Position numbers and translations under genes: made by a program
The notes under the pieces: generated by a model
Told to the model about the DNA's origin: nothing
The model's input: the letters and a program-made list of their open reading frames with translations, nothing else
Databases searched by the model: none
Part shown: positions 1 through 64,000 of the stretch, one piece after another
Numbering within the stretch: position 1 is the first letter of the stretch
Layout: the number at the start of each line of letters is the position of its first letter
IMG/VR virus record: IMGVR_UViG_3300025889_000075
Coordinates: 62,001 to 126,000 of that record
Source: a virus
Strand: one strand, 5' to 3'
Length of the DNA stretch: 64,000 bases

Positions 1-121
1 AGTTGGTATTTTTGACGATGATGCTAGATGGAATCACTACTCAAAATATAAAATGCAACATTGTAGAAAACCAATTGTTATTAATCATTATTCGGATAGC
101 AGCGTAAAAAAATCAGTTTAA
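1..121 (+). CDS. C-terminal fragment of an unidentified protein
   Basis: An open frame enters from the left edge (first full codon at base 2) and ends at the TAA at 119-121, giving about 39 residues. The tail is rich in His, Lys and Arg and ends HYSDSSVKKSV. It is 1 nt from the next ATG, so both are probably co-transcribed. I do not recognise the family from this fragment. Confidence 0.5.
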   Translation, partial: VGIFDDDARWNHYSKYKMQHCRKPIVINHYSDSSVKKSV

Positions 122-122
122 T

Positions 123-791
123 ATGCAAAAAATTGAAATTGAAAATGAAGAGGTTTTAAATAATCTAAAACCTTTTGAATGGTTTGTTAACCAAACAGTT
201 TGTGATTTAATTATTAGAGATGAAAAAAGTTTCTCTTGTAATAGAAACGATTATGTGTCAATTCCATACATGCAAAAAATAATGCGCATGGGAAAAGACC
301 ATAATGGATTTCCTGAAAGAGTCAAAGGGTACAGTTTTAATGGCGTAGGATTGAAATTTAAAAATGCCTCTGATCCTTTAGTTTCAGAAATGATGAATCG
401 TTATAACGAAAACATTTTTAATTTCTCTTCTTCTCTAATGTTAAGGCATAATGCATTATTTACTGTTTATCCTCCTGGGGGTTTTATTTCATGGCATAAT
501 AATGCAAATGCATCCGCTTATAATTTTATTTTTACATGGTCTGAAACAGGCAATGGTTATTGGCAAAATTATGACATGGAAGAACAAAAAGTGGTAACGA
601 TAAATGATAAACCAGGTTGGCAATGTAAATCTGGTTATTTTGGGTCGTACAATGAGAATCCAAATAAAATAGTTTACCACTCTGCATCAACCGATTGTTG
701 GAGAATGACAGTTGCATTCGTCCTTGATCGGTCAGAAATGTCTAAGGGAATTCAAGATTTAATTATCGAAGAATTGTCTTTTACAGAATAG
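123..791 (+). CDS. Putative 2OG-Fe(II) oxygenase, aspartyl/asparaginyl hydroxylase-like
   Basis: This 222-residue protein has the spacing of a small 2-oxoglutarate/Fe(II) dioxygenase. A YPPGG turn at about 116-120 is followed by His125-x-Asn127, then by His186 (VYHSAST) and Arg194 (CWRMTVAF). These resemble the proximal metal-binding pair, the distal His and the 2OG-binding Arg of aspartyl/asparaginyl hydroxylase-like enzymes. The second metal ligand would be Asn rather than Asp/Glu, which is unusual outside halogenase-like variants and may mean an altered or lost activity. No good Shine-Dalgarno precedes the ATG. The gene lies just before the tail-fibre block; marine T4-like phages often carry such oxygenases there. 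The substrate is unknown. Confidence 0.55.
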   Translation: MQKIEIENEEVLNNLKPFEWFVNQTVCDLIIRDEKSFSCNRNDYVSIPYMQKIMRMGKDHNGFPERVKGYSFNGVGLKFKNASDPLVSEMMNRYNENIFNFSSSLMLRHNALFTVYPPGGFISWHNNANASAYNFIFTWSETGNGYWQNYDMEEQKVVTINDKPGWQCKSGYFGSYNENPNKIVYHSASTDCWRMTVAFVLDRSEMSKGIQDLIIEELSFTE

Positions 792-797
792 AATCAT

Positions 798-805
798 TAT
801 AAATA
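798..805 (+). promoter_or_regulatory. T4-type late promoter box
   Basis: An exact TATAAATA octamer lies 35 nt before the ATG at 841, in the short gap after the oxygenase-like gene. It matches the box recognised by T4-type gp55 sigma with gp45, both encoded in this window. It would drive the tail-fibre genes. Confidence 0.7.
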
Positions 806-840
806 AAAACGATTGTTGATCTTATTTCGGATTCGTTTTT

Positions 841-1197
841 ATGGCTCATTACGAAGATATTACCATCGACCAAGGTTCTGATGTATCACTAGAACTACAC
901 TTGGTCGACACTCAAGGCGATAAGAAGAACCTAACAGGTTTTTCTGCAGCTGCAAAAATGAAAGTCAATTATAACAGCGATAGTGCAGACACGGTAACGT
1001 TTGACACATATATTGCTGCTCCTGCTACAGACGGTATTGTTGTTTTGAATTTGACAAACGCACAAACCGATCTATTGAATCCGAGAAAAAAATACGTTTA
1101 TGATGTTGAAGTTTCACATCTCGATAGTGATAGCAATACGATTATTGAGAGAGTGTTACAGGGAACTATAACAGTAACTCCATCAGTAACGAAATAG
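841..1197 (+). CDS. Virion structural protein with BppU N-terminal-like beta domain
   Basis: This is a 118-residue all-beta protein beginning with the pattern ITIDQGSD...LEL.L.D..G...LTGFSAAAKMK. That resembles the N-terminal domain of phage baseplate upper proteins (BppU_N-like) and the small structural proteins that precede fibres in marine myoviruses. It is the first gene after a late promoter and heads a run of fibre genes, so an adaptor or attachment role in the tail or baseplate is likely but inferred. No clear Shine-Dalgarno is visible before the ATG; the start is chosen because it gives the usual N-terminus. Confidence 0.6.
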   Translation: MAHYEDITIDQGSDVSLELHLVDTQGDKKNLTGFSAAAKMKVNYNSDSADTVTFDTYIAAPATDGIVVLNLTNAQTDLLNPRKKYVYDVEVSHLDSDSNTIIERVLQGTITVTPSVTK

Positions 1198-1209
1198 GAA
1201 CATAATCTT

Positions 1210-1497
1210 ATGGCGGTAATTAAAGCACAGGGGATTTCTACAGACGGAAAGACTCAGGTGAAAATCGTTGGGAGAAAAACAACTCAAGTTAAGAAAGTAA
1301 TTGTTGGTACTCCAATTAGGCGAGTAAACGTCAATGATGATATAAATAGTAGAATACCAGTAGACTTCATTGTTAATGTTACTGCTGGTAGCGGAAAGGC
1401 AGAAGGTGCTTTATTAACATTTAACGAAGGTACTGGCGAATTTCAACCATTACTTAGACTAGGAGACAATGTCGTTTCTGACGGCGGGGGATTTTAA
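1210..1497 (+). CDS. Small structural protein, tail-fibre cluster
   Basis: This 95-residue protein has a basic N-terminal half (KAQGISTDGKTQVKIVGRK) and a C-terminal half rich in Gly, Val and Asn that ends in GGGF. It starts 12 nt after the preceding gene and ends 3 nt before the first large fibre gene, so the three are probably one late operon. I cannot assign a family. The position and beta-prone composition suggest a small virion component or connector. Confidence 0.5.
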   Translation: MAVIKAQGISTDGKTQVKIVGRKTTQVKKVIVGTPIRRVNVNDDINSRIPVDFIVNVTAGSGKAEGALLTFNEGTGEFQPLLRLGDNVVSDGGGF

Positions 1498-1500
1498 TAA

Positions 1501-4068
1501 ATGGCAATTATTCAGATAAAAAGATCCAGTAGTTCGGGTGCGCCAGGACCAAGTACACTTAAGAATGGTGAATTAGCATATTCTTATTTAGACGGTACTG
1601 TTGGCAACGGTGGTGATCGTCTTTATATTGGCATCGGCGATAGCACCGATGGTTATGCAGATAGCGTAGTTGAAATCGGCGGTCAATTTTTTACTCAATA
1701 TTTAGATCATACTCCTGGAACATTAACTGCTAGTTCCGCAATTATTACTGACGCTAACAGTAAAATCGATCAACTCCTGGTCGATAATTTATCTTTAGAC
1801 GGTAATACTCTAACTACAACAAACACAGACGGTGATTTGATTCTTTCTGCTAATGGCAATGGTGTCATTAGTGCAAGCAGCAAACGTATTACAAACGTAG
1901 CAACGCCAACTTCTGGTACAGACGCTGCTAACAAAACTTATGTTGATCAACAAATTGGAACTTCTGTTAATTTAAGTATTACTGCTGATAGCGGTAGTTC
2001 TGGTACAGTTACTCTCGCAGATTCTACTCTTGAAATCGCTACTGATGATAACTTAAAGGTCTTGATGACTGGAGACTTGGTAGCAGGAGTTGGTCCTACC
2101 TTAACATTCTCTTTGAATCCGACAACAGTTACTGCTGGATCATACGGAAGCAGCACTGAGATACCAACATTCACAGTTGATTCTGAAGGTCGTTTGACTG
2201 CTGCTGGTACTGCTTCGGTATCACACACTATTACGCTTGCTGCTGATGTTGGTAGCAACGACACATATACTACTGGTAGCACATTAACATTTTCTGGTGG
2301 AACTGGTTTAACTTCAGTTGTTGCTGACGATGAAATAACATTTAGACTTGATAGCACCGCAGTAACTCCTGGATCATATGGTAGTTCTACTGCTATCCCA
2401 ACGTTTACAGTTGACGCTCAAGGTCGATTGACCGCTGCTAGTACAGCAAGTATTGCTTCTACTTTAGATGTTTCCGCTGAAGGTGCGGACTCTATTGGAA
2501 TTAATCTCCTAGACGAAACATTAGACTTTAGGGCATCTGGACCAACTGGCGCGTTAACAGTTGCAACCAACTCTGGTGCTAATTCAGTAACATATGCTAT
2601 CGCTACAGCAACCTCTTCTCAACACGGTGTTGCGACATTTAATACTGCTGACTTTGGTGTTTCTTCCGGTGATGTAACAATCAAGACTGGTGGTGTAAGT
2701 AATACTCAGTTAGAAAATAGTTCTATCACAATCAACGGAAGGGCATATTCTCTTGGTGATACTGCTACTATCGGAACTGATAGTGTTAGTGAAGGTTCAA
2801 CCAACCTTTATTACACTGATGCGAGATCTAGGGCAGCAATTAGCGTAACAGACGCTGGTGGTGATGGGTCATTAGGATATAATAGTGGCACTGGTGTTAT
2901 TACCTATACTGGACCAAGTGCCGCAGAAACAAGAGCACATTTTAGTGGTGGCACTGGTGTTACCATTACCAATGGTGAAATAGCAATTGGTCAGGACGTT
3001 GGAACTTCTGCCAATGTAACTTTCCAAACCGTTACCGTTGATGATTTAACAATTGTCGGCACTCAAACGATTATCCAATCTCAGACCTTGACCATCAAGG
3101 ATCCAATGATCCACCTTGCTGATAGCAATGAAACTTCTGATGCAGTGGATATTGGTTTTGTTGGACACTACAGCGATGATGCTGGAGCGACTAAGAAACA
3201 TACTGGTATTTTCCGAGACGCAAGTAACGGACAATATTATATCTATGAAGGTCTTATTGATAGCGATCTTGACAGCGTTACTCCAACGAATAATATTGAT
3301 AGAAGCGGAACAGGATTTACGCTTTCAACGTTAAACGTCGGTACTCTTGTTGGTCAATATGCTGGATTTGATTCAGACTTTACTGCGAAATCTACTGCTG
3401 ACCTTTCTGAAGGTTCAAATCTTTACTATACTGATGAGAGAGTATATGACGCTGTTGCGGCAATGCTTGGAAATGGTTCGCAAACAAATATTACTGTTTC
3501 CTCGACAGATGGTACTGATGATCTAACGTTTAGTGTTGCAACAGCAACTTCTTCAACGCTTGGTGTCGCGTCGTTTAATTCTTCTCAGTTCACTGTTACT
3601 GGTGGAGCAGTAAGTCTTAACGCTCTTGGAAACGCAGGATTACAATTTAATTCTATAACCATCGGCGATAGTTCGGTTGCTCTGGGTGAAACAATTACTG
3701 ATATTACTGGATTGACAGGATTATCTGTTGACAATATTAGAGTCAATGGTAATGATATAACGTCAACAGATACTAATGGTAATATAAACCTCACACCAAA
3801 TGGTGCTGGCAAAACTGTAATTACTAACCTTTATGTTGGTGACGCGTCGACAAGCGCCGAAGAATATATTGAGGATACAATTGCTACTGCCTTGTCATCA
3901 GGTGAAGGTATAACGATTACGTACACTGACGGGACTGGAGAAATTAATATTGCTGCGGAATTAGCAACTACGTCTAATCCTGGTGTGGCAAGTTTCGACG
4001 CTACCAACTTTGATGTTTCAGGGTCTGGAGCAGTAACTATAGATACAATTGATGGTGGTACTTACTAA
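1501..4068 (+). CDS. Tail fibre-like structural protein (855 aa)
   Basis: The N-terminus has the fibre signature IQIKRSS...GAPGPSTLKNGELAYSY....G..RLYIGIG seen in many marine T4-like fibre or tropism proteins. The rest is low in Cys and rich in Ser, Thr, Gly and Asp. It contains repeated modules such as TAGSYGSSTEIPTFTVDSEGRLTAA (two close copies) and VSEGSTNLYYTDARSRAA. A module AISVTDAGGDGSL...ITYTGPSA is shared with the giant protein downstream, showing exchange or duplication between neighbours. It follows a late promoter and ends at a clear terminator. Host attachment is the likely role, by inference. Confidence 0.75.
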   Translation: MAIIQIKRSSSSGAPGPSTLKNGELAYSYLDGTVGNGGDRLYIGIGDSTDGYADSVVEIGGQFFTQYLDHTPGTLTASSAIITDANSKIDQLLVDNLSLDGNTLTTTNTDGDLILSANGNGVISASSKRITNVATPTSGTDAANKTYVDQQIGTSVNLSITADSGSSGTVTLADSTLEIATDDNLKVLMTGDLVAGVGPTLTFSLNPTTVTAGSYGSSTEIPTFTVDSEGRLTAAGTASVSHTITLAADVGSNDTYTTGSTLTFSGGTGLTSVVADDEITFRLDSTAVTPGSYGSSTAIPTFTVDAQGRLTAASTASIASTLDVSAEGADSIGINLLDETLDFRASGPTGALTVATNSGANSVTYAIATATSSQHGVATFNTADFGVSSGDVTIKTGGVSNTQLENSSITINGRAYSLGDTATIGTDSVSEGSTNLYYTDARSRAAISVTDAGGDGSLGYNSGTGVITYTGPSAAETRAHFSGGTGVTITNGEIAIGQDVGTSANVTFQTVTVDDLTIVGTQTIIQSQTLTIKDPMIHLADSNETSDAVDIGFVGHYSDDAGATKKHTGIFRDASNGQYYIYEGLIDSDLDSVTPTNNIDRSGTGFTLSTLNVGTLVGQYAGFDSDFTAKSTADLSEGSNLYYTDERVYDAVAAMLGNGSQTNITVSSTDGTDDLTFSVATATSSTLGVASFNSSQFTVTGGAVSLNALGNAGLQFNSITIGDSSVALGETITDITGLTGLSVDNIRVNGNDITSTDTNGNINLTPNGAGKTVITNLYVGDASTSAEEYIEDTIATALSSGEGITITYTDGTGEINIAAELATTSNPGVASFDATNFDVSGSGAVTIDTIDGGTY

Positions 4069-4084
4069 AATTTAATTTGATTAT

Positions 4085-4109
4085 ACCCCCATTTTTATGG
4101 GGGTTTTTT
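4085..4109 (+). terminator. Rho-independent terminator
   Basis: A CCCCCAT stem (4086-4092) pairs with ATGGGGG (4097-4103) across a TTTT loop, with an extra A-T pair at 4085/4104, and a run of six T follows. It lies between the two large fibre genes and would separate or reduce transcription of the giant gene. Confidence 0.85.
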
Positions 4110-4128
4110 ACCTTTTTTAAGGATCGAG

Positions 4129-7100
4129 ATGGCTCAGAATATCATTCTCAAGAAGTCTTCCGTTCTCGGAAGGATTCCTGACAGTTCAGATTTGGCATAT
4201 GGCGAACTTGCGCTCAACTATTCTGACGGTAAACTTTATTATAAAAAGTCAAACAATGAAATAGACTTTTTCTTAACCGATTCAAATCTCGATTCTGATT
4301 TCATTACTAGCAGAGTTTCTGCTGGTTCATTAGCACTAACCAATTCTCAAATAAGCGCAGTCGTTGACGAATTAACCAACGACATCAAACCATTACTCGA
4401 CGCGCTCTACGATATTGGTGACTCAGTTAGAACATGGAAAGATCTTTACTTAGATTCTCAGGGTAAAGTTTATTTTGGACCTAGTAACTTTTTCAATTTA
4501 TCTAAACTAAATTCTATCTTAGATTCTGCAGATGTAGTCAGTTTAATTAATAATAATGTTACCGGATTAAACTCTGACCAAGCAAATACATTAATTGATG
4601 CCAAAATTCAAATAATCGACATTGGCGATATTGTTGGCGCTGACGGTAACTCCGGACAAATACTTAAGAGTTTAGGCAACGGTAATGCTACTTGGATTAA
4701 TCAAGCAGATCTTGTTCGCCCACATTTAGTTGCTGGTGCAAACATTACATACGATTCTGCGACAGGTGTTATTACTGCCGATTTATCTTCAGCGGGTTTA
4801 GATTCTGCTGCTGTAACTGGGATAATAGATTCTGCTTATATCCAAGCACGTCAAGCAGATATCTTCCGAGACTCAGCGTTTATAACTGGGATTATTGATA
4901 CTGCTTATATTCAGGCAAGGGATCGTATCCGCGATTCTAATTTTGTTCAGGACATCGTTGATTCAGCATATGTTCAATTACGCCAAGCAGCACCTACTGC
5001 TGCTCAGGTGCGACCGTTTATGGTCGCTGGTGCAAACATTACTTATGACTCAGCAACTGGTGTAATTAGTTCAACTGCGAGCGGAACTCTCGATTCTGCT
5101 GCAGTTATCGGGATAATCGACTCTGCCTATATTCAAGCAAGAGATCGATATAGAGACTCTGGGTTTGTAACGGGACTAATTGATTCATCTTATATTAATT
5201 CAAGAGTAACAGCTTCAACTGATTCTTCTACTGTTAATACTCTGATTGACGCAAAGATTCAAGTAATCGACATAGGTGATGTTGTTGGAGCAGACGGTAA
5301 TTCGGGTCAGGTTCTCAAGAGTTTAGGAAACGGTAACTCTACTTGGGTTAATACGTCAACCTTCGTCACTTTAGATTCTTCCACATTAACAAGTGGGTTT
5401 GCTGGTAATATAATTCCAGCGACAGATTCTACTTATGATCTTGGTGATTCTACTCGCCGTTGGAGAGACTTATATCTCTCCGGTAATACAATTTACCTTG
5501 GCGACAGTGCAGTATTAACGGCAGCGAAAGTTAATCTTATTCCTTCAGTCGCTTTAGATTCATCAATAATTTCTTCTATTGCAGTAACTGCTGCAGGTGG
5601 AATCGATTCAGCATTAACAATTTCTTTAATTGATTCTGCTTATGTTCAAGCAAGACAAACGGTTTATCTTGACAGTTCAACAGTTCAGGGTGTTATTTCT
5701 GCTGCTTATATTCAGGCGAATCAAACTACTTATTCAAACGCTGATTTCGCTGATAGTGCGTTTGTAACTGCTCAGATTAATAATTTGATCGATGGAGCAC
5801 CAGGTGCTCTTAATACATTAAATGAGTTGGCAGCTGCTCTTAATGATGACAGTGATGCTTATAATACATTACTTTCGTTAATTAACGCGAATACTTCAGC
5901 TGTTGCCGGTAAACTCGATTCAGCATTAACAATTTCTTTGATTGATTCTGCTTACATTGCTGCTAGAACTACCTCAGGAACTGATTCTGCCGCTGTTAAC
6001 ACGCTTATTGATGCTAAAATACAAGTAATTGACATTGGAGATGTCGTAGGCGCTGATGGTAACTCTGGTCAATTGCTTAAGAGTTTGGGTAACGGCAACT
6101 CAACGTGGGTTAATGCTGCTGATATAGTAAGACCGCAATTAGTAGCGGGTTCTAATATCACGTATGATTCTGCGACTGGTGTTATTTCTTCTAGTGCTAG
6201 TGGCGTTGACTCCGCGTTAACATCTCAATTGATCGATTCAGCATATGTTCAATTGAGACAAATTAAATATTCTACTGCTGATTTCGTAGATTCTGCTTAC
6301 GTAACAACACAAATCAACAATTTGATCGATGGCGCTCCTGGTGCATTAAATACACTTAATGAATTAGCAGCTGCTTTAAATGACGACAGTCAGGCATATA
6401 ATACTCTACTTGCATTAATTAATGCTAATACTACAGCTGTTGCTGGTAAATTAGATTCTGCTCTTACTACACAATTAATCAATGCTGCGTATATTCAAGC
6501 GAACCAAACTAATTTCTTAGATTCCGCATTAACGACGCAGTTGATTAGTGCTGCCTATATTCAGGCGAATCAAACTACTTATGATTTTCTAGACTCAGCA
6601 GAAGTAATATCATTAATTGACTCTGCTTACATTGCTGCTAGAACTACTTCAGGCACTGACTCTGCTTCCGTTAATTCATTAATCGACGCGAAAATTCAGG
6701 TAATCGATATTGGTGATGTCGTCGGCGCTGATGGCAACTCAGGTCAATTACTTAAGAGTTTAGGCAACGGAAACTCAACTTGGGTTGATGCTTTTGATTC
6801 AACAGCAGTTTCTGGAATTCTTTCAGGATATGCTGGGAATATTGTTCCTTCTGCTGATTCTACTTATAGTTTAGGTTCTCCGACCAAAAAATGGAAAGAC
6901 TTATATCTCTCCGGGAATACAATTTATTTTGGCGATAGCGTAACGCTTTCTGCACAACAAGTTCAATATATTCCGACTTCTGTAGCGACTGTTGTTGACT
7001 CTGCCAGTGTTCGTGCTTTGTTCACTAGCGCAGGAGATTTGAATTATAACGAATCTACAGGAACATTTAGTTTAACAGTTTCTTCTGTTGTTGACTCTGC

Positions 7101-10100
7101 TTATATTGCTGCTCGATCTGGTGCGATAAGTTCCGTCAATAACAATTTTAATCCTGGTGCAAATCAACAGTACAGTTTGGGTGATTCTAACAATCGTTGG
7201 AAAGATTTGTATTTAAGCGATAGTAGTATTATATTTGGTACAACTGCGACGTTGACTGCTGCTAAGATTAATCTTATTCCGACGGTTCTTCTTGATTCAG
7301 CGATAATTAAAAATACAATTATTGACGCTGCTTATATTCAGGCGAATCAAACTACCTATTCTACGGCAGATTTCGTAGATTCTGCTTATGTAACAACACA
7401 AATTAATAATCTGATTGACGCTGCTCCTGGTGCATTAAATACACTTAATGAATTAGCAGCTGCCCTTGGTGATGATGCAAACTTTAGCACAACTATCACA
7501 AACCAAATTGCTGGAAAACTTGATTCGTCATTAACCACGCAACTTATTGATTCTTCTTATATTCAATTAAGACAAGCAGCGCCAACAGCATCTCAAGTTA
7601 GAGCGTTCTTGGTCGCTGGATCAAACGTCACGTATGATTCTGCAACTGGTGTTATCTCTGCTTCTGTCAGCGGCGGTAGCGGGATTAATTCCGACCAAGC
7701 AAATACATTAATTGATGCTTCTATTCAAGCAATTGATATTGACGATTTTACGAATGTATCAGGCACTAATGGGTATTTCCTTAAGAGTCTTGGAAACAGA
7801 GAGGCAACTTGGGCAACAATACCTGCCAGCGGTTTAGATTCTTCAGCAGCAATCGCATTAATCGATTCAGCATATATCCAAGCAAGACAGACAGATATTT
7901 TCAGAGACTCTGCGTTTATAACAGGATTAATTGATTCAGCATATATTCAAGCGAAACAATCTGATATCTTTAGAGATTCTGCTTTTGTAACAGGAATTGT
8001 TGATACTGCCTATATTCAGGCAAGAGATCGAATTCGTGATTCTAATTTTGTTCAGGACATCGTTGATTCAGCGTATGTTCAGTTAAGACAAGCAGCGCCT
8101 ACTGCCGCTCAAGTTAGAGCGTTCTTAGTTGCTGGTAGTAACATTACTTATGATTCTGCTTCGGGTGTAATTTCTTCGACTGCTAGTGGTTCTTTAGATT
8201 CTGCTGGTGCTATTGCATTAATCGATTCTGCTTACATTCAAGCACGGCAATCATCTGGAGGCGGTGGAGGAATTGATTCTGCTGCCGCCAATATTTTAAT
8301 TGACGCTTCTATTCAAGCAATTGATATCGACGATTTCACTAATGTAAGCGGAACTAATGGGTATTTCCTTAAAAGTCTAGGAAACAGAGAAGCAACTTGG
8401 GCAACGATACCTGCTAGTGGGTTAGATTCTGCTGCTGCTATAACGTTGATCGATTCTGCATATATTCAAGCAAGACAAGCAGACATCTACAGAGATTCTG
8501 CCTTTGTCACTGGTATTGTTAATGCTTCATATATTCAATCTAACCAAACTAATTTCTTAGATTCCTCATTAACAACACAGCTAATTAATGCGGCGTATAT
8601 TCAGGCAAATCAAACTACCTATTCGACTGCTGATTTTGTCGATAGTGCTTATGTTACTGCCCAGATCAATAGTTTAATTGACGGTGCGCCAGGAACTCTA
8701 GATACGTTAAATGAAATTGCGGCAGCAATTAACGACGACGCAAATGCTTACACAACCCTAGTAGGTTTGATTAATGCAATGCCAGATTCTTCTTGGATTA
8801 CTGCATTGCCTGTTAGCACCTTTAGTAATGATGCAAATTATCTTGACAGCACAACTGTACAAGGGGTAATTTCTTCTTCTTATATTCAGACAAATCAAAC
8901 TACCTATTCAACGGCAGATTTTCCGGATAGTGCTGGTGTAATCACATTAATTGCCGCAAATGAGACAACTTATTCGACTGCTGATTTTACTGATTCTGCC
9001 TATGTTGCAACTCAACTGGCAACAATAGACTCTGCTTATGTTCAGTTACGTCAAGCAGCACCAACAGCAGCACAAGTTAGAGCGTTCTTAGTTGCTGGGT
9101 CGAATATAACATACGATTCTGCTACTGGTGTTATCAGTTCAACTGCTAGTGGTGGTGTAGATTCTGCTGCTGCTAATAGTTTAATCGACGCTAAAATTCA
9201 GGTTCTTGATATTGGCGATGTTGTTGGAGATGACGGTAACTCTGGTCAATTGCTTAAGAGTTTGGGTAACGGTAACTCAACTTGGGTTAATGCTGCTGAT
9301 ATAGTAAGACCACAGTTAGTTGCAGGCAGCAACATTACTTATGATTCTGCTACTGGTGTAATTAGTTCAACTGCAAGCGGTACATTAGATTCTAATGCAG
9401 TAATCGGCATTGTCGATTCCGCTTATATTCAGGCGAGACAGGCAGATATATTCCGAGACTCTGCCTTTATAACAGGAATTATCAGTTCCTCTTATATTCA
9501 ATCTAATCAAACTAACTTTTTAGATTCTGCTTTAACAACACAGTTGATTAGTGCTGCCTATATTCAGGCGAATCAAACTACGTATTCAACGGCAGATTTC
9601 CCAGATAGTGCTTATGTAACAACGCAGATTAATAATTTAATTGATGGTGCACCTGGTGCGCTTAACACCTTGAATGAATTAGCAGCAGCGTTGAATGACG
9701 ACAGTCAGGCATATAATACATTACTCGCTCTAATTAATAGCAACACAACAGCAATTGCAGGAAAGTTAGACTCTGCTCTTACTATCTCTTTAATAGATTC
9801 AGCATATGTTGCTGCAAGAAGTTCAGCAGGAAGCAGCGGTTTAGATTCTGCTGCAGCAAACAGTTTAATTGATGCTAAAATACAAGTAATTGATATCGGT
9901 GATGTTGTTGGAACTGACGGTACTTCTGGACAAATACTAAAGAGTTTAGGAAACGGTTCTTCTACTTGGATTGATCAAGCAGATCTTGTTCGTCCTCATC
10001 TGGTTGCTGGATCAAATATCACATATGATTCATCCACTGGTGTAATTAGTTCAACTGCTAGTGGCGGTGGTTTAGATTCTGCTGGTGCTATTGCATTAAT

Positions 10101-12696
10101 TGACTCTGCATATATTCAAGCAAGACAAACAGATGTATATCGTGATTCTGCTTTCGTTACTGGTATTGTTACAGCGTCTTATATTCAATCTAATCAAACT
10201 ACGTATTCTACTGCAGATTTTGTTGATTCTGCTTATGTTACTACCCAGTTAGCAACAATAGACTCAGCATATGTCCAGTTACGTCAAGCAGCACCTACTG
10301 CTTCACAGGTTCGTGCTTTCTTAGTTGCTGGTAGTAATATCACTTATGATTCAGCGAGCGGTGTTATTAGTTCAACTGCTAGTGGTGGTAGTGGTTTAGA
10401 TTCAGCAGCAGCAAATATTCTAATTGACGCTTCAATTCAAGCAATTGACATCGACGACTTCACTAATGTTTCTGGTACTAATGGATATTTCCTCAAGAGT
10501 ATCGGTAATCGTGAAGCAACTTGGGCAACGATACCTGCTAGTGGATTAGATTCTGCGTCGGTAATATCGTTAATTGATTCTGCTTATATCCAAGCAAAAC
10601 AGTCTGATATCTTCAGAGATTCAGCGTTTGTAACTGGGATTATTGATACTGCCTACATTCAAGCAAGAGATCGTATTAGAGACTCTAACTTTGTTCAAGA
10701 TATTGCTGATTCTGCTTATGTCCAGTTGAGACAAGCAGCACCAACAGCATCTCAGGTTAGAGCGTTTTTAGTTGCTGGTAGTAACATTACTTATGATTCC
10801 GCTTCGGGTGTTATCAGTTCAACTGCGAGCGGGTCATTAGATTCTGCTGGCGCTATAGCATTAATAGATTCTGCTTATGTACAGTTACGACAAGCAGTAC
10901 CAACGGCAGCACAGGTAAGACCATTCTTAGTCGCTGGTAGCAATATCACTTATGACTCAGCGACTGGTGTAATTTCTTCGACTGCTAGTGGTGGTGGTAG
11001 CGGAATCGATTCTGCTGCTGCTAACTTATTAATTGATGCGTCGATACAAGCAATTGATATTGATGATTTCACTAATGTGTCAGGAACAAACGGCAAATTC
11101 CTTAAGAGCGTAGGTAACAGAGAAGCGACTTGGGCGACAGTGATGGATTCTTCTGGTGTTTCTGGTATGCTTTCAAGTTATGCCGGAAATATTGTTCCCG
11201 CTCTTGACTCTACTTATGACCTTGGATCTTCTTCTAAGAAATGGAAAGATCTTTGGTTGAGTGGTAGCACCATTCACTTAGGCACGGCAAAACTTAAAGC
11301 GGCAGCAGATGGTAATCTTGAAGTATTTGATAGTACTGGTACAACTCGTAAGAGTTTACAAGTTGACGAATTGATTATTGGTACTGGTACGAATAAGATT
11401 AAACTGCGTAAATCTGGTTCTGGTCGATTCGAAGCGAAAAGGTTTAATTCTACAACTGATACTGAAGTAGATTCAGACGCTACTAACGTAATTGTTGTTA
11501 AAGTAAGCGGAAGTGCTTATCAGTTAGATGGAACAACTCGCGCTGATACATTTATGAGTCCAAACGTAACCTATCGTTTTGATCAGTCTCATTCAAGTAA
11601 CAGCGGTCATCGATTAGCAATTTCAACCACAAGCGATGGTACTCATAACAGCGGTGCTGAAATAACTGGAGCGTCTGTTTATAATCAGGTTGGAACTCCT
11701 GGTTCTTCTGGAGCATATACTGAAATTGCTTTTGCTGCAGGAAACACGAAGTATTATTACTATTGTGAATCGCATAGTGGATATGGTGGTACAATTAATA
11801 CACATCCATGGTCTGCTATTTCAGTAACAGATGCAGGTGGTGATGGTTCGTTAACGATGTCAACCAAAGGTGTTATTACTTACACTGGACCAAGTGCTTC
11901 TGAAGTAAGAGCGCATATTGATTCTTCTTATATTCAGGCAAGGCAAGCAGCACCAACAGCAGCACAGGTAAGACCATTCTTAGTTGCTGGCAGCAATATC
12001 ACTTATGACTCCGCTACTGGCGTAATTAGTTCAACAGCGTCAGGTGGTGGCGGTAGTGGTGGTTTAGATTCAGCAGCAGTAATATCTTTAGTTGACTCTG
12101 CTTATGTACAATTAAGGCAGTCTGCTGGAGGTGGCGGTGGTGGATCACAAAATGTGTTCTCAACAATTGCTGTCTCGGGTCAGTCGAGTGTTGTCGCTGA
12201 TACTACAACGGATACGCTAACTCTTGTTGCTGGCAGCAATATTACGTTAACAACCAATGCTTCTACTGATACTATTACTATTGCATCATCTGGCGGTGGT
12301 GGCGGTGGTGCTAGCAGTTTAATCTTTACAATGGATCAATTTGGTACACTAGCGACTACTACAGGTACTGCAAGGTGGTATGCACCGTTTGATTTAACAG
12401 TTAGTAAGATTATCGGTAGGGTTGACAGTGCACCAACTGGAGGATCTATAGATAGTTCTGGCATTGAATTTAGAATACATCGTTACGATTCTACTGGATC
12501 ATCAATAGATACTTTAATGGCTATAAATAATGGTAGTTATAATGTTAAAAATACAAGTCCAACACTAGATTCTGCTGGTGGTGGTGGAGCAGTTACATTT
12601 ACAATGAATGAAGACGATTACCTTCTTCTCGATGTTGAAAAAGTAGGGTCAACTCTTCCAGGACAGAACTTAAAAGTAACCTTTGTATATTCGTAG
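4129..12696 (+). CDS. Giant repetitive tail fibre protein (2855 aa)
   Basis: This is by far the largest gene in the window. The N-terminus (ILKKSSVLGRIPDSSDLAYGELALNYSDGKLYYKK) is of fibre type. Most of the protein is shuffled copies of a few modules: DSAYIQARQ-type segments, an IQVIDIGDVVGADGNSGQ-type block, LINxNTxAVAGK segments, VAGSNITYDSATGVISS segments, and a W-K-DLYLSGNTI block typical of fibres. Near residues 2457-2560 there is a cupredoxin-like module with His2494, Cys2546 and His2549. The last 250 residues are glycine-rich linkers followed by a distinct C-terminal beta domain. AAGGATCGAG precedes the ATG. It is probably a long fibre or spike, with homotrimeric assembly likely. Confidence 0.75.
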   Translation: MAQNIILKKSSVLGRIPDSSDLAYGELALNYSDGKLYYKKSNNEIDFFLTDSNLDSDFITSRVSAGSLALTNSQISAVVDELTNDIKPLLDALYDIGDSVRTWKDLYLDSQGKVYFGPSNFFNLSKLNSILDSADVVSLINNNVTGLNSDQANTLIDAKIQIIDIGDIVGADGNSGQILKSLGNGNATWINQADLVRPHLVAGANITYDSATGVITADLSSAGLDSAAVTGIIDSAYIQARQADIFRDSAFITGIIDTAYIQARDRIRDSNFVQDIVDSAYVQLRQAAPTAAQVRPFMVAGANITYDSATGVISSTASGTLDSAAVIGIIDSAYIQARDRYRDSGFVTGLIDSSYINSRVTASTDSSTVNTLIDAKIQVIDIGDVVGADGNSGQVLKSLGNGNSTWVNTSTFVTLDSSTLTSGFAGNIIPATDSTYDLGDSTRRWRDLYLSGNTIYLGDSAVLTAAKVNLIPSVALDSSIISSIAVTAAGGIDSALTISLIDSAYVQARQTVYLDSSTVQGVISAAYIQANQTTYSNADFADSAFVTAQINNLIDGAPGALNTLNELAAALNDDSDAYNTLLSLINANTSAVAGKLDSALTISLIDSAYIAARTTSGTDSAAVNTLIDAKIQVIDIGDVVGADGNSGQLLKSLGNGNSTWVNAADIVRPQLVAGSNITYDSATGVISSSASGVDSALTSQLIDSAYVQLRQIKYSTADFVDSAYVTTQINNLIDGAPGALNTLNELAAALNDDSQAYNTLLALINANTTAVAGKLDSALTTQLINAAYIQANQTNFLDSALTTQLISAAYIQANQTTYDFLDSAEVISLIDSAYIAARTTSGTDSASVNSLIDAKIQVIDIGDVVGADGNSGQLLKSLGNGNSTWVDAFDSTAVSGILSGYAGNIVPSADSTYSLGSPTKKWKDLYLSGNTIYFGDSVTLSAQQVQYIPTSVATVVDSASVRALFTSAGDLNYNESTGTFSLTVSSVVDSAYIAARSGAISSVNNNFNPGANQQYSLGDSNNRWKDLYLSDSSIIFGTTATLTAAKINLIPTVLLDSAIIKNTIIDAAYIQANQTTYSTADFVDSAYVTTQINNLIDAAPGALNTLNELAAALGDDANFSTTITNQIAGKLDSSLTTQLIDSSYIQLRQAAPTASQVRAFLVAGSNVTYDSATGVISASVSGGSGINSDQANTLIDASIQAIDIDDFTNVSGTNGYFLKSLGNREATWATIPASGLDSSAAIALIDSAYIQARQTDIFRDSAFITGLIDSAYIQAKQSDIFRDSAFVTGIVDTAYIQARDRIRDSNFVQDIVDSAYVQLRQAAPTAAQVRAFLVAGSNITYDSASGVISSTASGSLDSAGAIALIDSAYIQARQSSGGGGGIDSAAANILIDASIQAIDIDDFTNVSGTNGYFLKSLGNREATWATIPASGLDSAAAITLIDSAYIQARQADIYRDSAFVTGIVNASYIQSNQTNFLDSSLTTQLINAAYIQANQTTYSTADFVDSAYVTAQINSLIDGAPGTLDTLNEIAAAINDDANAYTTLVGLINAMPDSSWITALPVSTFSNDANYLDSTTVQGVISSSYIQTNQTTYSTADFPDSAGVITLIAANETTYSTADFTDSAYVATQLATIDSAYVQLRQAAPTAAQVRAFLVAGSNITYDSATGVISSTASGGVDSAAANSLIDAKIQVLDIGDVVGDDGNSGQLLKSLGNGNSTWVNAADIVRPQLVAGSNITYDSATGVISSTASGTLDSNAVIGIVDSAYIQARQADIFRDSAFITGIISSSYIQSNQTNFLDSALTTQLISAAYIQANQTTYSTADFPDSAYVTTQINNLIDGAPGALNTLNELAAALNDDSQAYNTLLALINSNTTAIAGKLDSALTISLIDSAYVAARSSAGSSGLDSAAANSLIDAKIQVIDIGDVVGTDGTSGQILKSLGNGSSTWIDQADLVRPHLVAGSNITYDSSTGVISSTASGGGLDSAGAIALIDSAYIQARQTDVYRDSAFVTGIVTASYIQSNQTTYSTADFVDSAYVTTQLATIDSAYVQLRQAAPTASQVRAFLVAGSNITYDSASGVISSTASGGSGLDSAAANILIDASIQAIDIDDFTNVSGTNGYFLKSIGNREATWATIPASGLDSASVISLIDSAYIQAKQSDIFRDSAFVTGIIDTAYIQARDRIRDSNFVQDIADSAYVQLRQAAPTASQVRAFLVAGSNITYDSASGVISSTASGSLDSAGAIALIDSAYVQLRQAVPTAAQVRPFLVAGSNITYDSATGVISSTASGGGSGIDSAAANLLIDASIQAIDIDDFTNVSGTNGKFLKSVGNREATWATVMDSSGVSGMLSSYAGNIVPALDSTYDLGSSSKKWKDLWLSGSTIHLGTAKLKAAADGNLEVFDSTGTTRKSLQVDELIIGTGTNKIKLRKSGSGRFEAKRFNSTTDTEVDSDATNVIVVKVSGSAYQLDGTTRADTFMSPNVTYRFDQSHSSNSGHRLAISTTSDGTHNSGAEITGASVYNQVGTPGSSGAYTEIAFAAGNTKYYYYCESHSGYGGTINTHPWSAISVTDAGGDGSLTMSTKGVITYTGPSASEVRAHIDSSYIQARQAAPTAAQVRPFLVAGSNITYDSATGVISSTASGGGGSGGLDSAAVISLVDSAYVQLRQSAGGGGGGSQNVFSTIAVSGQSSVVADTTTDTLTLVAGSNITLTTNASTDTITIASSGGGGGGASSLIFTMDQFGTLATTTGTARWYAPFDLTVSKIIGRVDSAPTGGSIDSSGIEFRIHRYDSTGSSIDTLMAINNGSYNVKNTSPTLDSAGGGGAVTFTMNEDDYLLLDVEKVGSTLPGQNLKVTFVYS
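4540..11140 (+). repeat. Internal modular repeats of the giant fibre gene
   Basis: The coding sequence contains many near-copies of the same few protein modules in changing order, with third-position differences between copies. Examples are the IDIGDVVGADGNSGQ block (starting about 4615, 5260, 6025, 6700, 9205, 9890), the IDIDDFTNVSGTNG block (about 7735, 8320, 10445, 11055) and TYDSATGVIS blocks. The arrangement could support unequal recombination and is prone to assembly error. Confidence 0.75.
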
Positions 12697-12704
12697 AGGA
12701 AAAA

Positions 12705-13001
12705 ATGGCAATTACAAATAATGACACTTTTGATTATTTAAAAACAAAATATAATCCACCAGAAGATTATATAGATGATTCAGCAGGTAGTGAAAGATCT
12801 TGGTTTTATTTTTCATCAAATACTGCCAATAATGAGCAGTTTCATGTAGATTATGTTTTTGAGAATGCTAATCAAGCAGAATTTATTATGTCGTCTATGT
12901 CAGGAACATATAAAGAAATGGTATCTATTGGATATGGAACTTTATCTGCAGCAGCTGCTGAACATTGGACAGAAATTGTTAGTGTTGAAGGAGAAGAATA
13001 A
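12705..13001 (+). CDS. Small structural-cluster protein, unknown
   Basis: This is a 98-residue acidic protein without Cys, starting MAITNNDTFDYLKTKYNPPEDY. A GAGGAAAAA Shine-Dalgarno-like stretch precedes the ATG 8 nt after the giant fibre gene. Its stop overlaps the next ATG by one base (TAATG), so translation of the two is probably coupled. I do not recognise the family. The location between fibre genes suggests a fibre chaperone, cap or minor virion protein. Confidence 0.5.
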   Translation: MAITNNDTFDYLKTKYNPPEDYIDDSAGSERSWFYFSSNTANNEQFHVDYVFENANQAEFIMSSMSGTYKEMVSIGYGTLSAAAAEHWTEIVSVEGEE

Positions 13002-14185
13002 TGGCATATTTTTTTGCGGCTATTAATACAAACAATACGATTGATCTGTCAACGATTGGAAGTATAATTCAAAGATGTGATGATGGAACTACTTCAATGA
13101 GTGTTTCTGCTCCATTTTCTTCCGGCGATTCTTTCCAGTCAGGAACATTACCAACTGCAGGAATTTATGAAGTGACTTCATCTTCAGCGGCGGCGGTTAG
13201 ATTTAAAAAATATCATTATGCTAAGGGTCAAGATAGTGGGAATTTTCAGGCATATACTGAAGTTAGTATTGATTGGGATAGTTCATATGGAATAAGATGG
13301 ACCTTACGGTCTTCTAATGGATCATATGGAATTCCTGCTACTCCATATGATCATCATATGAATAGCCAATATATTCCGACTTCTCCAACATCGCCAACCA
13401 ATCTTCAAGTAATGAAATTGGGTACTGGGGGATTAAGCGCTTATGAGGGATTTCATATCATTGCTAATGATAAAGTTTTTGCGATTGCATTAAATTATGG
13501 CACCTCCTCGACCTATGGTGCGTTGGTATCTGATTTAGAATATATTGCTGCTTTGGACGCTGGGTCGTTTACTGATAATTCTGTTTATACTCCTCAAGTA
13601 TCGCATGTGTGGATTGCTCAGTATCAAAATACAAAATCAGCATACCCACCCTCAGCCAGTTATGCCAACTCTGGATATTTTTATCGATGGCAGTATAAAG
13701 ATTATGCTGGTAATTATCAAAATGGACCAGCACCGTATGGTCATGTTTTTTATTCTCCTCCAACAACTTATGTAGTAAAAGGAGGTAGTTATCCCACAAC
13801 GGCAAATATCAGTTATGCTGGTTATAACTTTAATTATGATGAAAGTTATAGTTACTATGGTACAACATTACCAGAACCAAGGAGAAGAATTTTTCCATTA
13901 AAAAGTTCTACTGGAACAATTCATCCGTTAATACCAATGGTTTGGTTTGGGCATGCAAATGGTGGCGCTAATAGTGGTAATTTTAATACTGGTGACCCAA
14001 GAGTTTCTAGAATGCTTGACATGTATAGAACATCTGAAGAAACATTTCAAAACGGAGATATTGTAACTGATAATGGAGTTAAGTATAGAGTACTTAAATG
14101 GAATAAAGGTGGATCATGTGATATGTATGAAGCAGTTGCCTGTCAAGCACTAGCATTTCCAGAAAATAGTACAGCGTTCTCATGA
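13001..14185 (+). CDS. Predicted tail structural protein (394 aa), unknown family
   Basis: The protein is rich in Tyr, Ser, Gly and Asn, has few charged residues, and looks like an extended beta-structured virion protein. The middle (about 205-300) has many aromatic pairs, for example YSYYG and YFYRW. The C-terminal 60 residues (NGDIVTDNGVKYRVLKWNKGGSCDMYEAVACQ) form a distinct compact-looking domain with two Cys. It overlaps the upstream gene by one base and is 1 nt from the next gene. It could be a receptor-binding component; the function is inferred from place and composition only. Confidence 0.5.
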   Translation: MAYFFAAINTNNTIDLSTIGSIIQRCDDGTTSMSVSAPFSSGDSFQSGTLPTAGIYEVTSSSAAAVRFKKYHYAKGQDSGNFQAYTEVSIDWDSSYGIRWTLRSSNGSYGIPATPYDHHMNSQYIPTSPTSPTNLQVMKLGTGGLSAYEGFHIIANDKVFAIALNYGTSSTYGALVSDLEYIAALDAGSFTDNSVYTPQVSHVWIAQYQNTKSAYPPSASYANSGYFYRWQYKDYAGNYQNGPAPYGHVFYSPPTTYVVKGGSYPTTANISYAGYNFNYDESYSYYGTTLPEPRRRIFPLKSSTGTIHPLIPMVWFGHANGGANSGNFNTGDPRVSRMLDMYRTSEETFQNGDIVTDNGVKYRVLKWNKGGSCDMYEAVACQALAFPENSTAFS

Positions 14186-14186
14186 T

Positions 14187-14468
14187 ATGCCGTCTGCGGA
14201 TTCTTCTACTGGAACCTCAATATTACTAGATTCTTCTTGGGAAAATTATTTCACCTTTTCTAGAAGTATTTCTGGATTAAGTTTTTTAGATTCAGATCTC
14301 CACATTGTAGAAAAAAATATATTTGGTAATTCTTTAGATTCCGATGACGCTGCATTTTCTTTTGGCACTAAACAAATTTCTGGTTTGCTTGATGATTGGG
14401 ATAAGGGATCTGATCCTCCTGTTGCAATACAACCTGGTTATAGAAAACAATTTTGGTGGGATGGATAA
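14187..14468 (+). CDS. Small Asp-Ser-rich protein, unknown
   Basis: This 93-residue protein contains several DSS, LDSD and DSDD clusters and ends GYRKQFWWDG. It starts 1 nt after the preceding gene and shares a TAATG overlap with the glycine-rich gene that follows, so these genes probably form one translational unit. The family is not recognised. The Asp-Ser bias is shared with the fibre genes around it, which supports a virion role. Confidence 0.45.
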   Translation: MPSADSSTGTSILLDSSWENYFTFSRSISGLSFLDSDLHIVEKNIFGNSLDSDDAAFSFGTKQISGLLDDWDKGSDPPVAIQPGYRKQFWWDG

Positions 14469-15487
14469 TGCCTGATTTTAATGAATTCGAAGGCAAAACC
14501 ATGATAAAAATACGTGGGTTAATTCTTGGTGGCGATCAATACCAAGAAAAAACTCAAGTGTTTTCAACACAAAGGTTTACTAGAGGTACTGCAGCAACTT
14601 TCGCTTCAGGTGGAGCAGCTGAACCTGGCGGCGTTGTTTTTACTACTACTGGTACACACAGTTGGACAGTTCCAGCTGGTGTTACAGAAGTTCATGTTGT
14701 TTGTGTTGGTGGTGGAGGTGGGTCAGCTGGATCTGGATCAAACAGAGCTGGTGCAGGCGGCGGTGGCGGTGCATTATCGTATGGTACTGTTTCAGTAACC
14801 GCAGGTTCTTCATATACTGTTGTTGTTGGCGCTGGTGGTGCAGGTGGATCAAATAATGCATCAAATGGCGTTTCCGGCGGTGCCTCCTATTTCAGCGCTA
14901 CAGATGTTTTATATGCTGGTGGCGGTAGCGGTGGTGCTTGGGCGAGTCAGAGTTCTGGAGCAGGATCAGCAACATCAGGCGGTTCTAGTTCAGGTTCGGC
15001 AAGACTTGGTGGTGGTTCAGGTGGTTCAGGTGGAAACTCTTTTTACAATGGTGCAGGCGGCGGTGGCGGCGGTGCAGGTGGATACTCTGGTAATGGCGGC
15101 AACGGGAGTTATAGTAATAACAATGTCGGTGGCACTAATGGATCTGGTGGTGCTGGAGGAGGTGGTGGCGGTAGCAGCGGTGGCCATGGCGGCGGTGGTG
15201 GTGTCGGCATATACGGTGAAGGCACCAGTGGAAACTTTGGTGGCAGTACTGGTGGATATGGCGGTTCTGGTGGAGATAATGGGCAAAATGATAATGCTAA
15301 TGGTACTACTAAAGGTGCTAATGGTGGCGCGTATGGGGGCGGTGGTGGTGCACAAGAGGACGATACTACGTCTTCTGGTGGCAATGGTGCCAATGGGGTG
15401 GTTCGAGTTATATGGGGTACTGGACGATCATTTCCTTCTACTGACGTAGATGCAGCATCATCAACTGCCGGAGAAACAACAGTTTAA
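14468..15487 (+). CDS. Glycine-rich tail adhesin-like protein
   Basis: The ATG at 14468, overlapping the preceding stop as TAATG, is preferred over the in-frame ATG at 14453, which lies inside the upstream gene. The protein is about 339 residues. A short N-terminal part is followed by TTGTHSWTVPAGVTEVHVVCVGGGGGS, the entry motif of many phage glycine-rich domains, and then about 190 residues dominated by GGGG, GGSGG and GAGG runs. This resembles the polyglycine sandwich tips of T2-type gp38 adhesins and related fibre proteins. The closing RVIWGTGRSFPSTDV is typical of this family. It is probably a receptor-binding tip, expressed late with the fibres. Confidence 0.65.
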   Translation: MPDFNEFEGKTMIKIRGLILGGDQYQEKTQVFSTQRFTRGTAATFASGGAAEPGGVVFTTTGTHSWTVPAGVTEVHVVCVGGGGGSAGSGSNRAGAGGGGGALSYGTVSVTAGSSYTVVVGAGGAGGSNNASNGVSGGASYFSATDVLYAGGGSGGAWASQSSGAGSATSGGSSSGSARLGGGSGGSGGNSFYNGAGGGGGGAGGYSGNGGNGSYSNNNVGGTNGSGGAGGGGGGSSGGHGGGGGVGIYGEGTSGNFGGSTGGYGGSGGDNGQNDNANGTTKGANGGAYGGGGGAQEDDTTSSGGNGANGVVRVIWGTGRSFPSTDVDAASSTAGETTV

Positions 15488-15491
15488 TTTT

Positions 15492-15499
15492 TATAAATA
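15492..15499 (+). promoter_or_regulatory. T4-type late promoter box
   Basis: An exact TATAAATA lies in the 48-nt gap after the glycine-rich gene, 36 nt before the ATG at 15536. It probably starts the transcript for 15536 and the genes beyond it, including the kelch-like array. Confidence 0.75.
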
Positions 15500-15535
15500 G
15501 ATGTACAAATCATTATTTCTTAATGGAGTAAAACA

Positions 15536-16477
15536 ATGAGTGATAGCAGTAACAAAGAAGTGGCAATTTATGAAAATATTGTTAGAGATCTTGTCAAGAT
15601 TGAAAACCGCGAAGAGTTTTATGTTCCGGTTGAGAAGGTTTTTGGTCAAGGTACTCTAGCAGAAACACCAAGTTTTGGTGGTAGAAGTTTAGCAGAAAAT
15701 TCTGTAATGGTAACTGAAGCATTTAAGAATACCAACGAACTTCAAAACATCTGGAACAGAAGTCATTCTCAGTGGGACTGGAAACATATTAATATGTCCT
15801 ACCACGGTGACTTTAAAAATGTTCGTCAGATTGCCGCTGAAATTAATCGTAAAAAACAGGCACTTGATGAAGCGAAATGGCGTCATGTCAAGAACGAAAT
15901 CAAGTTAAGGAAGATTGAAGAAAAACTCGAAAACCCTGATCTTGATTATTGGAGGCGAATTGAACTTCAAGTTGAAGTCGCTCAAATGAGAGAAGGTATT
16001 GCTTCTGGTACAACTTATATTGAAGGTGCTATGAAAGATGTTCTTGCTTTGAACAATCTTTATGAGCAAATGAAAGATAAGTTTGAAGGATTTACTGAAG
16101 CAGATTTCGAACGCGAAGAATCAAAATCGCATTTGAAAAGAAGCGTTGTTCAATGTATTCGAGATGTTCGTCAAAGTGGTTCTATCACTAAAGGTGAGCA
16201 AGAATATCTTGAACAAATTGGTGTTAATCCAACAAAAATGCTTTATCTAATTCGAGAATATATAAATAAAGAAGAAGCGAAGGACGATTGGAGCGTTACG
16301 GCGTTACATGATTTTGTTGCTAAGATTGTTGATGAATTGATTGACGTTCTTCAGGTCGATCGTAAGAGAATGGAGTTAATGGGTTTCAATCCAGATCCTG
16401 TTGACGCATTAACTTATGATAATAAAGTTGCTCTTAAATTAGAACACAAAGGAGATGACACCGATGGCAGTAGTTGA
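15536..16477 (+). CDS. Conserved phage protein with long helical segment, unknown role
   Basis: This 313-residue protein is strongly charged and mostly helical. Residues about 95-150 (IAAEINRKKQALDEAKWRHVKNEIKLRKIEEKL and onward) look like a coiled coil. Its style matches conserved hypothetical proteins of T4-like cyanophages, but I cannot give a name. TTAATGGAGTAAAACA upstream supplies a Shine-Dalgarno (GGAG). The last 14 bases overlap the next gene. Expression from the late promoter at 15492 suggests a structural or assembly role rather than replication. Confidence 0.55.
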   Translation: MSDSSNKEVAIYENIVRDLVKIENREEFYVPVEKVFGQGTLAETPSFGGRSLAENSVMVTEAFKNTNELQNIWNRSHSQWDWKHINMSYHGDFKNVRQIAAEINRKKQALDEAKWRHVKNEIKLRKIEEKLENPDLDYWRRIELQVEVAQMREGIASGTTYIEGAMKDVLALNNLYEQMKDKFEGFTEADFEREESKSHLKRSVVQCIRDVRQSGSITKGEQEYLEQIGVNPTKMLYLIREYINKEEAKDDWSVTALHDFVAKIVDELIDVLQVDRKRMELMGFNPDPVDALTYDNKVALKLEHKGDDTDGSS

Positions 16478-16790
16478 GTATAAACTCCATGCAGTTGGAA
16501 CTAATGCGATGCAAGCACCGCATTGGATGAAAGATGGTGGTTACTGGCGCAATCCTGATGATCACACAATGGTTGGTTGGGTTCCAGATAACTCTGAATT
16601 TTGGGTACCGGATACAGTAGTCACATTGACTCGTGCTGAATTTATCACGCGTCAGTTGGGCATTCATGCTGCTCATCCGATGACTGAACCAGCAGACCCT
16701 GCAGATCCAGCGTCTGAACCAACGACATTAACCAACGAACAAGTTGAAACGCAAGCAGGTACTTGGTACGATAATTTCCACGCTGAGTAA
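16464..16790 (+). CDS. Small protein with Trp-rich N-terminus, unknown
   Basis: The start at 16464 is chosen over 16455 because AAAGGAG lies 9 nt upstream of 16464 but would abut 16455. The product is 108 residues. Its N-terminal part has several Trp (HWMKDGGYWRNPDDHTMVGWVPDNSEFWVPD), followed by a proline-rich PADPADPASEP linker and a short acidic tail. It overlaps the upstream gene by 14 nt and ends 10 nt before the first kelch-like gene. The family is not recognised; it could be an accessory or attachment partner of the array proteins. Confidence 0.5.
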   Translation: MAVVEYKLHAVGTNAMQAPHWMKDGGYWRNPDDHTMVGWVPDNSEFWVPDTVVTLTRAEFITRQLGIHAAHPMTEPADPADPASEPTTLTNEQVETQAGTWYDNFHAE

Positions 16791-16800
16791 GGAATAACAC

Positions 16801-18171
16801 ATGGCGATTAGTGTTCCTGCTCTTCTGGATTCTGCACAGACCTACGCGAGCGCGGCAGATAGTTCTAATGAGGCAATCAACTTACTACAAATAGTTGATG
16901 CTTCTCACGCGTACACGTCTGGTTATACCCGAAGAAACTATTATGACAGTGCTGGTCAATTACCCACTGCTGATAGTTCTATGGAGGGTATGATCACGCT
17001 CGTTAAAGGCACACAAGCAGGTGGACTAGGTAATGGTCTGTATCTATGTACAGGAACTGCTTGGACAGAATTTTATGATTTAGATTCTGGCGATTATATC
17101 GACCCATTTTCTTTACAAGGTTCAACTTCTGGGTTTGTTGCAGGTGGGCATTATACTTTTGCTACAGCATTAAATTCTATTGGAACATATTCTTTCGGAA
17201 GTTCTGTTACTCTTTCAGATCATGGTGATTTGATTAGTGCATCCGCATATTCTGCACCGTCTAATGATGCTTCTTATGGATATGTTCATGGTGGGGTTAG
17301 AACAGCGCCAGTTCCTAATCCTTCTGTGGATAGATTTTCTTTTTCTAGTTCTACTGGTGGAACAAATGTTGGTAGTTTGTCGTTTTCGTATTATTATGCT
17401 GCAGGTTTTAGTTCACCTTCTTCTTATGGATATAACGTAGGTGGACAAGGGCAGACAATTATTCCATCTTTTCCTAGTACATACGGAAATTCAATTCAGA
17501 AATTTCCTCTAACGAGTTCAACTACCTCAACAGACATTGGAGATTTAGTTGTTAACGTACACAGGCAAATTGCTAATAATTCTACTGAATACGGTTACAA
17601 TTCTGGTGGTACAGCCTCACCATGGTCACCATCTCCAACAGCATTTAGTGCTCCAACTCTAGGACCAAGCGGACCTTCTTGGGGTCCAGGATCATATGGA
17701 ACAAATGATGCCAGCCCAGGCACAACTGATTTTTTTGTTGCTGTTAGAGATAAATTTCCATTTGCATCAGACACTAATTCATCTTGGATTGCTAATTTAA
17801 ATCCTTTCAGATCATCAGGCACTGGTGTTAACTCTTCAGACAAAGGGTTTTTCTTTACTGGATATCAAAGAACAAGTCCCTGGATTGGGATTAATGCCCT
17901 CCAACATTTTCCGTTTGCAAGCGATACTACTATTACTAGTAATGGTCTTCTTCAAACAGTAAATACATATCCTGCAGTGTATGTTGAAGGTTCTGGTTCT
18001 TCTTCAACAGATTATGGATATATCCATGGAAGTAGAGGAACTGCTTCTTATCCAGCAATTACTAGTGACATAATTAGATTTCCATGGTCTGCTACAGGCG
18101 GTGGAGAAACAGACGTTGGAGACATAACTTCTGGATATGGTAGGATTAATGCCACAGGACATCAGGTGTAA
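16801..18171 (+). CDS. Kelch-like repeat protein, array copy 1
   Basis: This 456-residue protein has an N-terminal module (PALLDSAQTYASAADSS... to about residue 100) of the same type as copies 3 and 6. Six divergent repeats follow, opening at GFVAGG, GYVHGG, GYNVGG, GYNSGG, the degenerate GFFFTG and GYIHGS. The fourth repeat has the largest insertion, about 30 extra residues rich in Pro and Ser. The chain ends with the array's terminal motif GHQV. I infer a six-bladed propeller with a virion or receptor-binding role. GGAATAACAC before the ATG gives a modest Shine-Dalgarno. Confidence 0.75.
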   Translation: MAISVPALLDSAQTYASAADSSNEAINLLQIVDASHAYTSGYTRRNYYDSAGQLPTADSSMEGMITLVKGTQAGGLGNGLYLCTGTAWTEFYDLDSGDYIDPFSLQGSTSGFVAGGHYTFATALNSIGTYSFGSSVTLSDHGDLISASAYSAPSNDASYGYVHGGVRTAPVPNPSVDRFSFSSSTGGTNVGSLSFSYYYAAGFSSPSSYGYNVGGQGQTIIPSFPSTYGNSIQKFPLTSSTTSTDIGDLVVNVHRQIANNSTEYGYNSGGTASPWSPSPTAFSAPTLGPSGPSWGPGSYGTNDASPGTTDFFVAVRDKFPFASDTNSSWIANLNPFRSSGTGVNSSDKGFFFTGYQRTSPWIGINALQHFPFASDTTITSNGLLQTVNTYPAVYVEGSGSSSTDYGYIHGSRGTASYPAITSDIIRFPWSATGGGETDVGDITSGYGRINATGHQV

Positions 18172-18173
18172 TT

Positions 18174-19424
18174 ATGGCAATTAATATAACAAAACTAATT
18201 AATGCCGTATCCGGAATCGTAGGAAACCTGGACAGTGACAACACGCTCACTGAATTGAACCGTGGTACAATTGCTGCACAGGAAGTAAACGAGGCGAGAG
18301 ACGCTCTCTCGTTCGCTACGGTTGCTGATTTCGAAACAGCTGACTCAACCAATGAGGGTAATATTGTCTATGCTAGTTCAACGAAAAAATATTACGTTTC
18401 TATTCACAATCGTTGGGCGCCAATTAATTTAACAGGTCCATCAACGACTGCTCCTGCTGCTCCATCTAGTCTAATCGTTCAAGGTTCTAGTTATGGGTAT
18501 ACGACTGGTGGTGCCGCGTCACCGGTATTGAATAATACGCAGTCATTAACTCAAATTTTACAATTTTCCTTTACTTCTGATGGTAATGCAACGGACGTTG
18601 GAGACATTAACCCAGCAGTTCCGCTTGGAAGAGTTGCTTCTAGTTCACAGACTTCTTCGACTCATGGTTATCATTCTGGTGGGTTAGTAACCCCACCACA
18701 AATTACGTCAACAAATAATATACAAAAATGGTCATTTACCAGTCCATATAATGGATCAGATGTCGCAGATTTGTCTTCTGATACTTTTAGACCGTTTGGG
18801 TCTAGTTCACCAACTGATGGTTATTCAACTGGGGGAAGAGGAGGAACACCAATAGTTTATCTAACAGTTCATGATAAATTTCCAACCTCTTCCGATACAA
18901 ATGCTACGGACAATGGTGATTTGACAGCGGGTAGATATCAGACTGGGGGAGGAAATTCTTCTTCTTCTGCTTCATATTTCGCTGGTGGATCCACACCCAC
19001 AGGGGCTGTGAATATAATAGAAAAAATACCTTTTGCGGCGGGTGGAACAGCAACAGACGTTGGCGACCTCACAACACCGAACATCAACAGCACTGGTGCA
19101 AATACTTCTGATCATGGTTACACTCTCGGTGGTTCTAATAATGGATATGCAGAAGCAAATTTAAATGTGATACAGAGATTTTCATATTCTTCTGATGGTA
19201 ACGCTACAGACTATGCTGATCTTGCAAACGGAGTTTACACTGGGGCAGGTTGTTCATCAACATCTTATGGTTATACAACTGGCGGACAAAGTTCACCAGG
19301 TGCCCCGCAAGCAGGTGCTGCAATTAATGTAATACAGAAATTTCCTTTCTCTACTGCTACAAATGGCACTGACGTGGGAGATTTGACTAGCATCTTAGCT
19401 AATCATTCAGGAAATCAAAACTAA
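18174..19424 (+). CDS. Kelch-like repeat protein, array copy 2
   Basis: This is a 416-residue paralogue. The N-terminal module (INITKLINAVSGIVGNLDSDN...TADSTNEGNIVYASSTKKYYVS) is followed by six repeats opening at GYTTGG, GYHSGG, GYSTGG, SYFAGG, GYTLGG and GYTTGG. Each has a FxF core and a TDVGDL-like end. The C-terminus is GNQN instead of GQQV. It begins 2 nt after copy 1, and its stop overlaps copy 3 by one base (TAATG), so translation is probably coupled. The function is inferred as in copy 1. Confidence 0.75.
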   Translation: MAINITKLINAVSGIVGNLDSDNTLTELNRGTIAAQEVNEARDALSFATVADFETADSTNEGNIVYASSTKKYYVSIHNRWAPINLTGPSTTAPAAPSSLIVQGSSYGYTTGGAASPVLNNTQSLTQILQFSFTSDGNATDVGDINPAVPLGRVASSSQTSSTHGYHSGGLVTPPQITSTNNIQKWSFTSPYNGSDVADLSSDTFRPFGSSSPTDGYSTGGRGGTPIVYLTVHDKFPTSSDTNATDNGDLTAGRYQTGGGNSSSSASYFAGGSTPTGAVNIIEKIPFAAGGTATDVGDLTTPNINSTGANTSDHGYTLGGSNNGYAEANLNVIQRFSYSSDGNATDYADLANGVYTGAGCSSTSYGYTTGGQSSPGAPQAGAAINVIQKFPFSTATNGTDVGDLTSILANHSGNQN

Positions 19425-20626
19425 TGACAATCAGCATAACAAACATAATAACAGCAATTGAGAACAAGATAGCAGCTCTTGACAGTTCTGTATCATCTCA
19501 AGATATGCGTCATTATTTTAGTGCTGCTGGTTTGACCAACACTACGATCACTCAGTATTATGATAGTGCAGGTCTTTTGCCAACAGCAGATTCTGATTAC
19601 AAAGGGCAGATTGTTTTAGTATCAAATCCTTCATCAGCAGCTTCAGGAAATGCATTGTATATTTGTACTGACTCTGGTGGAGGTGTTGCTTGGTCAGCGT
19701 GGCAGACACTTGATTCTGCTCCTACGTATTCGCCTGCACAGGGTTCATCATATGGGTATAATTCTGGTGGTGGATTCCCATCACCTGTAAATACTATTCA
19801 AAAATACTCATTTACATCAGATGGTAATGCTACTGACGTTGGTGATTTAACAGAGGTTAGATCTGCTTTAGCAGGGCAATCTTCAGATGTTAGTGGATAT
19901 GTTTCTGGTGGAACTCAAAGTAGTGGAAACAGGAATTACATCGAAAATTTTCCTTTCTCTACTGACGCTAATTCTACTGACGTTGGAGATTTGACAATAG
20001 GTAGATGGGGGTGTTCAGGTACTATGTCAGATGCTAATGGGTATACTTCTGGCGGTACTGGTACGCCGACGATTGTAAATGTCATCGACAAATTTCCATT
20101 GTCGTCTAATGCAAATGCTACTGATGTAGGCGATTTAACATCAGGAAGATATGGTGCGGCAGGTAATTCATCAACTACTAATGGATATGCTTCTGGTGGT
20201 TACCAACCACCTACTATAAATGCTATAGAGAAATTCCCATTCTCGTCTGATGCGAATTCTTCTGACGTAGGAGATTTGATAGCAGCAAGATACTATTCAG
20301 CAGGTCAATCATCAGATAATAGTGGTTATGTTTCTGGAGGATCAACTCTTGTAGCGCCGAGCGCTTTAAACGTCGTTGACAAATTCCCATTCTCTTCTGA
20401 CGCTAATTCTACCGAGGTGGGTAGTTTGACTCAAGCAAGGGGTCAAATGGCGGGAACATCATCAACTGTCAGTGGATATAATTCTGGCGGTTGGGTGCCA
20501 CCATCTTATCCGGTCAGTGGTTCTACAAACATTATAGACAAATTTCCATTTGCTTCTAATGGTAGTGCTACTGATGTTGGTGATCTTTTAACATTACAAC
20601 TGTTATCAGCAGGACAGCAGGTATAA
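19424..20626 (+). CDS. Kelch-like repeat protein, array copy 3
   Basis: This is a 400-residue paralogue with regular repeats. After an N-terminal module that includes YYDSAGLLPTADSDYKGQIVLV, similar to copies 1 and 6, six repeats open at GYNSGG, GYVSGG, GYTSGG, GYASGG, GYVSGG and GYNSGG. The conserved part (IDKFPFSSDANSTDVGDLT) hardly changes, while the stretch just after SGG differs in every repeat in length (about 6-13 residues) and sequence. The C-terminus is AGQQV. The tail codons plus TAAACA form the common gene border with copy 4. Confidence 0.8.
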   Translation: MTISITNIITAIENKIAALDSSVSSQDMRHYFSAAGLTNTTITQYYDSAGLLPTADSDYKGQIVLVSNPSSAASGNALYICTDSGGGVAWSAWQTLDSAPTYSPAQGSSYGYNSGGGFPSPVNTIQKYSFTSDGNATDVGDLTEVRSALAGQSSDVSGYVSGGTQSSGNRNYIENFPFSTDANSTDVGDLTIGRWGCSGTMSDANGYTSGGTGTPTIVNVIDKFPLSSNANATDVGDLTSGRYGAAGNSSTTNGYASGGYQPPTINAIEKFPFSSDANSSDVGDLIAARYYSAGQSSDNSGYVSGGSTLVAPSALNVVDKFPFSSDANSTEVGSLTQARGQMAGTSSTVSGYNSGGWVPPSYPVSGSTNIIDKFPFASNGSATDVGDLLTLQLLSAGQQV

Positions 20627-20629
20627 ACA

Positions 20630-21820
20630 ATGGCAATTAATATACAAACCTTGTTAGATGTAATTAATGCTAAGATCACCGCTGGTGTAGCAGCAGGATC
20701 CACTGACTCTGATCGATTAGTTACGTTGACTGCTTGGAGAGACAATCACCAGAATGCAGCATTCTTTAATACATTTGCTGATTTGCCCGCTGCTGATTCT
20801 TCGAATGCAGGAAATTTCTTTTCTACAGGTACAGGTTCTAGTAAAAAATACTATGTTTCTTGGAAAAATAAATTGAAAGAAGTTTTGTCAACAGATAGTG
20901 ATGCAGTAGGAAATCAAACATTACCTAACTCAGTAGGTCAAACTTATGGTTTTCATGCTGCAGGAATATCAGGAAACGATCCAGATACAACGCATACAAA
21001 TATAATTGAAAGATTTCCTTTTTCCTCTGACGCTAATGCTACTGATGTTGGTGATTTGTCTCCGACTCCTTTAGGTGGAAACCTTGGATCTTCTTCTTCG
21101 GTTGATCGAGGGTGGGCATTCGGCGGTAGCGGTGGCGTAAACTTTACGTTTGCTAATTCTAATTTGAGCAGCAATAATGCTTATTCAGCTAGCAATTTTG
21201 GTATACAAGGGGGTCAAAGCGAAACACATCTTTATGCTTTAGGTGGGCGTCCGACAAGTTTGCCTACTGCACCAAACGATACCTTTGCGCAAAAAAGACA
21301 ATTTTCTAATACAACTACTACTACTCTAACTTCTTTTTCTAATGCTAGACATCACGCAGCAACCGTTTCTGGTCCTGCTGCAGTTTATACTTCGGGTGGA
21401 TATAGATATTGGCATCCAAACGATAATCCTGCACTTATTACTCAGTCGCCCGGAACAGAAAAACATTCTTTTAGTAATGATGCTAGGTCTACTGTGCCTG
21501 GACTTCCCGCAAAATCTCCATATTATAATGTCCATCAAGGAATGCAAAATGAAGTAAATGGATATCTTGGAAGAGCAACACAATTAATAAAATTTCCATT
21601 TGCTTCGGAAACTCCAGTTTCAGTTAGTCAACCAATAATGCCAATCGGCGGGTATTTTTCTGCTAGTTCTTCTTCATCAGGTTATGGTTATAGATTCGCT
21701 GGTGGACCACCCGGTAGTTATCCAGGAATAGTTAAGTTTCCTTGGAACAGCGAATCAACAGTAACTAGCGTAGGAAATTTAACTTCTCCAAGAACTAGGG
21801 GTTCGGGGCATCAAAATTAG
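20630..21820 (+). CDS. Kelch-like repeat protein, array copy 4 (divergent)
   Basis: This is a 396-residue paralogue. The N-terminal module starts INIQTLLDVINAKITAG and includes LPAADSSNAGNFFSTG. Six repeats can be followed, but several are degenerate: GFHAAG, GWAFGG, LYALGG, VYTSGG, a shortened GYLGRA and YRFAGG. The IDKFPF core becomes IIERFPF, AQKRQF, TEKHSF, LIKFPF and IVKFPW. The end is GHQN. Keeping six repeats despite strong divergence argues for a constraint on repeat number. It begins 3 nt after copy 3. Confidence 0.75.
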   Translation: MAINIQTLLDVINAKITAGVAAGSTDSDRLVTLTAWRDNHQNAAFFNTFADLPAADSSNAGNFFSTGTGSSKKYYVSWKNKLKEVLSTDSDAVGNQTLPNSVGQTYGFHAAGISGNDPDTTHTNIIERFPFSSDANATDVGDLSPTPLGGNLGSSSSVDRGWAFGGSGGVNFTFANSNLSSNNAYSASNFGIQGGQSETHLYALGGRPTSLPTAPNDTFAQKRQFSNTTTTTLTSFSNARHHAATVSGPAAVYTSGGYRYWHPNDNPALITQSPGTEKHSFSNDARSTVPGLPAKSPYYNVHQGMQNEVNGYLGRATQLIKFPFASETPVSVSQPIMPIGGYFSASSSSSGYGYRFAGGPPGSYPGIVKFPWNSESTVTSVGNLTSPRTRGSGHQN

Positions 21821-21828
21821 GAACTATT

Positions 21829-23028
21829 ATGGCAGTCGATATTAAAAAACTATTAGAGATTGTACAGAAAAGAATTAATAATCTTGATTCTTCGACAGTC
21901 ACATTGCAAGAGTTAATTGATATTGCTAACTTTACTGATAAAGCATCAAAGGGCACATTGCAATTTGTTGATGATTCGAGCGATTTGCCAAACTTATTAA
22001 GTGGTAATACGCCTAGTGCAGAGTCTCAAAAACAATTGATTTTTGTTAAGAACTCAGGAAGAATGTTTGTCAAAAAAGATAAGTGGAAACCATTTACGTA
22101 CAGAGGTTTGATTCCTTCCTCTGGACCATCCTTTGTTTATGGTGGTACTACAACAGGGTTTCGTGCTGGGTTGGTTTCAATTCCAACTTGGACATATTCA
22201 GACGCTATTTCTTCTTTTCCGTTCGCTAGTGATACTCCTTTCGCTAGTTGGGGATCTTTAACAGTTGCTAATGGTTATAACCATGGTTGGAGTAGTACAA
22301 CTCATGGATATACTGCTGGTGGTTATGGTCCTGCTGTACCAGGAGACAATAGTAAAATCGATAAATTTTCTATGAGTTCGCCTGGTAATGCCAGTACCAC
22401 TGCAAACCTTCCTCTTGGTAGATCACAGGGTGTAGCGCACCATAATGACACTAATGGGTATTTATCTGGCGGCAGTGGTGGTGGTTCATATGCATTTAAA
22501 TTTATTTTTTCCAGCGATACTACTAATGCTACTACTGTTCCAGCATTGGCGACACCTTTAAGTCTTAACAATAGATCTCCGCAGGTGAGCACAACTTATG
22601 GGTATACTTCTGGAGGAACTACCTTTTCCAATTCAATAGAAAAGTTTCCCTTTGCTTCAGAGGATGCCTGGTCTGATGTAGGAGATTTAACTGTTGGTGG
22701 ACGCAAATCATCAGGAATGTCTTCTGATACACACGGATATAATGCTGGTGGACAAATATCTCCACATCCAACGATAGGTAACGATATTAATAAATTCCCT
22801 TTCGCTTCAGATACAAACGCTACTGATGTAGCAAGTTTAACTACTGCAGCTGCAGCGAATACTGGTGTAAGTTCAACCACTAACGGATATTCTTTAGGAG
22901 GATGGACTCTTAACCCTGGATATAATAATGTATCTACAAGCGATAAATTTCCGTTTTCGTCAGAAACAAGCATTTCTAATGTGTTCAGTAATACAGGTGG
23001 TGGTGAAGCGGCAGGACATCAGGTATAA
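21829..23028 (+). CDS. Kelch-like repeat protein, array copy 5
   Basis: This is a 399-residue paralogue. Its N-terminal module (VDIKKLLEIVQKRINNLDSS...FVKNSGRMFVKKDKWKPFTY) is closest in layout to the distant copy at 45629; both continue with SFVYGG instead of the usual FQGSTSGY. Six repeats open at GFRAG, GYTAGG, GYLSGG, GYTSGG, GYNAGG and GYSLGG, and the end is GHQV. It is followed by the only sizeable gap in the array, 63 nt, which holds a late promoter. Confidence 0.75.
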   Translation: MAVDIKKLLEIVQKRINNLDSSTVTLQELIDIANFTDKASKGTLQFVDDSSDLPNLLSGNTPSAESQKQLIFVKNSGRMFVKKDKWKPFTYRGLIPSSGPSFVYGGTTTGFRAGLVSIPTWTYSDAISSFPFASDTPFASWGSLTVANGYNHGWSSTTHGYTAGGYGPAVPGDNSKIDKFSMSSPGNASTTANLPLGRSQGVAHHNDTNGYLSGGSGGGSYAFKFIFSSDTTNATTVPALATPLSLNNRSPQVSTTYGYTSGGTTFSNSIEKFPFASEDAWSDVGDLTVGGRKSSGMSSDTHGYNAGGQISPHPTIGNDINKFPFASDTNATDVASLTTAAAANTGVSSTTNGYSLGGWTLNPGYNNVSTSDKFPFSSETSISNVFSNTGGGEAAGHQV

Positions 23029-23053
23029 GAGTTAATTCTCACATAATTTTTTT

Positions 23054-23061
23054 TATAAATA
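23054..23061 (+). promoter_or_regulatory. T4-type late promoter box inside the array
   Basis: An exact TATAAATA follows a T-rich stretch in the gap between copies 5 and 6, 30 nt before the GTG start at 23092. It would restart late transcription for the second half of the array. Confidence 0.75.
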
Positions 23062-23091
23062 GATTGTGATAATTTGTGTGAGGATATTTCC

Positions 23092-23406
23092 GTGGTATTA
23101 AATCTAACCGCATTAATTGCAAGTCTCGACTCCGCTGCTAACCTGGCAGACTCAAGCGACCCTGCATTAGATCTTTTACAAATTCTTGATGCAACAAGAA
23201 TGAACAACAACGCGACGACTAAATATTATGCAGCTCGCGCTGATCTGCCTATTGCAGATTCAGCGAATGAGGGCATGGTTGTTCTCGTTTCTGATTTAAC
23301 TGGAGCAAACGCAGAAAGAGGTTTGTTTGTTAGCACAGGAACATTTTGGAAAGAATTGCAAGGGTTTGAAGCAGGTAGTTCATTAACGCCAAGAACAAAC
23401 CCGTAA
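23092..23406 (+). CDS. Array copy 6: N-terminal module only
   Basis: The frame can be opened from a TTG at 23074, but the GTG at 23092 is preferred. It has GAGGA 7-8 nt upstream and gives an N-terminus (VLNLTALIASLDSAANLADSSDPALDLLQILDAT) that aligns with copy 1. The product is about 104 residues. It carries the whole attachment-type module (LPIADSANEGMVVLVSDLTG...GLFVSTGTFWKEL) and then stops at about the point where the repeats would begin (SSLTPRTNP). It is either a remnant of a deleted gene or a free N-terminal module that could compete or cap. It has its own late promoter. Confidence 0.7.
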   Translation: MVLNLTALIASLDSAANLADSSDPALDLLQILDATRMNNNATTKYYAARADLPIADSANEGMVVLVSDLTGANAERGLFVSTGTFWKELQGFEAGSSLTPRTNP

Positions 23407-23418
23407 GGTAATTAATTC

Positions 23419-24711
23419 ATGGCGATTAATATTCAAAAACTGTTAGACGCTGTACAGGCAAAAATCAATGCCAGTACCGGATCATCTGGTATGGTTGAAT
23501 TGAATCATTTGTCTAATTTGTCGCAGTGGTTGAATAGTTACACCAATCAATCAAGCGTTAAAGAATATACTAATCTAGCAGCATTTCCAACTGCAGACTC
23601 AGCAAACCACGGAGATATAGCATTTAGTCTTGACAGTGGCGCTTATCGTATTTCTGAACAATTAGCGTGGAGAGAAATATCACTAAATGCTGATAGTGCG
23701 ATTTCTTCTGGACCTAGTTCTCCACCTTCGCCATTACAAGCAGCGAGTAATTATGGATACGTTGTTGGAGGTCAAACTCCTGTTACTGCTTCTATGGAAA
23801 GGTTTGCTTTTGCAAGTTCTGCCAACGGGACGTCTACTGGAAATTTATCGACCCCAAGATGGGGTGCGGCGGGTTATTCTTCTTCTACTGATGGATATGC
23901 TATTGGTGGTTCGACTCCTTTAGTGACACCGCATTTAAATGGTTATGATGATGTTTTAAAATACCCGTTTGCTTCTAGTACTCCATCCACCCAAATAGGA
24001 ACTTTGAATGCCCTTTCACCTGCTCCGACAGGAACTCCAGGAGGGGGAAGAATGGGTACTTCTAATATTTGTTCTCCAACTTCTGGATATGTTGTTGGAT
24101 TTGGTGGTAGATTAAGTCCCCCAAATCCGCTAGAACCACAATATCTATCAACTAATTGGAAATTCCCTTTTTCTTCTCCAACAGTAACTGATCTGTCGCT
24201 AGTAGGGGATTTAACAAGCGCCATATTTTACAGCAGTGGATCTTCATCAGGAGATTATGGGTACTTGGCGGGTGGTGAAACTGATGTTCCATCTCCAGCA
24301 TTAGTCTCCACTGTTGAAAAATGGTCTTTCTCTTCCGATGGTAATTCAACATCTGTTGGTTCTTTGTCTGGTCATTCTCGATCTGATGGGGGAAGTTCTG
24401 GTCCTACAAATGGTTATGCTCAGGGATCAAATCCAGCAGTAGGAACACCGACCGCAGTAGATAAAGTATGGAAATATAGTTTTACTTCTGACGGAAATGC
24501 AACAGAAATTGGAACTCTTTCAATAGATAGGTTTGGTGTGAATGGACATTCTGGTGGAACTCATGGATATGCGTCTGGCGGTGTTTTACCGAGCAACGGA
24601 GGTTATTCAAATGTTATTGATAGATTTCCTTTTTCTGCTGATACTAATTCTTCTGATGTAGGCGATCTAGCAGTTGCATCTCGTAATTATGCTGCTCCAG
24701 CGTCAAACTAG
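23419..24711 (+). CDS. Kelch-like repeat protein, array copy 7 (N-terminal type B)
   Basis: This is a 430-residue paralogue. The type B N-terminal module (INIQKLLDAVQAKINA...FPTADSANHGDIAFSLDSGAYRISEQLAWREI) is shared with copies 9 and 11. Six divergent repeats open at GYVVGG, GYAIGG, GYVVGF, GYLAGG, GYAQGS and GYASGG, with long variable stretches in the second and third. The end (YAAPASN) lacks the GQQV tail. AAGGTAATTAATTC before the ATG gives a weak Shine-Dalgarno. Confidence 0.75.
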   Translation: MAINIQKLLDAVQAKINASTGSSGMVELNHLSNLSQWLNSYTNQSSVKEYTNLAAFPTADSANHGDIAFSLDSGAYRISEQLAWREISLNADSAISSGPSSPPSPLQAASNYGYVVGGQTPVTASMERFAFASSANGTSTGNLSTPRWGAAGYSSSTDGYAIGGSTPLVTPHLNGYDDVLKYPFASSTPSTQIGTLNALSPAPTGTPGGGRMGTSNICSPTSGYVVGFGGRLSPPNPLEPQYLSTNWKFPFSSPTVTDLSLVGDLTSAIFYSSGSSSGDYGYLAGGETDVPSPALVSTVEKWSFSSDGNSTSVGSLSGHSRSDGGSSGPTNGYAQGSNPAVGTPTAVDKVWKYSFTSDGNATEIGTLSIDRFGVNGHSGGTHGYASGGVLPSNGGYSNVIDRFPFSADTNSSDVGDLAVASRNYAAPASN

Positions 24712-24720
24712 GTATAACTT

Positions 24721-25866
24721 ATGGCAATCGATCTAAAAGAATTACTCATAGCAGCACAGAATAAGATCGGTAATTCGACCATCTCAACTGCAACCAGAGA
24801 TCTTGTATTTCTGGCAAAAACTGCTACACGTGGTGATACGTCAATCGTTGCTTTTGATTCTGATGGTGAGTTTCTTGATTCAGCATCACATGTTCATAGA
24901 ATTGCATATCATAGAGGGAGACAAAATCTATTCTTGTTAGATAGTGATAGAACATGGAAACCGATCAGTGGTACTGTTGCTGCTGAATATTCATTCCAAG
25001 GAAGCACTTCTGGATATGTTTCTGGTGGCTTCGCGCCAGGGTCAACAAATACCATCCAGAAATACCCATACACTTCTAATGGTAATGCGACTGATGTTGG
25101 TGATTTGACTGAAGCAAAAGTAGGTACATCAGGACAATCATCCTCTGATAATGGATATAATTCTGGCGGAACCCCAAATATAAACACCATAGAGAAATTC
25201 CCATTCTCATCTGACGCCAATTCTACTGATGTGGGTGATTTGACAGTAGTAAAACCATATACAGCAGGTCAATCATCAGCAAGTAATGGATATTCTTCTG
25301 GTGCTAATAGTCCTGCTGCAAACGGTGGTAATACCATTGACAAATTTCCGTTTGCTGCTGATGCGAACGCTACTGATGTCGGAGATATAACGGTAGCAAC
25401 TGGTCTGTCAGCAGGTCAATCATCCGAAACTCATGGTTATACTTCTGGAGGTGCGATGATTGACAAATTTCCATTTGCTTCTGATGGTAATGCTACTGAT
25501 GTGGGCGATCAATCAATATACAGAACCGAAGTGAGTGGTCAATCATCCGAAACTCATGGTTATATGTCTGGCGGTTGGAATTACAATGGAGGTTCTCCAC
25601 TTATGTATAATGTTATAGATAAATTCCCATTCTCATCTGATACTAACGCGACTGATGTCGGAGATATGACATCGGTGAGGAGAGCGGCGGGAGGTACATC
25701 GTCAACTACTAGCGGATATACTGCTGGTGGCGTAATTCCTACTGGATCCACGCCATTCTTAAACATCATAGACAAATTTCCATTCTCTTCTGATGGTAAT
25801 GCTACTGACGTAGGAGATTTGCTCGCCCCAAATTATTATATAGGTTCTGTAGGACAACAGGTATAA
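24721..25866 (+). CDS. Kelch-like repeat protein, array copy 8 (N-terminal type A)
   Basis: This is a 381-residue paralogue. The type A N-terminal module (IDLKELLIAAQNKIGNS...FDSDGEFLDSASH...LFLLDSDRTWKPISGTV) is shared with copies 10 and 12. Six very regular repeats open at GYVSGG, GYNSGG, GYSSGA, GYTSGG, GYMSGG and GYTAGG. The fourth has almost no variable stretch (SGGAMIDKFPF), so that loop can be lost. The C-terminus is VGQQV, and the conserved border leads into copy 9. Confidence 0.8.
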   Translation: MAIDLKELLIAAQNKIGNSTISTATRDLVFLAKTATRGDTSIVAFDSDGEFLDSASHVHRIAYHRGRQNLFLLDSDRTWKPISGTVAAEYSFQGSTSGYVSGGFAPGSTNTIQKYPYTSNGNATDVGDLTEAKVGTSGQSSSDNGYNSGGTPNINTIEKFPFSSDANSTDVGDLTVVKPYTAGQSSASNGYSSGANSPAANGGNTIDKFPFAADANATDVGDITVATGLSAGQSSETHGYTSGGAMIDKFPFASDGNATDVGDQSIYRTEVSGQSSETHGYMSGGWNYNGGSPLMYNVIDKFPFSSDTNATDVGDMTSVRRAAGGTSSTTSGYTAGGVIPTGSTPFLNIIDKFPFSSDGNATDVGDLLAPNYYIGSVGQQV

Positions 25867-25869
25867 CTT

Positions 25870-27069
25870 ATGGCAATTAATATAAGAAATTTAATGACAG
25901 TAGTGCAAACGAAGTTAAACGCGACAACTTCGACCACTCCTGCACTTGAATTTAATCGCCTGTCAAAATTAGCAGATACCTTGAATGATTTTACAACTGG
26001 TATTAAAACATATACAGTTGCTGCAAGACCTGTTGCAGATTCTGCCAATCATGGAGAAATTATTTTTAGTTCAGATAGTGGAGCATTTTTTATCTCGGAA
26101 CAACTATCATGGAGAGAATTAGCAGTTGGTGATAGTGCGATTGTTGCTACTCCTACTTATACCTTCCAAGGGAGCACTTCTGGATATACTTCTGGTGGTA
26201 GAACAGCAGCAAGTAACGTTGCACTAAACACTATTGACAAATTTTCTTTTGCTCCAGGTGCTCAGAATGCTACAGACGTAGGTGATTTGACATTAGGTAT
26301 GTATGGTGGCGCTGCAGGTCAATCATCATCTGTATCTGGTTATACTTCTGGTGGATATCCAGGAACTCGATCCAGCGTAATAGATAAATTTCCATTCGCT
26401 TCTGACGGTAACGCAACAGATGTTGGTGATTTAACATCATCAAGATGGTATCTTTCAGGTCAATCTTCTTCTTCTAATGGGTATTCTGCTGGTGGTCCTG
26501 GTTCAAACAATGTTATTGATAAATTCCCATTTTCTTCAGACGCTAACGCTACTGACGTAGGAGATTTGACAGTAGGAAGATACGGATCATCAGGTCAATC
26601 ATCTACGACTCATGGATATGCTTCTGGTGGATTTACTCCTCTCTCAAATGTCATTGATAAATTCCCGTTTTCATCCGACGCTAATGCTACTGACGTTGGC
26701 GATATAACAGTAGCAAGACGTTATACAGCAGGTCAATCATCAACAGATAATGGATATACTTCTGGTGGAGAGCAAAATCCTCTGGCCACGAATACTGCTT
26801 CCAATGTCATAGATAAATTCCCATTTTCATCTGATGCTAACGCTACTGACGTTGGTAATTTAACAATAGCGCGAGCTCATGTTACCGGACAATCCTCGAC
26901 TGTTAATGGATATACTACTGGTGGATGGTTATGGCAGCCATTCCCGACTCCACCAGTTGTCTATAATACAATTGATAGGTTCCCATTCTCTACTACTGCT
27001 AACGCTACTGACATTGGAGATTTAACAATAGCAAGATATAGTGGAAATACAGAGGGACAACAGGTATAA
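25870..27069 (+). CDS. Kelch-like repeat protein, array copy 9 (N-terminal type B)
   Basis: This is a 399-residue paralogue with a type B N-terminal module (LEFNRLSKLADTLNDF...VADSANHGEIIFSSDSGAFFISEQLSWRELA). Six regular repeats open at GYTSGG, GYTSGG, GYSAGG, GYASGG, GYTSGG and GYTTGG. Variable stretches run from 4 residues (GPGSNN) to about 17 (WLWQPFPTPPVVYN region). The FPFSSDANATDVGDLT cores are nearly identical in protein but differ in codons. The C-terminus is EGQQV. Three nucleotides separate it from copy 10. Confidence 0.8.
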   Translation: MAINIRNLMTVVQTKLNATTSTTPALEFNRLSKLADTLNDFTTGIKTYTVAARPVADSANHGEIIFSSDSGAFFISEQLSWRELAVGDSAIVATPTYTFQGSTSGYTSGGRTAASNVALNTIDKFSFAPGAQNATDVGDLTLGMYGGAAGQSSSVSGYTSGGYPGTRSSVIDKFPFASDGNATDVGDLTSSRWYLSGQSSSSNGYSAGGPGSNNVIDKFPFSSDANATDVGDLTVGRYGSSGQSSTTHGYASGGFTPLSNVIDKFPFSSDANATDVGDITVARRYTAGQSSTDNGYTSGGEQNPLATNTASNVIDKFPFSSDANATDVGNLTIARAHVTGQSSTVNGYTTGGWLWQPFPTPPVVYNTIDRFPFSTTANATDIGDLTIARYSGNTEGQQV

Positions 27070-27072
27070 CTT

Positions 27073-28223
27073 ATGGCAATTAATATACAAAAATTACTAG
27101 AAGCGATACAAACAAGTATAGGTAATGCCACACCTGCTACACCCACACGCGAACTCGAAATTCTTACCAAAGGTGCATTTAAGTGGGGCGACAATCAAAT
27201 CACTTCATTTGATTCTGATGGAGAATTTCTTGACTCAGCAACTACTTCGCCATATATGTTAGCATACCATACAGGCCATATATGTTAGCATACCATACAG
27301 GTAAGAAAAACATTTATGCATTTGACAGCGGATCATGGCAATCGATCAGTGGTACTGTTGCTGCTGGATATTCATTCCAAGGTTCTACCAGTGGATATAC
27401 TTCTGGTGGATTGGTACCACCATTCTCTAACGTCATTGACAAATTCCCATTCTCATCTGACGGTAATGCTACTGATGTAGGAGATTTGACAGTAGCAAGA
27501 TCTAATGCAGCAGGTCAATCATCGTCTGCTAGTGGATATACTTCTGGTGGACATCCCTTCCCACTAGACGTAATTGACAAATTCCCATTCTCAGCTGATG
27601 CTAACGCTACTGATGTTGGTGATTTAACAGTAGCAAGACGGTATCTTGCAGGTCAATCTTCTTCTGCTAATGGGTATTCTGCTGGTGGTCCTGGTTCAAA
27701 CGTAATTGACAAATTCCCGTTTTCTTCTGATGCTAATGCTACTGATGTAGGCGATTTGACAGTAGCAAGATATTATTTAGCAGGTCAATCATCTACTGTT
27801 AGCGGATATTCTTCTGGTGGCACTCCACCATACACAAACGTCATTGATAAATTCCCATTTTCTGCTGATGCTAATGCTACTGATGTAGGTGATCTGACAG
27901 TAGCAAGAGGATATGTAACAGGTCAATCATCAACTGTTAGTGGGTATACTTCTGGGGGATTTAGTCCAGCTCAACAATCAAACGTAATTGACAAGTTTTC
28001 ATTCTCAACTGACACTAACGCTACTGACGTTGGGGATTTGACAGTAGCAAGATACAATTTAGCAGGAGGTCAATCATCTACTGCTAGCGGGTATACTTCT
28101 GGAGGTACGACATCCGACGCTACCAACATCATAGATAAATTCCCATTCTCATCTGATGGTAATGCTACGGATGTAGGTGATTTATCAGTAACTAGATATG
28201 GTGGAGCAGGTCAACAGGTATAA
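27073..28223 (+). pseudogene. Kelch-like repeat gene, array copy 10, frameshifted by a 26-bp duplication
   Basis: As read, the frame opened at 27073 stops at 27288, giving 71 residues of a type A N-terminal module. A second frame, open from 27282 to 28223, carries the rest of the module and six regular repeats. A perfect 26-bp tandem duplication (27250-27275 and 27276-27301) causes the break. Removing one unit restores TTSPYMLAYHTGKKNIYAFD, matching copy 12 (TTSPYLMLYHTTDKNIYMWD), and gives an intact 374-residue protein ending AGQQV. Because the two units are identical, the change could be recent and reversible. An internal ATG at 27282 might still allow the propeller part to be made. Confidence 0.85.
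27250..27301 (+). repeat. Perfect 26-bp tandem duplication
   Basis: Two identical 26-bp units, beginning CCATATATG and ending ATACAGG, lie head to tail inside the N-terminal module of array copy 10. Since 26 is not a multiple of three, the reading frame shifts. Loss of one unit by slippage would restore the gene. Confidence 0.95.
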
Positions 28224-28226
28224 GTT

Positions 28227-29384
28227 ATGGCAATTAATATACAGAATTTATTAAATGTTGTTCAGGCGAAGTTAAACGCAACAACGCCAACGACACCTGC
28301 ACTTGAATTTTCTAGATTGTCATCGATATCTGATATGTTAGAAGATCATGGAGCGGCTGTTAAATCTTATCCTGGATTAGCATCATTTCCAACAGCAGAC
28401 TCAGCGAATCATGGTGACATTGCTTACAGTTTAGATAGCGCAACGTATAGAATATCAGAGCAACTTGCTTGGAGAGAAATATCATTAAATGCTGATAGTG
28501 TGATTGCTGCTGCTCCTACTAGCACACAAGCACAAGGTTCTACCAGTGGATATAATTCTGGTGGATTTTTAAATTCCGGCAACTCAAACGTCATCGAAAA
28601 ATTTCCATTCTCTACTGACGCTAATGCTACTGATGTTGGTGATTTGACACTAGGAAGATATAATGCATCAGGTCAATCTTCAACTGCTAGTGGGTATACT
28701 TCTGGTGGATCCAGTCCTGGACTATCACCCTATATTGTCAATAACATTGATAAATTTCCATTCTCTGCTGATGGTAATGCTACCGATGTAGGGGATTTGT
28801 CAGTAACAAGAACTGGAACAGCAGGACAATCTTCAGACGCTAGTGGATATATTTCTGGAGGTAGTTTGCCTGCTGCTTCTAATGTCATTGATAAATTCTC
28901 ATTCTCTTCTGATGGTAATGCAACTGACGTAGGCGATTTAACAGAAGCAAGAATAAAACCATCAGGACAATCATCAACTGTTAGTGGATATAATTCTGGT
29001 GGAACAGGGACTGGCAATATCATAGATAAATTCCCGTTCGCCTCTAATGCTAATGCTACCGATGTTGGTGATATAACGGTAGCGAGAAACTATGCTGTAG
29101 GTCAAAATTCAGACGCTAGTGGTTATACCTCTGGAGGATCCCCAACGTCGAATGTTATCGATAAATTCCCGTTTTCATCCGACGCGAATGCTACTGACGT
29201 AGGAGATTTGACAGTAGCAAGATATACATCAGCAGGTCAATCGTCAACTGCTAGTGGATATACTTCTGGAGGGTATCCATATCAAAACACTATTGATAAA
29301 TTCTCATTCTCTTCTGATGGTAATGCGACTGACGTTGGAGATATGACAGAAGTAAAGGGTTTCGTTATAGGACAACAGGTATAA
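28227..29384 (+). CDS. Kelch-like repeat protein, array copy 11 (N-terminal type B)
   Basis: This is a 385-residue paralogue with a type B N-terminal module (LEFSRLSSISDMLEDH...FPTADSANHGDIAYSLDSATYRISEQLAWREI), nearly the same as copy 7 in its last 40 residues. Six regular repeats open at GYNSGG, GYTSGG, GYISGG, GYNSGG, GYTSGG and GYTSGG. The variable stretches are short to medium (FLNSGNS, SSPGLSPYIVN, SLPAAS, TGTG, SPTS, YPYQ). The C-terminus is IGQQV. It is 3 nt after copy 10. Confidence 0.8.
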   Translation: MAINIQNLLNVVQAKLNATTPTTPALEFSRLSSISDMLEDHGAAVKSYPGLASFPTADSANHGDIAYSLDSATYRISEQLAWREISLNADSVIAAAPTSTQAQGSTSGYNSGGFLNSGNSNVIEKFPFSTDANATDVGDLTLGRYNASGQSSTASGYTSGGSSPGLSPYIVNNIDKFPFSADGNATDVGDLSVTRTGTAGQSSDASGYISGGSLPAASNVIDKFSFSSDGNATDVGDLTEARIKPSGQSSTVSGYNSGGTGTGNIIDKFPFASNANATDVGDITVARNYAVGQNSDASGYTSGGSPTSNVIDKFPFSSDANATDVGDLTVARYTSAGQSSTASGYTSGGYPYQNTIDKFSFSSDGNATDVGDMTEVKGFVIGQQV

Positions 29385-29387
29385 ATT

Positions 29388-30638
29388 ATGGCAATTGATC
29401 TAAAAGAATTATTAAGTGCAGTACAGAGCAAGATTGGTAATCTTACGCCGTCAAGTCCATCGCGTCAAATTGAATTCTTGGCGAAAGCAGCAGTTAGGTC
29501 AGGAGAGAATTTAGTTCGCTCTTACGATTCTGATGGTGAGTTTTTAGATTCTGCGACAACTTCGCCTTATTTAATGCTCTATCATACAACAGATAAAAAT
29601 ATCTACATGTGGGATAGCGATGGTACTTGGAAACCGATTAGCGGCAATGAAGCGTTATTGGTTGGTTTACAAGGGGATTTAGCGGGGTATGCTATAACAG
29701 GAAGAAAAGCCACAAACTCCGACATAGATAATATTGTTGCATTTAGGTTTGCTTCAGGATCAGAAACTATCTATAATCAGGGTCTTAGTGGGGTAAACTC
29801 TTTGCCGGCAGGTGTTGGTATGGGTCATGGTCGTGGTACAATGAGTGAGACTAATGGATATCATTACGGTGGTTATAATCCTCCTTCTCCAATGTCAAGC
29901 ACAATGTATAAATTTCCATTTTCTTCTACTGGTGGACTTTCTGGTTTAAGTAGTATGAGTCCGCATGGAGCATATGCTTGGACTGCAGCTGTTTCAGCAC
30001 AAGGTCCAGGATACGGTTATTATTCAGCTGGGCGAGCATTACCCGCAGGTGCATCAAGCGCAACACATAAATTTCAATTTTCTAATGATACTTCTGCGGC
30101 GACTCCTGTTGGGACTACTAATTTTAGCTCTTATGCTACTGGTCAAACAGATGTCGTAGGCGGGCAGGGTCATATATTTCAATATGATATCATTGGAGGA
30201 TCATCAAGAGATAAATACCCATTTGCCTCTGATGTTAATGCTACTGCTATAACAAGTATTTCGATCTCAAAATATGGTTCTCAAGGATCTACTGGAGACG
30301 CTAGTAATTATTATCAAGCAGGTGGAGTAAACCCAAGCGGAAGTACCATTTACACTGATATTTACAAAATGAATTTCACAAGTGAAGGACCTTCAACAAA
30401 CATCGGCGATTTAACTACTGCAAGATATCAGACTGGAGGTTATTCTTATTCTGGCGGAACTGCTTTTATTGCGGGGGGGAGTTCCGGAACTCCTTCTCCA
30501 AACTATTTAAACCCATTAGCATATACATCAACTATTGAAGGTATTTCTTTTGCTAGTGATACCATCGGTGTTGCTGCTGGTTCTGGAATGTCTGGACCAT
30601 CGCCAGCTCGATCTGGATATGGTTGCGTTCAGGTTTGA
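29388..30638 (+). CDS. Kelch-like repeat protein, array copy 12 (type A, divergent repeats)
   Basis: This is a 416-residue paralogue and the last of the array. The N-terminal module is a clear type A (IDLKELLSAVQSKIGNL...YDSDGEFLDSATTSPY). The six repeats are highly divergent: GYAITG, GYHYGG, GYYSAG, HIFQYDIIGG, YYQAGG and FIAGG, with cores such as MYKFPFSSTGG and RDKYPFASDVNAT. A conserved module thus carries an unrelated-looking propeller, as expected if N-terminal and propeller parts are exchanged. The end is GCVQV. A sigma70-like promoter for the next cassette overlaps its stop. Confidence 0.75.
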   Translation: MAIDLKELLSAVQSKIGNLTPSSPSRQIEFLAKAAVRSGENLVRSYDSDGEFLDSATTSPYLMLYHTTDKNIYMWDSDGTWKPISGNEALLVGLQGDLAGYAITGRKATNSDIDNIVAFRFASGSETIYNQGLSGVNSLPAGVGMGHGRGTMSETNGYHYGGYNPPSPMSSTMYKFPFSSTGGLSGLSSMSPHGAYAWTAAVSAQGPGYGYYSAGRALPAGASSATHKFQFSNDTSAATPVGTTNFSSYATGQTDVVGGQGHIFQYDIIGGSSRDKYPFASDVNATAITSISISKYGSQGSTGDASNYYQAGGVNPSGSTIYTDIYKMNFTSEGPSTNIGDLTTARYQTGGYSYSGGTAFIAGGSSGTPSPNYLNPLAYTSTIEGISFASDTIGVAAGSGMSGPSPARSGYGCVQV

Positions 30639-30663
30639 TTCTCTTTAAAATTTAATATATACT
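30635..30663 (+). promoter_or_regulatory. Sigma70-like promoter
   Basis: TTGATT (30635-30640), a 17-nt spacer and TATACT (30658-30663) lie 25 nt before the ATG of the sulfotransferase-like gene. The same -35 hexamer occurs before the clamp, clamp-loader and hsp20 genes, so this cassette may be expressed early although it sits among late genes. Confidence 0.65.
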
Positions 30664-30688
30664 ATTGTTATTTAATTATTAATTTATT

Positions 30689-31528
30689 ATGAAACAATTA
30701 CATTTTTGCGGTGGACTTCCACGTTCAGGATCAACAGTCTTAATGAATATACTTCAGCAAAACCCTGAAGTATTCACGACCACAACTGATCCTCTTCCGA
30801 TGAATCTTCAACGATATATTCTTCAGAGATTTCGTGTAACTGAAATGTTCCAAGCAATGGACGGTGATCATGCAGATCGTGCGTTGTATGGTATGGCAAT
30901 GGGAGCAATTAATGGTTGGTACAGCGGATTAACAAATAAACCTGTTGTTATCTCTAAGACTCGTTATTGGAATCGTATACATCATTTACTGCCGAATGCA
31001 AAAATATTAATTATGATTCGAGACTTGAGGGACATCGTCGAAAGTTTCAACAAAGTTAATTTAAGATTAAAAGCATTACATTCATACGAAACAGAAGGTA
31101 GCGCGTTATATGCTGCTATGACTGAGATGCAAAAATTTGATTATCATTTCGGCAAAGATAATTCTTTAAGTGCATCATTACAAGAAGAAGTACCAGCAGC
31201 AATGGAATTTTGGATGTATGAGAATAAACAAGACACAATTAAGTTTATTCGTTACGAAGACTTTCTTAAAGATCCTATAGATACAATTAGATCAATCTAT
31301 GCTTTTCTTAATTTAAATTATTACGAACACGACTTAAATAATATTTCACAATCAGAAATGTTTGAACATGATAATGCCTATTTTATGGAGAAAACTGATC
31401 ATCGGACCAAACCCTCCTTTATTAAATGGCAACCACCAAAAAGGTTATTAAGCGAACGTATACATAATCGTATACTTAAAGAATATCAATGGTTTTATGA
31501 AGGATTTTATCCGGAGGAATTAAAATAA
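30689..31528 (+). CDS. Sulfotransferase family protein
   Basis: This 279-residue protein begins with CGGLPRSGSTVLMNIL. PRSGST at residues 11-16 is the 5'-phosphosulfate loop that binds PAPS in sulfotransferases. A second element, LIMIRDLRDIVESFNKV with Arg111 and Ser119, fits the 3'-phosphate-binding site. It should transfer sulfate from PAPS to a hydroxyl or amino group of an unknown acceptor, possibly a glycan or a virion or host surface component. No membrane segment is visible, so it is probably cytosolic. It shares a TAATG overlap with the oxygenase gene, so the two act as a coupled pair under a sigma70-like promoter. Confidence 0.8.
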   Translation: MKQLHFCGGLPRSGSTVLMNILQQNPEVFTTTTDPLPMNLQRYILQRFRVTEMFQAMDGDHADRALYGMAMGAINGWYSGLTNKPVVISKTRYWNRIHHLLPNAKILIMIRDLRDIVESFNKVNLRLKALHSYETEGSALYAAMTEMQKFDYHFGKDNSLSASLQEEVPAAMEFWMYENKQDTIKFIRYEDFLKDPIDTIRSIYAFLNLNYYEHDLNNISQSEMFEHDNAYFMEKTDHRTKPSFIKWQPPKRLLSERIHNRILKEYQWFYEGFYPEELK

Positions 31529-32883
31529 TGGAAATGGCAGCGCAACAACAATATACCGCAGCAGATGCTTTTCGTGATAGGGGATACGTATATTTAAATA
31601 GTACCATCTCTAGAAAAGATTGTGAAGAACTAACGAAGTATATGTTCTCACTTTATGATAAAGGAGTGCTTGAAAAAGACGAGCAATGTCCTCTTTCCGA
31701 TTCAGTTTATGGTGATGAAATCTTTGATGGTATCGCTAGAGAATTAGCAGGTCCGTTGTCGAATCAACTCGGCGTTCAGTTGCTCCCTACCTACACTTAC
31801 GCCAGGATTTATCGCAACGGGGAAATACTAGTGCGTCATAAAGATCGCCCCTCATGCGAGATCTCAGGAACCATGACACTCGGTTTCGATGATGGTTCAG
31901 GACTTTGGCCAATTTATTTCGCTGAGAATGATGACGATCAAATAGGAACTCCTTACGAAATTAATATCGGTGATTTGGTAATGTACCGTGGTTGCGAACT
32001 TCCTCACTGGAGACCGAAATATAAAGGTAAGTGGCAAGTTCAAATCTTTTTCCATTTTGTTGATGCTAATGGTCCACACAAAGATTTTGTCTGGGACGGC
32101 AGGAAGTCAATGGGGAAAAAGAAAACTCCAGATAATATGAGAGAAAAAGGTGAAACTCCTACGCTCGACATGTTTAAGGGTAAGGTCATCAATGATGAAG
32201 TTGATGTTATGCGCGGAAGAAACATTCCTGAAGATATTAAATTCTATCATCTTCCACAATCACAATGGATCACTAATGGTATTATGATTCGAACTTGTGA
32301 TAACGAGTTTCCTGGTGCTTCGTTCTTCAGTAAAAAAGGCGTTCATCCTGAAATGACATTAAGTCTAGAAGAATGTAAACGAGTAATCTCTTATGCCGAT
32401 CAAAAATATGGAATGAAATCTACCGTTGGTTCTGATGAATCAAGAGCATACAATAAGGAAATTCGTGAAGTTGATACATACACTCTGGAGCATACACCAG
32501 AAACTTCTTGGTTGTTTCAGAAAGTAGCAGCTGCCGTGGGTGTAGTAAACGCTGAATACTACCGCTGGAATCTTCTTGGTATTACTCATGCTCTGCAGTT
32601 ACTACATTATAAAGGCGAAGATAAATCTCATTATCAGTGGCATATTGACGCGGGACCAACGAGCAGCGCAACGAGAAAACTATCTCTTTCTATTCCGCTC
32701 AATGATGACTATGAGGGAGGCGATCTTATAATCAATAGCAACGGTGTTATAATGACTGCGCCCAAAGAACTCGGATCTATTTCTTTCTTCCCAAGTTTCA
32801 GTTTGCATAAAGTTGAACCTGTTACTAAAGGTGAGCGCTGGGTAATCGTCGCTTGGATTCATGGACCTGATCGATTTAAATAG
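31528..32883 (+). CDS. Two-domain 2OG-Fe(II) oxygenase
   Basis: This 451-residue protein carries two double-stranded beta-helix oxygenase domains. The first (about 85-180) has His104-x-Asp106 (RHKDRPSCE) and distal His160; a Lys near 168 takes the place usually held by Arg. The second (about 345-450) is of prolyl-4-hydroxylase type, with His372-x-Asp374 (WHIDAGP), distal His427 (SLHKVEPV) and 2OG-binding Arg437. Both sets of metal ligands look intact. The substrate is unknown. Coupling to the sulfotransferase suggests consecutive modification, hydroxylation then sulfation, of one target; that is inference. Confidence 0.8.
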   Translation: MEMAAQQQYTAADAFRDRGYVYLNSTISRKDCEELTKYMFSLYDKGVLEKDEQCPLSDSVYGDEIFDGIARELAGPLSNQLGVQLLPTYTYARIYRNGEILVRHKDRPSCEISGTMTLGFDDGSGLWPIYFAENDDDQIGTPYEINIGDLVMYRGCELPHWRPKYKGKWQVQIFFHFVDANGPHKDFVWDGRKSMGKKKTPDNMREKGETPTLDMFKGKVINDEVDVMRGRNIPEDIKFYHLPQSQWITNGIMIRTCDNEFPGASFFSKKGVHPEMTLSLEECKRVISYADQKYGMKSTVGSDESRAYNKEIREVDTYTLEHTPETSWLFQKVAAAVGVVNAEYYRWNLLGITHALQLLHYKGEDKSHYQWHIDAGPTSSATRKLSLSIPLNDDYEGGDLIINSNGVIMTAPKELGSISFFPSFSLHKVEPVTKGERWVIVAWIHGPDRFK

Positions 32884-32891
32884 CGAATCCT

Positions 32892-32899
32892 TATAAATA
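32892..32899 (+). promoter_or_regulatory. T4-type late promoter box
   Basis: An exact TATAAATA lies between the oxygenase gene and gene 13, 28 nt before the ATG at 32928. It would drive the neck and terminase block. Confidence 0.8.
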
Positions 32900-32927
32900 A
32901 ACAGGAGTCAATTAGGATTATGCTAAA

Positions 32928-33683
32928 ATGCCAGCAATTACAAGTAGAGATACGCTTATTGATTATTGCTTGAGGAAACTTGGCGACCCTGTTATTGAAA
33001 TAAACGTCGATCAGGATCAAATAGAAGATAAAGTAGATGATGCTCTGCAAATGTATCAGGAGTATCATAGCGACGCAACAATTCGTACTTATTTGAAGCA
33101 TCTCGTTACTGCTGATGATGTTTCGAATAAGTACATTCCTATTTCATCAGATATTATTTACGTATCTAAACTATTCCCCGTAACGTCAACCTTTGGATCA
33201 TCAGGCAACTTATTTGATATTCGTTATCAGATGATGTTGAACAACATGGGCGACTTTATTAACTTTGCTGGTGATATTGCTTATCTTTATCAGATGGAGC
33301 AATACCTCAGCATGGTCGATCAAACATTGCACGGCAATCCATTAGTTAGATTTTCTAGAAGACAAAACCGTCTTTATCTCTTTGGAGATTTCGAAGATAA
33401 AGATGTCAAAGCAGGTGACTATTTAATTGCTGAGGTTTATCAAATAGTAAACCCACAATCTCACACCAGCGTTTATAACGACATGTTCATTAAGAACTAT
33501 ACTACTGCGCTAATTAAACAGCAGTGGGGTATTAACATGTCTAAATTTGAAGGTATGCAATTACCTGGAGGAGTAACAGTTAGCGGAAGACAAATGTATG
33601 ATGACGCAACAACTGAGTTAGAAAAACTCGAAGAGAAACTGCGTCTTGAACAAGAATTACCTCCTGACTTTTTTGTAGGTTAA
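32928..33683 (+). CDS. 13: Neck protein gp13
   Basis: This 251-residue protein matches T4-like gp13 in its N-terminal pattern (SRDTLIDYCLRKLGDPVIEINVDQDQIEDKVDDALQMYQEYHSDATIRTYL) and in its position before gp14, gp15 and the terminase. gp13 completes the head-tail neck after packaging and helps join the tail. It is shorter than T4 gp13 (about 309), as is usual in marine relatives. AGGATTATGCTAAA precedes the ATG, and a late promoter is 28 nt upstream. The next gene starts 1 nt after its stop. Confidence 0.85.
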   Translation: MPAITSRDTLIDYCLRKLGDPVIEINVDQDQIEDKVDDALQMYQEYHSDATIRTYLKHLVTADDVSNKYIPISSDIIYVSKLFPVTSTFGSSGNLFDIRYQMMLNNMGDFINFAGDIAYLYQMEQYLSMVDQTLHGNPLVRFSRRQNRLYLFGDFEDKDVKAGDYLIAEVYQIVNPQSHTSVYNDMFIKNYTTALIKQQWGINMSKFEGMQLPGGVTVSGRQMYDDATTELEKLEEKLRLEQELPPDFFVG

Positions 33684-33684
33684 A

Positions 33685-34296
33685 ATGGCGACAAATCAAT
33701 ATTTCTCTCGCGGATCTAAATCCGAGCAAAGACTTTATGAGGATCTAGTAATAGAATCTTTGAAGATGTACGGGCAAGATGTTTATTATGTCCCGAGAGA
33801 AATCGTGCGCAGAGATACTATTTTCAATGAAGCGACATTATCTCGTTTTTTAAATGCATATAAAATAGAAATGTATTTAGAAAATACAGATGGGTTTGAG
33901 GGCGAAGGCGATTTGTTTACTAAGTTCGGTATTCAAATTAGAGATACTGCTAATTTTGTTGTTTCAAGAAAAAGATTTAACTGGGAAGTTGGTAGTATAG
34001 AAAATGGTGGTGATCCAAATAAATTCTATAGACCAAGAGAAGGTGATGTAATTCATTTACCTCTTTCTAATTCTACTTTCCAGATTATGAAAGTTGAAGA
34101 TGAAACACCATTTTATCAATTAAAAAATCTTCCAACGTTTAGACTTTCTTGCGAATTATTTGAATACGCTGATGAAAACTTCGATACTCAAATTGCTGAA
34201 ATTGATAATATTGAAACTTACGCAGCATATCAATATGTTCTTACTATACGTACGGCAGAACAAGCCAGAGCAACTGCAACAGCGAGTATTGACTAA
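33685..34296 (+). CDS. 14: Neck protein gp14, N-terminal part
   Basis: The 203 residues contain the T4 gp14 core: EQRLYEDLVIESLKMYGQDVYYVPREIVRRDTIFNEA, then a glycine/acidic segment and PREGDVIHLPLSNSTFQIMKVEDETPFYQL. In T4 the protein continues about 60 residues more and ends near ENPFDDF. Here the frame stops after TAEQARATATASID with a TAATG overlap. The downstream frame ends SENNPFGDPI, so the C-terminal end of gp14 seems to lie on the next gene. It may be a natural split or a sequence error. Confidence 0.8.
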   Translation: MATNQYFSRGSKSEQRLYEDLVIESLKMYGQDVYYVPREIVRRDTIFNEATLSRFLNAYKIEMYLENTDGFEGEGDLFTKFGIQIRDTANFVVSRKRFNWEVGSIENGGDPNKFYRPREGDVIHLPLSNSTFQIMKVEDETPFYQLKNLPTFRLSCELFEYADENFDTQIAEIDNIETYAAYQYVLTIRTAEQARATATASID

Positions 34297-35102
34297 TGGC
34301 AGGTATTAGCTCATTATCATTAACTTTCGCTGGAGCAAACTATCAAGTAGCTCCAAGCGTTACAATTGCGCTTCCAGATTTAGATTCTGGTAACGCTACT
34401 GCAACTATCACTTTAAATGATAGCGGATTTGTCAGTTCTATTAATGTTACTGATGGTGGTGCTTATTATACCTCTGCTCCAAATGCATCATTTACTTACG
34501 TTGACTCTGATGGAAACAGCGGAACAATTATTGTTGGTACTACTATTAATATTGACGGCACAGTTACTGCAGTAGATAAACCAATAACATCAGCGCCAAT
34601 TGTTTCCTCTTCTATAACAATAGATTCGGCGACTGGTACAAAAAATGATTTTAGAGCAAGAGTTACTTCGATACTCGATTCAGCAAACAGCGTAGTTAGT
34701 GGGTTCAATATAATCGATTCTGGTGGGGGTTATACAGTAGCGCCAGCGGTTACAATTGATTTCTCTTACACAGATTTAAATTATGTGGTAGGAGAAAATG
34801 CTATACAACAAAATGCTACGTTTAATATGGTTGGTGAAGTTCAGGGTTGGAACGATTCGGATAGAGAATTAAAACTAATTCGAGTTGGTGCTTCTGATGG
34901 TAAATTTCATGAATGGAATACTACCAATCCAGTTCGAGGCGAAACTTCAGGTTCTTCTGGTTCTATACTGTCAGTTAGAGAAGTACAAACAATGGATCCT
35001 GATGCTGGCGGTGGTTCTTCTGGTAACGTTACTGATTTCGATGTTTCTGCGCTCGAGTTTATTGATTTCAGCGAAAATAATCCGTTCGGAGATCCAATCT
35101 AA
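34296..35102 (+). CDS. gp14 C-terminal part with inserted beta domain
   Basis: This 268-residue protein begins with two Ser/Thr/Gly-rich beta repeats (GANYQVAPSVTIALPD and DSGGGYTVAPAVTIDF) of a type common in phage structural proteins. The following segment is NDSDRELKLIRVGASDGKFHEWNTTNPVRGETSGSSGSI. The end, VSALEFIDFSENNPFGDPI, resembles the end of T4 gp14 (VEALEYVEP ... ENPFDDF). The start codon overlaps the stop of the gp14 core, so coupled translation would give both chains in equal amounts. I interpret it as the detached C-terminal half of gp14; an independent neck protein is the alternative. Confidence 0.6.
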   Translation: MAGISSLSLTFAGANYQVAPSVTIALPDLDSGNATATITLNDSGFVSSINVTDGGAYYTSAPNASFTYVDSDGNSGTIIVGTTINIDGTVTAVDKPITSAPIVSSSITIDSATGTKNDFRARVTSILDSANSVVSGFNIIDSGGGYTVAPAVTIDFSYTDLNYVVGENAIQQNATFNMVGEVQGWNDSDRELKLIRVGASDGKFHEWNTTNPVRGETSGSSGSILSVREVQTMDPDAGGGSSGNVTDFDVSALEFIDFSENNPFGDPI

Positions 35103-35878
35103 TGTTAACTGGTCATTTCTATCACGAACATATTCGCAAATCAGTAGCGGTCTTTGGATCTCTTTTCAACGACATTTATATTTTTAGAAAAACAAATAGT
35201 GGCGTTGGTCAAGGTCAAATGAAAGTTCCTTTGAGTTATGGTCCAAGGAATAATTTCTTAACACGTATCGCAGAGATGGCAAACGGCGAAGAAGCAGAGC
35301 GTCAGTTAGCAATCAGATTACCGAGAATGTCGTTTGAGATTCTAGGTTTAAATTATGATCCTGTTAGAAAATTACCGACCAACAATTCTACAGTTCAGGC
35401 ATTGGTTGGATCAAACAGTCAGACTGCTAGAACTAAAATGTTCACCGCTGTTCCTTACAACATTTTATTTCAATTAAATATTTATGGTAAAACTCAAGAC
35501 GACGCGCTACAAATAACAGAGCAAATCTTGCCTTACTTTAATCCACAATATACAGTTAGAGTTAAACCAATTGCTGATATTCCAGCAATTATAGATGATG
35601 TACCAATTATCTTGCAAGGCGTAACATTTACTGACGATTATGAAGGATCTATTGAACAAAGAAGAACAATTCTTTATACTTTAGATTTTGAAATGAAAAT
35701 AAACTTTTATGGACCTGTCGTTTCTAAAGATATTGTCACAGAAGTTCAAACGAGTTTGTTTCAAATGGATACTGGTTTATCAGATAGTGATGAATTACTT
35801 AGCACGTTAACAACTACTGCTACTCCTTCTGGGGTTGGACCAGATAGTGATTTTTCTTTATTAACTACTATATCATAG
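35102..35878 (+). CDS. 15: Proximal tail sheath stabilization protein gp15
   Basis: The 258 residues match T4-like gp15. They open with MLTGHFYHEHIRKSVAVFGSLFNDIYIFRK, followed by VPLSYGPRNNFLTRIAEM, RLPRMSFEILGLNYDPVRKL and NIYGKTQDDALQITEQILPYFNPQYTVRV. gp15 forms a hexameric ring that ends the tail and joins it to the neck. Its length is close to T4 gp15 (272). It starts at the stop of the preceding gene, and the gene 16 start follows 7 nt after its end. Confidence 0.9.
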   Translation: MLTGHFYHEHIRKSVAVFGSLFNDIYIFRKTNSGVGQGQMKVPLSYGPRNNFLTRIAEMANGEEAERQLAIRLPRMSFEILGLNYDPVRKLPTNNSTVQALVGSNSQTARTKMFTAVPYNILFQLNIYGKTQDDALQITEQILPYFNPQYTVRVKPIADIPAIIDDVPIILQGVTFTDDYEGSIEQRRTILYTLDFEMKINFYGPVVSKDIVTEVQTSLFQMDTGLSDSDELLSTLTTTATPSGVGPDSDFSLLTTIS

Positions 35879-35885
35879 GTAATGT

Positions 35886-36236
35886 ATGAATGAAAAAAAT
35901 AATAATATCAGAAATGACTACGAATACTCCCGAGAGACTTATTACGATCTACTAGAGAAGGGAAGAGAGTCACTTGAGTTAATGATTGAAGTTGCCAGAG
36001 AAAGCGAGCATCCACGTGCATTCGAAGTCCTATCAAACATGATGAAGAATATGGCAGACATTAATGATAAGTTAATGGACCTCAATAAGAAAAATAAAGA
36101 CATTAACAAAGAAGAAGTTAAAGAGACAAAACAGATTACAAATAATAACGTGTTTTTAGGAAGCACAACTGATCTACAAAGATTTTTACAGGATGAAAAA
36201 AAGGTGATTGATGTTACTCCAGAATCGAATGAATAA
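35886..36236 (+). CDS. 16: Small terminase subunit gp16
   Basis: The 116-residue protein is acidic and helical (YYDLLEKGRESLELMIEVARESEHPRAFEVLSNMMKNMADINDKLMDLNKKNK), with a short C-terminal tail, as in T4-like small terminases. It recognises DNA and stimulates the large subunit during packaging. It is shorter than T4 gp16 (164). Its last 26 nt overlap the terminase large subunit gene, a usual arrangement for this pair. Confidence 0.85.
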   Translation: MNEKNNNIRNDYEYSRETYYDLLEKGRESLELMIEVARESEHPRAFEVLSNMMKNMADINDKLMDLNKKNKDINKEEVKETKQITNNNVFLGSTTDLQRFLQDEKKVIDVTPESNE

Positions 36237-37830
36237 TGAAACATATCTTGGCAATATCAATGTAAAACGCGATGGTGTTGTTCAAGAATGGACTAGGGAG
36301 CAAGTTCTTGAATATAAAAAGTGTATGGATAGTCCCGCATATTTTGCGGAAAAGTATGTCAAAATTATTTCGTTGGATAGGGGACTTGTTCCTTTTAATC
36401 TTTACCCCTATCAAAGAGATATGTTCGAACATTTTAACAGCAATCGTTTTAATGTTGTTCTTGCTTGTCGACAAAGCGGTAAGTCTATCTCCTCCGTCGC
36501 CTATCTCCTTTGGTACGCTATATTCAATTCAGAAAAAACAATTGCTGTCCTTGCAAACAAAGGGGCAACTGCTAGAGAAATGTTGGCTCGTGTTACTCTT
36601 ATGCTGGAGAACCTTCCTTTCTTTTTGCAACCAGGTTGTAAAACTCTCAATAAAGGGAGTATTGATTTTTCTAATAACAGTAGGATTATTGCTGCTGCCA
36701 CTAGCGGGTCTTCTATTCGCGGTATGTCTGTTAATTTGCTCTATCTCGATGAGTTTGCTTTTGTTGAGCGAGCAGCTGAATTCTACACTTCAACCTATCC
36801 TGTCGTCTCAGCAGGTAAAGAAACAAAAGTCATCATTACCTCAACAGCAAACGGCATCGGAAACGTCTTCCATAAAATCTGGGAAGGTGCCAATCAAGGT
36901 GTAAATGAATTCAAACCATTTAGAGTCGACTGGTGGGATGTTCCAGGAAGAGACGAAAACTGGAAACAAGAAACTATCGCTAATACGAGTCCTCTCCAGT
37001 TTGATCAGGAATTTGGAAATACCTTTTTCGGAACTGGAGATACCCTGATAAATGCAGAGACGCTCTTGTCATTGCGAGCAAGAGCGCCACTACAAGTTTT
37101 AGAGGGCGGTCTTTTTCTTTCTTATAAAGAACCTGCTAGCAAGCACGAATACATCATGACCGTTGATGTTTCGAAAGGAAGAGGTCAGGATTACTCTACG
37201 TTCAATATTATCGATATTACGACACGCCCTTTTGAACAGGTGGCTGTGTATCGGAACAATTCTATCTCTCCAATACTCTTCCCTAATATTATCTATAAGT
37301 ATGCGAAAGTCTACAATGAAGCATATGTGGTTGTAGAATCAAATGATCAAGGTGGCGTTGTTTGTAATGGTTTGTATTATGATCTTGAATATGAAAATGT
37401 ACATGTGTCATCAGCAATTAAAGCAAACTCTATCGGGATTGAGATTAATAGGAAAACCAAGCGTCTTGGTTGCTCTGGTATTAAAGATATTTTAGAGGAA
37501 CAGAAATTAGAAATTTATGATGAAAACACAATTTTAGAAATATCAACTTTTGTCGCTAAAGGGCAGTCATATGAAGCAAGTGAAGGAAACCATGATGACT
37601 TAATGATGAATCTGGTCATGTTTGGTTATTTTGCAACAACGCAGTTTTTCAGCGACATGACAAACATCAATTTAAAAGAAATGATGTTCCAACAAAAAAT
37701 GCGACAGATAGAAGAAGACATTGTTCCATTTGGTTTTATTGACGATGGATTAGATGCAATTGAGGTTTTAGAAGATCAAGAACGATGGAAAAATCAAGAG
37801 TGGTTGATTCCTCATCCCGAAGAATGGTAG
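36211..37830 (+). CDS. 17: Terminase large subunit gp17
   Basis: ATP-driven DNA packaging motor and nuclease. The Walker A-like CRQSGKS lies near residues 86-92 and the Walker B motif LLYLDEFAF near 177-185 in the N-terminal ATPase domain. The C-terminal RNase H-like nuclease begins at TVDVSKGRGQDYS, with the first catalytic Asp near 319. Of three possible starts (TTG 36208, ATG 36211, ATG 36229) I choose 36211, because AAGGTG lies 4 nt upstream of it and nothing suitable precedes 36229. The protein is 539 residues, shorter than T4 gp17 (610). Confidence 0.95.
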   Translation: MLLQNRMNNETYLGNINVKRDGVVQEWTREQVLEYKKCMDSPAYFAEKYVKIISLDRGLVPFNLYPYQRDMFEHFNSNRFNVVLACRQSGKSISSVAYLLWYAIFNSEKTIAVLANKGATAREMLARVTLMLENLPFFLQPGCKTLNKGSIDFSNNSRIIAAATSGSSIRGMSVNLLYLDEFAFVERAAEFYTSTYPVVSAGKETKVIITSTANGIGNVFHKIWEGANQGVNEFKPFRVDWWDVPGRDENWKQETIANTSPLQFDQEFGNTFFGTGDTLINAETLLSLRARAPLQVLEGGLFLSYKEPASKHEYIMTVDVSKGRGQDYSTFNIIDITTRPFEQVAVYRNNSISPILFPNIIYKYAKVYNEAYVVVESNDQGGVVCNGLYYDLEYENVHVSSAIKANSIGIEINRKTKRLGCSGIKDILEEQKLEIYDENTILEISTFVAKGQSYEASEGNHDDLMMNLVMFGYFATTQFFSDMTNINLKEMMFQQKMRQIEEDIVPFGFIDDGLDAIEVLEDQERWKNQEWLIPHPEEW

Positions 37831-37846
37831 TCAAAAGTCCCTTTTT

Positions 37847-37854
37847 AATAAATA
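37847..37854 (+). promoter_or_regulatory. T4-type late promoter box (one mismatch)
   Basis: AATAAATA, one base from TATAAATA, lies in the 92-nt gap between genes 17 and 18, 68 nt before the tail sheath ATG. The high expression needed for sheath protein supports it. Confidence 0.55.
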
Positions 37855-37922
37855 AATGCATTGAGCAATTACCTTGTAATGTTATTCTTATCATTAGCTA
37901 ATAGAAAAGAAGGACACGAATT

Positions 37923-39671
37923 ATGGCACTTTTTACCCAATCCGCGTCTCCTGGTATCACTATAAAGGAAATAGACTTAACGGGTGTTGTCCCGAATGTC
38001 ACGACTTCTACTGGTGCCTTTGTTGGAGATTTTAGTTGGGGACCAGCGGAAACACCAGTTCTAGTTGACAATGAAGGGACTTTGGTGTCTACGTTCGGTT
38101 CACCAACGACAAGTAACAATGTTGACTTTTTGTCAGCAGCAGCGTTCTTAAAATATTCGAACAGCCTTTATGTTGTTCGCGAAGCAACTGGTGTTGCTAA
38201 AAACGCATATTTTGCAACAGGAATTTCTGTAACAGATCCATTTGTCAAAGACGCAACAGATTTTGATAATCAAGCATCCAGTTTGGATTCTGATGGTCAT
38301 ACTTTTGTTGCTCGCTATCACGGCACAGCAGGAAACAGTATTAAAGTTTCTGTTTGCCCAGTAGAAGACGGTGATGCTGCATTCTCATCATGGACGTATC
38401 GAACTGAATTCGATGGCGCTCCAGGAACGAGTTCATATGCATCAGCAGCTGGTGGATCAAACGACGAAGTTCATGTTGTAGTTGTTGATGAAGACGGTGA
38501 TCTCACTGGAACTGCTGGTACAGTTCTTGAAAGATATCCTTATGTCTCTCTCGCAACTGACGCTAAAACATCTGATGGCACTAAAAACAACTGGAAAGAC
38601 GTAATTAATGCGCGTTCTAGTTATATTTGGGCAGTCAGCATGAACAAAGCGAACGATGTTTCTGATCAGCAATTTAGCGAAGCATCAACAGCAGCAAGCA
38701 CTAATTTCGTTTTAGCAGATCCAGTATCAAAAGATTTCAGTTTAACTGCCGGCGTAAATTCTGGCGTGTTTGGAACATCTGAATATTTGTCTGGTTTCGA
38801 TAAATTCGAAAGCAACGAAGACATTCAGGTTGATTTCTTAATCGCTCCTGGAATGTCTTCTTCATCAGATCAAGCAACTGTAGTAAATGATCTAGTTGCA
38901 ACTGCTGCTAGTTTAAGAAAAGATTGCGTTGTTGTTACTTCTCCAAACCGCGCTGGCGTTGTTGGGGTAACTTCTGCTGCCACGATTGTTACTAATACGA
39001 CAACTTGTGCGAACCTATTTACGGCATCATCTTATCTGATTATGGATAACAACTACTTGAAAGTTTATGATAAATATAACGACAAGTATGTGTTTATTCC
39101 TGCTGCTTCATCAACCGCTGGTTTGATGGCAGGTACAGATGCAGTTGCTGCTCCATGGTTCTCGCCAGCGGGTAATCGTAGGGGTCAATATTTCGGTGTT
39201 ACTTCTCTCGCCTATTCAGCTAGTCAATCTCAACGAGATACGCTTTACAAGGCAGGTGTTAACCCAATCGTTAATCTTCCTGGCCAGGGTGTTACTCTCT
39301 TTGGTGACAAAACTAAAGAGTCTCGCCCATCAGCGTTCGATAGGATTAACGTTCGTCGCTTGTTCTTGGCAGTTGAGAGAGCAATCTCTGCTGCTGCTAG
39401 AAACGTTATGTTTGAATTTAACGACGAATTTACAAGAGCGGAATTTGTTAATATCGTTGAACCATTCTTGAGAGAAATCAAGGGTCGTCGCGGTATCACA
39501 GATTTCAGAGTAGTTTGTGACGAAACTAACAACACGGCAGCGGTCATTGATCGTAACGAGTTTATTGCTAGTGTCTTCATCAAACCCGCACGTTCTATTA
39601 ACTACATTACATTGAACTTTGTAGCGGTTAGAACTGGCGTAAACTTTGAAGAAGTAGTTGGTTTAGTCTAA
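37923..39671 (+). CDS. 18: Tail sheath protein gp18
   Basis: The contractile sheath subunit, 582 residues. The N-terminus SASPGITIKEIDLTGVVPNVTTSTGAFVG and the C-terminal third (SAFDRINVRRLFLAVERAISAAARNVMFEFN ... RGITDFRVVCDETNN ... ARSINYITLNFVAVRTGVNFEEVVG) are characteristic of T4-type sheath proteins. The middle carries the variable protruding domain. GAAGGACACGAATT supplies the Shine-Dalgarno. It follows a probable late promoter, and gene 19 is 20 nt downstream. Confidence 0.95.
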   Translation: MALFTQSASPGITIKEIDLTGVVPNVTTSTGAFVGDFSWGPAETPVLVDNEGTLVSTFGSPTTSNNVDFLSAAAFLKYSNSLYVVREATGVAKNAYFATGISVTDPFVKDATDFDNQASSLDSDGHTFVARYHGTAGNSIKVSVCPVEDGDAAFSSWTYRTEFDGAPGTSSYASAAGGSNDEVHVVVVDEDGDLTGTAGTVLERYPYVSLATDAKTSDGTKNNWKDVINARSSYIWAVSMNKANDVSDQQFSEASTAASTNFVLADPVSKDFSLTAGVNSGVFGTSEYLSGFDKFESNEDIQVDFLIAPGMSSSSDQATVVNDLVATAASLRKDCVVVTSPNRAGVVGVTSAATIVTNTTTCANLFTASSYLIMDNNYLKVYDKYNDKYVFIPAASSTAGLMAGTDAVAAPWFSPAGNRRGQYFGVTSLAYSASQSQRDTLYKAGVNPIVNLPGQGVTLFGDKTKESRPSAFDRINVRRLFLAVERAISAAARNVMFEFNDEFTRAEFVNIVEPFLREIKGRRGITDFRVVCDETNNTAAVIDRNEFIASVFIKPARSINYITLNFVAVRTGVNFEEVVGLV

Positions 39672-39691
39672 GCGCACTAAGGAGAAAATAA

Positions 39692-40219
39692 ATGGCAATT
39701 TTAGGAGTCGATGACTTTAAATCCAAACTGAAAGGTGGAGGTGCGCGTCCCAATCTATTCAAAGCGACCATAAACTTTCCAGTATACGCAGGTGGAGATG
39801 TTGAATTAACATCTTTCCTTTGCGAAGCAGCACAATTGCCTGGATCAACGATCGGGTTGATCACAGTACCGTTTCGCGGTAGGCAATTAAAAATTGCTGG
39901 AGATCGTACGTTCGAACCATGGACAGTGACAGTTATCAATGATACTGATTTCGCTGTTCGTGATTCAATGGAACGTTGGATGAATGGTATGAACGAACAT
40001 TCAGCAAATACGGGATTAACCAATCCTGTTGATTATCAAGCAGACCTTTTGGTCGAGCAACTTGATAAAGACGGTACCTCTGTTAAGAAGTATAACTTCA
40101 GGGGTTGTTTCCCAACAAACGTAAGTCCGATTGATGTCAACTATGCTACTGTAGATGACATCGAAAGGTTTACGGTTGAGTTCCAGATTCAATACTGGGA
40201 ATCAAATACCACGAGTTAA
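39692..40219 (+). CDS. 19: Tail tube protein gp19
   Basis: The inner tube subunit, 175 residues. LGVDDFKSKLKGGGARPNLFKATINFPVYAG at the start and the FRGRQLKIAGDRTFEPWTVTVINDTDFAVRDSMERWMNG segment are typical of T4-like gp19 (163 residues in T4). AAGGAGAAAATAA is a strong ribosome binding site, as expected for an abundant protein. A short inverted repeat after the gene may act as a weak terminator. Confidence 0.95.
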   Translation: MAILGVDDFKSKLKGGGARPNLFKATINFPVYAGGDVELTSFLCEAAQLPGSTIGLITVPFRGRQLKIAGDRTFEPWTVTVINDTDFAVRDSMERWMNGMNEHSANTGLTNPVDYQADLLVEQLDKDGTSVKKYNFRGCFPTNVSPIDVNYATVDDIERFTVEFQIQYWESNTTS

Positions 40220-40225
40220 TCTCAA

Positions 40226-40233
40226 AATAAATA
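40226..40233 (+). promoter_or_regulatory. T4-type late promoter box (one mismatch)
   Basis: AATAAATA lies 54 nt before the portal ATG in the gap between genes 19 and 20. The predicted start, 5-6 nt downstream, falls inside the inverted repeat at 40237-40260. Confidence 0.5.
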
Positions 40234-40236
40234 CTT

Positions 40237-40260
40237 GGGACTTCATTAATTTGGAGTCCC
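40237..40260 (+). terminator. Inverted repeat, possible weak terminator
   Basis: GGGACT (40237-40242) pairs with AGTCCC (40255-40260) around a 12-nt loop and is followed by TTGTGTTT, which is not a clean T run. It could reduce read-through from gene 19. A transcript starting at the overlapping late promoter would lack the left arm and so escape it. Confidence 0.4.
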
Positions 40261-40287
40261 TTGTGTTTAACACTGTGAGAAAATTAA

Positions 40288-41862
40288 ATGGCAGACGACA
40301 GCGTTTTAAAATTATTTGGATTTGAAATAAAAAGGGCAGGAGCGAAGGAGAAAAAAGTTCTCCCTTCAGTCGTTCCACCTGTTGATGATGATGGAGCAGG
40401 ATATGTTTCTGCTACCGCTGGTCATTATGGTCAATACATTAACATGGATGGTGATAACTCTAAGGATAATCATCATCTTATTTTGAGATATCGCGGTGTA
40501 GCGATGCATCCTGAAGTTGATATGGCGATTGAAGAAATCGTTAATGAATCAATTTCAGCGTCAGAATTAGAATCAACTGTTGAGTTATCGCTCGACAAAG
40601 TTGAAGCACCAGATAAAATCAAAGATCAAATTACGGAAGAGTTTGAGAATATTGTTTCAATGTTAAAGTTCAATGAACTTGGGCATGATATTTTCAGATC
40701 TTGGTATGTTGACGGTCGAATCTATTATCATCTACTAGTAAACGAAAGCAATCTCAAAGCAGGTATTCAAGAGATTAGAAGTATTGACGCGTCAAAGATT
40801 CGCAAAGTGAAAAACATTAAGTATAAAAAAGATCCGATTACTGGGGCAAAACTCGTTGACAAAATAGACGAATTCTATATTTTTGAAGATAAACCAGGAC
40901 AGCAAAATTCTGGTGTTAAAATGTCTCTTGACTCGATCACATATGTGACTTCGGGCATGTTAGACGAAACAAAGAAAAAAGTAGTTTCACATTTACATAA
41001 AGCATTAAAACCCATCAACCAGTTACGTATGATGGAAGACTCTCTTGTAATCTATCGATTAGCAAGAGCACCTGAAAGAAGAATCTTTTATATTGATGTT
41101 GGTAATTTACCTACAGGTAAAGCAGAACAATATATGAAAGATATTATGGCGAAATATCGTAACAAATTAGTTTACGACGCCAGCACAGGTGAAATGAAAG
41201 ATGATCGTAAACATATGTCAATGCTTGAAGACTTTTGGTTGCCTCGTCGTGAAGGTGGTAGAGGTACTGAAATCTCTACATTGCCTGGTGGCGAGAACCT
41301 TGGTCAGATTGATGATATAATTTATTTTCAAAAGAGATTATATCGTTCATTGAATGTTCCAATAAACCGTTTGGAACAAGAAGCACAGTTTTCTTTGGGT
41401 CGTTCAACAGAAATTACTAGGGACGAACTAAAGTTTCAAAAGTTTATTGATAGATTGAGAAAGAAATTTGCTAACGTATTTCTCAATATCCTCAAGAAAC
41501 AACTTATCCTTAAAGGTGTTATTACTGATCAAGATTGGGATGAGTGGAAAAACGACATTGTAGTAGATTTCGTTAAAGATAACCATTTCACAGAATTGAA
41601 AGAAATGGAAATCCTTAGAGAGAAATTGAATACAATGAATGAGATTCAACCGTTCGTTGGAGAATTCTTCTCTAAAGAATGGATTATGAAAAATGTTATG
41701 AGATTATCTGATGAAGATATCGAAGACATGAAGAAAGAAATTGATCAAGAGATCAGTTCTGGTGATATTGATACAGGCGAAGAAGAGGGTCAACCTCCTG
41801 AATCTGCTCCAGCAGCACAGGAAAAGAAACCTCAGCCACCTAAAGCAGAGAAAGAGGAGTAA
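40288..41862 (+). CDS. 20: Portal vertex protein gp20
   Basis: This 524-residue protein matches T4-like portals: LILRYRGVAMHPEVDMAIEEIVNESI near residues 66-91, RIYYHLLVNE, the LYRSLNVPINRLEQEAQFSLGRSTEITRDELKFQKFI block and a C-terminal DWDEWKNDIVVDF. The end is acidic and proline/glutamate-rich. The portal dodecamer starts prohead assembly and is the DNA channel. Its length equals T4 gp20. It begins the prohead block and is 3 nt from the gp67-like gene. Confidence 0.95.
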   Translation: MADDSVLKLFGFEIKRAGAKEKKVLPSVVPPVDDDGAGYVSATAGHYGQYINMDGDNSKDNHHLILRYRGVAMHPEVDMAIEEIVNESISASELESTVELSLDKVEAPDKIKDQITEEFENIVSMLKFNELGHDIFRSWYVDGRIYYHLLVNESNLKAGIQEIRSIDASKIRKVKNIKYKKDPITGAKLVDKIDEFYIFEDKPGQQNSGVKMSLDSITYVTSGMLDETKKKVVSHLHKALKPINQLRMMEDSLVIYRLARAPERRIFYIDVGNLPTGKAEQYMKDIMAKYRNKLVYDASTGEMKDDRKHMSMLEDFWLPRREGGRGTEISTLPGGENLGQIDDIIYFQKRLYRSLNVPINRLEQEAQFSLGRSTEITRDELKFQKFIDRLRKKFANVFLNILKKQLILKGVITDQDWDEWKNDIVVDFVKDNHFTELKEMEILREKLNTMNEIQPFVGEFFSKEWIMKNVMRLSDEDIEDMKKEIDQEISSGDIDTGEEEGQPPESAPAAQEKKPQPPKAEKEE

Positions 41863-41865
41863 ATT

Positions 41866-42213
41866 ATGTCTGAACAAGAAGCATTGGTTGCCGACGAACA
41901 AGAAATTGAAATGCCTTCAAACCAACAGGGTATTTTAGATTTTCTTAAACACATTGAAGACGGCGACTTCACTAATGCAGAAAGAGGATTTAATTCTTTA
42001 GTCAACGATAAGATCACTGACGTATTAGATCAAACTAAAATGAAACTCGCCGATCAAATCTTCAATGATTATGAAGACGATGGTGATGATGATGAAGAAA
42101 TTGAATATGAAGAAGACTTCGACGAAGATGATGAAGAAATCGACGAAGAAGACGAAGATGATGATGACGAAGAGTGGGAAGAAGACGACGAAGAAGATCC
42201 TTCTGAAAATTAA
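41866..42213 (+). CDS. 67: Prohead core protein gp67-like
   Basis: This 115-residue protein lies between portal and protease genes, exactly where T4 gene 67 lies. The N-terminal half includes QGILDFLKHIEDGDFTNAERGFNSLVNDKI. The C-terminal 50 residues are almost only Asp and Glu (EYEEDFDEDDEEIDEEDEDDDDEE). T4 gp67 is likewise a small, very acidic core protein processed by the gp21 protease. The assignment rests on place and composition rather than clear sequence similarity. Confidence 0.7.
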   Translation: MSEQEALVADEQEIEMPSNQQGILDFLKHIEDGDFTNAERGFNSLVNDKITDVLDQTKMKLADQIFNDYEDDGDDDEEIEYEEDFDEDDEEIDEEDEDDDDEEWEEDDEEDPSEN

Positions 42214-42218
42214 TTTTT

Positions 42219-42226
42219 TATAAATA
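42219..42226 (+). promoter_or_regulatory. T4-type late promoter box abutting an ATG
   Basis: An exact TATAAATA lies between the gp67-like gene and the small gene at 42233, only 6 nt before that ATG. Transcription would begin at or beside the start codon, so it either makes a leaderless mRNA or mainly serves the protease, scaffold and capsid genes downstream. Confidence 0.7.
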
Positions 42227-42232
42227 AATAAC

Positions 42233-42442
42233 ATGAAATCGTTTACACAAATACGAGAAAAGACCAGCAAGATGCCTCCTGGAGAGCATGTCTTTGACAA
42301 AAAGGTTGGTAAAGTCAAAGTAATGGTTCATAAAACCGATAAGGGATTTGTGGTTTATGTAGACGGTGACAAGTTAGATACATATAGATCTAAATCAGAA
42401 GCGCAAAGGATGGGAATCCAATTCGCTAAGGAACTCAAATGA
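42233..42442 (+). CDS. Small basic protein at the gene 68 position
   Basis: This 69-residue basic protein begins MKSFTQIREKT, a type of N-terminus common in small proteins of marine T4-like phages. It lies between gp67 and gp21, the place of prohead core gene 68 in T4, but is half as long and shows no similarity I can see. The segment VKVMVHKTDKGFVVYVDGDKLDTYRSKSEAQ suggests a small beta-alpha fold. No Shine-Dalgarno is present, and a late promoter box ends 6 nt before the ATG. Its stop overlaps the gp21 start (ATGA). Confidence 0.6.
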   Translation: MKSFTQIREKTSKMPPGEHVFDKKVGKVKVMVHKTDKGFVVYVDGDKLDTYRSKSEAQRMGIQFAKELK

Positions 42443-43104
42443 AACTGATCGCAGAGTATATCGAACACGATTTAGAAGTTATCACCGAGAAAAAAGAAAA
42501 CGGTGAAAAGTCTTACGCCATTGAAGGCGTTTTTGCGCAAGCAGAACAAAAGAATCGTAACGGTCGCATTTATCCTCGCCCTATTATGGAAAAGGCAGTC
42601 GACAAATATGTGGTTGAACAAGTTTCACAAAAGAGAGCAGTTGGAGAATTAAATCATCCAGAGGGTCCGACTGTTAATTTAGATAAAGTTTCTCACCTCA
42701 TCACTGACCTTCGCTTCGAGGGCAATGATGTGGTTGGAAAAGCATCTATACTGGATACTCCTAATGGCAAGATTGTTAAAGGATTGTTAGATGGGGGCGT
42801 CAGATTAGGTGTTTCAACTCGTGGTATGGGTAGTCTTGAGAATCGTGGTGGTACTATGTACGTTAAGGATGACTTCATTCTTAATACAGTAGACATTGTA
42901 CAAGATCCATCAGCACCAGCAGCTTTCGTTAATGGAATTATGGAAGGTGTTGAATGGGTTTGGAACAATGGCATTATCGAACCTCAAGTAATTGAAGAAA
43001 TGGAGACTGAAATTAAAACAGCTCCGCGCAAGCATCTCTACGAGACGCAAGTTCGTGAGTTTAAAAATTTCCTCTCGTTGCTTAAATCGAACTTTAAGGA
43101 GTAA
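42439..43104 (+). CDS. 21: Prohead core scaffold protease gp21
   Basis: Serine protease that cleaves the scaffold and trims the capsid proteins during head maturation. The 221 residues contain EGVFAQAEQKNRNGRIYPRPIM, the catalytic His region GELNHPEGPTVNL and the catalytic Ser region LGVSTRGMG, which match T4 gp21 and the related U9/S78 family (T4 gp21 is 212 residues). GAACTCAAATG shows overlap with the upstream gene. The scaffold gene follows after 3 nt. Confidence 0.9.
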   Translation: MKLIAEYIEHDLEVITEKKENGEKSYAIEGVFAQAEQKNRNGRIYPRPIMEKAVDKYVVEQVSQKRAVGELNHPEGPTVNLDKVSHLITDLRFEGNDVVGKASILDTPNGKIVKGLLDGGVRLGVSTRGMGSLENRGGTMYVKDDFILNTVDIVQDPSAPAAFVNGIMEGVEWVWNNGIIEPQVIEEMETEIKTAPRKHLYETQVREFKNFLSLLKSNFKE

Positions 43105-43107
43105 AAT

Positions 43108-44148
43108 ATGTCTGAAGAATACTTAGACAATGTTGAACTTCACGATGAGGACAACCAAGTCGAGGAAGGTCACGACATGAAAAACGCAGAAGCGCAAAGC
43201 GTAGCGTCCGTGGATAAAGCATCTGAACCTGGCAAAAAAGCAAAAGCTCGTAAGGGTGATAACACTAAACAGGATCCGATGCCGAAAACTAAAGCAGGCA
43301 TGATCAATGCAATGTATACAAAGATGGCAGGTATGAAGAAAGAAGACCTCGCTCTCGCGTATTCTAAAATGCATGAAGAGTTTGGCGAAATGGAAGAAGA
43401 CGAAACTGTCGAACTTCCAGAAATGTCTTATGATTTTTCTGCCGAACTTACAGATCTCGTTGAATCAGAATCAACTCTTTCTGATGAATTCAAGTCAAAG
43501 ACTGCTGTAATTTTCGAAACTGCAATTCGTTCCAAGATCGCTGAAGAAGTTGATCGATTGGAAGATGATTATCAATCACGACTGGAAGAAGAACTTGAGT
43601 CATCACGTTCTGATATGGTCGAGAAGGTTGATTCCTACCTCAACTATGTTGTTGAAACTTGGATGGAAGAAAACCGTGTTGCTGTTGAGCAAGGTTTACG
43701 TACTGAAATCGCTGAGAACTTTATGGGCAAACTCAAGGAGTTGTTTGTTGAGTCTCACATCGAAGTACCTGAGTCCAAAGTTGACCTAGTTGACGAACTC
43801 GCTGCACAAGTTGATGAGTTGGAAGAAAAACTCAACGCACAAACTTCTGCTGCTATTGCAATGCAAGAAAAAATGGAAGAGTATCAAAGAGAATCTGTGA
43901 TTCGTGAGAATGCACGTGACCTCGCTGATACCGAAGTAGAAAAACTGAGGTCACTCGTATCTTCACTTGACTTTGAAGACCAAGAGTCTTTCGCTCATAA
44001 AGTTAAGACTGTTAAAGAATCTTATTTCAAGAAAGCAGTTGCAACTGAGTCCGAAGAAATCGCTGAAGATTGGAGCGCTGACGTAACTGAAACATCAAGC
44101 GCAATGGATCTCTATCTTAAATCAATCAAGAAAATGCATAAGGAGTAA
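43108..44148 (+). CDS. 22: Prohead scaffold protein gp22
   Basis: This 346-residue protein is very acidic and almost wholly helical, with heptad-like stretches at about 150-190 and 240-290 (DELAAQVDELEEKLNAQTSAAIAMQEKMEEYQRE). The N-terminal 70 residues are charged and probably disordered. It lies between the protease and major capsid genes, as gene 22 does in T4. It forms the inner core of the prohead and is degraded by gp21. The length is greater than T4 gp22 (269), as in other marine members. Confidence 0.9.
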   Translation: MSEEYLDNVELHDEDNQVEEGHDMKNAEAQSVASVDKASEPGKKAKARKGDNTKQDPMPKTKAGMINAMYTKMAGMKKEDLALAYSKMHEEFGEMEEDETVELPEMSYDFSAELTDLVESESTLSDEFKSKTAVIFETAIRSKIAEEVDRLEDDYQSRLEEELESSRSDMVEKVDSYLNYVVETWMEENRVAVEQGLRTEIAENFMGKLKELFVESHIEVPESKVDLVDELAAQVDELEEKLNAQTSAAIAMQEKMEEYQRESVIRENARDLADTEVEKLRSLVSSLDFEDQESFAHKVKTVKESYFKKAVATESEEIAEDWSADVTETSSAMDLYLKSIKKMHKE

Positions 44149-44151
44149 ACA

Positions 44152-45507
44152 ATGCAACAAGTTTCTTATGATCAATTAGTTGAGAAATGGGCACCTGTAC
44201 TCAACGAAGAGTCTGCTGGTAAGATCCAGGACGCTCATCGTCGTGCAGTAACTGCCGCTGTTCTCGAAAACCAAGAAATCGCTTTCCGTGAAGAGGCTGC
44301 TCAAAATGGAATGCTTAACGAAACTCCAGCAAACGTAACGACTAACGTTGCTAACTGGAACCCAGTACTTATCGCCCTCGTGCGTCGTGCAATGCCTAAC
44401 TTGATGGCATATGACGTTTGTGGTGTTCAACCTATGTCTGGTCCTACTGGTTTGATCTTCGCTATGAAGTCAACCTATAAGACTACTCGTGGTGGCGCTA
44501 CTACTGGCGACGAAGCGTTGTTTAATGAACCACGCGCCGCATATTCTGGTGATTCATCAATAACTTCATCTGGTTATTCATCAGGTTTGGACGGTGTTAC
44601 TGATACAGATAACGACAGTTCTATCGCTGATTCAGGCGGTTCTTATATTCCTAATGGAATTGGAACTCCTCCTGCTGGTGCTGGTATGTCTACTGCTGAC
44701 GCTGAATCTTTGGGTAACACTGGATCTGCTTTTGCAGAAATGGGTTTCACCATTGAAAAAGCAACAGTAACTGCACAATCACGTGCTCTGAAAGCAGAAT
44801 ACACGCTTGAACTCGCTCAAGACTTGAAAGCAATTCATGGTCTTGACGCTGAGACAGAACTTGCTAATATTCTGTCAACAGAAATCCTTGCTGAGATTAA
44901 CCGCGAAGTAATTCGTACGATTAACTCTCAAGCATTGATTGGTGCTACTACGTCTAACCTTCAAACTAAAGGTATTTTTGATCTTTCTACAGACGCTGAT
45001 GGTCGTTGGTCTGCAGAAAAATTCAAGGGTCTTGTAGTTCAGTTGGATCGTGAGTGTAACCAAATCGCTAAAGACACTCGTCGTGGTAAGGGTAACGTTG
45101 TAATCTGTTCTTCAGATGTCGCGACTGCTCTTTCTGCTTCAGGTATGCTTGATTATACTCCTGCTATGTCTACTTCTTTGCAAGTTGACGACACAGGTAA
45201 CACTTTCGCTGGTACTTTGAATGGTCGAGTTCGCGTTTACATCGATCCATATGCTGGCGCTGACTACATCACAGTTGGTTATAAGGGTACTAACCCATAT
45301 GACGCTGGTGTGTTCTACTGTCCTTACGTGCCCCTCCAAATGGTACGTGCGGTTGGTGAGAATGACTTCCAGCCACGTATCGGGTTCAAGACTCGTTATG
45401 GCATGGCTTCCAACCCATACGTTGGTTCAACTCCTGCTAACGGTCTTGCTACAGTACGTACTAACCAATACTATCGTATCTTCCGCGTCGATAATATTTT
45501 GACCTAA
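44152..45507 (+). CDS. 23: Major capsid protein gp23
   Basis: The 451-residue HK97-fold capsid protein. Diagnostic segments are NVTTNVANWNPVLIALVRRAMPNLMAYDVCGVQPMSGPTGLIFAMKSTY, AEMGFTIEKATVTAQSRALKAEYTLELAQDLKAIHGLDAETELANILSTEI, and the C-terminal VPLQMVRAVGENDFQPRIGFKTRYGMASNP. T4 gp23 is cleaved near residue 65 by gp21; here the matching region is around NETPANVTTN, though I cannot fix the site. AAGGAGTAAACA is a strong Shine-Dalgarno. A strong terminator follows, and no gene 24 copy is adjacent. Confidence 0.97.
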   Translation: MQQVSYDQLVEKWAPVLNEESAGKIQDAHRRAVTAAVLENQEIAFREEAAQNGMLNETPANVTTNVANWNPVLIALVRRAMPNLMAYDVCGVQPMSGPTGLIFAMKSTYKTTRGGATTGDEALFNEPRAAYSGDSSITSSGYSSGLDGVTDTDNDSSIADSGGSYIPNGIGTPPAGAGMSTADAESLGNTGSAFAEMGFTIEKATVTAQSRALKAEYTLELAQDLKAIHGLDAETELANILSTEILAEINREVIRTINSQALIGATTSNLQTKGIFDLSTDADGRWSAEKFKGLVVQLDRECNQIAKDTRRGKGNVVICSSDVATALSASGMLDYTPAMSTSLQVDDTGNTFAGTLNGRVRVYIDPYAGADYITVGYKGTNPYDAGVFYCPYVPLQMVRAVGENDFQPRIGFKTRYGMASNPYVGSTPANGLATVRTNQYYRIFRVDNILT

Positions 45508-45554
45508 TAAGAAGAACAATAGTTGCCGATTGGTGACATCCATTCGGATTAATT

Positions 45555-45579
45555 GGGGGACTTCGGTCCCCCTTTTTTT
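45555..45579 (+). terminator. Rho-independent terminator after the capsid gene
   Basis: A perfect 7-bp stem, GGGGGAC (45555-45561) with GTCCCCC (45566-45572), closes a TTCG tetraloop and is followed by seven T. It ends the capsid transcript 48 nt after the stop codon. Confidence 0.95.
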
Positions 45580-45592
45580 GCGTCAAATTTAT

Positions 45593-45600
45593 TATAAATA
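45593..45600 (+). promoter_or_regulatory. T4-type late promoter box
   Basis: An exact TATAAATA lies 28 nt before the ATG of the isolated kelch-like paralogue and just after the capsid terminator. It would start a separate late transcript for that gene and gene 3. Confidence 0.8.
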
Positions 45601-45628
45601 GAGTTGTAATATTACTCGTGAGAATTCC

Positions 45629-46861
45629 ATGGCAACAGTTAATCTTAAAGAAGTAATGGAAGCAGTACAAAAGAAAATTTATGCTGCTGATTCTTCTACC
45701 TCTAATCTTCAAGATTTAATCTATCTTCTCAAAGCAGCAAAAAGAGGAGATGGTACTATGGTTCAGCAGGTAGCGTCTGCTTCTGTTTTGCCTGATTTAA
45801 CTGACAGTGCTGCTGATACTGAGATGATAGCATTCGTACAGAATGAAGGCAAGTTGTATTTTAAACAGGACAGTTCTGGTACGACTGTTTGGAAAACGTA
45901 TACAGTAACTCCGTCAGCACCATCATTTGTTTATGGTGGCGAAACGAGTGGATTTTTTTCTGGTTCTTTATTATATCCAGGAGGCGGCGGGACAAGCAGT
46001 TCATCAATCATAAAAATTCCATTTACGTCCGATACAGGATCTAGTTCTCAAGGGAGCACAACTGTTGCGATGAATAATGCGCACGGATGGTCTAATTCTA
46101 CAAATGGATATATTGCTGGTGGTTCAAGCAGTCCAGTTACTGCCTTCGACTTAACGCAGATTGAAAAATTCCCAATGTCTTCTGCAGCGAGTTCTTCTGA
46201 CACTGGTGCAGATCTGTCCACTTTTCGCGGTGGCGGCGCTGCCAACCACAATGAAAGTTACGGGTACGCTACAGCAGGTAATCCTGTTGCTTCACCTACT
46301 GTTGCTAACGCTACTGATAAATATACTTTTGCGAACGAAACATCAAATGCTGCTATAATCTCAGGACTAACAAACGTCAGTCCTCAGATGCGTTATTCTA
46401 GTGGAGTCCCTAGTCCAACATATGCTTATATAGCAGGTGGACAAAACCCTGCTGTAAGTGCTTATCTTAACAATATTGAAAAATTTCCTTTCGCTGCTGA
46501 AGATACTGTTAGTGATGTTGGTGATTTATTTTTAGCACATCACTCTGGTGCTGCAGTAGCGTCAACAGAAAATGGTTACATTATGGGAGGAAACATTAGT
46601 CCTACTTACACTAATACAATTCAAAAATGGTCTTTTAGTTCTGACGGTAATGGTACTGATGTAGCAGATTTAACAGCTGCCAGTTATGGATCAGGTGGTT
46701 GTTCTTCAACGACTGCTGGATATAAAGCAGGTGGTATCATTACATCACCAACCTTTACTACGTTGACAAATACTGAAAAATTCACTTTTTCATCTGAGTC
46801 CAATTCTTCGAATATAGGTACAAGTCCGATCGGTTCTGATGCAGCAACCCAACAGGTATAA
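45629..46861 (+). CDS. Kelch-like repeat protein, isolated thirteenth copy
   Basis: This 410-residue paralogue of the 16801-30638 array sits between the capsid gene and gene 3, 15 kb away. The N-terminal module (VNLKEVMEAVQKKIYAADSSTSNLQDLIYLLKAAKRGDGTMV) and its SFVYGG junction are closest to copy 5. Six repeats open at GFFSGS, GYIAGG, GYATAG, AYIAGG, GYIMGG and GYKAGG. The gene ends in QQV with CAGGTATAAACAATGGC, the same border as in the array, so it was probably moved or copied as a complete unit. It has a private late promoter. Confidence 0.75.
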   Translation: MATVNLKEVMEAVQKKIYAADSSTSNLQDLIYLLKAAKRGDGTMVQQVASASVLPDLTDSAADTEMIAFVQNEGKLYFKQDSSGTTVWKTYTVTPSAPSFVYGGETSGFFSGSLLYPGGGGTSSSSIIKIPFTSDTGSSSQGSTTVAMNNAHGWSNSTNGYIAGGSSSPVTAFDLTQIEKFPMSSAASSSDTGADLSTFRGGGAANHNESYGYATAGNPVASPTVANATDKYTFANETSNAAIISGLTNVSPQMRYSSGVPSPTYAYIAGGQNPAVSAYLNNIEKFPFAAEDTVSDVGDLFLAHHSGAAVASTENGYIMGGNISPTYTNTIQKWSFSSDGNGTDVADLTAASYGSGGCSSTTAGYKAGGIITSPTFTTLTNTEKFTFSSESNSSNIGTSPIGSDAATQQV

Positions 46862-46864
46862 ACA

Positions 46865-47386
46865 ATGGCATTAACAACAAACATTAATTACCTGCAACCT
46901 ACTGGGTTTGGTATCACGATTAATCGTGAAAACTATCCAAACCTTGAATATTTTGCGCAGGCAGTTTATCATCCAACTGTTAATGTTTCTGGCGTAGAAT
47001 TACCCGTTAGAAGAACTCGTCTTGCTTTTCCTGGTGATAATATCTCGTTTGGAGATCTTAACGTTACTTTCTTAATTGACGAAGATATGAACTCGTATAC
47101 TGAAATGTATAATTGGTTGGTTCGTATTATTCAAAAAAACAACACTACATCATTTAAAGGTATTAGTCTTGGAGGTTTCGATGAAGAAACTATTACAGAA
47201 ATTCCAACAGAGTGTGACATCACAGTATCAATGCTTACTTCTTCGAACAACCCTAATAAGAGAATACGATATTATAATGCCTTTCCTACCTCTATTAGCG
47301 ATATTGAAATGACAGCGACTCAAACTGACATCACACCACTTGTTTTCACATCATCATTTAGATTTGCTTATTTCGAAATAGTATAG
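46865..47386 (+). CDS. 3: Tail tube terminator protein gp3
   Basis: The 173 residues parallel T4 gp3 (176) along their length. LNVTFLIDEDMNSYTEMYNWLVRII corresponds to LIVRFIVDEELKSWIGMYEWM. The final third, ITVSMLTSSNNPNKRIRYYNAFPTSISDIEMTATQTDITPLVFTSSFRFAYFEI, matches the T4 end in order and hydrophobic pattern. gp3 caps the tail tube and fixes its length. Gene 3 before uvsY is the marine T4-like order. The start lies 3 nt after the kelch-like paralogue. Confidence 0.8.
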   Translation: MALTTNINYLQPTGFGITINRENYPNLEYFAQAVYHPTVNVSGVELPVRRTRLAFPGDNISFGDLNVTFLIDEDMNSYTEMYNWLVRIIQKNNTTSFKGISLGGFDEETITEIPTECDITVSMLTSSNNPNKRIRYYNAFPTSISDIEMTATQTDITPLVFTSSFRFAYFEIV

Positions 47387-47392
47387 TATACT
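47364..47392 (+). promoter_or_regulatory. Sigma70-like promoter before uvsY
   Basis: TTGCTT (47364-47369), a 17-nt spacer and TATACT (47387-47392) overlap the end of gene 3 and lie 24 nt before the uvsY ATG. It marks the change from the late structural block to the replication-recombination block. Confidence 0.55.
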
Positions 47393-47416
47393 AACTCTTT
47401 TGACTGAAATTACATT

Positions 47417-47860
47417 ATGAACCTGAATAAAATCCTCGAAGAGTGGAAAGAAGATTCACAACTAGAATCTAACTACCTTGACGAATCTTCTAGATTGACT
47501 CCTTTTCTTCATTCTAAATATCTAGAACTGCTTTCTAATGCTAAGTTACAATTAAAACAGGCAGAGTATAAACAGAAATCATTAATGAAAAAGAAATGGT
47601 TATGGTATAATGGTAAACTGAGTCAGCAAGAAGTTGAAGAACTCGGGTGGGACCCAGACCCATTTGATGGTCTTAAAATACTTAAAGGCGAGATGGAACA
47701 TTATGTTAATGCTGATCCAGAGCTCGTTGAATCGCAAGCGAAAATAGATTACCTTACTACTGTAATAGATACATTGAAAGAAATACTTTCTCATATAACA
47801 TGGCGCCATCAAACAATTAAGAACATGATTGATTGGCGTAAGTTTGAATCAGGCGTTTAA
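47417..47860 (+). CDS. uvsY: Recombination mediator UvsY
   Basis: This 147-residue protein is helical and charged, with the layout of T4 UvsY (137): HSKYLELLSNAKLQLKQAEYKQKSLMKKKWLWYNGKLSQQE near the middle and a C-terminal IKNMIDWRKFESG like the T4 end IQDMRAFEAGK. UvsY loads UvsX recombinase onto gp32-coated single-stranded DNA. The next gene, uvsW, overlaps by one base (TAATGG). No strong Shine-Dalgarno is visible before its own ATG. Confidence 0.9.
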   Translation: MNLNKILEEWKEDSQLESNYLDESSRLTPFLHSKYLELLSNAKLQLKQAEYKQKSLMKKKWLWYNGKLSQQEVEELGWDPDPFDGLKILKGEMEHYVNADPELVESQAKIDYLTTVIDTLKEILSHITWRHQTIKNMIDWRKFESGV

Positions 47861-49341
47861 TGGAAACCATAGAAACAACACTGAAAGATTATAGCATGAT
47901 TCGCGTGAATTGTTCTAGCGGTATTGCTCAAGAACTTTCAGATTATTTTTGTTTCTTTGTTCCTGGTTATAAGTTTATGCCAGCGTATCGCCGTAAAGTT
48001 TGGGACGGTAAGATACGTTTATTTAATCGAACCAACGGCGAGATTAGTGCAGGTCTTTTCTGGCAGATTAAAAAGTTTGCTATGGAAAGAGGATATGGCG
48101 TTTCTGTTAAAGAAACAAAATATGGTTTACCAAACGATCAAAATAAAGTAAATCATATTGAACTACTCAAAAGCATTTCTCAGTTCGAGAACTTACCTTT
48201 CCTACCGCGCGATTATCAGTATGACGCAATAACCCACGCAATAGAAAAGAAACGTGCAGTTCTAGTTTCTCCGACGGGTTCAGGTAAATCGTTTATAATC
48301 TATTTGTTAATGCGTTGGTTCCTTGAACATAACGAAGATCAGAAAGTTTTAATCGTGGTGCCGACTACAGGACTCGTACAACAGATGTATTCTGACTTTG
48401 ACGAGTACGGGTTTGATTCAGAGACTCATTGCCACCAGATTTATTCTGGTAAAGATAAAGACACCGACAAAAGAATTATCATTACAACCTGGCAATCTGT
48501 TTATAAACTCAGCGGTAAGTGGTTTGAAAACATTGGCGTCATATTCGGCGACGAGTGTCATGGATTTAAAGCGAAGTCTTTATCTTCTATTATGAATAAA
48601 GCGATTAATGCTGAGTATCGTTTTGGTACAACAGGTACGCTCGACGGAACTCAAACACACAAAATGGTTTTAGAAGGTTTATTTGGTCCTGTTTATAAAG
48701 TAACAACAACTGCTAAACTGCAGAAAGAAAAGAAACTTGCAGACCTAAATATTGATATCATACAACTTACTTATCCTAAGGAAGTATGCGATGGATTCGA
48801 AAATAAAACGTATCAAGAAGAAATTGATTTCTTGGTGGGTCATAGAGGTCGCAATTTATTTATTCGCAATCTATGCTGTAGTTTGGATGGCAACACTCTT
48901 GTCTTATTTAATTTGGTAGATAAACACGGTAAGGTATTAAGAGATTTAATCGAAGACAAACTAGAAACCAAAAGAAAATTATTTTATGTATCTGGCGAAA
49001 CTAAATCAAGCGATAGAGAATATGTTAGAAAAATTGTCGAAACTCAAACCGACGCAGTGGTTATCGCATCCTTGGGCACCTTTTCTACTGGGATTAATAT
49101 TAGGAATTTGCATAATATCATTTTTGCATCTCCTTCAAAATCTCAAATCAGAGTATTACAGTCAATCGGACGTGGGTTGCGAGTGTCGGAAGATGGTCGC
49201 GAAACAAAACTCTACGATATTGCCGATGACTTACGATCAAAAGGGAAACCAAATTTTACCTTGCAGCACAGCGCCGAAAGAATAAAAATATATAAGAATG
49301 AGAAGTTTAATTTTAAAGTTACCAGAGTAAATATTTCATGA
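47860..49341 (+). CDS. uvsW: Recombination helicase UvsW
   Basis: Superfamily 2 helicase of 493 residues. The N-terminal DNA-binding part includes PAYRRKVWDGKIRLFNR. The helicase core starts at LPRDYQYDAI, with Walker A SPTGSGKS at 137-144, the DECH box at 231-234 and the motif VI region QSIGRGLR near 434-441. In T4, UvsW branch-migrates Holliday junctions and unwinds R-loops, switching off origin replication. It overlaps the next gene by 4 nt. Confidence 0.95.
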   Translation: METIETTLKDYSMIRVNCSSGIAQELSDYFCFFVPGYKFMPAYRRKVWDGKIRLFNRTNGEISAGLFWQIKKFAMERGYGVSVKETKYGLPNDQNKVNHIELLKSISQFENLPFLPRDYQYDAITHAIEKKRAVLVSPTGSGKSFIIYLLMRWFLEHNEDQKVLIVVPTTGLVQQMYSDFDEYGFDSETHCHQIYSGKDKDTDKRIIITTWQSVYKLSGKWFENIGVIFGDECHGFKAKSLSSIMNKAINAEYRFGTTGTLDGTQTHKMVLEGLFGPVYKVTTTAKLQKEKKLADLNIDIIQLTYPKEVCDGFENKTYQEEIDFLVGHRGRNLFIRNLCCSLDGNTLVLFNLVDKHGKVLRDLIEDKLETKRKLFYVSGETKSSDREYVRKIVETQTDAVVIASLGTFSTGINIRNLHNIIFASPSKSQIRVLQSIGRGLRVSEDGRETKLYDIADDLRSKGKPNFTLQHSAERIKIYKNEKFNFKVTRVNIS

Positions 49342-49739
49342 CAATAAGACAAATAAAATTTACGAACGGTGAAGAAATACTTTGCAATGTTATGGAATGG
49401 GATGATGAACTTCTCGTTAAAGATGCTATGCGTATTGAAGCAGTAGGTAGGGGTAATCAAAAGTTTTATGTTTTTCGCCCTTGGTTACATTATCAAGAAA
49501 GTCCTTATAATATTATTTCTATTCAGAGCGAACACATAACTGCAGTTGCTGATCCTAACACTCATTTAAAAGATCAGTATTTTGATGCTGTACATGATAT
49601 GCACGACACCGATGAAGAAAGAAACCAATATTATTTGGCAGAGAGAATGCAGAAATTAAGTGAGATCGCAGGTTCGATAGCAAACGCACAAGCGTTAGAT
49701 TCTGCTAAAAATAATATAATTCAGTTCCCAAGAAATTAG
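49338..49739 (+). CDS. Conserved phage protein with possible Sm-like fold
   Basis: This 133-residue protein begins MTIRQIKFTNGEEILCNVMEWDDELLVKDAMRIE, a pattern of short beta strands with a central GEEI turn that resembles the start of Sm/LSm-type barrels. The rest is acidic and helical, ending IQFPRN. It lies between uvsW and gene 55, where I recall a conserved hypothetical in T4-like cyanophages. RNA binding is possible but unproven. It overlaps uvsW by 4 nt, so it is in the same transcript. Confidence 0.5.
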   Translation: MTIRQIKFTNGEEILCNVMEWDDELLVKDAMRIEAVGRGNQKFYVFRPWLHYQESPYNIISIQSEHITAVADPNTHLKDQYFDAVHDMHDTDEERNQYYLAERMQKLSEIAGSIANAQALDSAKNNIIQFPRN

Positions 49740-49799
49740 TATGATCCTCCGGCAACCGCTAAGCTCTTATTCTACTGAATTTTTTTAATAAAAGCAACC

Positions 49800-49828
49800 T
49801 TTTTTACAAATTAAATTTATAGTATAAT
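49800..49828 (+). promoter_or_regulatory. Possible sigma70-like promoter before gene 55
   Basis: A perfect TATAAT (49823-49828) lies 18 nt before the gene 55 ATG. At 17 nt upstream is only TTTTTT, and a TTTACA at 49803 is too close (14 nt). The -10 is good and the -35 poor, as might fit activator-dependent middle expression. Confidence 0.45.
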
Positions 49829-49846
49829 TTTCTATTTGAGGCAATT

Positions 49847-50437
49847 ATGAAACCAAGTGAAAAACCCCATTACGTTAACAACGCAGAATTTTCTGCAGCA
49901 GTCGTAAAGTACGTAAGTTCTGCTAACCAAGCGAAAGAGAATAATGAACCTAAGCCAATCATTCCTGACTATGTGGCAAGATGTTTCCTTAAAATTGCTG
50001 AAGGGTTGTCACACAAAGCAAACTTTGTTCGTTATACCTATCGCGAAGAAATGGTTATGGATGCAGTAGAGAACTGCCTCAAAGCAATTGAGAATTATAA
50101 TCTGGAAACTGCAACCAGGACAGGTAAACCAAATGCTTTCGCATATTTTACCCAGATTGCTTGGTATGCATTTTTACGAAGAATTCAAAAAGAAAAGAAA
50201 CAGCAAGATATCAAATTAAAGTATCTCGCTGAGTCGGGTTTAGAGCTTCTTGTTTCTGAGGAGATAGATAATGATGAAGCATCAAGACAAACCCAAGCAT
50301 TTGTTGATGAATTAAGACAAAGAATCGATGTTGTCAAAGAACACGATAACCAATTTACTCAATATGTCAAAGAAGAAAAAACTAGAAGAAGAACGAGACA
50401 CGCGGACTCTGACTTAACCGAATTCTTGGTGAATTAA
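49847..50437 (+). CDS. 55: Late transcription sigma factor gp55
   Basis: This 196-residue minimal sigma factor has T4 gp55 features: KPHYVNNAEFSAAVVKY at the start (T4 YNYVNNKELLQAI), IAEGLSHKANFVRYTYREEMVMDAVENCLKAIENYNLET, and NAFAYFTQIAWYAFLRRIQKEKKQQ. The C-terminal tail DLTEFLVN corresponds to the hydrophobic tail that T4 gp55 uses to contact the sliding clamp. It directs host RNA polymerase to TATAAATA boxes. GAGG lies 8 nt before the ATG. Confidence 0.95.
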   Translation: MKPSEKPHYVNNAEFSAAVVKYVSSANQAKENNEPKPIIPDYVARCFLKIAEGLSHKANFVRYTYREEMVMDAVENCLKAIENYNLETATRTGKPNAFAYFTQIAWYAFLRRIQKEKKQQDIKLKYLAESGLELLVSEEIDNDEASRQTQAFVDELRQRIDVVKEHDNQFTQYVKEEKTRRRTRHADSDLTEFLVN

Positions 50438-50595
50438 TGAAACTCTGGACGATCTGGAAATATGCTCTTGGTGGATTCTCAGACGATAAGACCGAACCTT
50501 ACGATGATTATGTTGCTTTACTTCGAACAGTAATTGTTGGAGTAAACTTCATGACTTGTTTTTTTATTATGGCAAACGTGGTGCATAACTGGTGA
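50437..50595 (+). CDS. Small conserved protein with C-terminal hydrophobic segment
   Basis: This 52-residue protein (MKLWTIWKYALGGFSD...) starts on the last base of gene 55 (TAATG) and overlaps the GTG of gene 47 by 4 nt. The N-terminal half is amphipathic, and residues about 28-47 (LLRTVIVGVNFMTCFFIMAN) could form one membrane-spanning helix. A similar small gene is, as I recall, conserved at this place in T4-like cyanophages. Its function is unknown. Confidence 0.7.
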   Translation: MKLWTIWKYALGGFSDDKTEPYDDYVALLRTVIVGVNFMTCFFIMANVVHNW

Positions 50596-51647
50596 AAATA
50601 GCAATACTAAACGATACTCATTGTGGTATACGAAACTCTTCTGAAATCTTTATGGATTATCAGGAAAAGTTTTATAGAGATGTGTTCTTTCCGTTTTTAA
50701 AAGAAAACGATATTAAGAAAATTATTCATCTGGGAGATTATTATGAAAACAGGACTTCGATCAATTTTAAAGCACTTAATCACAATCGTAGGATATTCCT
50801 TGACGTTCTTAGGGATATGCATATTCACATGGATATTATTCCTGGGAATCACGATGTCTACTACAAAAACACCAATAAACTAAATGCGTTGAAAGAACTT
50901 CTTGGTCATTATATGAACGAGGTTCGTATTATTGAGAAACCAACCGTAGAACAATATGACAGCCTAAAGATAGCGTTAATCCCCTGGATTAATCCAGACA
51001 ATGAAGAAGAAACAGTTCAGTTTATTAATAATTGCACTGCTGATGTTGTTGGAGCACACTTAGAATTATTTGGGTTCGAAATGCAAAAAGGCGTGTCGTG
51101 TCCAGCGGGTATGGATCATTCGTTATTTTCCCGTTTCGAAGCAGTTCTCTCAGGTCATTTTCATACTAAGTCACAGAACGATAATGTTCATTATCTTGGT
51201 TCTCAGATGCAGTTCTTTTGGTCAGATTGCGACGATAGAAAATACTTTCATGTTCTTGATACTGAAACTCGTGAACTTCAAGCAGTTGAGAACCCAATAA
51301 CAATATTTGAAAAAATTTATTATGACGATAACAAATCAGCGCTGACTAATTTATCGCACCTAGATGATAAGTTTGTTAAATTGATTGTTGTTAATAAATC
51401 AAACCCAGTAGAATTTGAGAAATTTGTTGATAAAATAAACGCTAGAAAAATATTTGGTTTACAAATCGTTGAGAATTTTCAAGATTTTTCAGGATCAAAT
51501 GTGCTCGACGATAAAATATCAGTTGAAAACACTGAAACTTTATTATATACTTACATTGATGCAGTTGATACTGATCTTGACAAAGATAGAATTAAATCTG
51601 ATGTAAGGCGTTTGATGATTGAAGCACAAACTATGGAGATTGCGTGA
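50592..51647 (+). CDS. 47: Recombination nuclease subunit gp47 (Mre11/SbcD-like)
   Basis: Metallophosphatase of 351 residues with the full set of family motifs in order: LNDTHCG (about 5-11), HLGDYYE, IPGNHDVYY, VGAHLELFG and SGHFHTKS. With gp46 it processes DNA ends for recombination-dependent replication. The start is a GTG that overlaps the previous gene, and the stop overlaps the GTG of gene 46 (GTGA), so the two subunits are coupled. The length is close to T4 gp47 (339). Confidence 0.95.
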   Translation: MKIAILNDTHCGIRNSSEIFMDYQEKFYRDVFFPFLKENDIKKIIHLGDYYENRTSINFKALNHNRRIFLDVLRDMHIHMDIIPGNHDVYYKNTNKLNALKELLGHYMNEVRIIEKPTVEQYDSLKIALIPWINPDNEEETVQFINNCTADVVGAHLELFGFEMQKGVSCPAGMDHSLFSRFEAVLSGHFHTKSQNDNVHYLGSQMQFFWSDCDDRKYFHVLDTETRELQAVENPITIFEKIYYDDNKSALTNLSHLDDKFVKLIVVNKSNPVEFEKFVDKINARKIFGLQIVENFQDFSGSNVLDDKISVENTETLLYTYIDAVDTDLDKDRIKSDVRRLMIEAQTMEIA

Positions 51648-53350
51648 TAGTTTTTAATAAACTACGGTTCAAAAATTTTCTTTCCTCTGGCGATAACTTT
51701 GTAGAACTAGAACTTAGCAAGTCAAACTCTACGCTAATTGTAGGACAAAACGGCGCGGGTAAGTCGACAATGCTTGACGCGTTGTCTTTTGCTTTGTTTG
51801 GAAAAGCACATCGCAATGTTAATAAACCACAGTTAATTAATAGTATTAATAATAAAAACTGTTTGGTTGAGGTTGAGTTTACTGTATTTGGGCAACAATT
51901 TAAGATTGTTCGTGGTTTAAAACCAACGATATTTGAGATATGGAAAAATAATGAATTAATTAATCAGGATTCTCATAATAAAGAGTATCAAAAAATACTT
52001 GAACAAAACATTCTGAAATTAAATCATAAATCATTCCATCAAGTTGTAGTATTGGGAAGTTCATCGTTTATACCTTTTATGCAATTACCGTCTCACATTC
52101 GGAGAGAGGTAATTGAAGATATACTAGATATTAACGTGTTCTCAAAAATGAATACTATCCTCAAAGAGCAAACAGCAAAGTTGAAGGATAATATTTTAAA
52201 TAATTCGCACGACCTTGAAATCGTACAAACTAAAATAGACGCACAGAAGAAACATATCTGTGAGTTAGAAAAAATCTCTGAATCTGCGAAAAGGGAAAAA
52301 GAAACTGAACTCAAAGAGCAGCAAGCAGAGTTGGCCCGCCTTGAGAGTGAGTTCGAGGGTATACAAACAGAAATCCTAGATGAACTGAATGTTAACCTGA
52401 ACAAACTTGGTAAGAAAAAAATGGAGTTCGAGAAATATCAATTTCAATTCGAACAAAAGATTAAGAAGTTTGACAAGGATATATTATTCTATGAGGAGAA
52501 CGATACCTGCCCGACTTGTGACCAGGAAATTACAGAACTTACTAAGGAAAACAAAGTTACTGAGAGCAAAGATAAAAAACAAGAGATTATTAATGCTTCA
52601 AATGATCTCACCACCCAACTCCAAACGCTACAAGTTTCGATTGATGAAGTCCAGACCAAATATCTTGAAGAGAATAATCGAATCGATGATGCGAAAATGG
52701 TACAAGAGAAAATTAGTTGGGCAAAGAAAAGAGTTAATTCTTTACAGAGTGACGTTTCCGAACTCTCGACAGGTATGGATAGCATGTCAACCGCACGAGA
52801 TACACTTGAGAGTCTCAGAAATACGAAGGAAATACATACAACCGAAAGACTCAAACTCGCTGAAGAAAGAGAGTACAATTCAGTAATTACTACCTTACTA
52901 AAAGATACTGGAATCAAGACAAAGATTATTAAACAGTATTTACCTGTTATAAATAAACTCACAAATCAATATCTACAAATTTTAGATTTTTATGTACACT
53001 TTGATCTAGACGAATCATTCAAAGAAACTATTCGCTCGCGACACCGCGATGCTTTTTCTTATGATTCTTTCAGCGAGGGTGAAAAACAACGTATCGATCT
53101 TGCTCTGCTTTTTACCTGGCGTCAAATCGCTAAGATGAAGAACAGCGTTGCTACTAATCTGTTAATCCTCGACGAAACGTTTGACTCATCCCTAGACGCA
53201 GACGGTGTTGAGAATCTAATGAAGATATTAGATACATTAGATAACACAACGAATGTGTTTGTTATCTCTCACAAAGGTGAACTTCTTGACAATAAGTTCG
53301 ATCGTAAGATTGAGTTTGTTAAGGCGAAGAATTTCAGCAAGGTCGCTTGA
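51644..53350 (+). CDS. 46: Recombination ATPase subunit gp46 (Rad50/SbcC-like)
   Basis: SMC-type ATPase of 568 residues. Walker A GQNGAGKST lies at 34-42. Two coiled-coil arms flank a zinc hook CPTC at 289-292. The ABC signature SEGEKQ starts near 477, and Walker B LLILDETFD lies near 506. It forms the end-resection complex with gp47. The size matches T4 gp46 (560). It starts at a GTG that overlaps the gene 47 stop. A sigma70-like promoter follows directly after its end. Confidence 0.95.
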   Translation: MIVFNKLRFKNFLSSGDNFVELELSKSNSTLIVGQNGAGKSTMLDALSFALFGKAHRNVNKPQLINSINNKNCLVEVEFTVFGQQFKIVRGLKPTIFEIWKNNELINQDSHNKEYQKILEQNILKLNHKSFHQVVVLGSSSFIPFMQLPSHIRREVIEDILDINVFSKMNTILKEQTAKLKDNILNNSHDLEIVQTKIDAQKKHICELEKISESAKREKETELKEQQAELARLESEFEGIQTEILDELNVNLNKLGKKKMEFEKYQFQFEQKIKKFDKDILFYEENDTCPTCDQEITELTKENKVTESKDKKQEIINASNDLTTQLQTLQVSIDEVQTKYLEENNRIDDAKMVQEKISWAKKRVNSLQSDVSELSTGMDSMSTARDTLESLRNTKEIHTTERLKLAEEREYNSVITTLLKDTGIKTKIIKQYLPVINKLTNQYLQILDFYVHFDLDESFKETIRSRHRDAFSYDSFSEGEKQRIDLALLFTWRQIAKMKNSVATNLLILDETFDSSLDADGVENLMKILDTLDNTTNVFVISHKGELLDNKFDRKIEFVKAKNFSKVA

Positions 53351-53375
53351 TTATTCTTCTTAAATATAATATAAT
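53347..53375 (+). promoter_or_regulatory. Sigma70-like promoter before gene 45
   Basis: TTGATT (53347-53352), a 17-nt spacer and TATAAT (53370-53375; a second overlapping TATAAT begins at 53365) lie 27 nt before the sliding clamp ATG. The match is near consensus. Confidence 0.8.
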
Positions 53376-53402
53376 GCACTGAAATAAACAAAAGGATATA
53401 TT

Positions 53403-54077
53403 ATGCAACTAAGTGAAAAGACTGTAGAGATTCTGCGCAACTTTTCTTCTATTAACCCCAACGTTGTTATTAATGAAGGCAAAGTTGTTAAGACTATCTC
53501 AGAGGCGAAAAACGTTTTGAGTACAGCGGTGCTTGATGACGAGTTTCCATCTACATTTGGAATCTATGATCTCAACGAATTCCTAAGTGTTATCTCTTTG
53601 GTTGACGACGCTCGACTAAAGTTTGAGAGCACACATGTCTTAATTGGTGATGGTAGCGGTAGATCACGAATCAAGTATTTTTATTCTGATCTTGATATGC
53701 TGACTAAACCCTCTAAAGATATTATAATGCCAGAGGCAGAAGTGAAGTTTGAACTTGATGAAGAAGTATTACGTCGGGTTAAAAAAGCATCTTCTGTTCT
53801 CGGACATACAGAGATGTCAGTCTCTGCTTCAAATGGTGTGATTAGTTTATCGGTAATTGACAACAACGACAAGACTTCCAACGTCTTTTCAATTGACGTC
53901 AACGGTACGGTAAACAGCGAGAATTTTAACTTCGTATTTAACATTAGTAATCTTAAGATGATTGATGGTAATTATGATGTTTCAATTTCCTCTAAATTAA
54001 TTTCGCACTTTGTTAACAAAGAAACCGCTATCGAATATTGGGTAGCACTCGAAAAATCCAGTACGTACGGAGAATAA
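53403..54077 (+). CDS. 45: DNA polymerase sliding clamp gp45
   Basis: The 224-residue clamp has the length and pattern of T4 gp45 (228): LSEKTVEILRNFSSINPNVVINEGKVVKTISEAKNVLSTA at the start and a C-terminal DYDVSISSKLISHFVN-like strand set. Three copies form a ring that tethers the polymerase and, with gp55, activates late promoters. AAAAGGATATATT provides a ribosome site. It is followed after 2 nt by a small unknown gene and then by the clamp loader. Confidence 0.95.
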   Translation: MQLSEKTVEILRNFSSINPNVVINEGKVVKTISEAKNVLSTAVLDDEFPSTFGIYDLNEFLSVISLVDDARLKFESTHVLIGDGSGRSRIKYFYSDLDMLTKPSKDIIMPEAEVKFELDEEVLRRVKKASSVLGHTEMSVSASNGVISLSVIDNNDKTSNVFSIDVNGTVNSENFNFVFNISNLKMIDGNYDVSISSKLISHFVNKETAIEYWVALEKSSTYGE

Positions 54078-54079
54078 TT

Positions 54080-54307
54080 ATGTCGGACAATCAACAAATG
54101 ATTGATCTCGCGAATCGAGTCACGCGCAGCACTGTTGCTGTTATTGACACGATTGCAGCGCGAGGTGGTTTTAAAGGCGAAGAACTCGCCACGATTGGTC
54201 AATTACGTGACCAGTGTATTGCGTTAATCTCAGTAGTTGAGAACGCGCAAAATGCACCATTGAAAACGCCAGCACAGGAAGAAGCGGAAAAGAAAGAAAA
54301 GAAATAA
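54080..54307 (+). CDS. Small helical protein between genes 45 and 44, unknown
   Basis: The frame is open from 54038, but the ATG at 54080 is chosen because GGAG lies 7 nt upstream and the earlier start would be inside gene 45. The 75-residue product (SDNQQMIDLANRVTRSTVAVIDTIAARGGFKGEELATIGQLRDQCIALI) is helical and ends in a lysine/glutamate-rich tail. Its position within the replisome operon suggests a small replication or regulatory partner. I cannot name it. Confidence 0.65.
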   Translation: MSDNQQMIDLANRVTRSTVAVIDTIAARGGFKGEELATIGQLRDQCIALISVVENAQNAPLKTPAQEEAEKKEKK

Positions 54308-54308
54308 C

Positions 54309-54337
54309 TTGATTACTCCACCTTGAACCTTTATTAT
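54309..54337 (+). promoter_or_regulatory. Sigma70-like promoter before gene 44
   Basis: TTGATT (54309-54314), a 17-nt spacer and TATTAT (54332-54337) lie 20 nt before the clamp-loader ATG. The CTTGATT context is the same as at the gene 45 and hsp20 promoters. Confidence 0.7.
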
Positions 54338-54357
54338 ATTATGAAATGGAGTAAATC

Positions 54358-55296
54358 ATGTCTACTGACTTTCTTTGGGTCGAGAAATACCGACCCCGCA
54401 AAATAGAAGATACAATTCTTCCTGAATCCTTGAAGACTACATTCCGGAATATAGTCGACAAGGAAGAACTACCGAACATGCTTTTTACTGGTTCGGCGGG
54501 TCTTGGAAAAACAACTGTTGCTCGAGCAATCTGTGATGAACTTGGTTACGATTATATCGTGGTCAATGGATCAGAAGAAGGTAACATTGACACCTTGAGG
54601 GGTAAGATCAAGAGGTTCGCCTCTTCGATCTCCCTCACTGGTGACTTAAAGGTTGTTATCCTTGACGAAGCGGATTATCTTAATCCTCAATCAACTCAAC
54701 CTGCTCTTCGTGCATTCATCGAAGAGTTTTCTCAGAACTGTCGATTTATTCTAACTTGTAACTTCAAGAACAGAATAATTGAACCGCTGCATTCTCGATG
54801 TGGTGTTTATGAATTCAATACTACTAAGAAAGAAATGCAGAGTCTCTGTGCTGATTTCTTTGTGCGATTGATTTACATTCTTGAGTCTGAACAAGTTGAA
54901 TTTAACAAAGACCTAATCGCTCAGATGATTATGAAACACGCTCCTGATTGGCGTCGAATCATATCCGAGTGTCAGCGCCACAGTATTGGTGGACAACTTA
55001 CCACTGAGATTCTTTCTAACTCTATCGATAAGAACTTCGATACGCTATTTGAAATTCTTAAGACCAAAGAGTTTAAAAAGATGAGATCCTGGGTCGCTAA
55101 TAACGTTGACCTAGATATGACTGTGGTTCTTCGTCATATATTTGACTCGATGTACGAGCGCGTAGAACCTGCTTCAATACCGCAATTGGTATTGATTATG
55201 GCAGACTATCAATATAAGAATGCGTTCGTTGCTGATCATGAACTTAACCTTGTTGCTTGTCTGACTGAGATTATGGCAAACGTGGAGGTTAAATGA
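54358..55296 (+). CDS. 44: Clamp loader large subunit gp44
   Basis: AAA+ ATPase of 312 residues. LWVEKYRPRKIEDTILP opens it. Walker A GSAGLGKTT is at 45-53, the DEAD box in ILDEADYLNP at about 101-110, and the SRC arginine-finger motif at 146-148. With gp62 it loads the gp45 ring. The length equals T4 gp44 (319). ATGGAGTAAATC supplies a Shine-Dalgarno. Its stop overlaps the start of an epimerase-like gene (ATGA), which separates it from gene 62. Confidence 0.95.
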   Translation: MSTDFLWVEKYRPRKIEDTILPESLKTTFRNIVDKEELPNMLFTGSAGLGKTTVARAICDELGYDYIVVNGSEEGNIDTLRGKIKRFASSISLTGDLKVVILDEADYLNPQSTQPALRAFIEEFSQNCRFILTCNFKNRIIEPLHSRCGVYEFNTTKKEMQSLCADFFVRLIYILESEQVEFNKDLIAQMIMKHAPDWRRIISECQRHSIGGQLTTEILSNSIDKNFDTLFEILKTKEFKKMRSWVANNVDLDMTVVLRHIFDSMYERVEPASIPQLVLIMADYQYKNAFVADHELNLVACLTEIMANVEVK

Positions 55297-56027
55297 AAGT
55301 TCTATTAACAGGATCGAGTGGTTTTATCGGACGTAATTTTTTCAAACAGTATATTGGAAAATATGATTTCCTTTGTCTTGATATGAAAGAAGACAATGAT
55401 GATATACGCAAGCACACTCGGGATCCTTCGATTGAGGCAGTTGTACATCTTGGAGCATACGCTGGTGTTAGGAGATCTCACGAGATACCTCAGCAGTTTT
55501 GGGAAATGAACGTCGACGGATCAAGGAATATTTTTAATCAGTATAAAGATGTTCCTATAATCTATGCGTCTTCTTCGAGCATTTACGAATGGTGGTTGTC
55601 TCCTTACGCTACTACTAAAAAGGTAGTTGAAGAGATAGCACCTCCTAATTCAATTGGTCTTAGATTTCATACTGTTTATGGGGTTGATTCTCGACCTGAT
55701 ATGCTTTATGATAAGATGCTTAAAAGAAAGGTTGAGTATATTACCAATCATACACGCGATTGGACGCATGTTGAAGACGTTTGTGAGGCAATAGATATTT
55801 GCCTTGATAACATTCCGAAACTCAAATTTCACCGAGCGATTGACGTTGGTAATGGAGAACCTGTTTCTGTTAAAGAAATGGCAGATAAACTTTGGCCAGG
55901 AAACAACTTACCTGTTCGAGAAGTCACTGGCGAGCGCGAGCATACATGTGCGAACTCTAAAGAACTTTTCAACTTGGGTTGGAATCCAAAGCATCATATG
56001 TTGAGGGACGATCATGAATCCGTTTGA
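55293..56027 (+). CDS. NAD-dependent epimerase/dehydratase (extended SDR)
   Basis: This 244-residue protein has a Rossmann fold nucleotide site LLTGSSGFIG at 4-13 and the extended short-chain dehydrogenase active site: Ser residues in YASSSSIYEWW near 91-101 and Tyr105-x3-Lys109 (SPYATTKK). LRFHTVYGVDSRPDM and a DVGNGEPVSVKEMAD C-terminal substrate lobe follow. It resembles UDP-hexose 4-epimerases or 4,6-dehydratases but is short. It overlaps gene 44 by 4 nt and gene 62 by 14 nt, so it is built into the clamp-loader operon. It is probably a nucleotide-sugar enzyme; the substrate is not known. Confidence 0.85.
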   Translation: MKVLLTGSSGFIGRNFFKQYIGKYDFLCLDMKEDNDDIRKHTRDPSIEAVVHLGAYAGVRRSHEIPQQFWEMNVDGSRNIFNQYKDVPIIYASSSSIYEWWLSPYATTKKVVEEIAPPNSIGLRFHTVYGVDSRPDMLYDKMLKRKVEYITNHTRDWTHVEDVCEAIDICLDNIPKLKFHRAIDVGNGEPVSVKEMADKLWPGNNLPVREVTGEREHTCANSKELFNLGWNPKHHMLRDDHESV

Positions 56028-56391
56028 GTTTGTTAATTCTATTAACTACAGCAAAAAAGATATAATGGATGATGATCTTACCGAGAAGGCATACAACTCA
56101 TTTTTGATCAATCGTCAGTTATCTTACTTTCAAGACACTGTTATTGTTGCAAACGAGATGAATCGGTATCATCAGATCGATAATAAGTTGCAATATCATT
56201 TTTTACTAAATATTATTCGTAAGCGCAAAAGATTCTCTAAATGGATTAAACCTGAGAGAGAAGATGATGTGGAAGCGATTAAAGAGTATTATGGATATAG
56301 CAACGAAAAAGCACGCCAGTCTCTTGACCTGCTTTCACCTGAACAAAAAGAAATAATTAGAAACAAGGTGCAGAAAGGTGGAAGAAGATAA
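56014..56391 (+). CDS. 62: Clamp loader small subunit gp62
   Basis: The 125-residue protein fits gp62 of marine T4-like phages: NPFEFVNSINYSKKDIMDDDLTEKAYNSFLINRQLSYFQDTVIVANEMNRY, then a basic helical segment RKRKRFSKWIKP. T4 gp62 is longer (187). It assembles with four gp44 subunits. GAGGGACGATC precedes the ATG, and it overlaps both the epimerase-like gene upstream and regA downstream, where regA starts at a GTG within its last 14 bases. Confidence 0.85.
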   Translation: MNPFEFVNSINYSKKDIMDDDLTEKAYNSFLINRQLSYFQDTVIVANEMNRYHQIDNKLQYHFLLNIIRKRKRFSKWIKPEREDDVEAIKEYYGYSNEKARQSLDLLSPEQKEIIRNKVQKGGRR

Positions 56392-56782
56392 AATTTGGTC
56401 ACCAGCAGATATGCTTGAGGTGACGTTAAATGAACCCGATGATTTTCTAAAGGTCCGAGAAACTTTAACTCGTATTGGCGTCGCGTCAAGAAAAGAAAAC
56501 AAACTGTTTCAATCCTGTCATATTCTACATAAGCAGGGTCGTTACTTTATTGTTCACTTCAAAGAGTTGTTCCTGTTAGATGGTAAGAAATCTAACCTAG
56601 AAGAGAATGATGTTTTAAGAAGAAACACTATAGCAACATTGCTGAGCGACTGGGGGTTGATTACTATTAATGACCGCTCTAAAGCAGCAGAGTGTGCACC
56701 TCTCAGGCAGATTAAGATTATCTCTCATAAAGAAAAACACGAGTGGGAACTTTGTCCGAAATATAATATCGGAAATAAGTAA
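56378..56782 (+). CDS. regA: Translational repressor RegA
   Basis: The 134-residue RNA-binding protein resembles T4 RegA (122): WSPADMLEVTLNEPDDFLKVRETLTRIGVASRKENKLFQSCHILHKQGRYFIVHFKELFLLDGK. RegA binds near start codons of early phage mRNAs and blocks initiation. The start is a GTG in the end of gene 62 with AGAAAGGTGG context. A sigma70-like promoter and a structured leader for hsp20 follow immediately. Confidence 0.95.
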   Translation: MEEDKIWSPADMLEVTLNEPDDFLKVRETLTRIGVASRKENKLFQSCHILHKQGRYFIVHFKELFLLDGKKSNLEENDVLRRNTIATLLSDWGLITINDRSKAAECAPLRQIKIISHKEKHEWELCPKYNIGNK

Positions 56783-56787
56783 AAAAC

Positions 56788-56816
56788 TTGATTCTAGCAG
56801 AAAAATAAGTTATATA
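56788..56816 (+). promoter_or_regulatory. Sigma70-like promoter before hsp20
   Basis: TTGATT (56788-56793), a 17-nt spacer and TATATA (56811-56816) predict a start near 56823, giving a leader of about 60 nt that contains two hairpins. Confidence 0.7.
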
Positions 56817-56823
56817 TATTACC

Positions 56824-56883
56824 GTCCTCGCGGAATGGTCCGGAGGATAGACAACAACCTTGCTTAAAGATAAGGAGGCAAAT
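56824..56883 (+). promoter_or_regulatory. ROSE-like RNA thermometer in the hsp20 leader
   Basis: Two hairpins fill the leader. The first pairs TCCTC (56825-56829) and CGG (56831-56833) with CCG (56840-56842) and GAGGA (56843-56847), with G56830 bulged. The second pairs C59-A66 with T71-G78 (last two digits of 568xx) around an AAGA loop: TTGCT (56860-56864) faces the Shine-Dalgarno AGGAG (56873-56877) with an opposed G-G pair and a T-G wobble. UUGCU opposite AGGAG with a G-G pair is the hallmark of ROSE thermometers, which open on warming. The Shine-Dalgarno ends 5 nt before the ATG. Confidence 0.7.
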
Positions 56884-57315
56884 ATGGTTACTACACGTAC
56901 TAAAGTGTTTTCATTTCCACATTCTCGTTTCATTGGTTTCGACCATGTCTGGGATGAGATCGAAAGACTAACTGCTGCTGGCGCTAACGAAAAGGGATTT
57001 CCCCGTCACAATATTGTTAAGTATAGTGATACGGAATATGCCATGGAGTTTGCACTCGGTGGTTACAGGAAGAAAGATCTAGAGATCGAAGCAAAACCTG
57101 GCGTCTTGGTGATTCGCGGTAATCCTGAAGACGATACTCGACAGTATCTTCACAAGGGTATTACAACGAAGAAGTTCGTGGAAACTTTTAGACTTGCTGA
57201 CCACGTTGTCGTTGATGGAGCTGAATTCGTCAACGGACTACTAGTCATTAAATTGAGAGTGGAACTACCCGAAGAACAGCGTCCGAGAAAGATCCAAATT
57301 CAATCTCACTCATAA
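56884..57315 (+). CDS. hsp20: Small heat-shock protein, Hsp20 family
   Basis: The ATG at 56884, preceded by AGGAGG at 5 nt, is chosen over upstream in-frame codons. The 143 residues have an N-terminal arm containing FDHVWDEIERL, typical of IbpA-type proteins. The alpha-crystallin domain follows (about 42-130: YAMEFALGGYRKKDLEIEAKPGVLVIRG), ending with NGLLVIKL at 118-125 and a short basic tail with an I-x-I motif (IQI). It should act as an ATP-independent holdase. Hsp20 next to regA and gene 43 is characteristic of T4-like cyanophages and relatives. The leader appears to be a thermosensor. Confidence 0.93.
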   Translation: MVTTRTKVFSFPHSRFIGFDHVWDEIERLTAAGANEKGFPRHNIVKYSDTEYAMEFALGGYRKKDLEIEAKPGVLVIRGNPEDDTRQYLHKGITTKKFVETFRLADHVVVDGAEFVNGLLVIKLRVELPEEQRPRKIQIQSHS

Positions 57316-57325
57316 GGACGTAAAA

Positions 57326-57424
57326 ATGAAAGTTTTATATAACGAGACTGCTCAAGCAGTATACACAATTGCCATCACATTATTAGTTGCCCCTGCAATG
57401 ATTGCATTGGTGGTGTTATCATGA
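57326..57424 (+). CDS. Tiny single-span membrane peptide
   Basis: This 32-residue peptide (MKVLYNETAQAVYT...) is preceded by AAGGACGT, 7-8 nt before the ATG. Residues about 13-31 (YTIAITLLVAPAMIALVVL) are a clear hydrophobic segment. Its end overlaps the next tiny gene by 4 nt (ATGA). No family is recognised; it lies with two other very small genes between hsp20 and gene 43. Confidence 0.55.
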   Translation: MKVLYNETAQAVYTIAITLLVAPAMIALVVLS

Positions 57425-57546
57425 TTATTAAAATCAGAAACTACATGTTAGCAGCAATTGTTATTGGTGGTTGTATCCTTGGGTTTGCGGGTCCAATCAT
57501 GTACCCCGAACTTATGGTGAATGCTACCTACATGCCGATGATCTAA
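57421..57546 (+). CDS. Tiny membrane peptide
   Basis: This 41-residue peptide (MIIKIRNYMLAAIVIGG...) has a positively charged start followed by a hydrophobic helix at about 9-27 (MLAAIVIGGCILGFAGPIM), suggesting an inner-membrane peptide with its short C-terminus outside. Its start overlaps the stop of the previous peptide gene as ATGA, so translation should be coupled. Its role is unknown; possibilities include superinfection or membrane functions. Confidence 0.55.
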   Translation: MIIKIRNYMLAAIVIGGCILGFAGPIMYPELMVNATYMPMI

Positions 57547-57556
57547 GGAGAATATT

Positions 57557-57703
57557 ATGCAAATGTGTTTAGTGTTAGCGGCAGTATTCTTTATTGCATC
57601 CTCTGGTGAACGTGCTGAGTTAAAAAGAACTTGCGAAAGAGAAGTCGCAGCAAAAGTCTTTGAAACAAAGCGTGAATGTTATCAGTGGTATAAAGAAGAT
57701 TAA
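57557..57703 (+). CDS. Small secreted or membrane-anchored peptide
   Basis: This 48-residue peptide begins MQMCLVLAAVFFIASSG, a hydrophobic signal-like segment with an SSG stop. A charged helical part with two Cys follows (ELKRTCEREVAAKVFETKRECYQWYKED). AAGGAGAATATT gives a strong Shine-Dalgarno. The two Cys, 14 residues apart, could form a disulfide in the periplasm. It ends a run of three tiny genes. The function is unknown. Confidence 0.6.
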   Translation: MQMCLVLAAVFFIASSGERAELKRTCEREVAAKVFETKRECYQWYKED

Positions 57704-57804
57704 AAAAGTCCGTAGCGTACTTAGAGATAAAGGATTCTCGAAACGCTACTAGAGGTTTTGTGGTGTTCCTCCTCAAAAACACCACACCATTTAAGGATTA
57801 TATT
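57704..57804 (+). ncRNA. Structured intergenic RNA with two hairpins
   Basis: The 101-nt gap has GTAGCG (57712-57717) pairing with CGCTAC (57744-57749), enclosing GAGA/TCTC (57724-57727 with 57736-57739). A second, perfect 9-bp hairpin pairs TGTGGTGTT (57759-57767) with AACACCACA (57778-57786). Its 10-nt loop contains CCTCCTC, the anti-Shine-Dalgarno sequence. No T run follows, so a terminator is unlikely. It may be a leader element of the gene at 57805 or a small RNA. Confidence 0.4.
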
Positions 57805-58479
57805 ATGCACCACGCTTTAATGATAACGGATTTAAATAATCCGATTTCAAATGAGTATAGAAACCACGCAATCTCTTCTTTTAATTCTGTTAAAGATATT
57901 ATTGATATAGAACCTTACCAATGTTACACTCCAAAAAATCCATCTAAACAAATACGATTTAATCCAAGCAAAAAAAGATCTCCGACTGAAATCGCAATTC
58001 TTGAAACATATTACTCGTTATTTAAAAAAATTGCGAACGGTGAAAAATTTATTATTATGGAACACGATGCTTACCTTAGAGGAGATCGTGAAGAAATCTT
58101 TCGTAATCTTTTATCTGAGATAGATTCTTTTGATGTTTGGAACGTCGGTATTGCTGTTGAATGTCATACATTGAAACAAGAATATGCACAACAGTTCTGT
58201 GATAATTTAGAGGATGATTTTGGTGGATCCTTCAAAGGTCCAATGTCTTTGATGAGAAAGTTAAATAATCTACAGTCTGTAGTTTATGTTAAAGATGGAC
58301 AAACAGGAGAACTTTGTAAAGCGAAAAATACGAACGATGCTGCTAAAGGCGTTGGAGAGAGTATCCTCGCTCCTGTTACGCAGTGTTACATACCAAAACT
58401 TGGCTTGACTAACACGGGAAGATCACATAATGAATATACTATTCAAACGCAACCACAGATGATTTTTCTTGACATCTGA
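57805..58479 (+). CDS. Conserved phage protein, possible glycosyltransferase-like
   Basis: The frame is open from 57760, but the ATG at 57805 with TAAGGA 7 nt upstream is chosen. The 224-residue product starts HHALMITDLNNPISNEYRNHAISSFNS and contains GEKFIIMEHDAYLRGDRE. Such an EHDA segment resembles the acidic nucleotide-sugar site of family 25-like glycosyltransferases. The C-terminal half has LAPVTQCYIPKLGLTNTGRSHNE. The assignment is tentative. Its position just before the DNA polymerase and its structured leader suggest early expression. Confidence 0.4.
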   Translation: MHHALMITDLNNPISNEYRNHAISSFNSVKDIIDIEPYQCYTPKNPSKQIRFNPSKKRSPTEIAILETYYSLFKKIANGEKFIIMEHDAYLRGDREEIFRNLLSEIDSFDVWNVGIAVECHTLKQEYAQQFCDNLEDDFGGSFKGPMSLMRKLNNLQSVVYVKDGQTGELCKAKNTNDAAKGVGESILAPVTQCYIPKLGLTNTGRSHNEYTIQTQPQMIFLDI

Positions 58480-58497
58480 TTCAAAGAAGGATAGAAT
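58469..58497 (+). promoter_or_regulatory. Sigma70-like promoter before gene 43
   Basis: A consensus TTGACA (58469-58474), a 17-nt spacer and TAGAAT (58492-58497) end only 6 nt before the polymerase ATG, so the mRNA would start at or next to the start codon. Confidence 0.7.
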
Positions 58498-58503
58498 ACT
58501 TGT

Positions 58504-60933
58504 ATGAAATTCTATACTAATGTATCAAAAGTCGGCAACAACATCCTCTATCGAGGATACAAAGACGGTCAACGTCATTCAGAGAAAATAAAATTTAAAC
58601 CGACCCTTTTCGTTGAGTCCCCAAACGCCACTGGTGAATACAAAACCCTGTACGGCAAACCTGTTGCTCCTATGCAGTTTGACGATTTAAACGAGGCGAG
58701 GGATTTCTACGAAAGATACAAAAACGTTCAAAACTTCGAGATACACGGAATGAGTAATTTTGTGTATCAGTATCTCGCGCACGCATACCCGAACGAAGTT
58801 AAGTTTGACCGCGACCGAATCAACGTCACCACAATAGACATTGAGGTTGCTTCAGACGAAGGGTTCCCAGAACCAGCACAGGCAAACCACCAAGTTATCT
58901 CAATTACTTGCAAGAATAATATCGACAACGTCTATTATGTTTGGGGATTATATCACTATGATGAAACCCTGAGCGAAAAAAATATTAATTATTTCCTTTG
59001 TGAAAACGAAGCAAACTTACTTCGTTCTTTCCTTGGTTGGTGGTCCAGCGCAGTCAATTACCCTGACGTTGTAACTGGTTGGAACACCAAGATGTTTGAT
59101 ATACCTTATCTCGTTAATAGAATTGAGCATGTCCTCGGAAACAATGAATACAAAAGACTCTCCCCATGGGGTTTGGTCAAAGAACGTAAGTTCCATACGC
59201 GCATGGGTCAGGAAGCATTCACCTACGAACTCGAAGGTATCTCTAGTCTCGATTATTATGATCTGTTTCAAAAGTTTGGCGTCCTAACCTACGGACAACA
59301 GGAATCATTTAAACTTGATCATATTGCCCACGTTGTCCTCGGCGAGAAGAAACTATCCTATGAAGAGTACGGTTCGCTACACTCTCTTTACCGTCATGAC
59401 TTTCAAAAGTTTATTGACTACAATATCAAAGACGTTGAACTTGTCGACCGTCTCGAAGAAAAGATGGCATTGATCACGCTCGCTATGACTATGGCGTACA
59501 AAGCGAAATGTAATTATAATGATGCATTCGGCACGACTGGTATATGGGACTCTGTTATATACAACGAACTGATTCCACTCAAGATCATCGTTCCCCCAAA
59601 GGTTGACAAGTTCAAGTCATCAATCGTTGGTGGGTTCGTTAAAGATCCAAAGATTGGAATGCATGAATGGGTTTGTTCCTTTGATTTAAATTCTCTCTAT
59701 CCCAATATCATTGTACAATATAATATGTCGCCCGAGACTATTAGTGAAGACGGTATTTGCGAGGCAGCAAACGGGACTCGATATCGTAATGATGTTGAAG
59801 GTATCATTCCCCGAGTAATTAAGAAGTTCTATGCTGACCGCGTTGAAGCGAAAGATAAAATGCTCGAGGCGAAGAGAAAATATCAAGAGGCACCGACTAA
59901 AAAACTAGAGAATGAAATCACGATCTACGATAACCAGCAGATGGCAGTTAAGATCTTGATGAACTCTCTCTATGGTGCGCTCGCGAATAAGTATTTTCGT
60001 TACTTCGATTTACGTATTGCTGAGGCAGTTACGACCTCTGGTCAACGAGCGATCCTCTGCGCCGAGAAGGCAGTTAATGATGAGATGCAAGAAATACTTG
60101 GCACTAAAGAAGATTATGTCCTGGCGATTGACACTGACTCAGTTTACATTAACATGGCACCTCTTGTAACTGAACATAAACCAGCGAACCCAGTTAAGTT
60201 TCTTGATAAAGTCTGTGAACATTTTGAGAAGAAGATTGCCAAGGCATATGAGAAACAAGCAAAGGAAACAAAGGCATACGAAAACCGTATGATCATGAAG
60301 CGGGAAGCGATTGCCGACCGAGGCATCTGGACTGCTAAGAAGCGATATATACTACAGGTACACAATAACGAGGGTGTACAATATACTGAACCTAAGATGA
60401 AGGTCATGGGTATTGAGGCGATTAAATCCAGCACGCCCCAGATCTGCCGTGATAAGTTTCAGGAAATCTTTAAGGTGTTGTTGAATGGGTCTGAGTCTGA
60501 GACCCAGAAGTTTATCCGAGAGTTCAAGAAAGAGTTTTGTTCGACTCGTCCTGAGGAGGTTGCCTTTCCAAGAACTGCTAAAGAGATATCTAAGTTTCGT
60601 GATAAGAATACGATCTATGGTAAGGGCACTCCAATTCATGTGCGCGGGTCGCTTCTTTATAATCATTACATTAAGGAGAATAAATTACAAAACAAGTATG
60701 AATTAATTAAGAACGGTGAGAAGATCAAGTTTGTTTACCTCAGGACACCAAATTTTATCAAAGAAAATATCATCGCATTTCCGAACGAATTTCCAACTGA
60801 GTTGAAACTGCATAAATACGTGGACTATGAGAAAATGTTTGACAAAACATTCCTTGAACCGTTACGTCCTCTCCTCGACGCTATCGGGTGGCAGGACGAA
60901 CCTAAAGCGTCCCTTGAAGATTTCTTTGGATAA
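58504..60933 (+). CDS. 43: DNA polymerase gp43 (family B)
   Basis: Replicative polymerase with proofreading, 809 residues (T4: 898). Exonuclease motifs are TIDIEVA (Asp112, Glu114), [14 protein letters not shown] and [12 protein letters not shown]. Polymerase motif A is FDLNSLYPN (Asp394), motif B is [10 protein letters not shown] (Lys483 to Gly491) and motif C is AIDTDS (Asp543, Asp545). The C-terminus LEDFFG is a clamp-binding tail. A promoter lies directly before the ATG; AAGGA at about 12 nt could serve read-through mRNA. Confidence 0.97.
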
Positions 60934-60948
60934 TCAATGACTTATCGC

Positions 60949-60977
60949 TTTACATTTGTGACAGAATATGGCATAAT
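60949..60977 (+). promoter_or_regulatory. Sigma70-like promoter before the primase-polymerase-like gene
   Basis: TTTACA (60949-60954), a 17-nt spacer and CATAAT (60972-60977) end 6 nt before the ATG at 60984. The same 6-nt distance is seen at gene 43, and no Shine-Dalgarno lies between. Confidence 0.6.
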
Positions 60978-60983
60978 TGTTTC

Positions 60984-61913
60984 ATGTATTCTCTAACGAT
61001 ATTCAAAAACACGTTTGATAATAAAACGCATCGCGGAATGGCATTTGAATCCTGGGAAGGGTTCGAATCGCTTTTGTGTAACTTATCTAAAAAGGAAGGT
61101 CAGAAAGGTGGAAACAATTCTTCTCCTCTTATTAGTCCTGCTTGTTATTTTTCCGGCACTACGCGTTCTAATAAAAATGTTGATTATTGGGGCGCTTGGG
61201 CTGCTATTGATGTTGATGATTATGGCGACGTTTGGCACGACATAACTGATCTTCAGGATATATGTGGCGAATATGAATTTGTTTGTTATTCTACAGCATC
61301 ATCTACGCCGATACAACCTAAGTTTCGATTGGTTTTTCCCTTAACAAGAACAGTCCCAGCGAAAGAGATACCGCATTTTTGGTTTGGTATAACGAAAGAA
61401 ACCAAAGAGATTGGAGATAAGCAAACAAAAGATCTATCAAGAATGTATTATGTTCCTGCGCAGTATCCAGATGCATTTAACTTTTACTTTCATAATGAAG
61501 GCAAGTTTATGGATCCCGCAGATATTATGAACAAGTGGGAATATACTGCACCAAGCAGCGGTAAAGGTTTCCTAGATAGATTACCCGAAGCAATTAGAGA
61601 AGAGGTTGTTAAGTATAGAAAAGAGCAAATGACTAATACATCAGTCAATTGGTCTTCTTATCGAGACTGCCCTTTCTTCCCAAAAAAACTAGGGCAAGAA
61701 TATATTGCTTTGAGTGGAACAGGATGGTATCATAAGATGTATCAGATTATGGTTGCCATTGCGGGAAACGCAGTTAAGTCTGAGTATCCCATAACAGCAA
61801 AACAGATCGCTGAACTCTGTAAAGAATTCGATCGCGATACTGGTAACTGGTACGAGAATCGTCCCTTTGAACTTGAAGCGGATAGTGCACTAGAATATGT
61901 GTATAGAAACTAG
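60984..61913 (+). CDS. Primase-polymerase (AEP)-like protein
   Basis: This 309-residue protein begins MYSLTIFKNTFDN, like the start of many phage replication proteins with an archaeo-eukaryotic primase fold. AAIDVDDYGDVW supplies the catalytic-type Asp76-x-Asp78. YSTASSTPIQPKFRLVFPLT at about 102-121 and KDLSRMYYVPAQ at about 149-160 match further conserved segments of that superfamily. The C-terminal 130 residues may be a helical DNA-binding part. It lies between polymerase and uvsX. T4's own primase gp61 is of the unrelated DnaG type, so this would be a second priming or tolerance enzyme, or a degenerate relative. Confidence 0.65.
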   Translation: MYSLTIFKNTFDNKTHRGMAFESWEGFESLLCNLSKKEGQKGGNNSSPLISPACYFSGTTRSNKNVDYWGAWAAIDVDDYGDVWHDITDLQDICGEYEFVCYSTASSTPIQPKFRLVFPLTRTVPAKEIPHFWFGITKETKEIGDKQTKDLSRMYYVPAQYPDAFNFYFHNEGKFMDPADIMNKWEYTAPSSGKGFLDRLPEAIREEVVKYRKEQMTNTSVNWSSYRDCPFFPKKLGQEYIALSGTGWYHKMYQIMVAIAGNAVKSEYPITAKQIAELCKEFDRDTGNWYENRPFELEADSALEYVYRN

Positions 61914-61924
61914 AGGAAAAAATT

Positions 61925-62815
61925 ATGAGTGAAGTAATTGATCTGAAAGCAGAGATGCTTGAAGAAGAGCAAGAAAAAAAATTACAACAGCAATCAAATG
62001 CTAAATTAAAAGTTTCTGTCCTTGGAGATAACTCCCTAGCAGTTGGAATAAAAACGTTGTTTTCTGGAAATAAAACTGAAGTTGTTTTGTTTGATGACAT
62101 TGATGCGTCAGTTTCATGGGGACCAAACTTGACGTTCGTTTGTTATTCAACTGAACTTCTTTCAAACGACACAATTGACGATAGTGAAATTATAACTGCT
62201 ATTCAAAAAACAATTAAGCAAACTGGTGGAGGCATTTGTTTAAAAACAGCTGTTTCTCCTGAAACCATTGGAAGAATTCAATCTTCTATTGATACTGAAT
62301 CTTTCGAAAAAAGATTTGCTTATAATCCAGAAATCTATGACGCAGAAGATATAGAATCGATAATTAATCCATCATTAATTATTGTTGGTGGTTATCCTCC
62401 TTCTGCTAGTGCTTTGATTGATGTGTATAGAAATTATAGTAATCTAATAATTGATTCTTCTTCAATTGAGATGTGTAATCCATATGAAGCAGCGTTTGCT
62501 AAACTAGCGATTAGTGGTTTTCTTGCTGTTAAACAGACATTTTTTAATCAACTCTACGAAGCAGCAATTGAAATTGATAACCTAAATTTCAATGCGGTTA
62601 GAAGAATATTTTCTGCTCGAGATTTGGTAAAAGAAAAAACGACTACTATTCCAACATTTATTCGAGTTAAAGATCAAAACAACTTGAACATTAAAATGGC
62701 AAAAAGTCATAAGGGAGAGTACTTAAATCGTGACGTGAAAATTTTCTCAGCGATGAGCGATAAAATTCCACTAATTGATGAATGCGTTAATTACAAAAAT
62801 CTTAAAGAGGATTAA
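61925..62815 (+). CDS. UDP-glucose/GDP-mannose dehydrogenase-like protein, probably degenerate
   Basis: This 296-residue protein has a charged N-terminal helix and then a Rossmann-like start KLKVSVLGDNSLAVGIKTLF. FAYNPEIYDAEDIESIINPSLIIVGG recalls the FNPEF...PDRIVIG part of UDP-glucose dehydrogenases, and EMCNPYEAAFAKLAISGFLAVKQTFFNQLYEAA recalls their central helix. The glycine-rich motif is incomplete, and the C-terminal domain with the catalytic Cys is absent. Loss of activity and a structural or DNA-related role are possible. AGAGGAAAAAATT precedes the ATG. It is 3 nt from uvsX. Confidence 0.6.
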   Translation: MSEVIDLKAEMLEEEQEKKLQQQSNAKLKVSVLGDNSLAVGIKTLFSGNKTEVVLFDDIDASVSWGPNLTFVCYSTELLSNDTIDDSEIITAIQKTIKQTGGGICLKTAVSPETIGRIQSSIDTESFEKRFAYNPEIYDAEDIESIINPSLIIVGGYPPSASALIDVYRNYSNLIIDSSSIEMCNPYEAAFAKLAISGFLAVKQTFFNQLYEAAIEIDNLNFNAVRRIFSARDLVKEKTTTIPTFIRVKDQNNLNIKMAKSHKGEYLNRDVKIFSAMSDKIPLIDECVNYKNLKED

Positions 62816-62818
62816 TCT

Positions 62819-63847
62819 ATGTCTCTAATGAGCAAACTCAAAAAGAATAGCAAACTCAAACATACTGAGGTATTGTCTGATTCTGAGTTTTTTACCAGCA
62901 AAGAAATGGTTAAAACTGACGTTCCAATGTTGAACGTTGCTTTATCTGGTTCTTTTGACGGTGGTTTAGCACCAGGACTAACAGTTCTCGCTGGACCTTC
63001 TAAACATTTTAAAACGTCATTTGCTTTGAAGATTGCATCAGCATATCTGAAGGCAGACCCCGAAGCGGTAATGCTTTTTTATGATTCTGAATTTGGTTCA
63101 CCCCAATCTTATTTTGACACGTTTGAAATTGATACCGCCAGAGTTCTACATGTTCCAATCACAAATGTTGAAGAACTCAAATTCGATTTAATTTCGCAAT
63201 TAGATAATGTAGAGAAGGGTGAAAAAGTAATTGTTGTAATTGACTCTATTGGTAATCTAGCGTCTAAGAAAGAATTAGAGGATGCGCTCGACGAGAAATC
63301 AGTTGCTGACATGTCACGCGCCAAAGCATTAAAAGGTTTGTTCCGTATGACAACACCTTACCTAACAATGAAGAATGTTCCTCTCTTAGCAGTGAATCAT
63401 ACCTACAAAGAAATTGGTTTGTTCCCGAAAGATATCGTTGGCGGTGGTACTGGTATTTACTACAGCGCTGATAATATCTGGATCCTCGGTCGACGTCAAA
63501 ATAAAACAGGAACTGAAGTTGTTGGTTATGATTTTATTATTAACGTTGACAAATCAAGGTTTGTTAAAGAAAAGAGTAAGATTCCGATTAGCGTAACGTG
63601 GGATGGTGGCATAGATCAGTTTAGTGGTTTATTGGATGTTGCTCTTGCTTCTGGTCATGTAATTAAACCATCTAACGGATGGTATCAGAAAGTAAATGAA
63701 GAAAAGAAATATCGTGCTTCTGAACTTGATGGAGACTTCTGGAAAGGTATCTTGTCCAGCGTAACGTTTAAAGAAGAAGTTGAGCGTTTGTATAAAATTG
63801 GTAAGAAACCAACGTTAGAACTTGACTTGGAAGAAGTTAATGATTAA
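62819..63847 (+). CDS. uvsX: Recombinase UvsX (RecA-like)
   Basis: Strand-exchange ATPase of 342 residues. Walker A is LAGPSKHFKTSFALK (GPSKHFKTS at 59-67; T4 has GPSKSFKSN). AVMLFYDSEFGSP and VIVVIDSIGNLASK hold the catalytic Glu region and Walker B, and NHTYKEIG and GGGTGIYYSADNIWILGRR are typical of UvsX. It forms filaments on single-stranded DNA with the help of UvsY. The C-terminus is acidic. It overlaps the next gene by 8 nt. Confidence 0.95.
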   Translation: MSLMSKLKKNSKLKHTEVLSDSEFFTSKEMVKTDVPMLNVALSGSFDGGLAPGLTVLAGPSKHFKTSFALKIASAYLKADPEAVMLFYDSEFGSPQSYFDTFEIDTARVLHVPITNVEELKFDLISQLDNVEKGEKVIVVIDSIGNLASKKELEDALDEKSVADMSRAKALKGLFRMTTPYLTMKNVPLLAVNHTYKEIGLFPKDIVGGGTGIYYSADNIWILGRRQNKTGTEVVGYDFIINVDKSRFVKEKSKIPISVTWDGGIDQFSGLLDVALASGHVIKPSNGWYQKVNEEKKYRASELDGDFWKGILSSVTFKEEVERLYKIGKKPTLELDLEEVND

Positions 63848-64000
63848 TGTTGACAAAGTATCAGAGGATATCGATTACGAATTAATTCCTGCGGTTGGGT
63901 CGAATAACGCCCAAGCGTGGGACATTCGTATATTAACAGGAGAGTTTACTGAAACAATTATTCGTTTCGGTAATGTTTCTTTTAATGGAAAAAACGATTG
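63840..64000 (+). CDS. Conserved hypothetical downstream of uvsX (partial)
   Basis: An open frame from the ATG at 63840 runs off the right edge, giving 53 residues. It begins MINVDKVSEDIDYELIPAVGSNNAQAWDIRILTG and continues EFTETIIRFGNVSFNGKND. As I recall, a gene of this type follows uvsX in T4-like cyanophages. The function is unknown. The alternative ATG at 63847 closes after 12 codons and is rejected. Confidence 0.65.
   Translation, partial: MINVDKVSEDIDYELIPAVGSNNAQAWDIRILTGEFTETIIRFGNVSFNGKND

Follow-up and report, generated by a model that had tools for sequence, protein, structure and literature searches.

Virus-encoded enzymes that modify the virus's own fibers are known from Mimivirus-type virions, in which a 2-oxoglutarate (2OG) hydroxylase and a transferase hydroxylate and glycosylate collagen-like fibers. 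That system combines collagen repeats with glucosyl transfer, whereas the locus described here would combine Kelch propellers with sulfate transfer. Marine phages often carry genes for sulfotransferases and 2OG oxygenases, which are classed as "auxiliary metabolic genes" without a known role. The function of phage sulfotransferases was called unclear in a 2023 paper (PMC10580990), and a family found in cyanophages and pelagiphages (PHROG 2954, labeled "ferrochelatase") has been reported to be a metabolic gene with seasonal enrichment (PMC11561400).

The analyzed window comprises 64,000 nucleotides of a 155-kb genome record of an uncultured T4-like virus of bacteria. A typical cyanophage host was rejected (psbA was not found in the 155-kb record). 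Coordinates are given for the window, and all features are on the + strand. An earlier note, made from the sequence alone, had described start-stop-coupled genes for a sulfotransferase (ST) and a double oxygenase between a gene array and gene 13. This observation was confirmed: both open reading frames are real, lie at the claimed positions, and share one base. The array ends at 30638, and the gene adjoining the module (32928 to 33683) encodes a gene 13-type neck protein (PHROG 211 head-tail adaptor; E, 2e-39).

The sulfotransferase

The open reading frame at 30689 to 31528 (279 amino acids) encodes a predicted PAPS-type sulfotransferase (Pfam Sulfotransfer_3, PF13469; E, 2e-20; 74 bits, cut-off of 27). 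Its AlphaFold model (pLDDT, 90) has a predicted fold that matches sulfotransferases, the nearest of which include protein-modifying enzymes. Tyrosylprotein sulfotransferases (TPSTs; TPST1/TPST2, also Sulfotransfer_3) were the 13 best PDB fold matches (TM, ~0.5); the PAPS-binding motifs are shared, and the fold may be, at an identity of ~20% or less. Among 45 aligned sequences, G9, L10, P11, R12, S15, and T16 are invariant in the 5′-phosphosulfate-binding loop GLPRSGST (residues 9 to 16; 30713 to 30736), as are R111 and S119 in the 3′-phosphate-binding segment R111...S119 (31019 to 31045). The predicted PAPS site is thus intact. In contrast, the positions of the TPST catalytic Glu and substrate Arg (E-E-T-R-x-x-x-R segment) are occupied by Thr, Asp, and Met in ST and vary in its relatives. 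ST also gave a profile match to NoeE, a Nod-factor (fucose) sulfotransferase, that was significant (E, 2.4e-8) yet fell far short of the family threshold (33 of 500 bits). The core clade of ST is phage specific, and a cellular origin was rejected because no bacterial relative exceeds 30% identity.

The double oxygenase

The second gene (31528 to 32883; 451 amino acids) encodes a fused double oxygenase, as predicted from Pfam and PHROG 2954 matches. Its ATG start and the TAA stop of ST overlap by one base (TAATG), and a ribosome-binding site, GGAGG, can be read upstream of this ATG at 31513 to 31517. Pfam 2OG-FeII_Oxy_3 matched the C-terminal half only (residues 357 to 445; E, 4e-15; 57 bits, cut-off of 27). 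This half carries H372-x-D374...H427...R437 (32641 to 32838; invariant in nine full-length relatives), i.e., both the iron triad and the 2OG-binding Arg of what is predicted to be a complete 2OG/Fe domain. In this HxD...H...R pattern it resembles PKHD-type hydroxylases (PiuC/YbiX) and prolyl 4-hydroxylases but differs from them in carrying an additional fused domain and in lying in a phage fiber region.

The N-terminal domain has a metal triad, H104-x-D106...H160 (31837 to 32007), that is likewise invariant in the nine full-length relatives. The 2OG-binding Arg is not at the usual +10 position after the distal His, where Q170 is found; instead, R162, at +2, is invariant in these relatives. The claim that the catalytic motifs of the pair are intact therefore holds for the ST PAPS site and, within the oxygenase, fully for the C-terminal domain only. 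No Pfam family matched the latter. An hhalign comparison of the two domains placed HxD and the distal His in register and was suggestive only (P, 0.004; probability, 9%), and a shallower profile comparison gave no match.

Residues 15 to 194 of the oxygenase matched PHROG 2954 (E, 6e-42), which is thus the counterpart of the N-terminal domain. In phage P-RSM4, a PHROG 2954 gene adjoins a 2OG oxygenase gene corresponding to the other half, whereas the two form a single gene here. Ferrochelatase profiles did not match the N-terminal domain in Pfam/NCBIfam at E values up to 1, nor did the PDB with its profile. The "ferrochelatase" label appears to be PHROG's alone and was not backed by the present analysis, which suggests that it merits re-examination as an oxygenase-type domain.

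The propeller array and the promoters

The array upstream of ST (16801 to 30638) encodes approximately 11 paralogous predicted Kelch-type beta-propeller proteins with an N-terminal domain, as judged from their sequences and a fold model. The predicted structure of one array protein (25870 to 27066) matched Kelch domains (TM [target], 0.86 to 0.90) and conforms to a six-bladed Kelch propeller, while a Pfam sequence search of the array proteins gave no Kelch match. Among isolates, S-SKS1 gave the sole, weak match to the array protein, and its N-terminal domain had none. Judged only by gene position, the array products are fiber-like, i.e., candidate phage tail-fiber or virion proteins. Two conserved module genes (15536 to 16790; 313 and 111 amino acids; function unassigned) recur near the array, ST, and oxygenase in most relatives.

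Array proteins with and without ST were alike in their contents of Tyr, Ser, Thr, Pro, Asn, and Asp and hence pointed to no target residue. Sulfation of array tyrosines was rejected as a specific claim because ST lacks the TPST catalytic residues and the array proteins of loci with ST are not enriched in Tyr.

A sigma-70-like promoter, TTGATT-N17-TATACT, precedes ST (30635 to 30663), with its −35 element sharing bases with the stop codon of the final gene in the array. Its 9 matches out of 12 are, taken alone, at chance level: the region contains 36 such sites, compared with 30.3 ± 6.1 in shuffled sequences. Support comes from the relatives, as near-consensus sigma-70 sites occur at the same position in 5 of 27 ST upstream regions of the group, two of the five being near-identical, versus 0.12 expected. 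A T4-type late promoter motif, TATAAATA, lies in front of gene 13 (32892 to 32899); this motif also precedes 52% of gene 13 relatives, compared with 2% in shuffled sequences. An early-type promoter within the late region, as previously proposed, is thus backed as a non-late site by the relatives, although not by the single match.

Conservation and linkage of the pair

The double oxygenase was also present in all 13 Kelch-linked ST records longer than 15 kb, while 18 records had the oxygenase and the array but no ST (in an ST search run without a positive control). In some relatives, one or two genes, or else the array, stand between ST and the oxygenase, and the extra genes in this interval come and go. 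The pair is therefore conserved but separable, and the neighboring array is the feature common to records with both genes and those with the oxygenase only. Separation of the pair in relatives, which the earlier note had held to count against its reading, was thus found in part. Its proposal of hydroxylation followed by sulfation of a common target remains compatible with the asymmetry of the linkage (the oxygenase accompanies every Kelch-linked ST but also occurs without one), which fits hydroxylation first without proving it. However, the two reactions need not act sequentially on one residue, because the oxygenase occurs without ST and the genes are sometimes apart; an obligate two-step chemistry on a single residue was rejected on the basis of the 18 records, subject to the same missing control.

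Among relatives, the array, ST, oxygenase, and two small module genes form a set that is found at several places in the genome: adjoining gene 13, between gene 20 and genes 21 to 23, and at another site. More broadly, of 87 phage STs, 42 have a propeller gene no more than 2.5 kb upstream; the corresponding figures are 7 of 130 for distant oxygenases and 30 of 186 for the other genes of these loci. Because relatives are not independent, P values from such counts overstate the significance. These upstream propeller genes belong to three unrelated sequence types (Kelch, RCC1, and YCF48-like), and the type switches approximately 11 times on the ST tree. A Kelch array is near 22 of the 25 core-clade STs. 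In the Synechococcus phages S-SKS1 and S-SRM01, STs that are 25 to 29% identical to the one here adjoin Kelch-type (S-SKS1) or RCC1-type (S-SRM01) propeller genes but no double oxygenase. Some ST clades (S-SCSM1 type) have no propeller neighbor. The remaining neighbors are mainly oxygenases, methyltransferases, GT25 glycosyltransferases, and fiber chaperones. Literature searches on phage sulfotransferases with virion proteins or fibers and on phage RCC1/Kelch fibers turned up no earlier description of the ST-propeller link.

Possible roles

Our preferred but tentative reading is that ST and the oxygenase form a decoration module that modifies the propeller proteins or a glycan that they bear. 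It draws on the propeller linkage, the occurrence of the module at several positions, the decoration-type neighbors, the invariant PAPS site, and the nearest folds, which include protein-modifying sulfotransferases. ST would use host PAPS, as an APS kinase was looked for in the phage record and not found, so that phage-made PAPS was rejected. ST would sulfate the propeller proteins or their glycan, the oxygenase would hydroxylate residues or sugars on that target, and the surface in contact with the host would change in charge and binding. Hydroxylation may be the earlier step within the Kelch group, as ST is found there only with the oxygenase. Against this reading count the lack of a substrate-residue signature in the array, the absence of the TPST catalytic residues, the propeller-free ST clades, and the non-late promoter, which a fiber-modifying enzyme does not require. 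Of the targets suggested earlier (a host surface glycan, a virion protein, or a metabolite), a fiber is best favored by the gene neighborhoods.

The main rival, which we consider unlikely, is that the two enzymes alter the host surface glycan bound by the propellers, so that an infected cell stops binding further phage or debris no longer traps progeny; the shared glycan would then explain why enzymes and propellers adjoin. Temperate phages carry receptor-modifying genes near their tailspike genes, and the non-late promoter in several relatives, the carbamoyltransferase and glycosyltransferase-like genes beside STs of other branches, and the subthreshold similarity to NoeE all point the same way. 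However, no transporter or membrane-anchoring gene was seen beside the pair, the module holds many protein-hydroxylase-type oxygenases, and the timing argument depends on an inferred expression time.

A role in small-molecule or host metabolism, i.e., the usual auxiliary-metabolic-gene assumption, is commonly assigned to phage 2OG oxygenases (PMC9602691) and ST (PMC10580990), and Sulfotransfer_3 enzymes are diverse; such a role would not lead one to expect the propeller linkage or a phage-specific core clade so distant from bacterial enzymes, and we regard it as improbable. That the genes are functionally unrelated passengers of a region between structural genes that readily gains genes is likewise improbable, since despite their separability and the turnover of intervening genes, the gene content is narrow, the same set recurs at different genome positions, and the propeller link is far commoner for ST than for other oxygenases.

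The decoration reading can be extended to the broader proposal, possible but doubtful at present, that tailed phages use host PAPS to sulfate, and also hydroxylate, their own beta-propeller receptor-binding proteins or the glycan on them. The recurrent propeller adjacency suggests for these genes a specific, testable role in chemically decorating either the host-contact surface or its receptor. If the proposal is true, post-translational fiber decoration would recur with Kelch, RCC1, and YCF48-like propellers and would provide a general role for phage sulfotransferases.

Sulfotransferase-oxygenase gene pair

The window (62001-126000 of a 155,131-base virus record) corresponds to the structural gene region in a T4-like phage. 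Here, a sulfotransferase gene (ST; 30689-31528; 279 aa; Sulfotransfer_3, E = 2e-20) and a double oxygenase gene (31528-32883; 451 aa; 2OG-Fe(II) oxygenase domain at the C terminus) are followed by genes for the neck (gene 13/14 type), sheath, portal, protease, and major head protein. The ST stop and the oxygenase start share one base and GGAGG precedes the oxygenase gene, confirming the coupling seen in the earlier note. An identical pair (100% identity) was present on IMG/VR contig L001.

The ST motifs, also described as intact, held up: G9, L10, P11, R12, S15, T16, W94, R111, S119, and H238, including the PAPS-site residues, were invariant in 45 aligned sequences. The AlphaFold model was confident (pLDDT 90), and its 13 top PDB matches were tyrosylprotein sulfotransferases, with modest TM scores (about 0.5); heparan 3-O-sulfotransferases and others ranked after them. 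Where tyrosylprotein sulfotransferases have their catalytic Glu and their substrate Arg, the aligned ST residues are neither Glu nor Arg, and the Nod-factor sulfotransferase NoeE (NCBIfam) was matched below threshold (E = 2e-8). On the basis of these results, the predicted cofactor chemistry is well supported.

Predicted Kelch-type propeller array

About eleven tandem paralogues, predicted to be six-bladed Kelch propellers, lie 5' of ST (16801-30638, + strand). In a 399-aa array protein, the predicted propeller stands behind an N-terminal domain; the best matches of its model were KLHL12, Keap1, and designed Kelch proteins, and the Pfam Kelch models did not detect it. We call the array fibre-like because the short-fibre and whisker genes of T4 occupy the corresponding place directly before gene 13. 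Comparison of array proteins with and without an ST revealed no substrate residue that stood out. The eleven RCC1-like proteins without known function in coliphage phAPEC6 (PMC7247149) are a parallel to this array.

A short gene within the array (23074-23406) encodes the N-terminal domain alone; it is probably not broken, given that the short ORF is kept in relatives (74% identity; 358-669 of related locus L003). At about 27070-28223, an array gene is apparently split, perhaps by a frameshift, into an N-terminal ORF and a second ORF (27282-28223), which L001 shares and at which that contig begins.

Double oxygenase and the "ferrochelatase" label

The earlier note had described the catalytic motifs of both genes as intact. 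In the oxygenase, this applies fully to the C-terminal domain, which is similar to prolyl 4-hydroxylases and PKHD hydroxylases and has every residue of the H-x-D...H...R set; the N-terminal domain (31570-32118) has an invariant triad (H104-x-D106...H160) and no arginine at the usual site. The latter domain matches PHROG 2954, labelled ferrochelatase, and matched no ferrochelatase family in Pfam, NCBIfam, or PDB profile searches. Two adjacent genes of Prochlorococcus phage P-RSM4 correspond to the two halves: the one annotated as "2OG-Fe(II) oxygenase" matches the C-half and the "ferrochelatase" one the N-half, so that the window gene is such a pair in fused form. In three array-linked loci (L230, L233, and L238), the oxygenase appears as two neighbouring ORFs. 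A deeper profile comparison of the two halves gave the correct register (P = 0.004) with a probability of just 9%. We read the N-terminal domain as a candidate diverged oxygenase-type domain. Given the triad, the lack of ferrochelatase profile matches, the P-RSM4 neighbour, and the fusion here, the PHROG 2954 label looks wrong. Seasonal viruses have been reported as enriched in this family, taken there as ferrochelatase (PMC11561400).

Conservation of the pair and its neighbours

The pair is conserved, but loosely. The two genes are directly adjacent in the window and eight related loci (L103, L009, L010, L186, L191, L183, L134, and L209), are separated by one or two genes (small 2OG oxygenases or a glycosyltransferase-like gene) in nine (L187, L011, L219, L202, L203, L116, L211, L200, and L227), and flank the array in three (L102, L208, and L013). 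The double oxygenase was present in each of the 13 records longer than 15 kb with a Kelch-linked ST. No ST was detected in 18 oxygenase records (up to 197 kb) without a nearby ST, a search that was run without a positive control on records that are possibly fragments. The oxygenase thus works without ST, yet was always present with array-linked ST in these records. Two core-clade loci without an array (L114 and L115; 20 to 24 kb) have ST and no oxygenase.

Among 72 unassigned module neighbours, Pfam matches were to 2OG_3 (15), 2OG_5 (13), Methyltransf_24 (7), endosialidase chaperone (4), GT25 (3), and another sulfotransferase family (1), where a single protein may count under several families. 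Four GT25 genes lie in the window's phage outside the window. The same record (G000; L256 to L261) also has Pfam matches to a Tet/JBP oxygenase and a TET-associated glycosyltransferase, a candidate DNA base hypermodification system, and to UDP-glucose dehydrogenase, isocitrate lyase/PEP mutase-type, and IMP dehydrogenase families.

Propeller linkage of phage sulfotransferases

The feature common to the ST and oxygenase genes is the array. It was nearby in 22 of 25 core-clade ST; another (L187) has a long upstream protein with propeller-type Pfam matches, and the association is seen again in a cyanophage branch that is only distantly related (S-SKS1). Other branches have a gene for an RCC1 propeller (15 ST, S-SRM01 among them) or for a YCF48-like repeat protein (3 ST) immediately upstream. 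Overall, 42 of 87 ST had a propeller gene no more than 2.5 kb upstream, compared with 7 of 130 distant oxygenases (p = 1e-13) and 30 of 186 other genes in the same loci (p = 5e-8), the sequences behind these p-values being related and not independent. By parsimony, about 11 changes of upstream gene type are needed on the ST tree. We found no reports of this linkage in the papers searched.

Non-propeller ST also occur, behind carbamoyltransferases or TPR-glycosyltransferase-like genes, or adjoining an SbcC-like endonuclease gene (Synechococcus phage S-SCSM1 type). In the latter clade (L097, L125, L128, L129, and relatives), ST is fixed between the SbcC-like endonuclease and "midasin" genes. In an RCC1-linked clade (L148, L144, L152, and relatives), ST is contained in a 592-aa protein; by eye, the second half of this protein resembles a glycosyltransferase, and Pfam assigns that half to no family.

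Promoters and possible function

The early-type promoter proposed for ST was borne out in part. The sigma-70-like site in the window is unremarkable as a single match; near-consensus sites were present in 5 of 27 ST-group upstream regions (0.12 expected; not matched in any of 300 shuffles), corresponding to about four independent cases because two regions, both with an exact TTGACA-N17-TATAAT, are near-identical. Of the window's two closest relatives, one retains TATAAT and the other has an altered, shortened -10 region. The T4-type late motif TATAAATA was present in 52% of the regions upstream of gene 13 versus 5% of those upstream of ST. A separate non-late promoter is thus a recurrent feature of ST; we infer its "early" character.

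Such a promoter would suit the main alternative, which we consider rather unlikely, that the enzymes change the host glycan to which the propellers would bind; the neighbourhood data are compatible both with this and with the decoration reading given below. The role of phage sulfotransferases has been described as unclear (PMC10580990), and phage 2OG oxygenases have been interpreted as metabolic (PMC9602691). The most economical reading, held tentatively and at somewhat under even odds, is that the ST-oxygenase module would chemically decorate the propeller proteins, or glycans attached to these, with host PAPS as the donor, and that hydroxylation by the oxygenase may create or alter the acceptor sites.

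Follow-up and report, generated by a model that had tools for sequence, protein, structure and literature searches.

The neck protein gp14 (head closure protein Hc2) of a T4-like marine myovirus is encoded in two overlapping frames, here termed gp14a and gp14b, and the split is real and not an assembly error. The reading that we consider probable is a genuine division of gp14 into two translationally coupled chains that dock by β-strand pairing, with the split cassette spread among phages by recombination. The window, which is the whole stretch of 64,000 nucleotides that was analysed, corresponds to bases 62001-126000 of the 155,131-base IMG/VR record IMGVR_UViG_3300025889_000075.

The split locus and its neighbours

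The order of genes in the window, gp13-gp14-gp15, is the usual T4-type order, with gp14 sitting in two frames (Table 1). The window does not hold a single open frame for the full gp14: the stop codon TAA of gp14a occupies 34294-34296 and the ATG of gp14b occupies 34296-34298, so that translation could restart on the last base of the stop. A sequence-only reading of this DNA had placed the end of the gp14 core on the first base of a second gene (TAATG at 34296) and had described the second product as ending in SENNPFGDPI after beta-rich repeats; both descriptions agree with the two open reading frames, the repeats extending from residue 1 to about residue 160.

Table 1. Features of the split gp14 locus, in coordinates of the window
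Feature	Position	Strand	Basis
gp13-like neck protein (head-tail adaptor Ad2), upstream neighbour	32928..33683	+	PHROG 211, E 2.4e-39
gp14a, gp14 core (gate/beta-barrel part), 203 aa	33685..34296	+	PF11649, PHROG 460, T4 gp14 chains
gp14a residues 183-189, probable first strand of the C-terminal beta domain, the rest of which lies in gp14b	34231..34251	+	Inferred from hand alignment to L341 180-186, AF2 strands of L341 and discontinuous fold matches
Predicted strand A of the first repeat, last gp14a strand, residues 196-202 (ATATASI)	34270..34290	+	Equivalent of L341 strand 193-199 (block pLDDT 97, hand-mapped); best-conserved stretch of the gp14a tail
TAATG, one base common to gp14a stop and gp14b start	34294..34298	+	Sequence; present in 10 of 11 distinct split loci and in L490
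gp14b, second half of the neck protein, 268 aa	34296..35102	+	PHROG 460 positions 222-376 of 385, E 1.3e-21; dN/dS 0.19 against L008
gp14b residues 1-160, beta repeats (GG.YT.AP.VTI units), the insert	34296..34775	+	Repeats of PHROGs 701, 19630, 708 and 4406; like the insert in fused L341, L086 and S-M1
gp14b residues 161-268, C-terminal beta domain and tail	34776..35099	+	Aligns with C-terminal regions of fused gp14; dN/dS 0.09; AF2 block pLDDT 83-93 over 161-230
DFSENNPFGDPI tail, likely gp15-binding end	35064..35099	+	N[PV]F tail in 453 of 482 closed loci listed; binding by analogy with T4 gp14 178-256 (PMC12270204, available text)
GGAG, Shine-Dalgarno-like site for gp15 within gp14b tail codons	35088..35091	+	Predicted anti-SD pairing -6.6 kcal/mol (gp14b start, -3.1)
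gp15-like tail sheath stabiliser, downstream neighbour, start also in TAATG	35102..35878	+	PF16724, E 3e-67

Upstream of the neck genes, window positions 27282-30638 hold three consecutive genes, the first two of which are, by eye, made up largely of repeats some 50 residues long (SGYTSGG...NVIDKFPFSSDANATDVGDLTVAR), the third being looser; against Pfam DUF4907 the first scores above the cut-off, the second below it, and the third is without a match. A gene of the sulfotransferase family follows at 30689-31528 (PF13469, E 2e-20), and 31528-32883 encodes a protein of 451 amino acids with a C-terminal 2OG-Fe(II) oxygenase domain (PF13640 at residues 357-445) and no Pfam match at E 0.01 in its remainder. 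No match to the psbA-type family PF00124 turned up in the 155,131-base record, which is possibly incomplete.

The two frames are consecutive parts of one family

The gp14a product matches the T4 neck protein family of Pfam (PF11649) with E 7.9e-33, over profile positions 39-199 of 278 only, and the T4 gp14 chains 9mkb and 9lu4 with E about 1e-24. Against PHROG 460 (head closure Hc2, 385 positions), gp14a covers positions 14-209 (E 3.3e-73) and gp14b covers positions 222-376, with an NPFGD-type tail on the second chain, and the two frames are therefore consecutive parts of one family. Residues 1-154 of gp14b resemble repeats in other phage virion proteins (PHROGs 701, 19630, 708 and 4406). When tested, the end of gp14b resembled the tail of fused marine gp14 proteins; the sequence-only reading had likened it to ENPFDDF, the end of T4 gp14. 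The 155-kb record holds one match each for gp14a and gp14b, and no second copy of gp14 was found elsewhere in it. The suggestion that the repeats form an inserted beta domain was right, as some relatives hold them inside a fused gp14 at the same place.

Recurrence of the split

The comparison set was assembled from seven IMG/VR protein scans (at least 80 loci from each of six, 7 from the remaining one), six loci from isolates and two segments of the record that contains the window, giving 487 loci, or 488 rows with the window. A gp14 core is present in 487 of the 488 rows and its frame is closed in 482; one row without a core (L115) and five with open frames (L099, L326, L334, L440, L451) were dropped before counting. 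Among the 482 closed entries listed, 453 carry the N[PV]F tail on one fused gp14 chain (313 distinct proteins), and in 131 of these entries the protein is at least 340 amino acids long. Relatives with a gp14 that ends before the repeats and is followed by an unrelated gene, which the sequence-only reading had named as the observation that would count against it, were not seen. The split is found in 27 of the 482 closed entries listed, representing 11 distinct gp14a; these 27 entries do not amount to a population frequency, because the scans favour relatives of the query and the entries are not deduplicated by contig, several coming from a single contig in some cases (for example the window, L094 and L095). 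Two closed entries that look like single indels were counted as neither split nor fused: in L450 (1902-2504) the tail lies in another frame without a restart codon, and in L036 (3001-4020) the frame continues beyond the tail.

The overlap is TAATG in 10 of the 11 distinct complete gp14a and ATGA in L478. Searching IMG/VR for the junction pattern gave 13 contigs, of which 12 were already known and one was new (L490, gp14b of 344 aa); together with the window and with L430, L454, L460 and L478, whose junctions lie outside the scanned pattern, the split contigs number 18, and they include one gp14a cut by a contig edge in addition to the 11 distinct complete ones. Among them is another IMG/VR contig with a locus identical to the window and the same TAATG split (L007), possibly from the same phage or sample, and a sister lineage of six contigs (L008-L013) has TAATG at the same place, with a core about 89% and a gp14b 65% identical to those of the window. 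In size gp14b ranges from 266 to 801 amino acids (L119, 801; L387, 471; L430, 470; L478, 363; L134, 344; L454 and L460, 272), and in the split loci L372 and L473 it is cut by the contig end. All ten complete gp14b proteins have an intact NPFG tail, and the order gp14b-gp15 is kept wherever the contig includes gp15, with a small gene of 85 amino acids in between in L490 (1119-1376) and a gap in L460. Fused loci, for example L080, L086 and L041, likewise have some 240-290 bases of space ahead of gp15.

The split forms come from uncultured phages. A tblastn search with gp14a and gp14b as queries gave no isolate above 60% identity, and the six isolate loci (L001-L006), drawn from hundreds to thousands of matching records, each have one fused gp14. 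In the record of Marine virus AG-345-E15 the match to gp14b begins at base 41, so the junction would lie outside that record.

Selection and extra domains

Both gp14a and gp14b are under purifying selection. Between the window and L008, dN/dS is 0.093 for gp14a and 0.189 for gp14b, the latter made up of a repeat part at 0.279 and a C-terminal part at 0.088, and between L454 and L460 the values are 0.018 and 0.054. For the pair L119-L372 the gp14b value is raised to 0.385, at low dS and in a pair affected by recombination.

Extended forms of gp14b, with extra domains between the repeats, occur in L119 (1409-3814), L372 (4597-5428), L387 (1289-2704) and L430 (2850-4262). A domain of about 160 residues is common to L119, L387 and L430, with 31-57% identity to the L387 copy. 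Searches of Pfam, NCBIfam and the PDB by sequence (the PDB with parts only) gave no significant match for the extra domains of these three proteins, and a lectin-like or propeller-like identity, considered by eye, is accordingly not claimed.

Position of the cut in the predicted fold

The fused relative L341 reads through the region of the junction as TATATATLT-GG-SVSSIAVTGAGFGYTAAP, and at the same place the split locus L134 has TATATVSIT, a stop, and (M)AG-PITSLSLTDSGYGYTSAP. In an AlphaFold2 (AF2) model of L341 (58 sequences, mean pLDDT 78), strands 193-199 and 202-210 lie in blocks with pLDDT 97, and the cut, mapped by hand, falls at residues 200-201 in the turn between them, so that gp14a is predicted to end with strand A of the first repeat. 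As judged on this fused relative, the cut would thus lie at a turn with the partner strand on the other chain, which is the arrangement expected of strand complementation.

Conservation at the end of gp14a points to the same stretch. Among nine split gp14a tails, strand A is best conserved, with mean pairwise identities of 0.73 and 0.53, the linker before it is least conserved (0.21), and values further upstream are 0.38-0.43; the tails were compared without gaps and in register from the stop, a procedure that favours the end. In the DNA, the information content of six-base blocks is 1.1-1.9 bits per base at positions -24 to +11 relative to the stop, itself fixed by the choice of rows, 0.5-0.65 at positions -42 to -25, and 1.05-1.12 in the core before them. 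A near-copy (L460) and the locus with the different overlap (L478) were omitted from the junction and tail conservation counts.

A lead from the same model is that gp14a may also give the first strand of the C-terminal beta domain (residues 183-189 in the window). Of 50 listed structural matches to the L341 model, 20 span from residues 175-179 to residues 323-342 and yet align just 61-94 residues, as expected if strand 180-186 joins the C-terminal beta domain beyond the insert. These discontinuous barrel matches have middling scores (Z 5.3-5.9), and there is a counter-case, 5vx6_B (Z 6.0), in which the match to the same domain starts only at residue 265. The L341 model, that of a fused relative and not of gp14a, also matches T4 gp14 chain 9lu4_M (Z 8.2, rmsd 3.8, 96 aligned residues). 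An AF2 model of gp14b alone (28 sequences, mean pLDDT 61) is confident only over residues 161-230 (blocks of 83-93, with 65 or less elsewhere); either a missing partner strand or a shallow alignment would produce such low confidence. The VIA fold matches of this model in the PDB are weak (Z at most 4.4) and uninformative because of the low confidence of the model.

One chain or two

The sequence-only reading had left three options, namely two coupled chains, a frameshift that joins the frames, or an indel in the assembly. An assembly indel, or a decaying pseudogene, has a very slight probability: single indels do seem to occur in gp14, as in L450 and L036, but the split is present in 18 contigs that include divergent lineages, dN/dS is 0.05-0.19 on two full-length gp14b pairs, and the tails are intact in all ten complete gp14b. 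The recurrence of the split in 11 distinct complete gp14a, together with purifying selection on both halves, leads us to reject this option.

Recoding, by a -1 frameshift or by stop-hopping at TAATG, would join the halves wholly or in a fraction of the products, which would yield long and short forms of gp14, and we think it improbable. The gp14b frame is in the -1 register at all 12 junctions, and the DNA for strand A stays adjacent to that for strand B, both of which recoding would accommodate; the -1 register is, however, equally expected from ordinary TAATG and ATGA overlaps, which always have it. The 12 junctions contain no slippery heptamer of the form X_XXY_YYZ, the class of recoding signal that was searched for. 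In two of them, those of the window and of L119, a stop lies close upstream, leaving a single codon for a shift. The last codons of gp14a are variable and the ATG is kept at 12 of 12 junctions, and L478 uses a different overlap, ATGA. Frameshifting is thus disfavoured, and two coupled chains fit best given the lack of a slippery heptamer.

For two coupled chains, termination followed by reinitiation is the likeliest route, as judged from the overlap itself: the halves overlap by one base (four in L478) at all 12 junctions and have no foreign sequence between them. Coupling through TAATG or UAAUGA overlaps in T4-like phages gives, in most cases, a less abundant downstream product, according to the available text of PMC2988022. 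Predicted pairing with the anti-Shine-Dalgarno sequence at gp14b starts is -3.0 to -3.3 kcal/mol in 10 of 11 cases (-6.4 in L478), and at gp15 starts it is -6.4 to -7.4 in 8 of 9 (-2.9 in L460). The weak site at gp14b does not single out reinitiation, because gp14a starts are about equally weak (-3.1 to -4.0 in 10 of 11, with -6.0 in L387), and this comparison was discarded as support.

Two chains could also be two independent proteins, gp14a being a shortened neck protein and gp14b a separately folding decoration that needs no contact with gp14a, a reading that we regard as unlikely. The variable length of gp14b and the presence of its repeats in other virion proteins (PHROGs 701, 19630 and 708) are what such a decoration would show. 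Against it, gp14a retains a strand that is predicted to be part of a gp14b repeat, the NPFG tail is found in 10 of 10 complete gp14b, and gp14b keeps its place before gp15 wherever gp15 is on the contig, allowing for the small gene in L490 and the gap in L460.

Spread of the split cassette

For the trees, rows more than 95% identical with the same label were merged, leaving 176, and L007 was omitted as identical to the window. On the tree of the gp14 core from these 176 rows, the split label requires nine changes for ten rows. In a smaller core tree of 39 rows, in which each of the 10 split rows is accompanied by its four nearest fused rows, at least eight changes are forced by well-supported branches, and the split rows cluster no more than shuffled labels do. 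A single split clade on the core tree was rejected (p-AU 5.5e-5).

The cassette tree, built from strand A and the first repeat of 10 split and 46 fused rows with the split rows joined across the junction, requires only two changes (mean 9.4 for shuffled labels, with none of 500 shuffles as low). Nine of the ten split rows fall in one cluster together with the identical fused rows L366 and L369, and L478 stands apart; the tree has 73 columns and the split cluster has modest support (SH-aLRT 80-81). The gp14 of L366 and L369 is a fused protein of 562 amino acids, and the clustering of its first repeat with split cassettes could mark either a donor that was fused or a later rejoining of the halves.

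L119 derives by recombination from one fused and one split parent. Throughout gp13 and as far as nt 390 of gp14, its DNA shares 87-100% identity with that of the fused locus L141, after which identity is 77-80% for 120 bases and then lower. Compared with the split locus L372, identity is 63-92% up to nt 570 of gp14 and 82-100% beyond it, as far as the L372 contig extends, and dS between the two is 1.5 in gp14a and 0.26 in gp14b. The simplest reading of L119 is that recombination within gp14 turned a fused gene into a split one. Like split cassettes on unlike cores, together with the mosaic L119, show that recombination inside a virion gene trades part of the neck. L478, with its ATGA overlap, stronger Shine-Dalgarno site and different cassette, may represent a second origin.

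A proposed two-part neck protein

In the reading that we favour, the ribosome would end gp14a at TAA and restart on the overlapping ATG to make gp14b. The cut would fall in the turn that joins strands A and B, the first two of the repeat insert, such that gp14a ends with strand A and gp14b starts with strand B, and the chains would dock most likely by β-strand pairing, gp14a donating strand A and probably also the first strand of the C-terminal domain. By homology, gp14a would retain the part that binds gp13 and gates the genome, and gp14b would retain the tail-facing arm with DFSENNPFGDPI, the equivalent of which grips gp15 in T4, along with a repeat domain displayed at the neck. The link from head to tail would then cross from chain to chain as a non-covalent joint held by strand pairing. 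The split cassette may have arisen once or a few times and then been spread among phages by recombination inside gp14.

According to the available text of PMC12270204, T4 gp14 is a hexamer with stopper loops that gate the genome, and its residues 178-256 are disordered before tail attachment and then make extensive contacts with gp15. A load-bearing protein such as gp14, which must first contain a genome under pressure and later grip the tail, would not be expected to be cut repeatedly. A more tentative extension, for which we would claim somewhat less than an even chance, is that the neck hexamer contains a joint with a strand-complemented, non-covalent interface, in which gp14a forms a conserved socket with one exposed strand and gp14b an exchangeable plug, comprising the gp15-binding arm and a cargo domain (266 to 801 aa in all), that could be swapped without disturbing the genome gate. 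If so, the neck would be a platform for exchangeable surface domains. A natural two-part gp14 would also allow the gate and the tail-gripping arm to be studied apart. The available text of PMC5112629 reports putative positive selection on gp14 in one lineage of wild cyanophages, as would suit a neck surface that is exposed and adaptable.

Relation to known systems

The closest known counterpart is T4 gp14 itself (Hc2; PF11649; PDB 9mkb and 9lu4-9lu7), which is alike in core sequence, in the order gp13-gp14-gp15 and in the barrel fold modelled for the fused relative L341, but is one chain of 256 residues where there are two here. Fused marine gp14 proteins with an insert (PHROG 460; L341, L086 and Synechococcus phage S-M1) are built of the same three parts, arranged alike and with the insert in roughly the same position; they too are one chain, whereas the present split lies at the turn within the first repeat. 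Split T4-type replication genes, such as 43A/43B (DNA polymerase) and nrdA, likewise yield a divided chain that needs reassembly, and in the portion available of PMC2988022 an endonuclease gene or intercistronic sequence lies between their halves. The gp14 halves instead overlap by one base (four in L478) and belong to a virion protein, unlike 43A/43B and nrdA. TAATG/UAAUGA coupling in T4-like phages, as in nrdA-mobE and the clamp-loader genes, uses the same overlap as gp14a/gp14b, but the gp14 overlap joins halves of one ancestral protein, and it recurs between gp14b and gp15. A search of the open-licence PMC literature, including the available parts of PMC12270204, PMC5112629, PMC7029224, PMC2988022 and PMC9004378, found no description of a split gp14, which is weak evidence of absence. 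The gp14 family is known, and what is new here is its split, the recurrence of that split and its spread.
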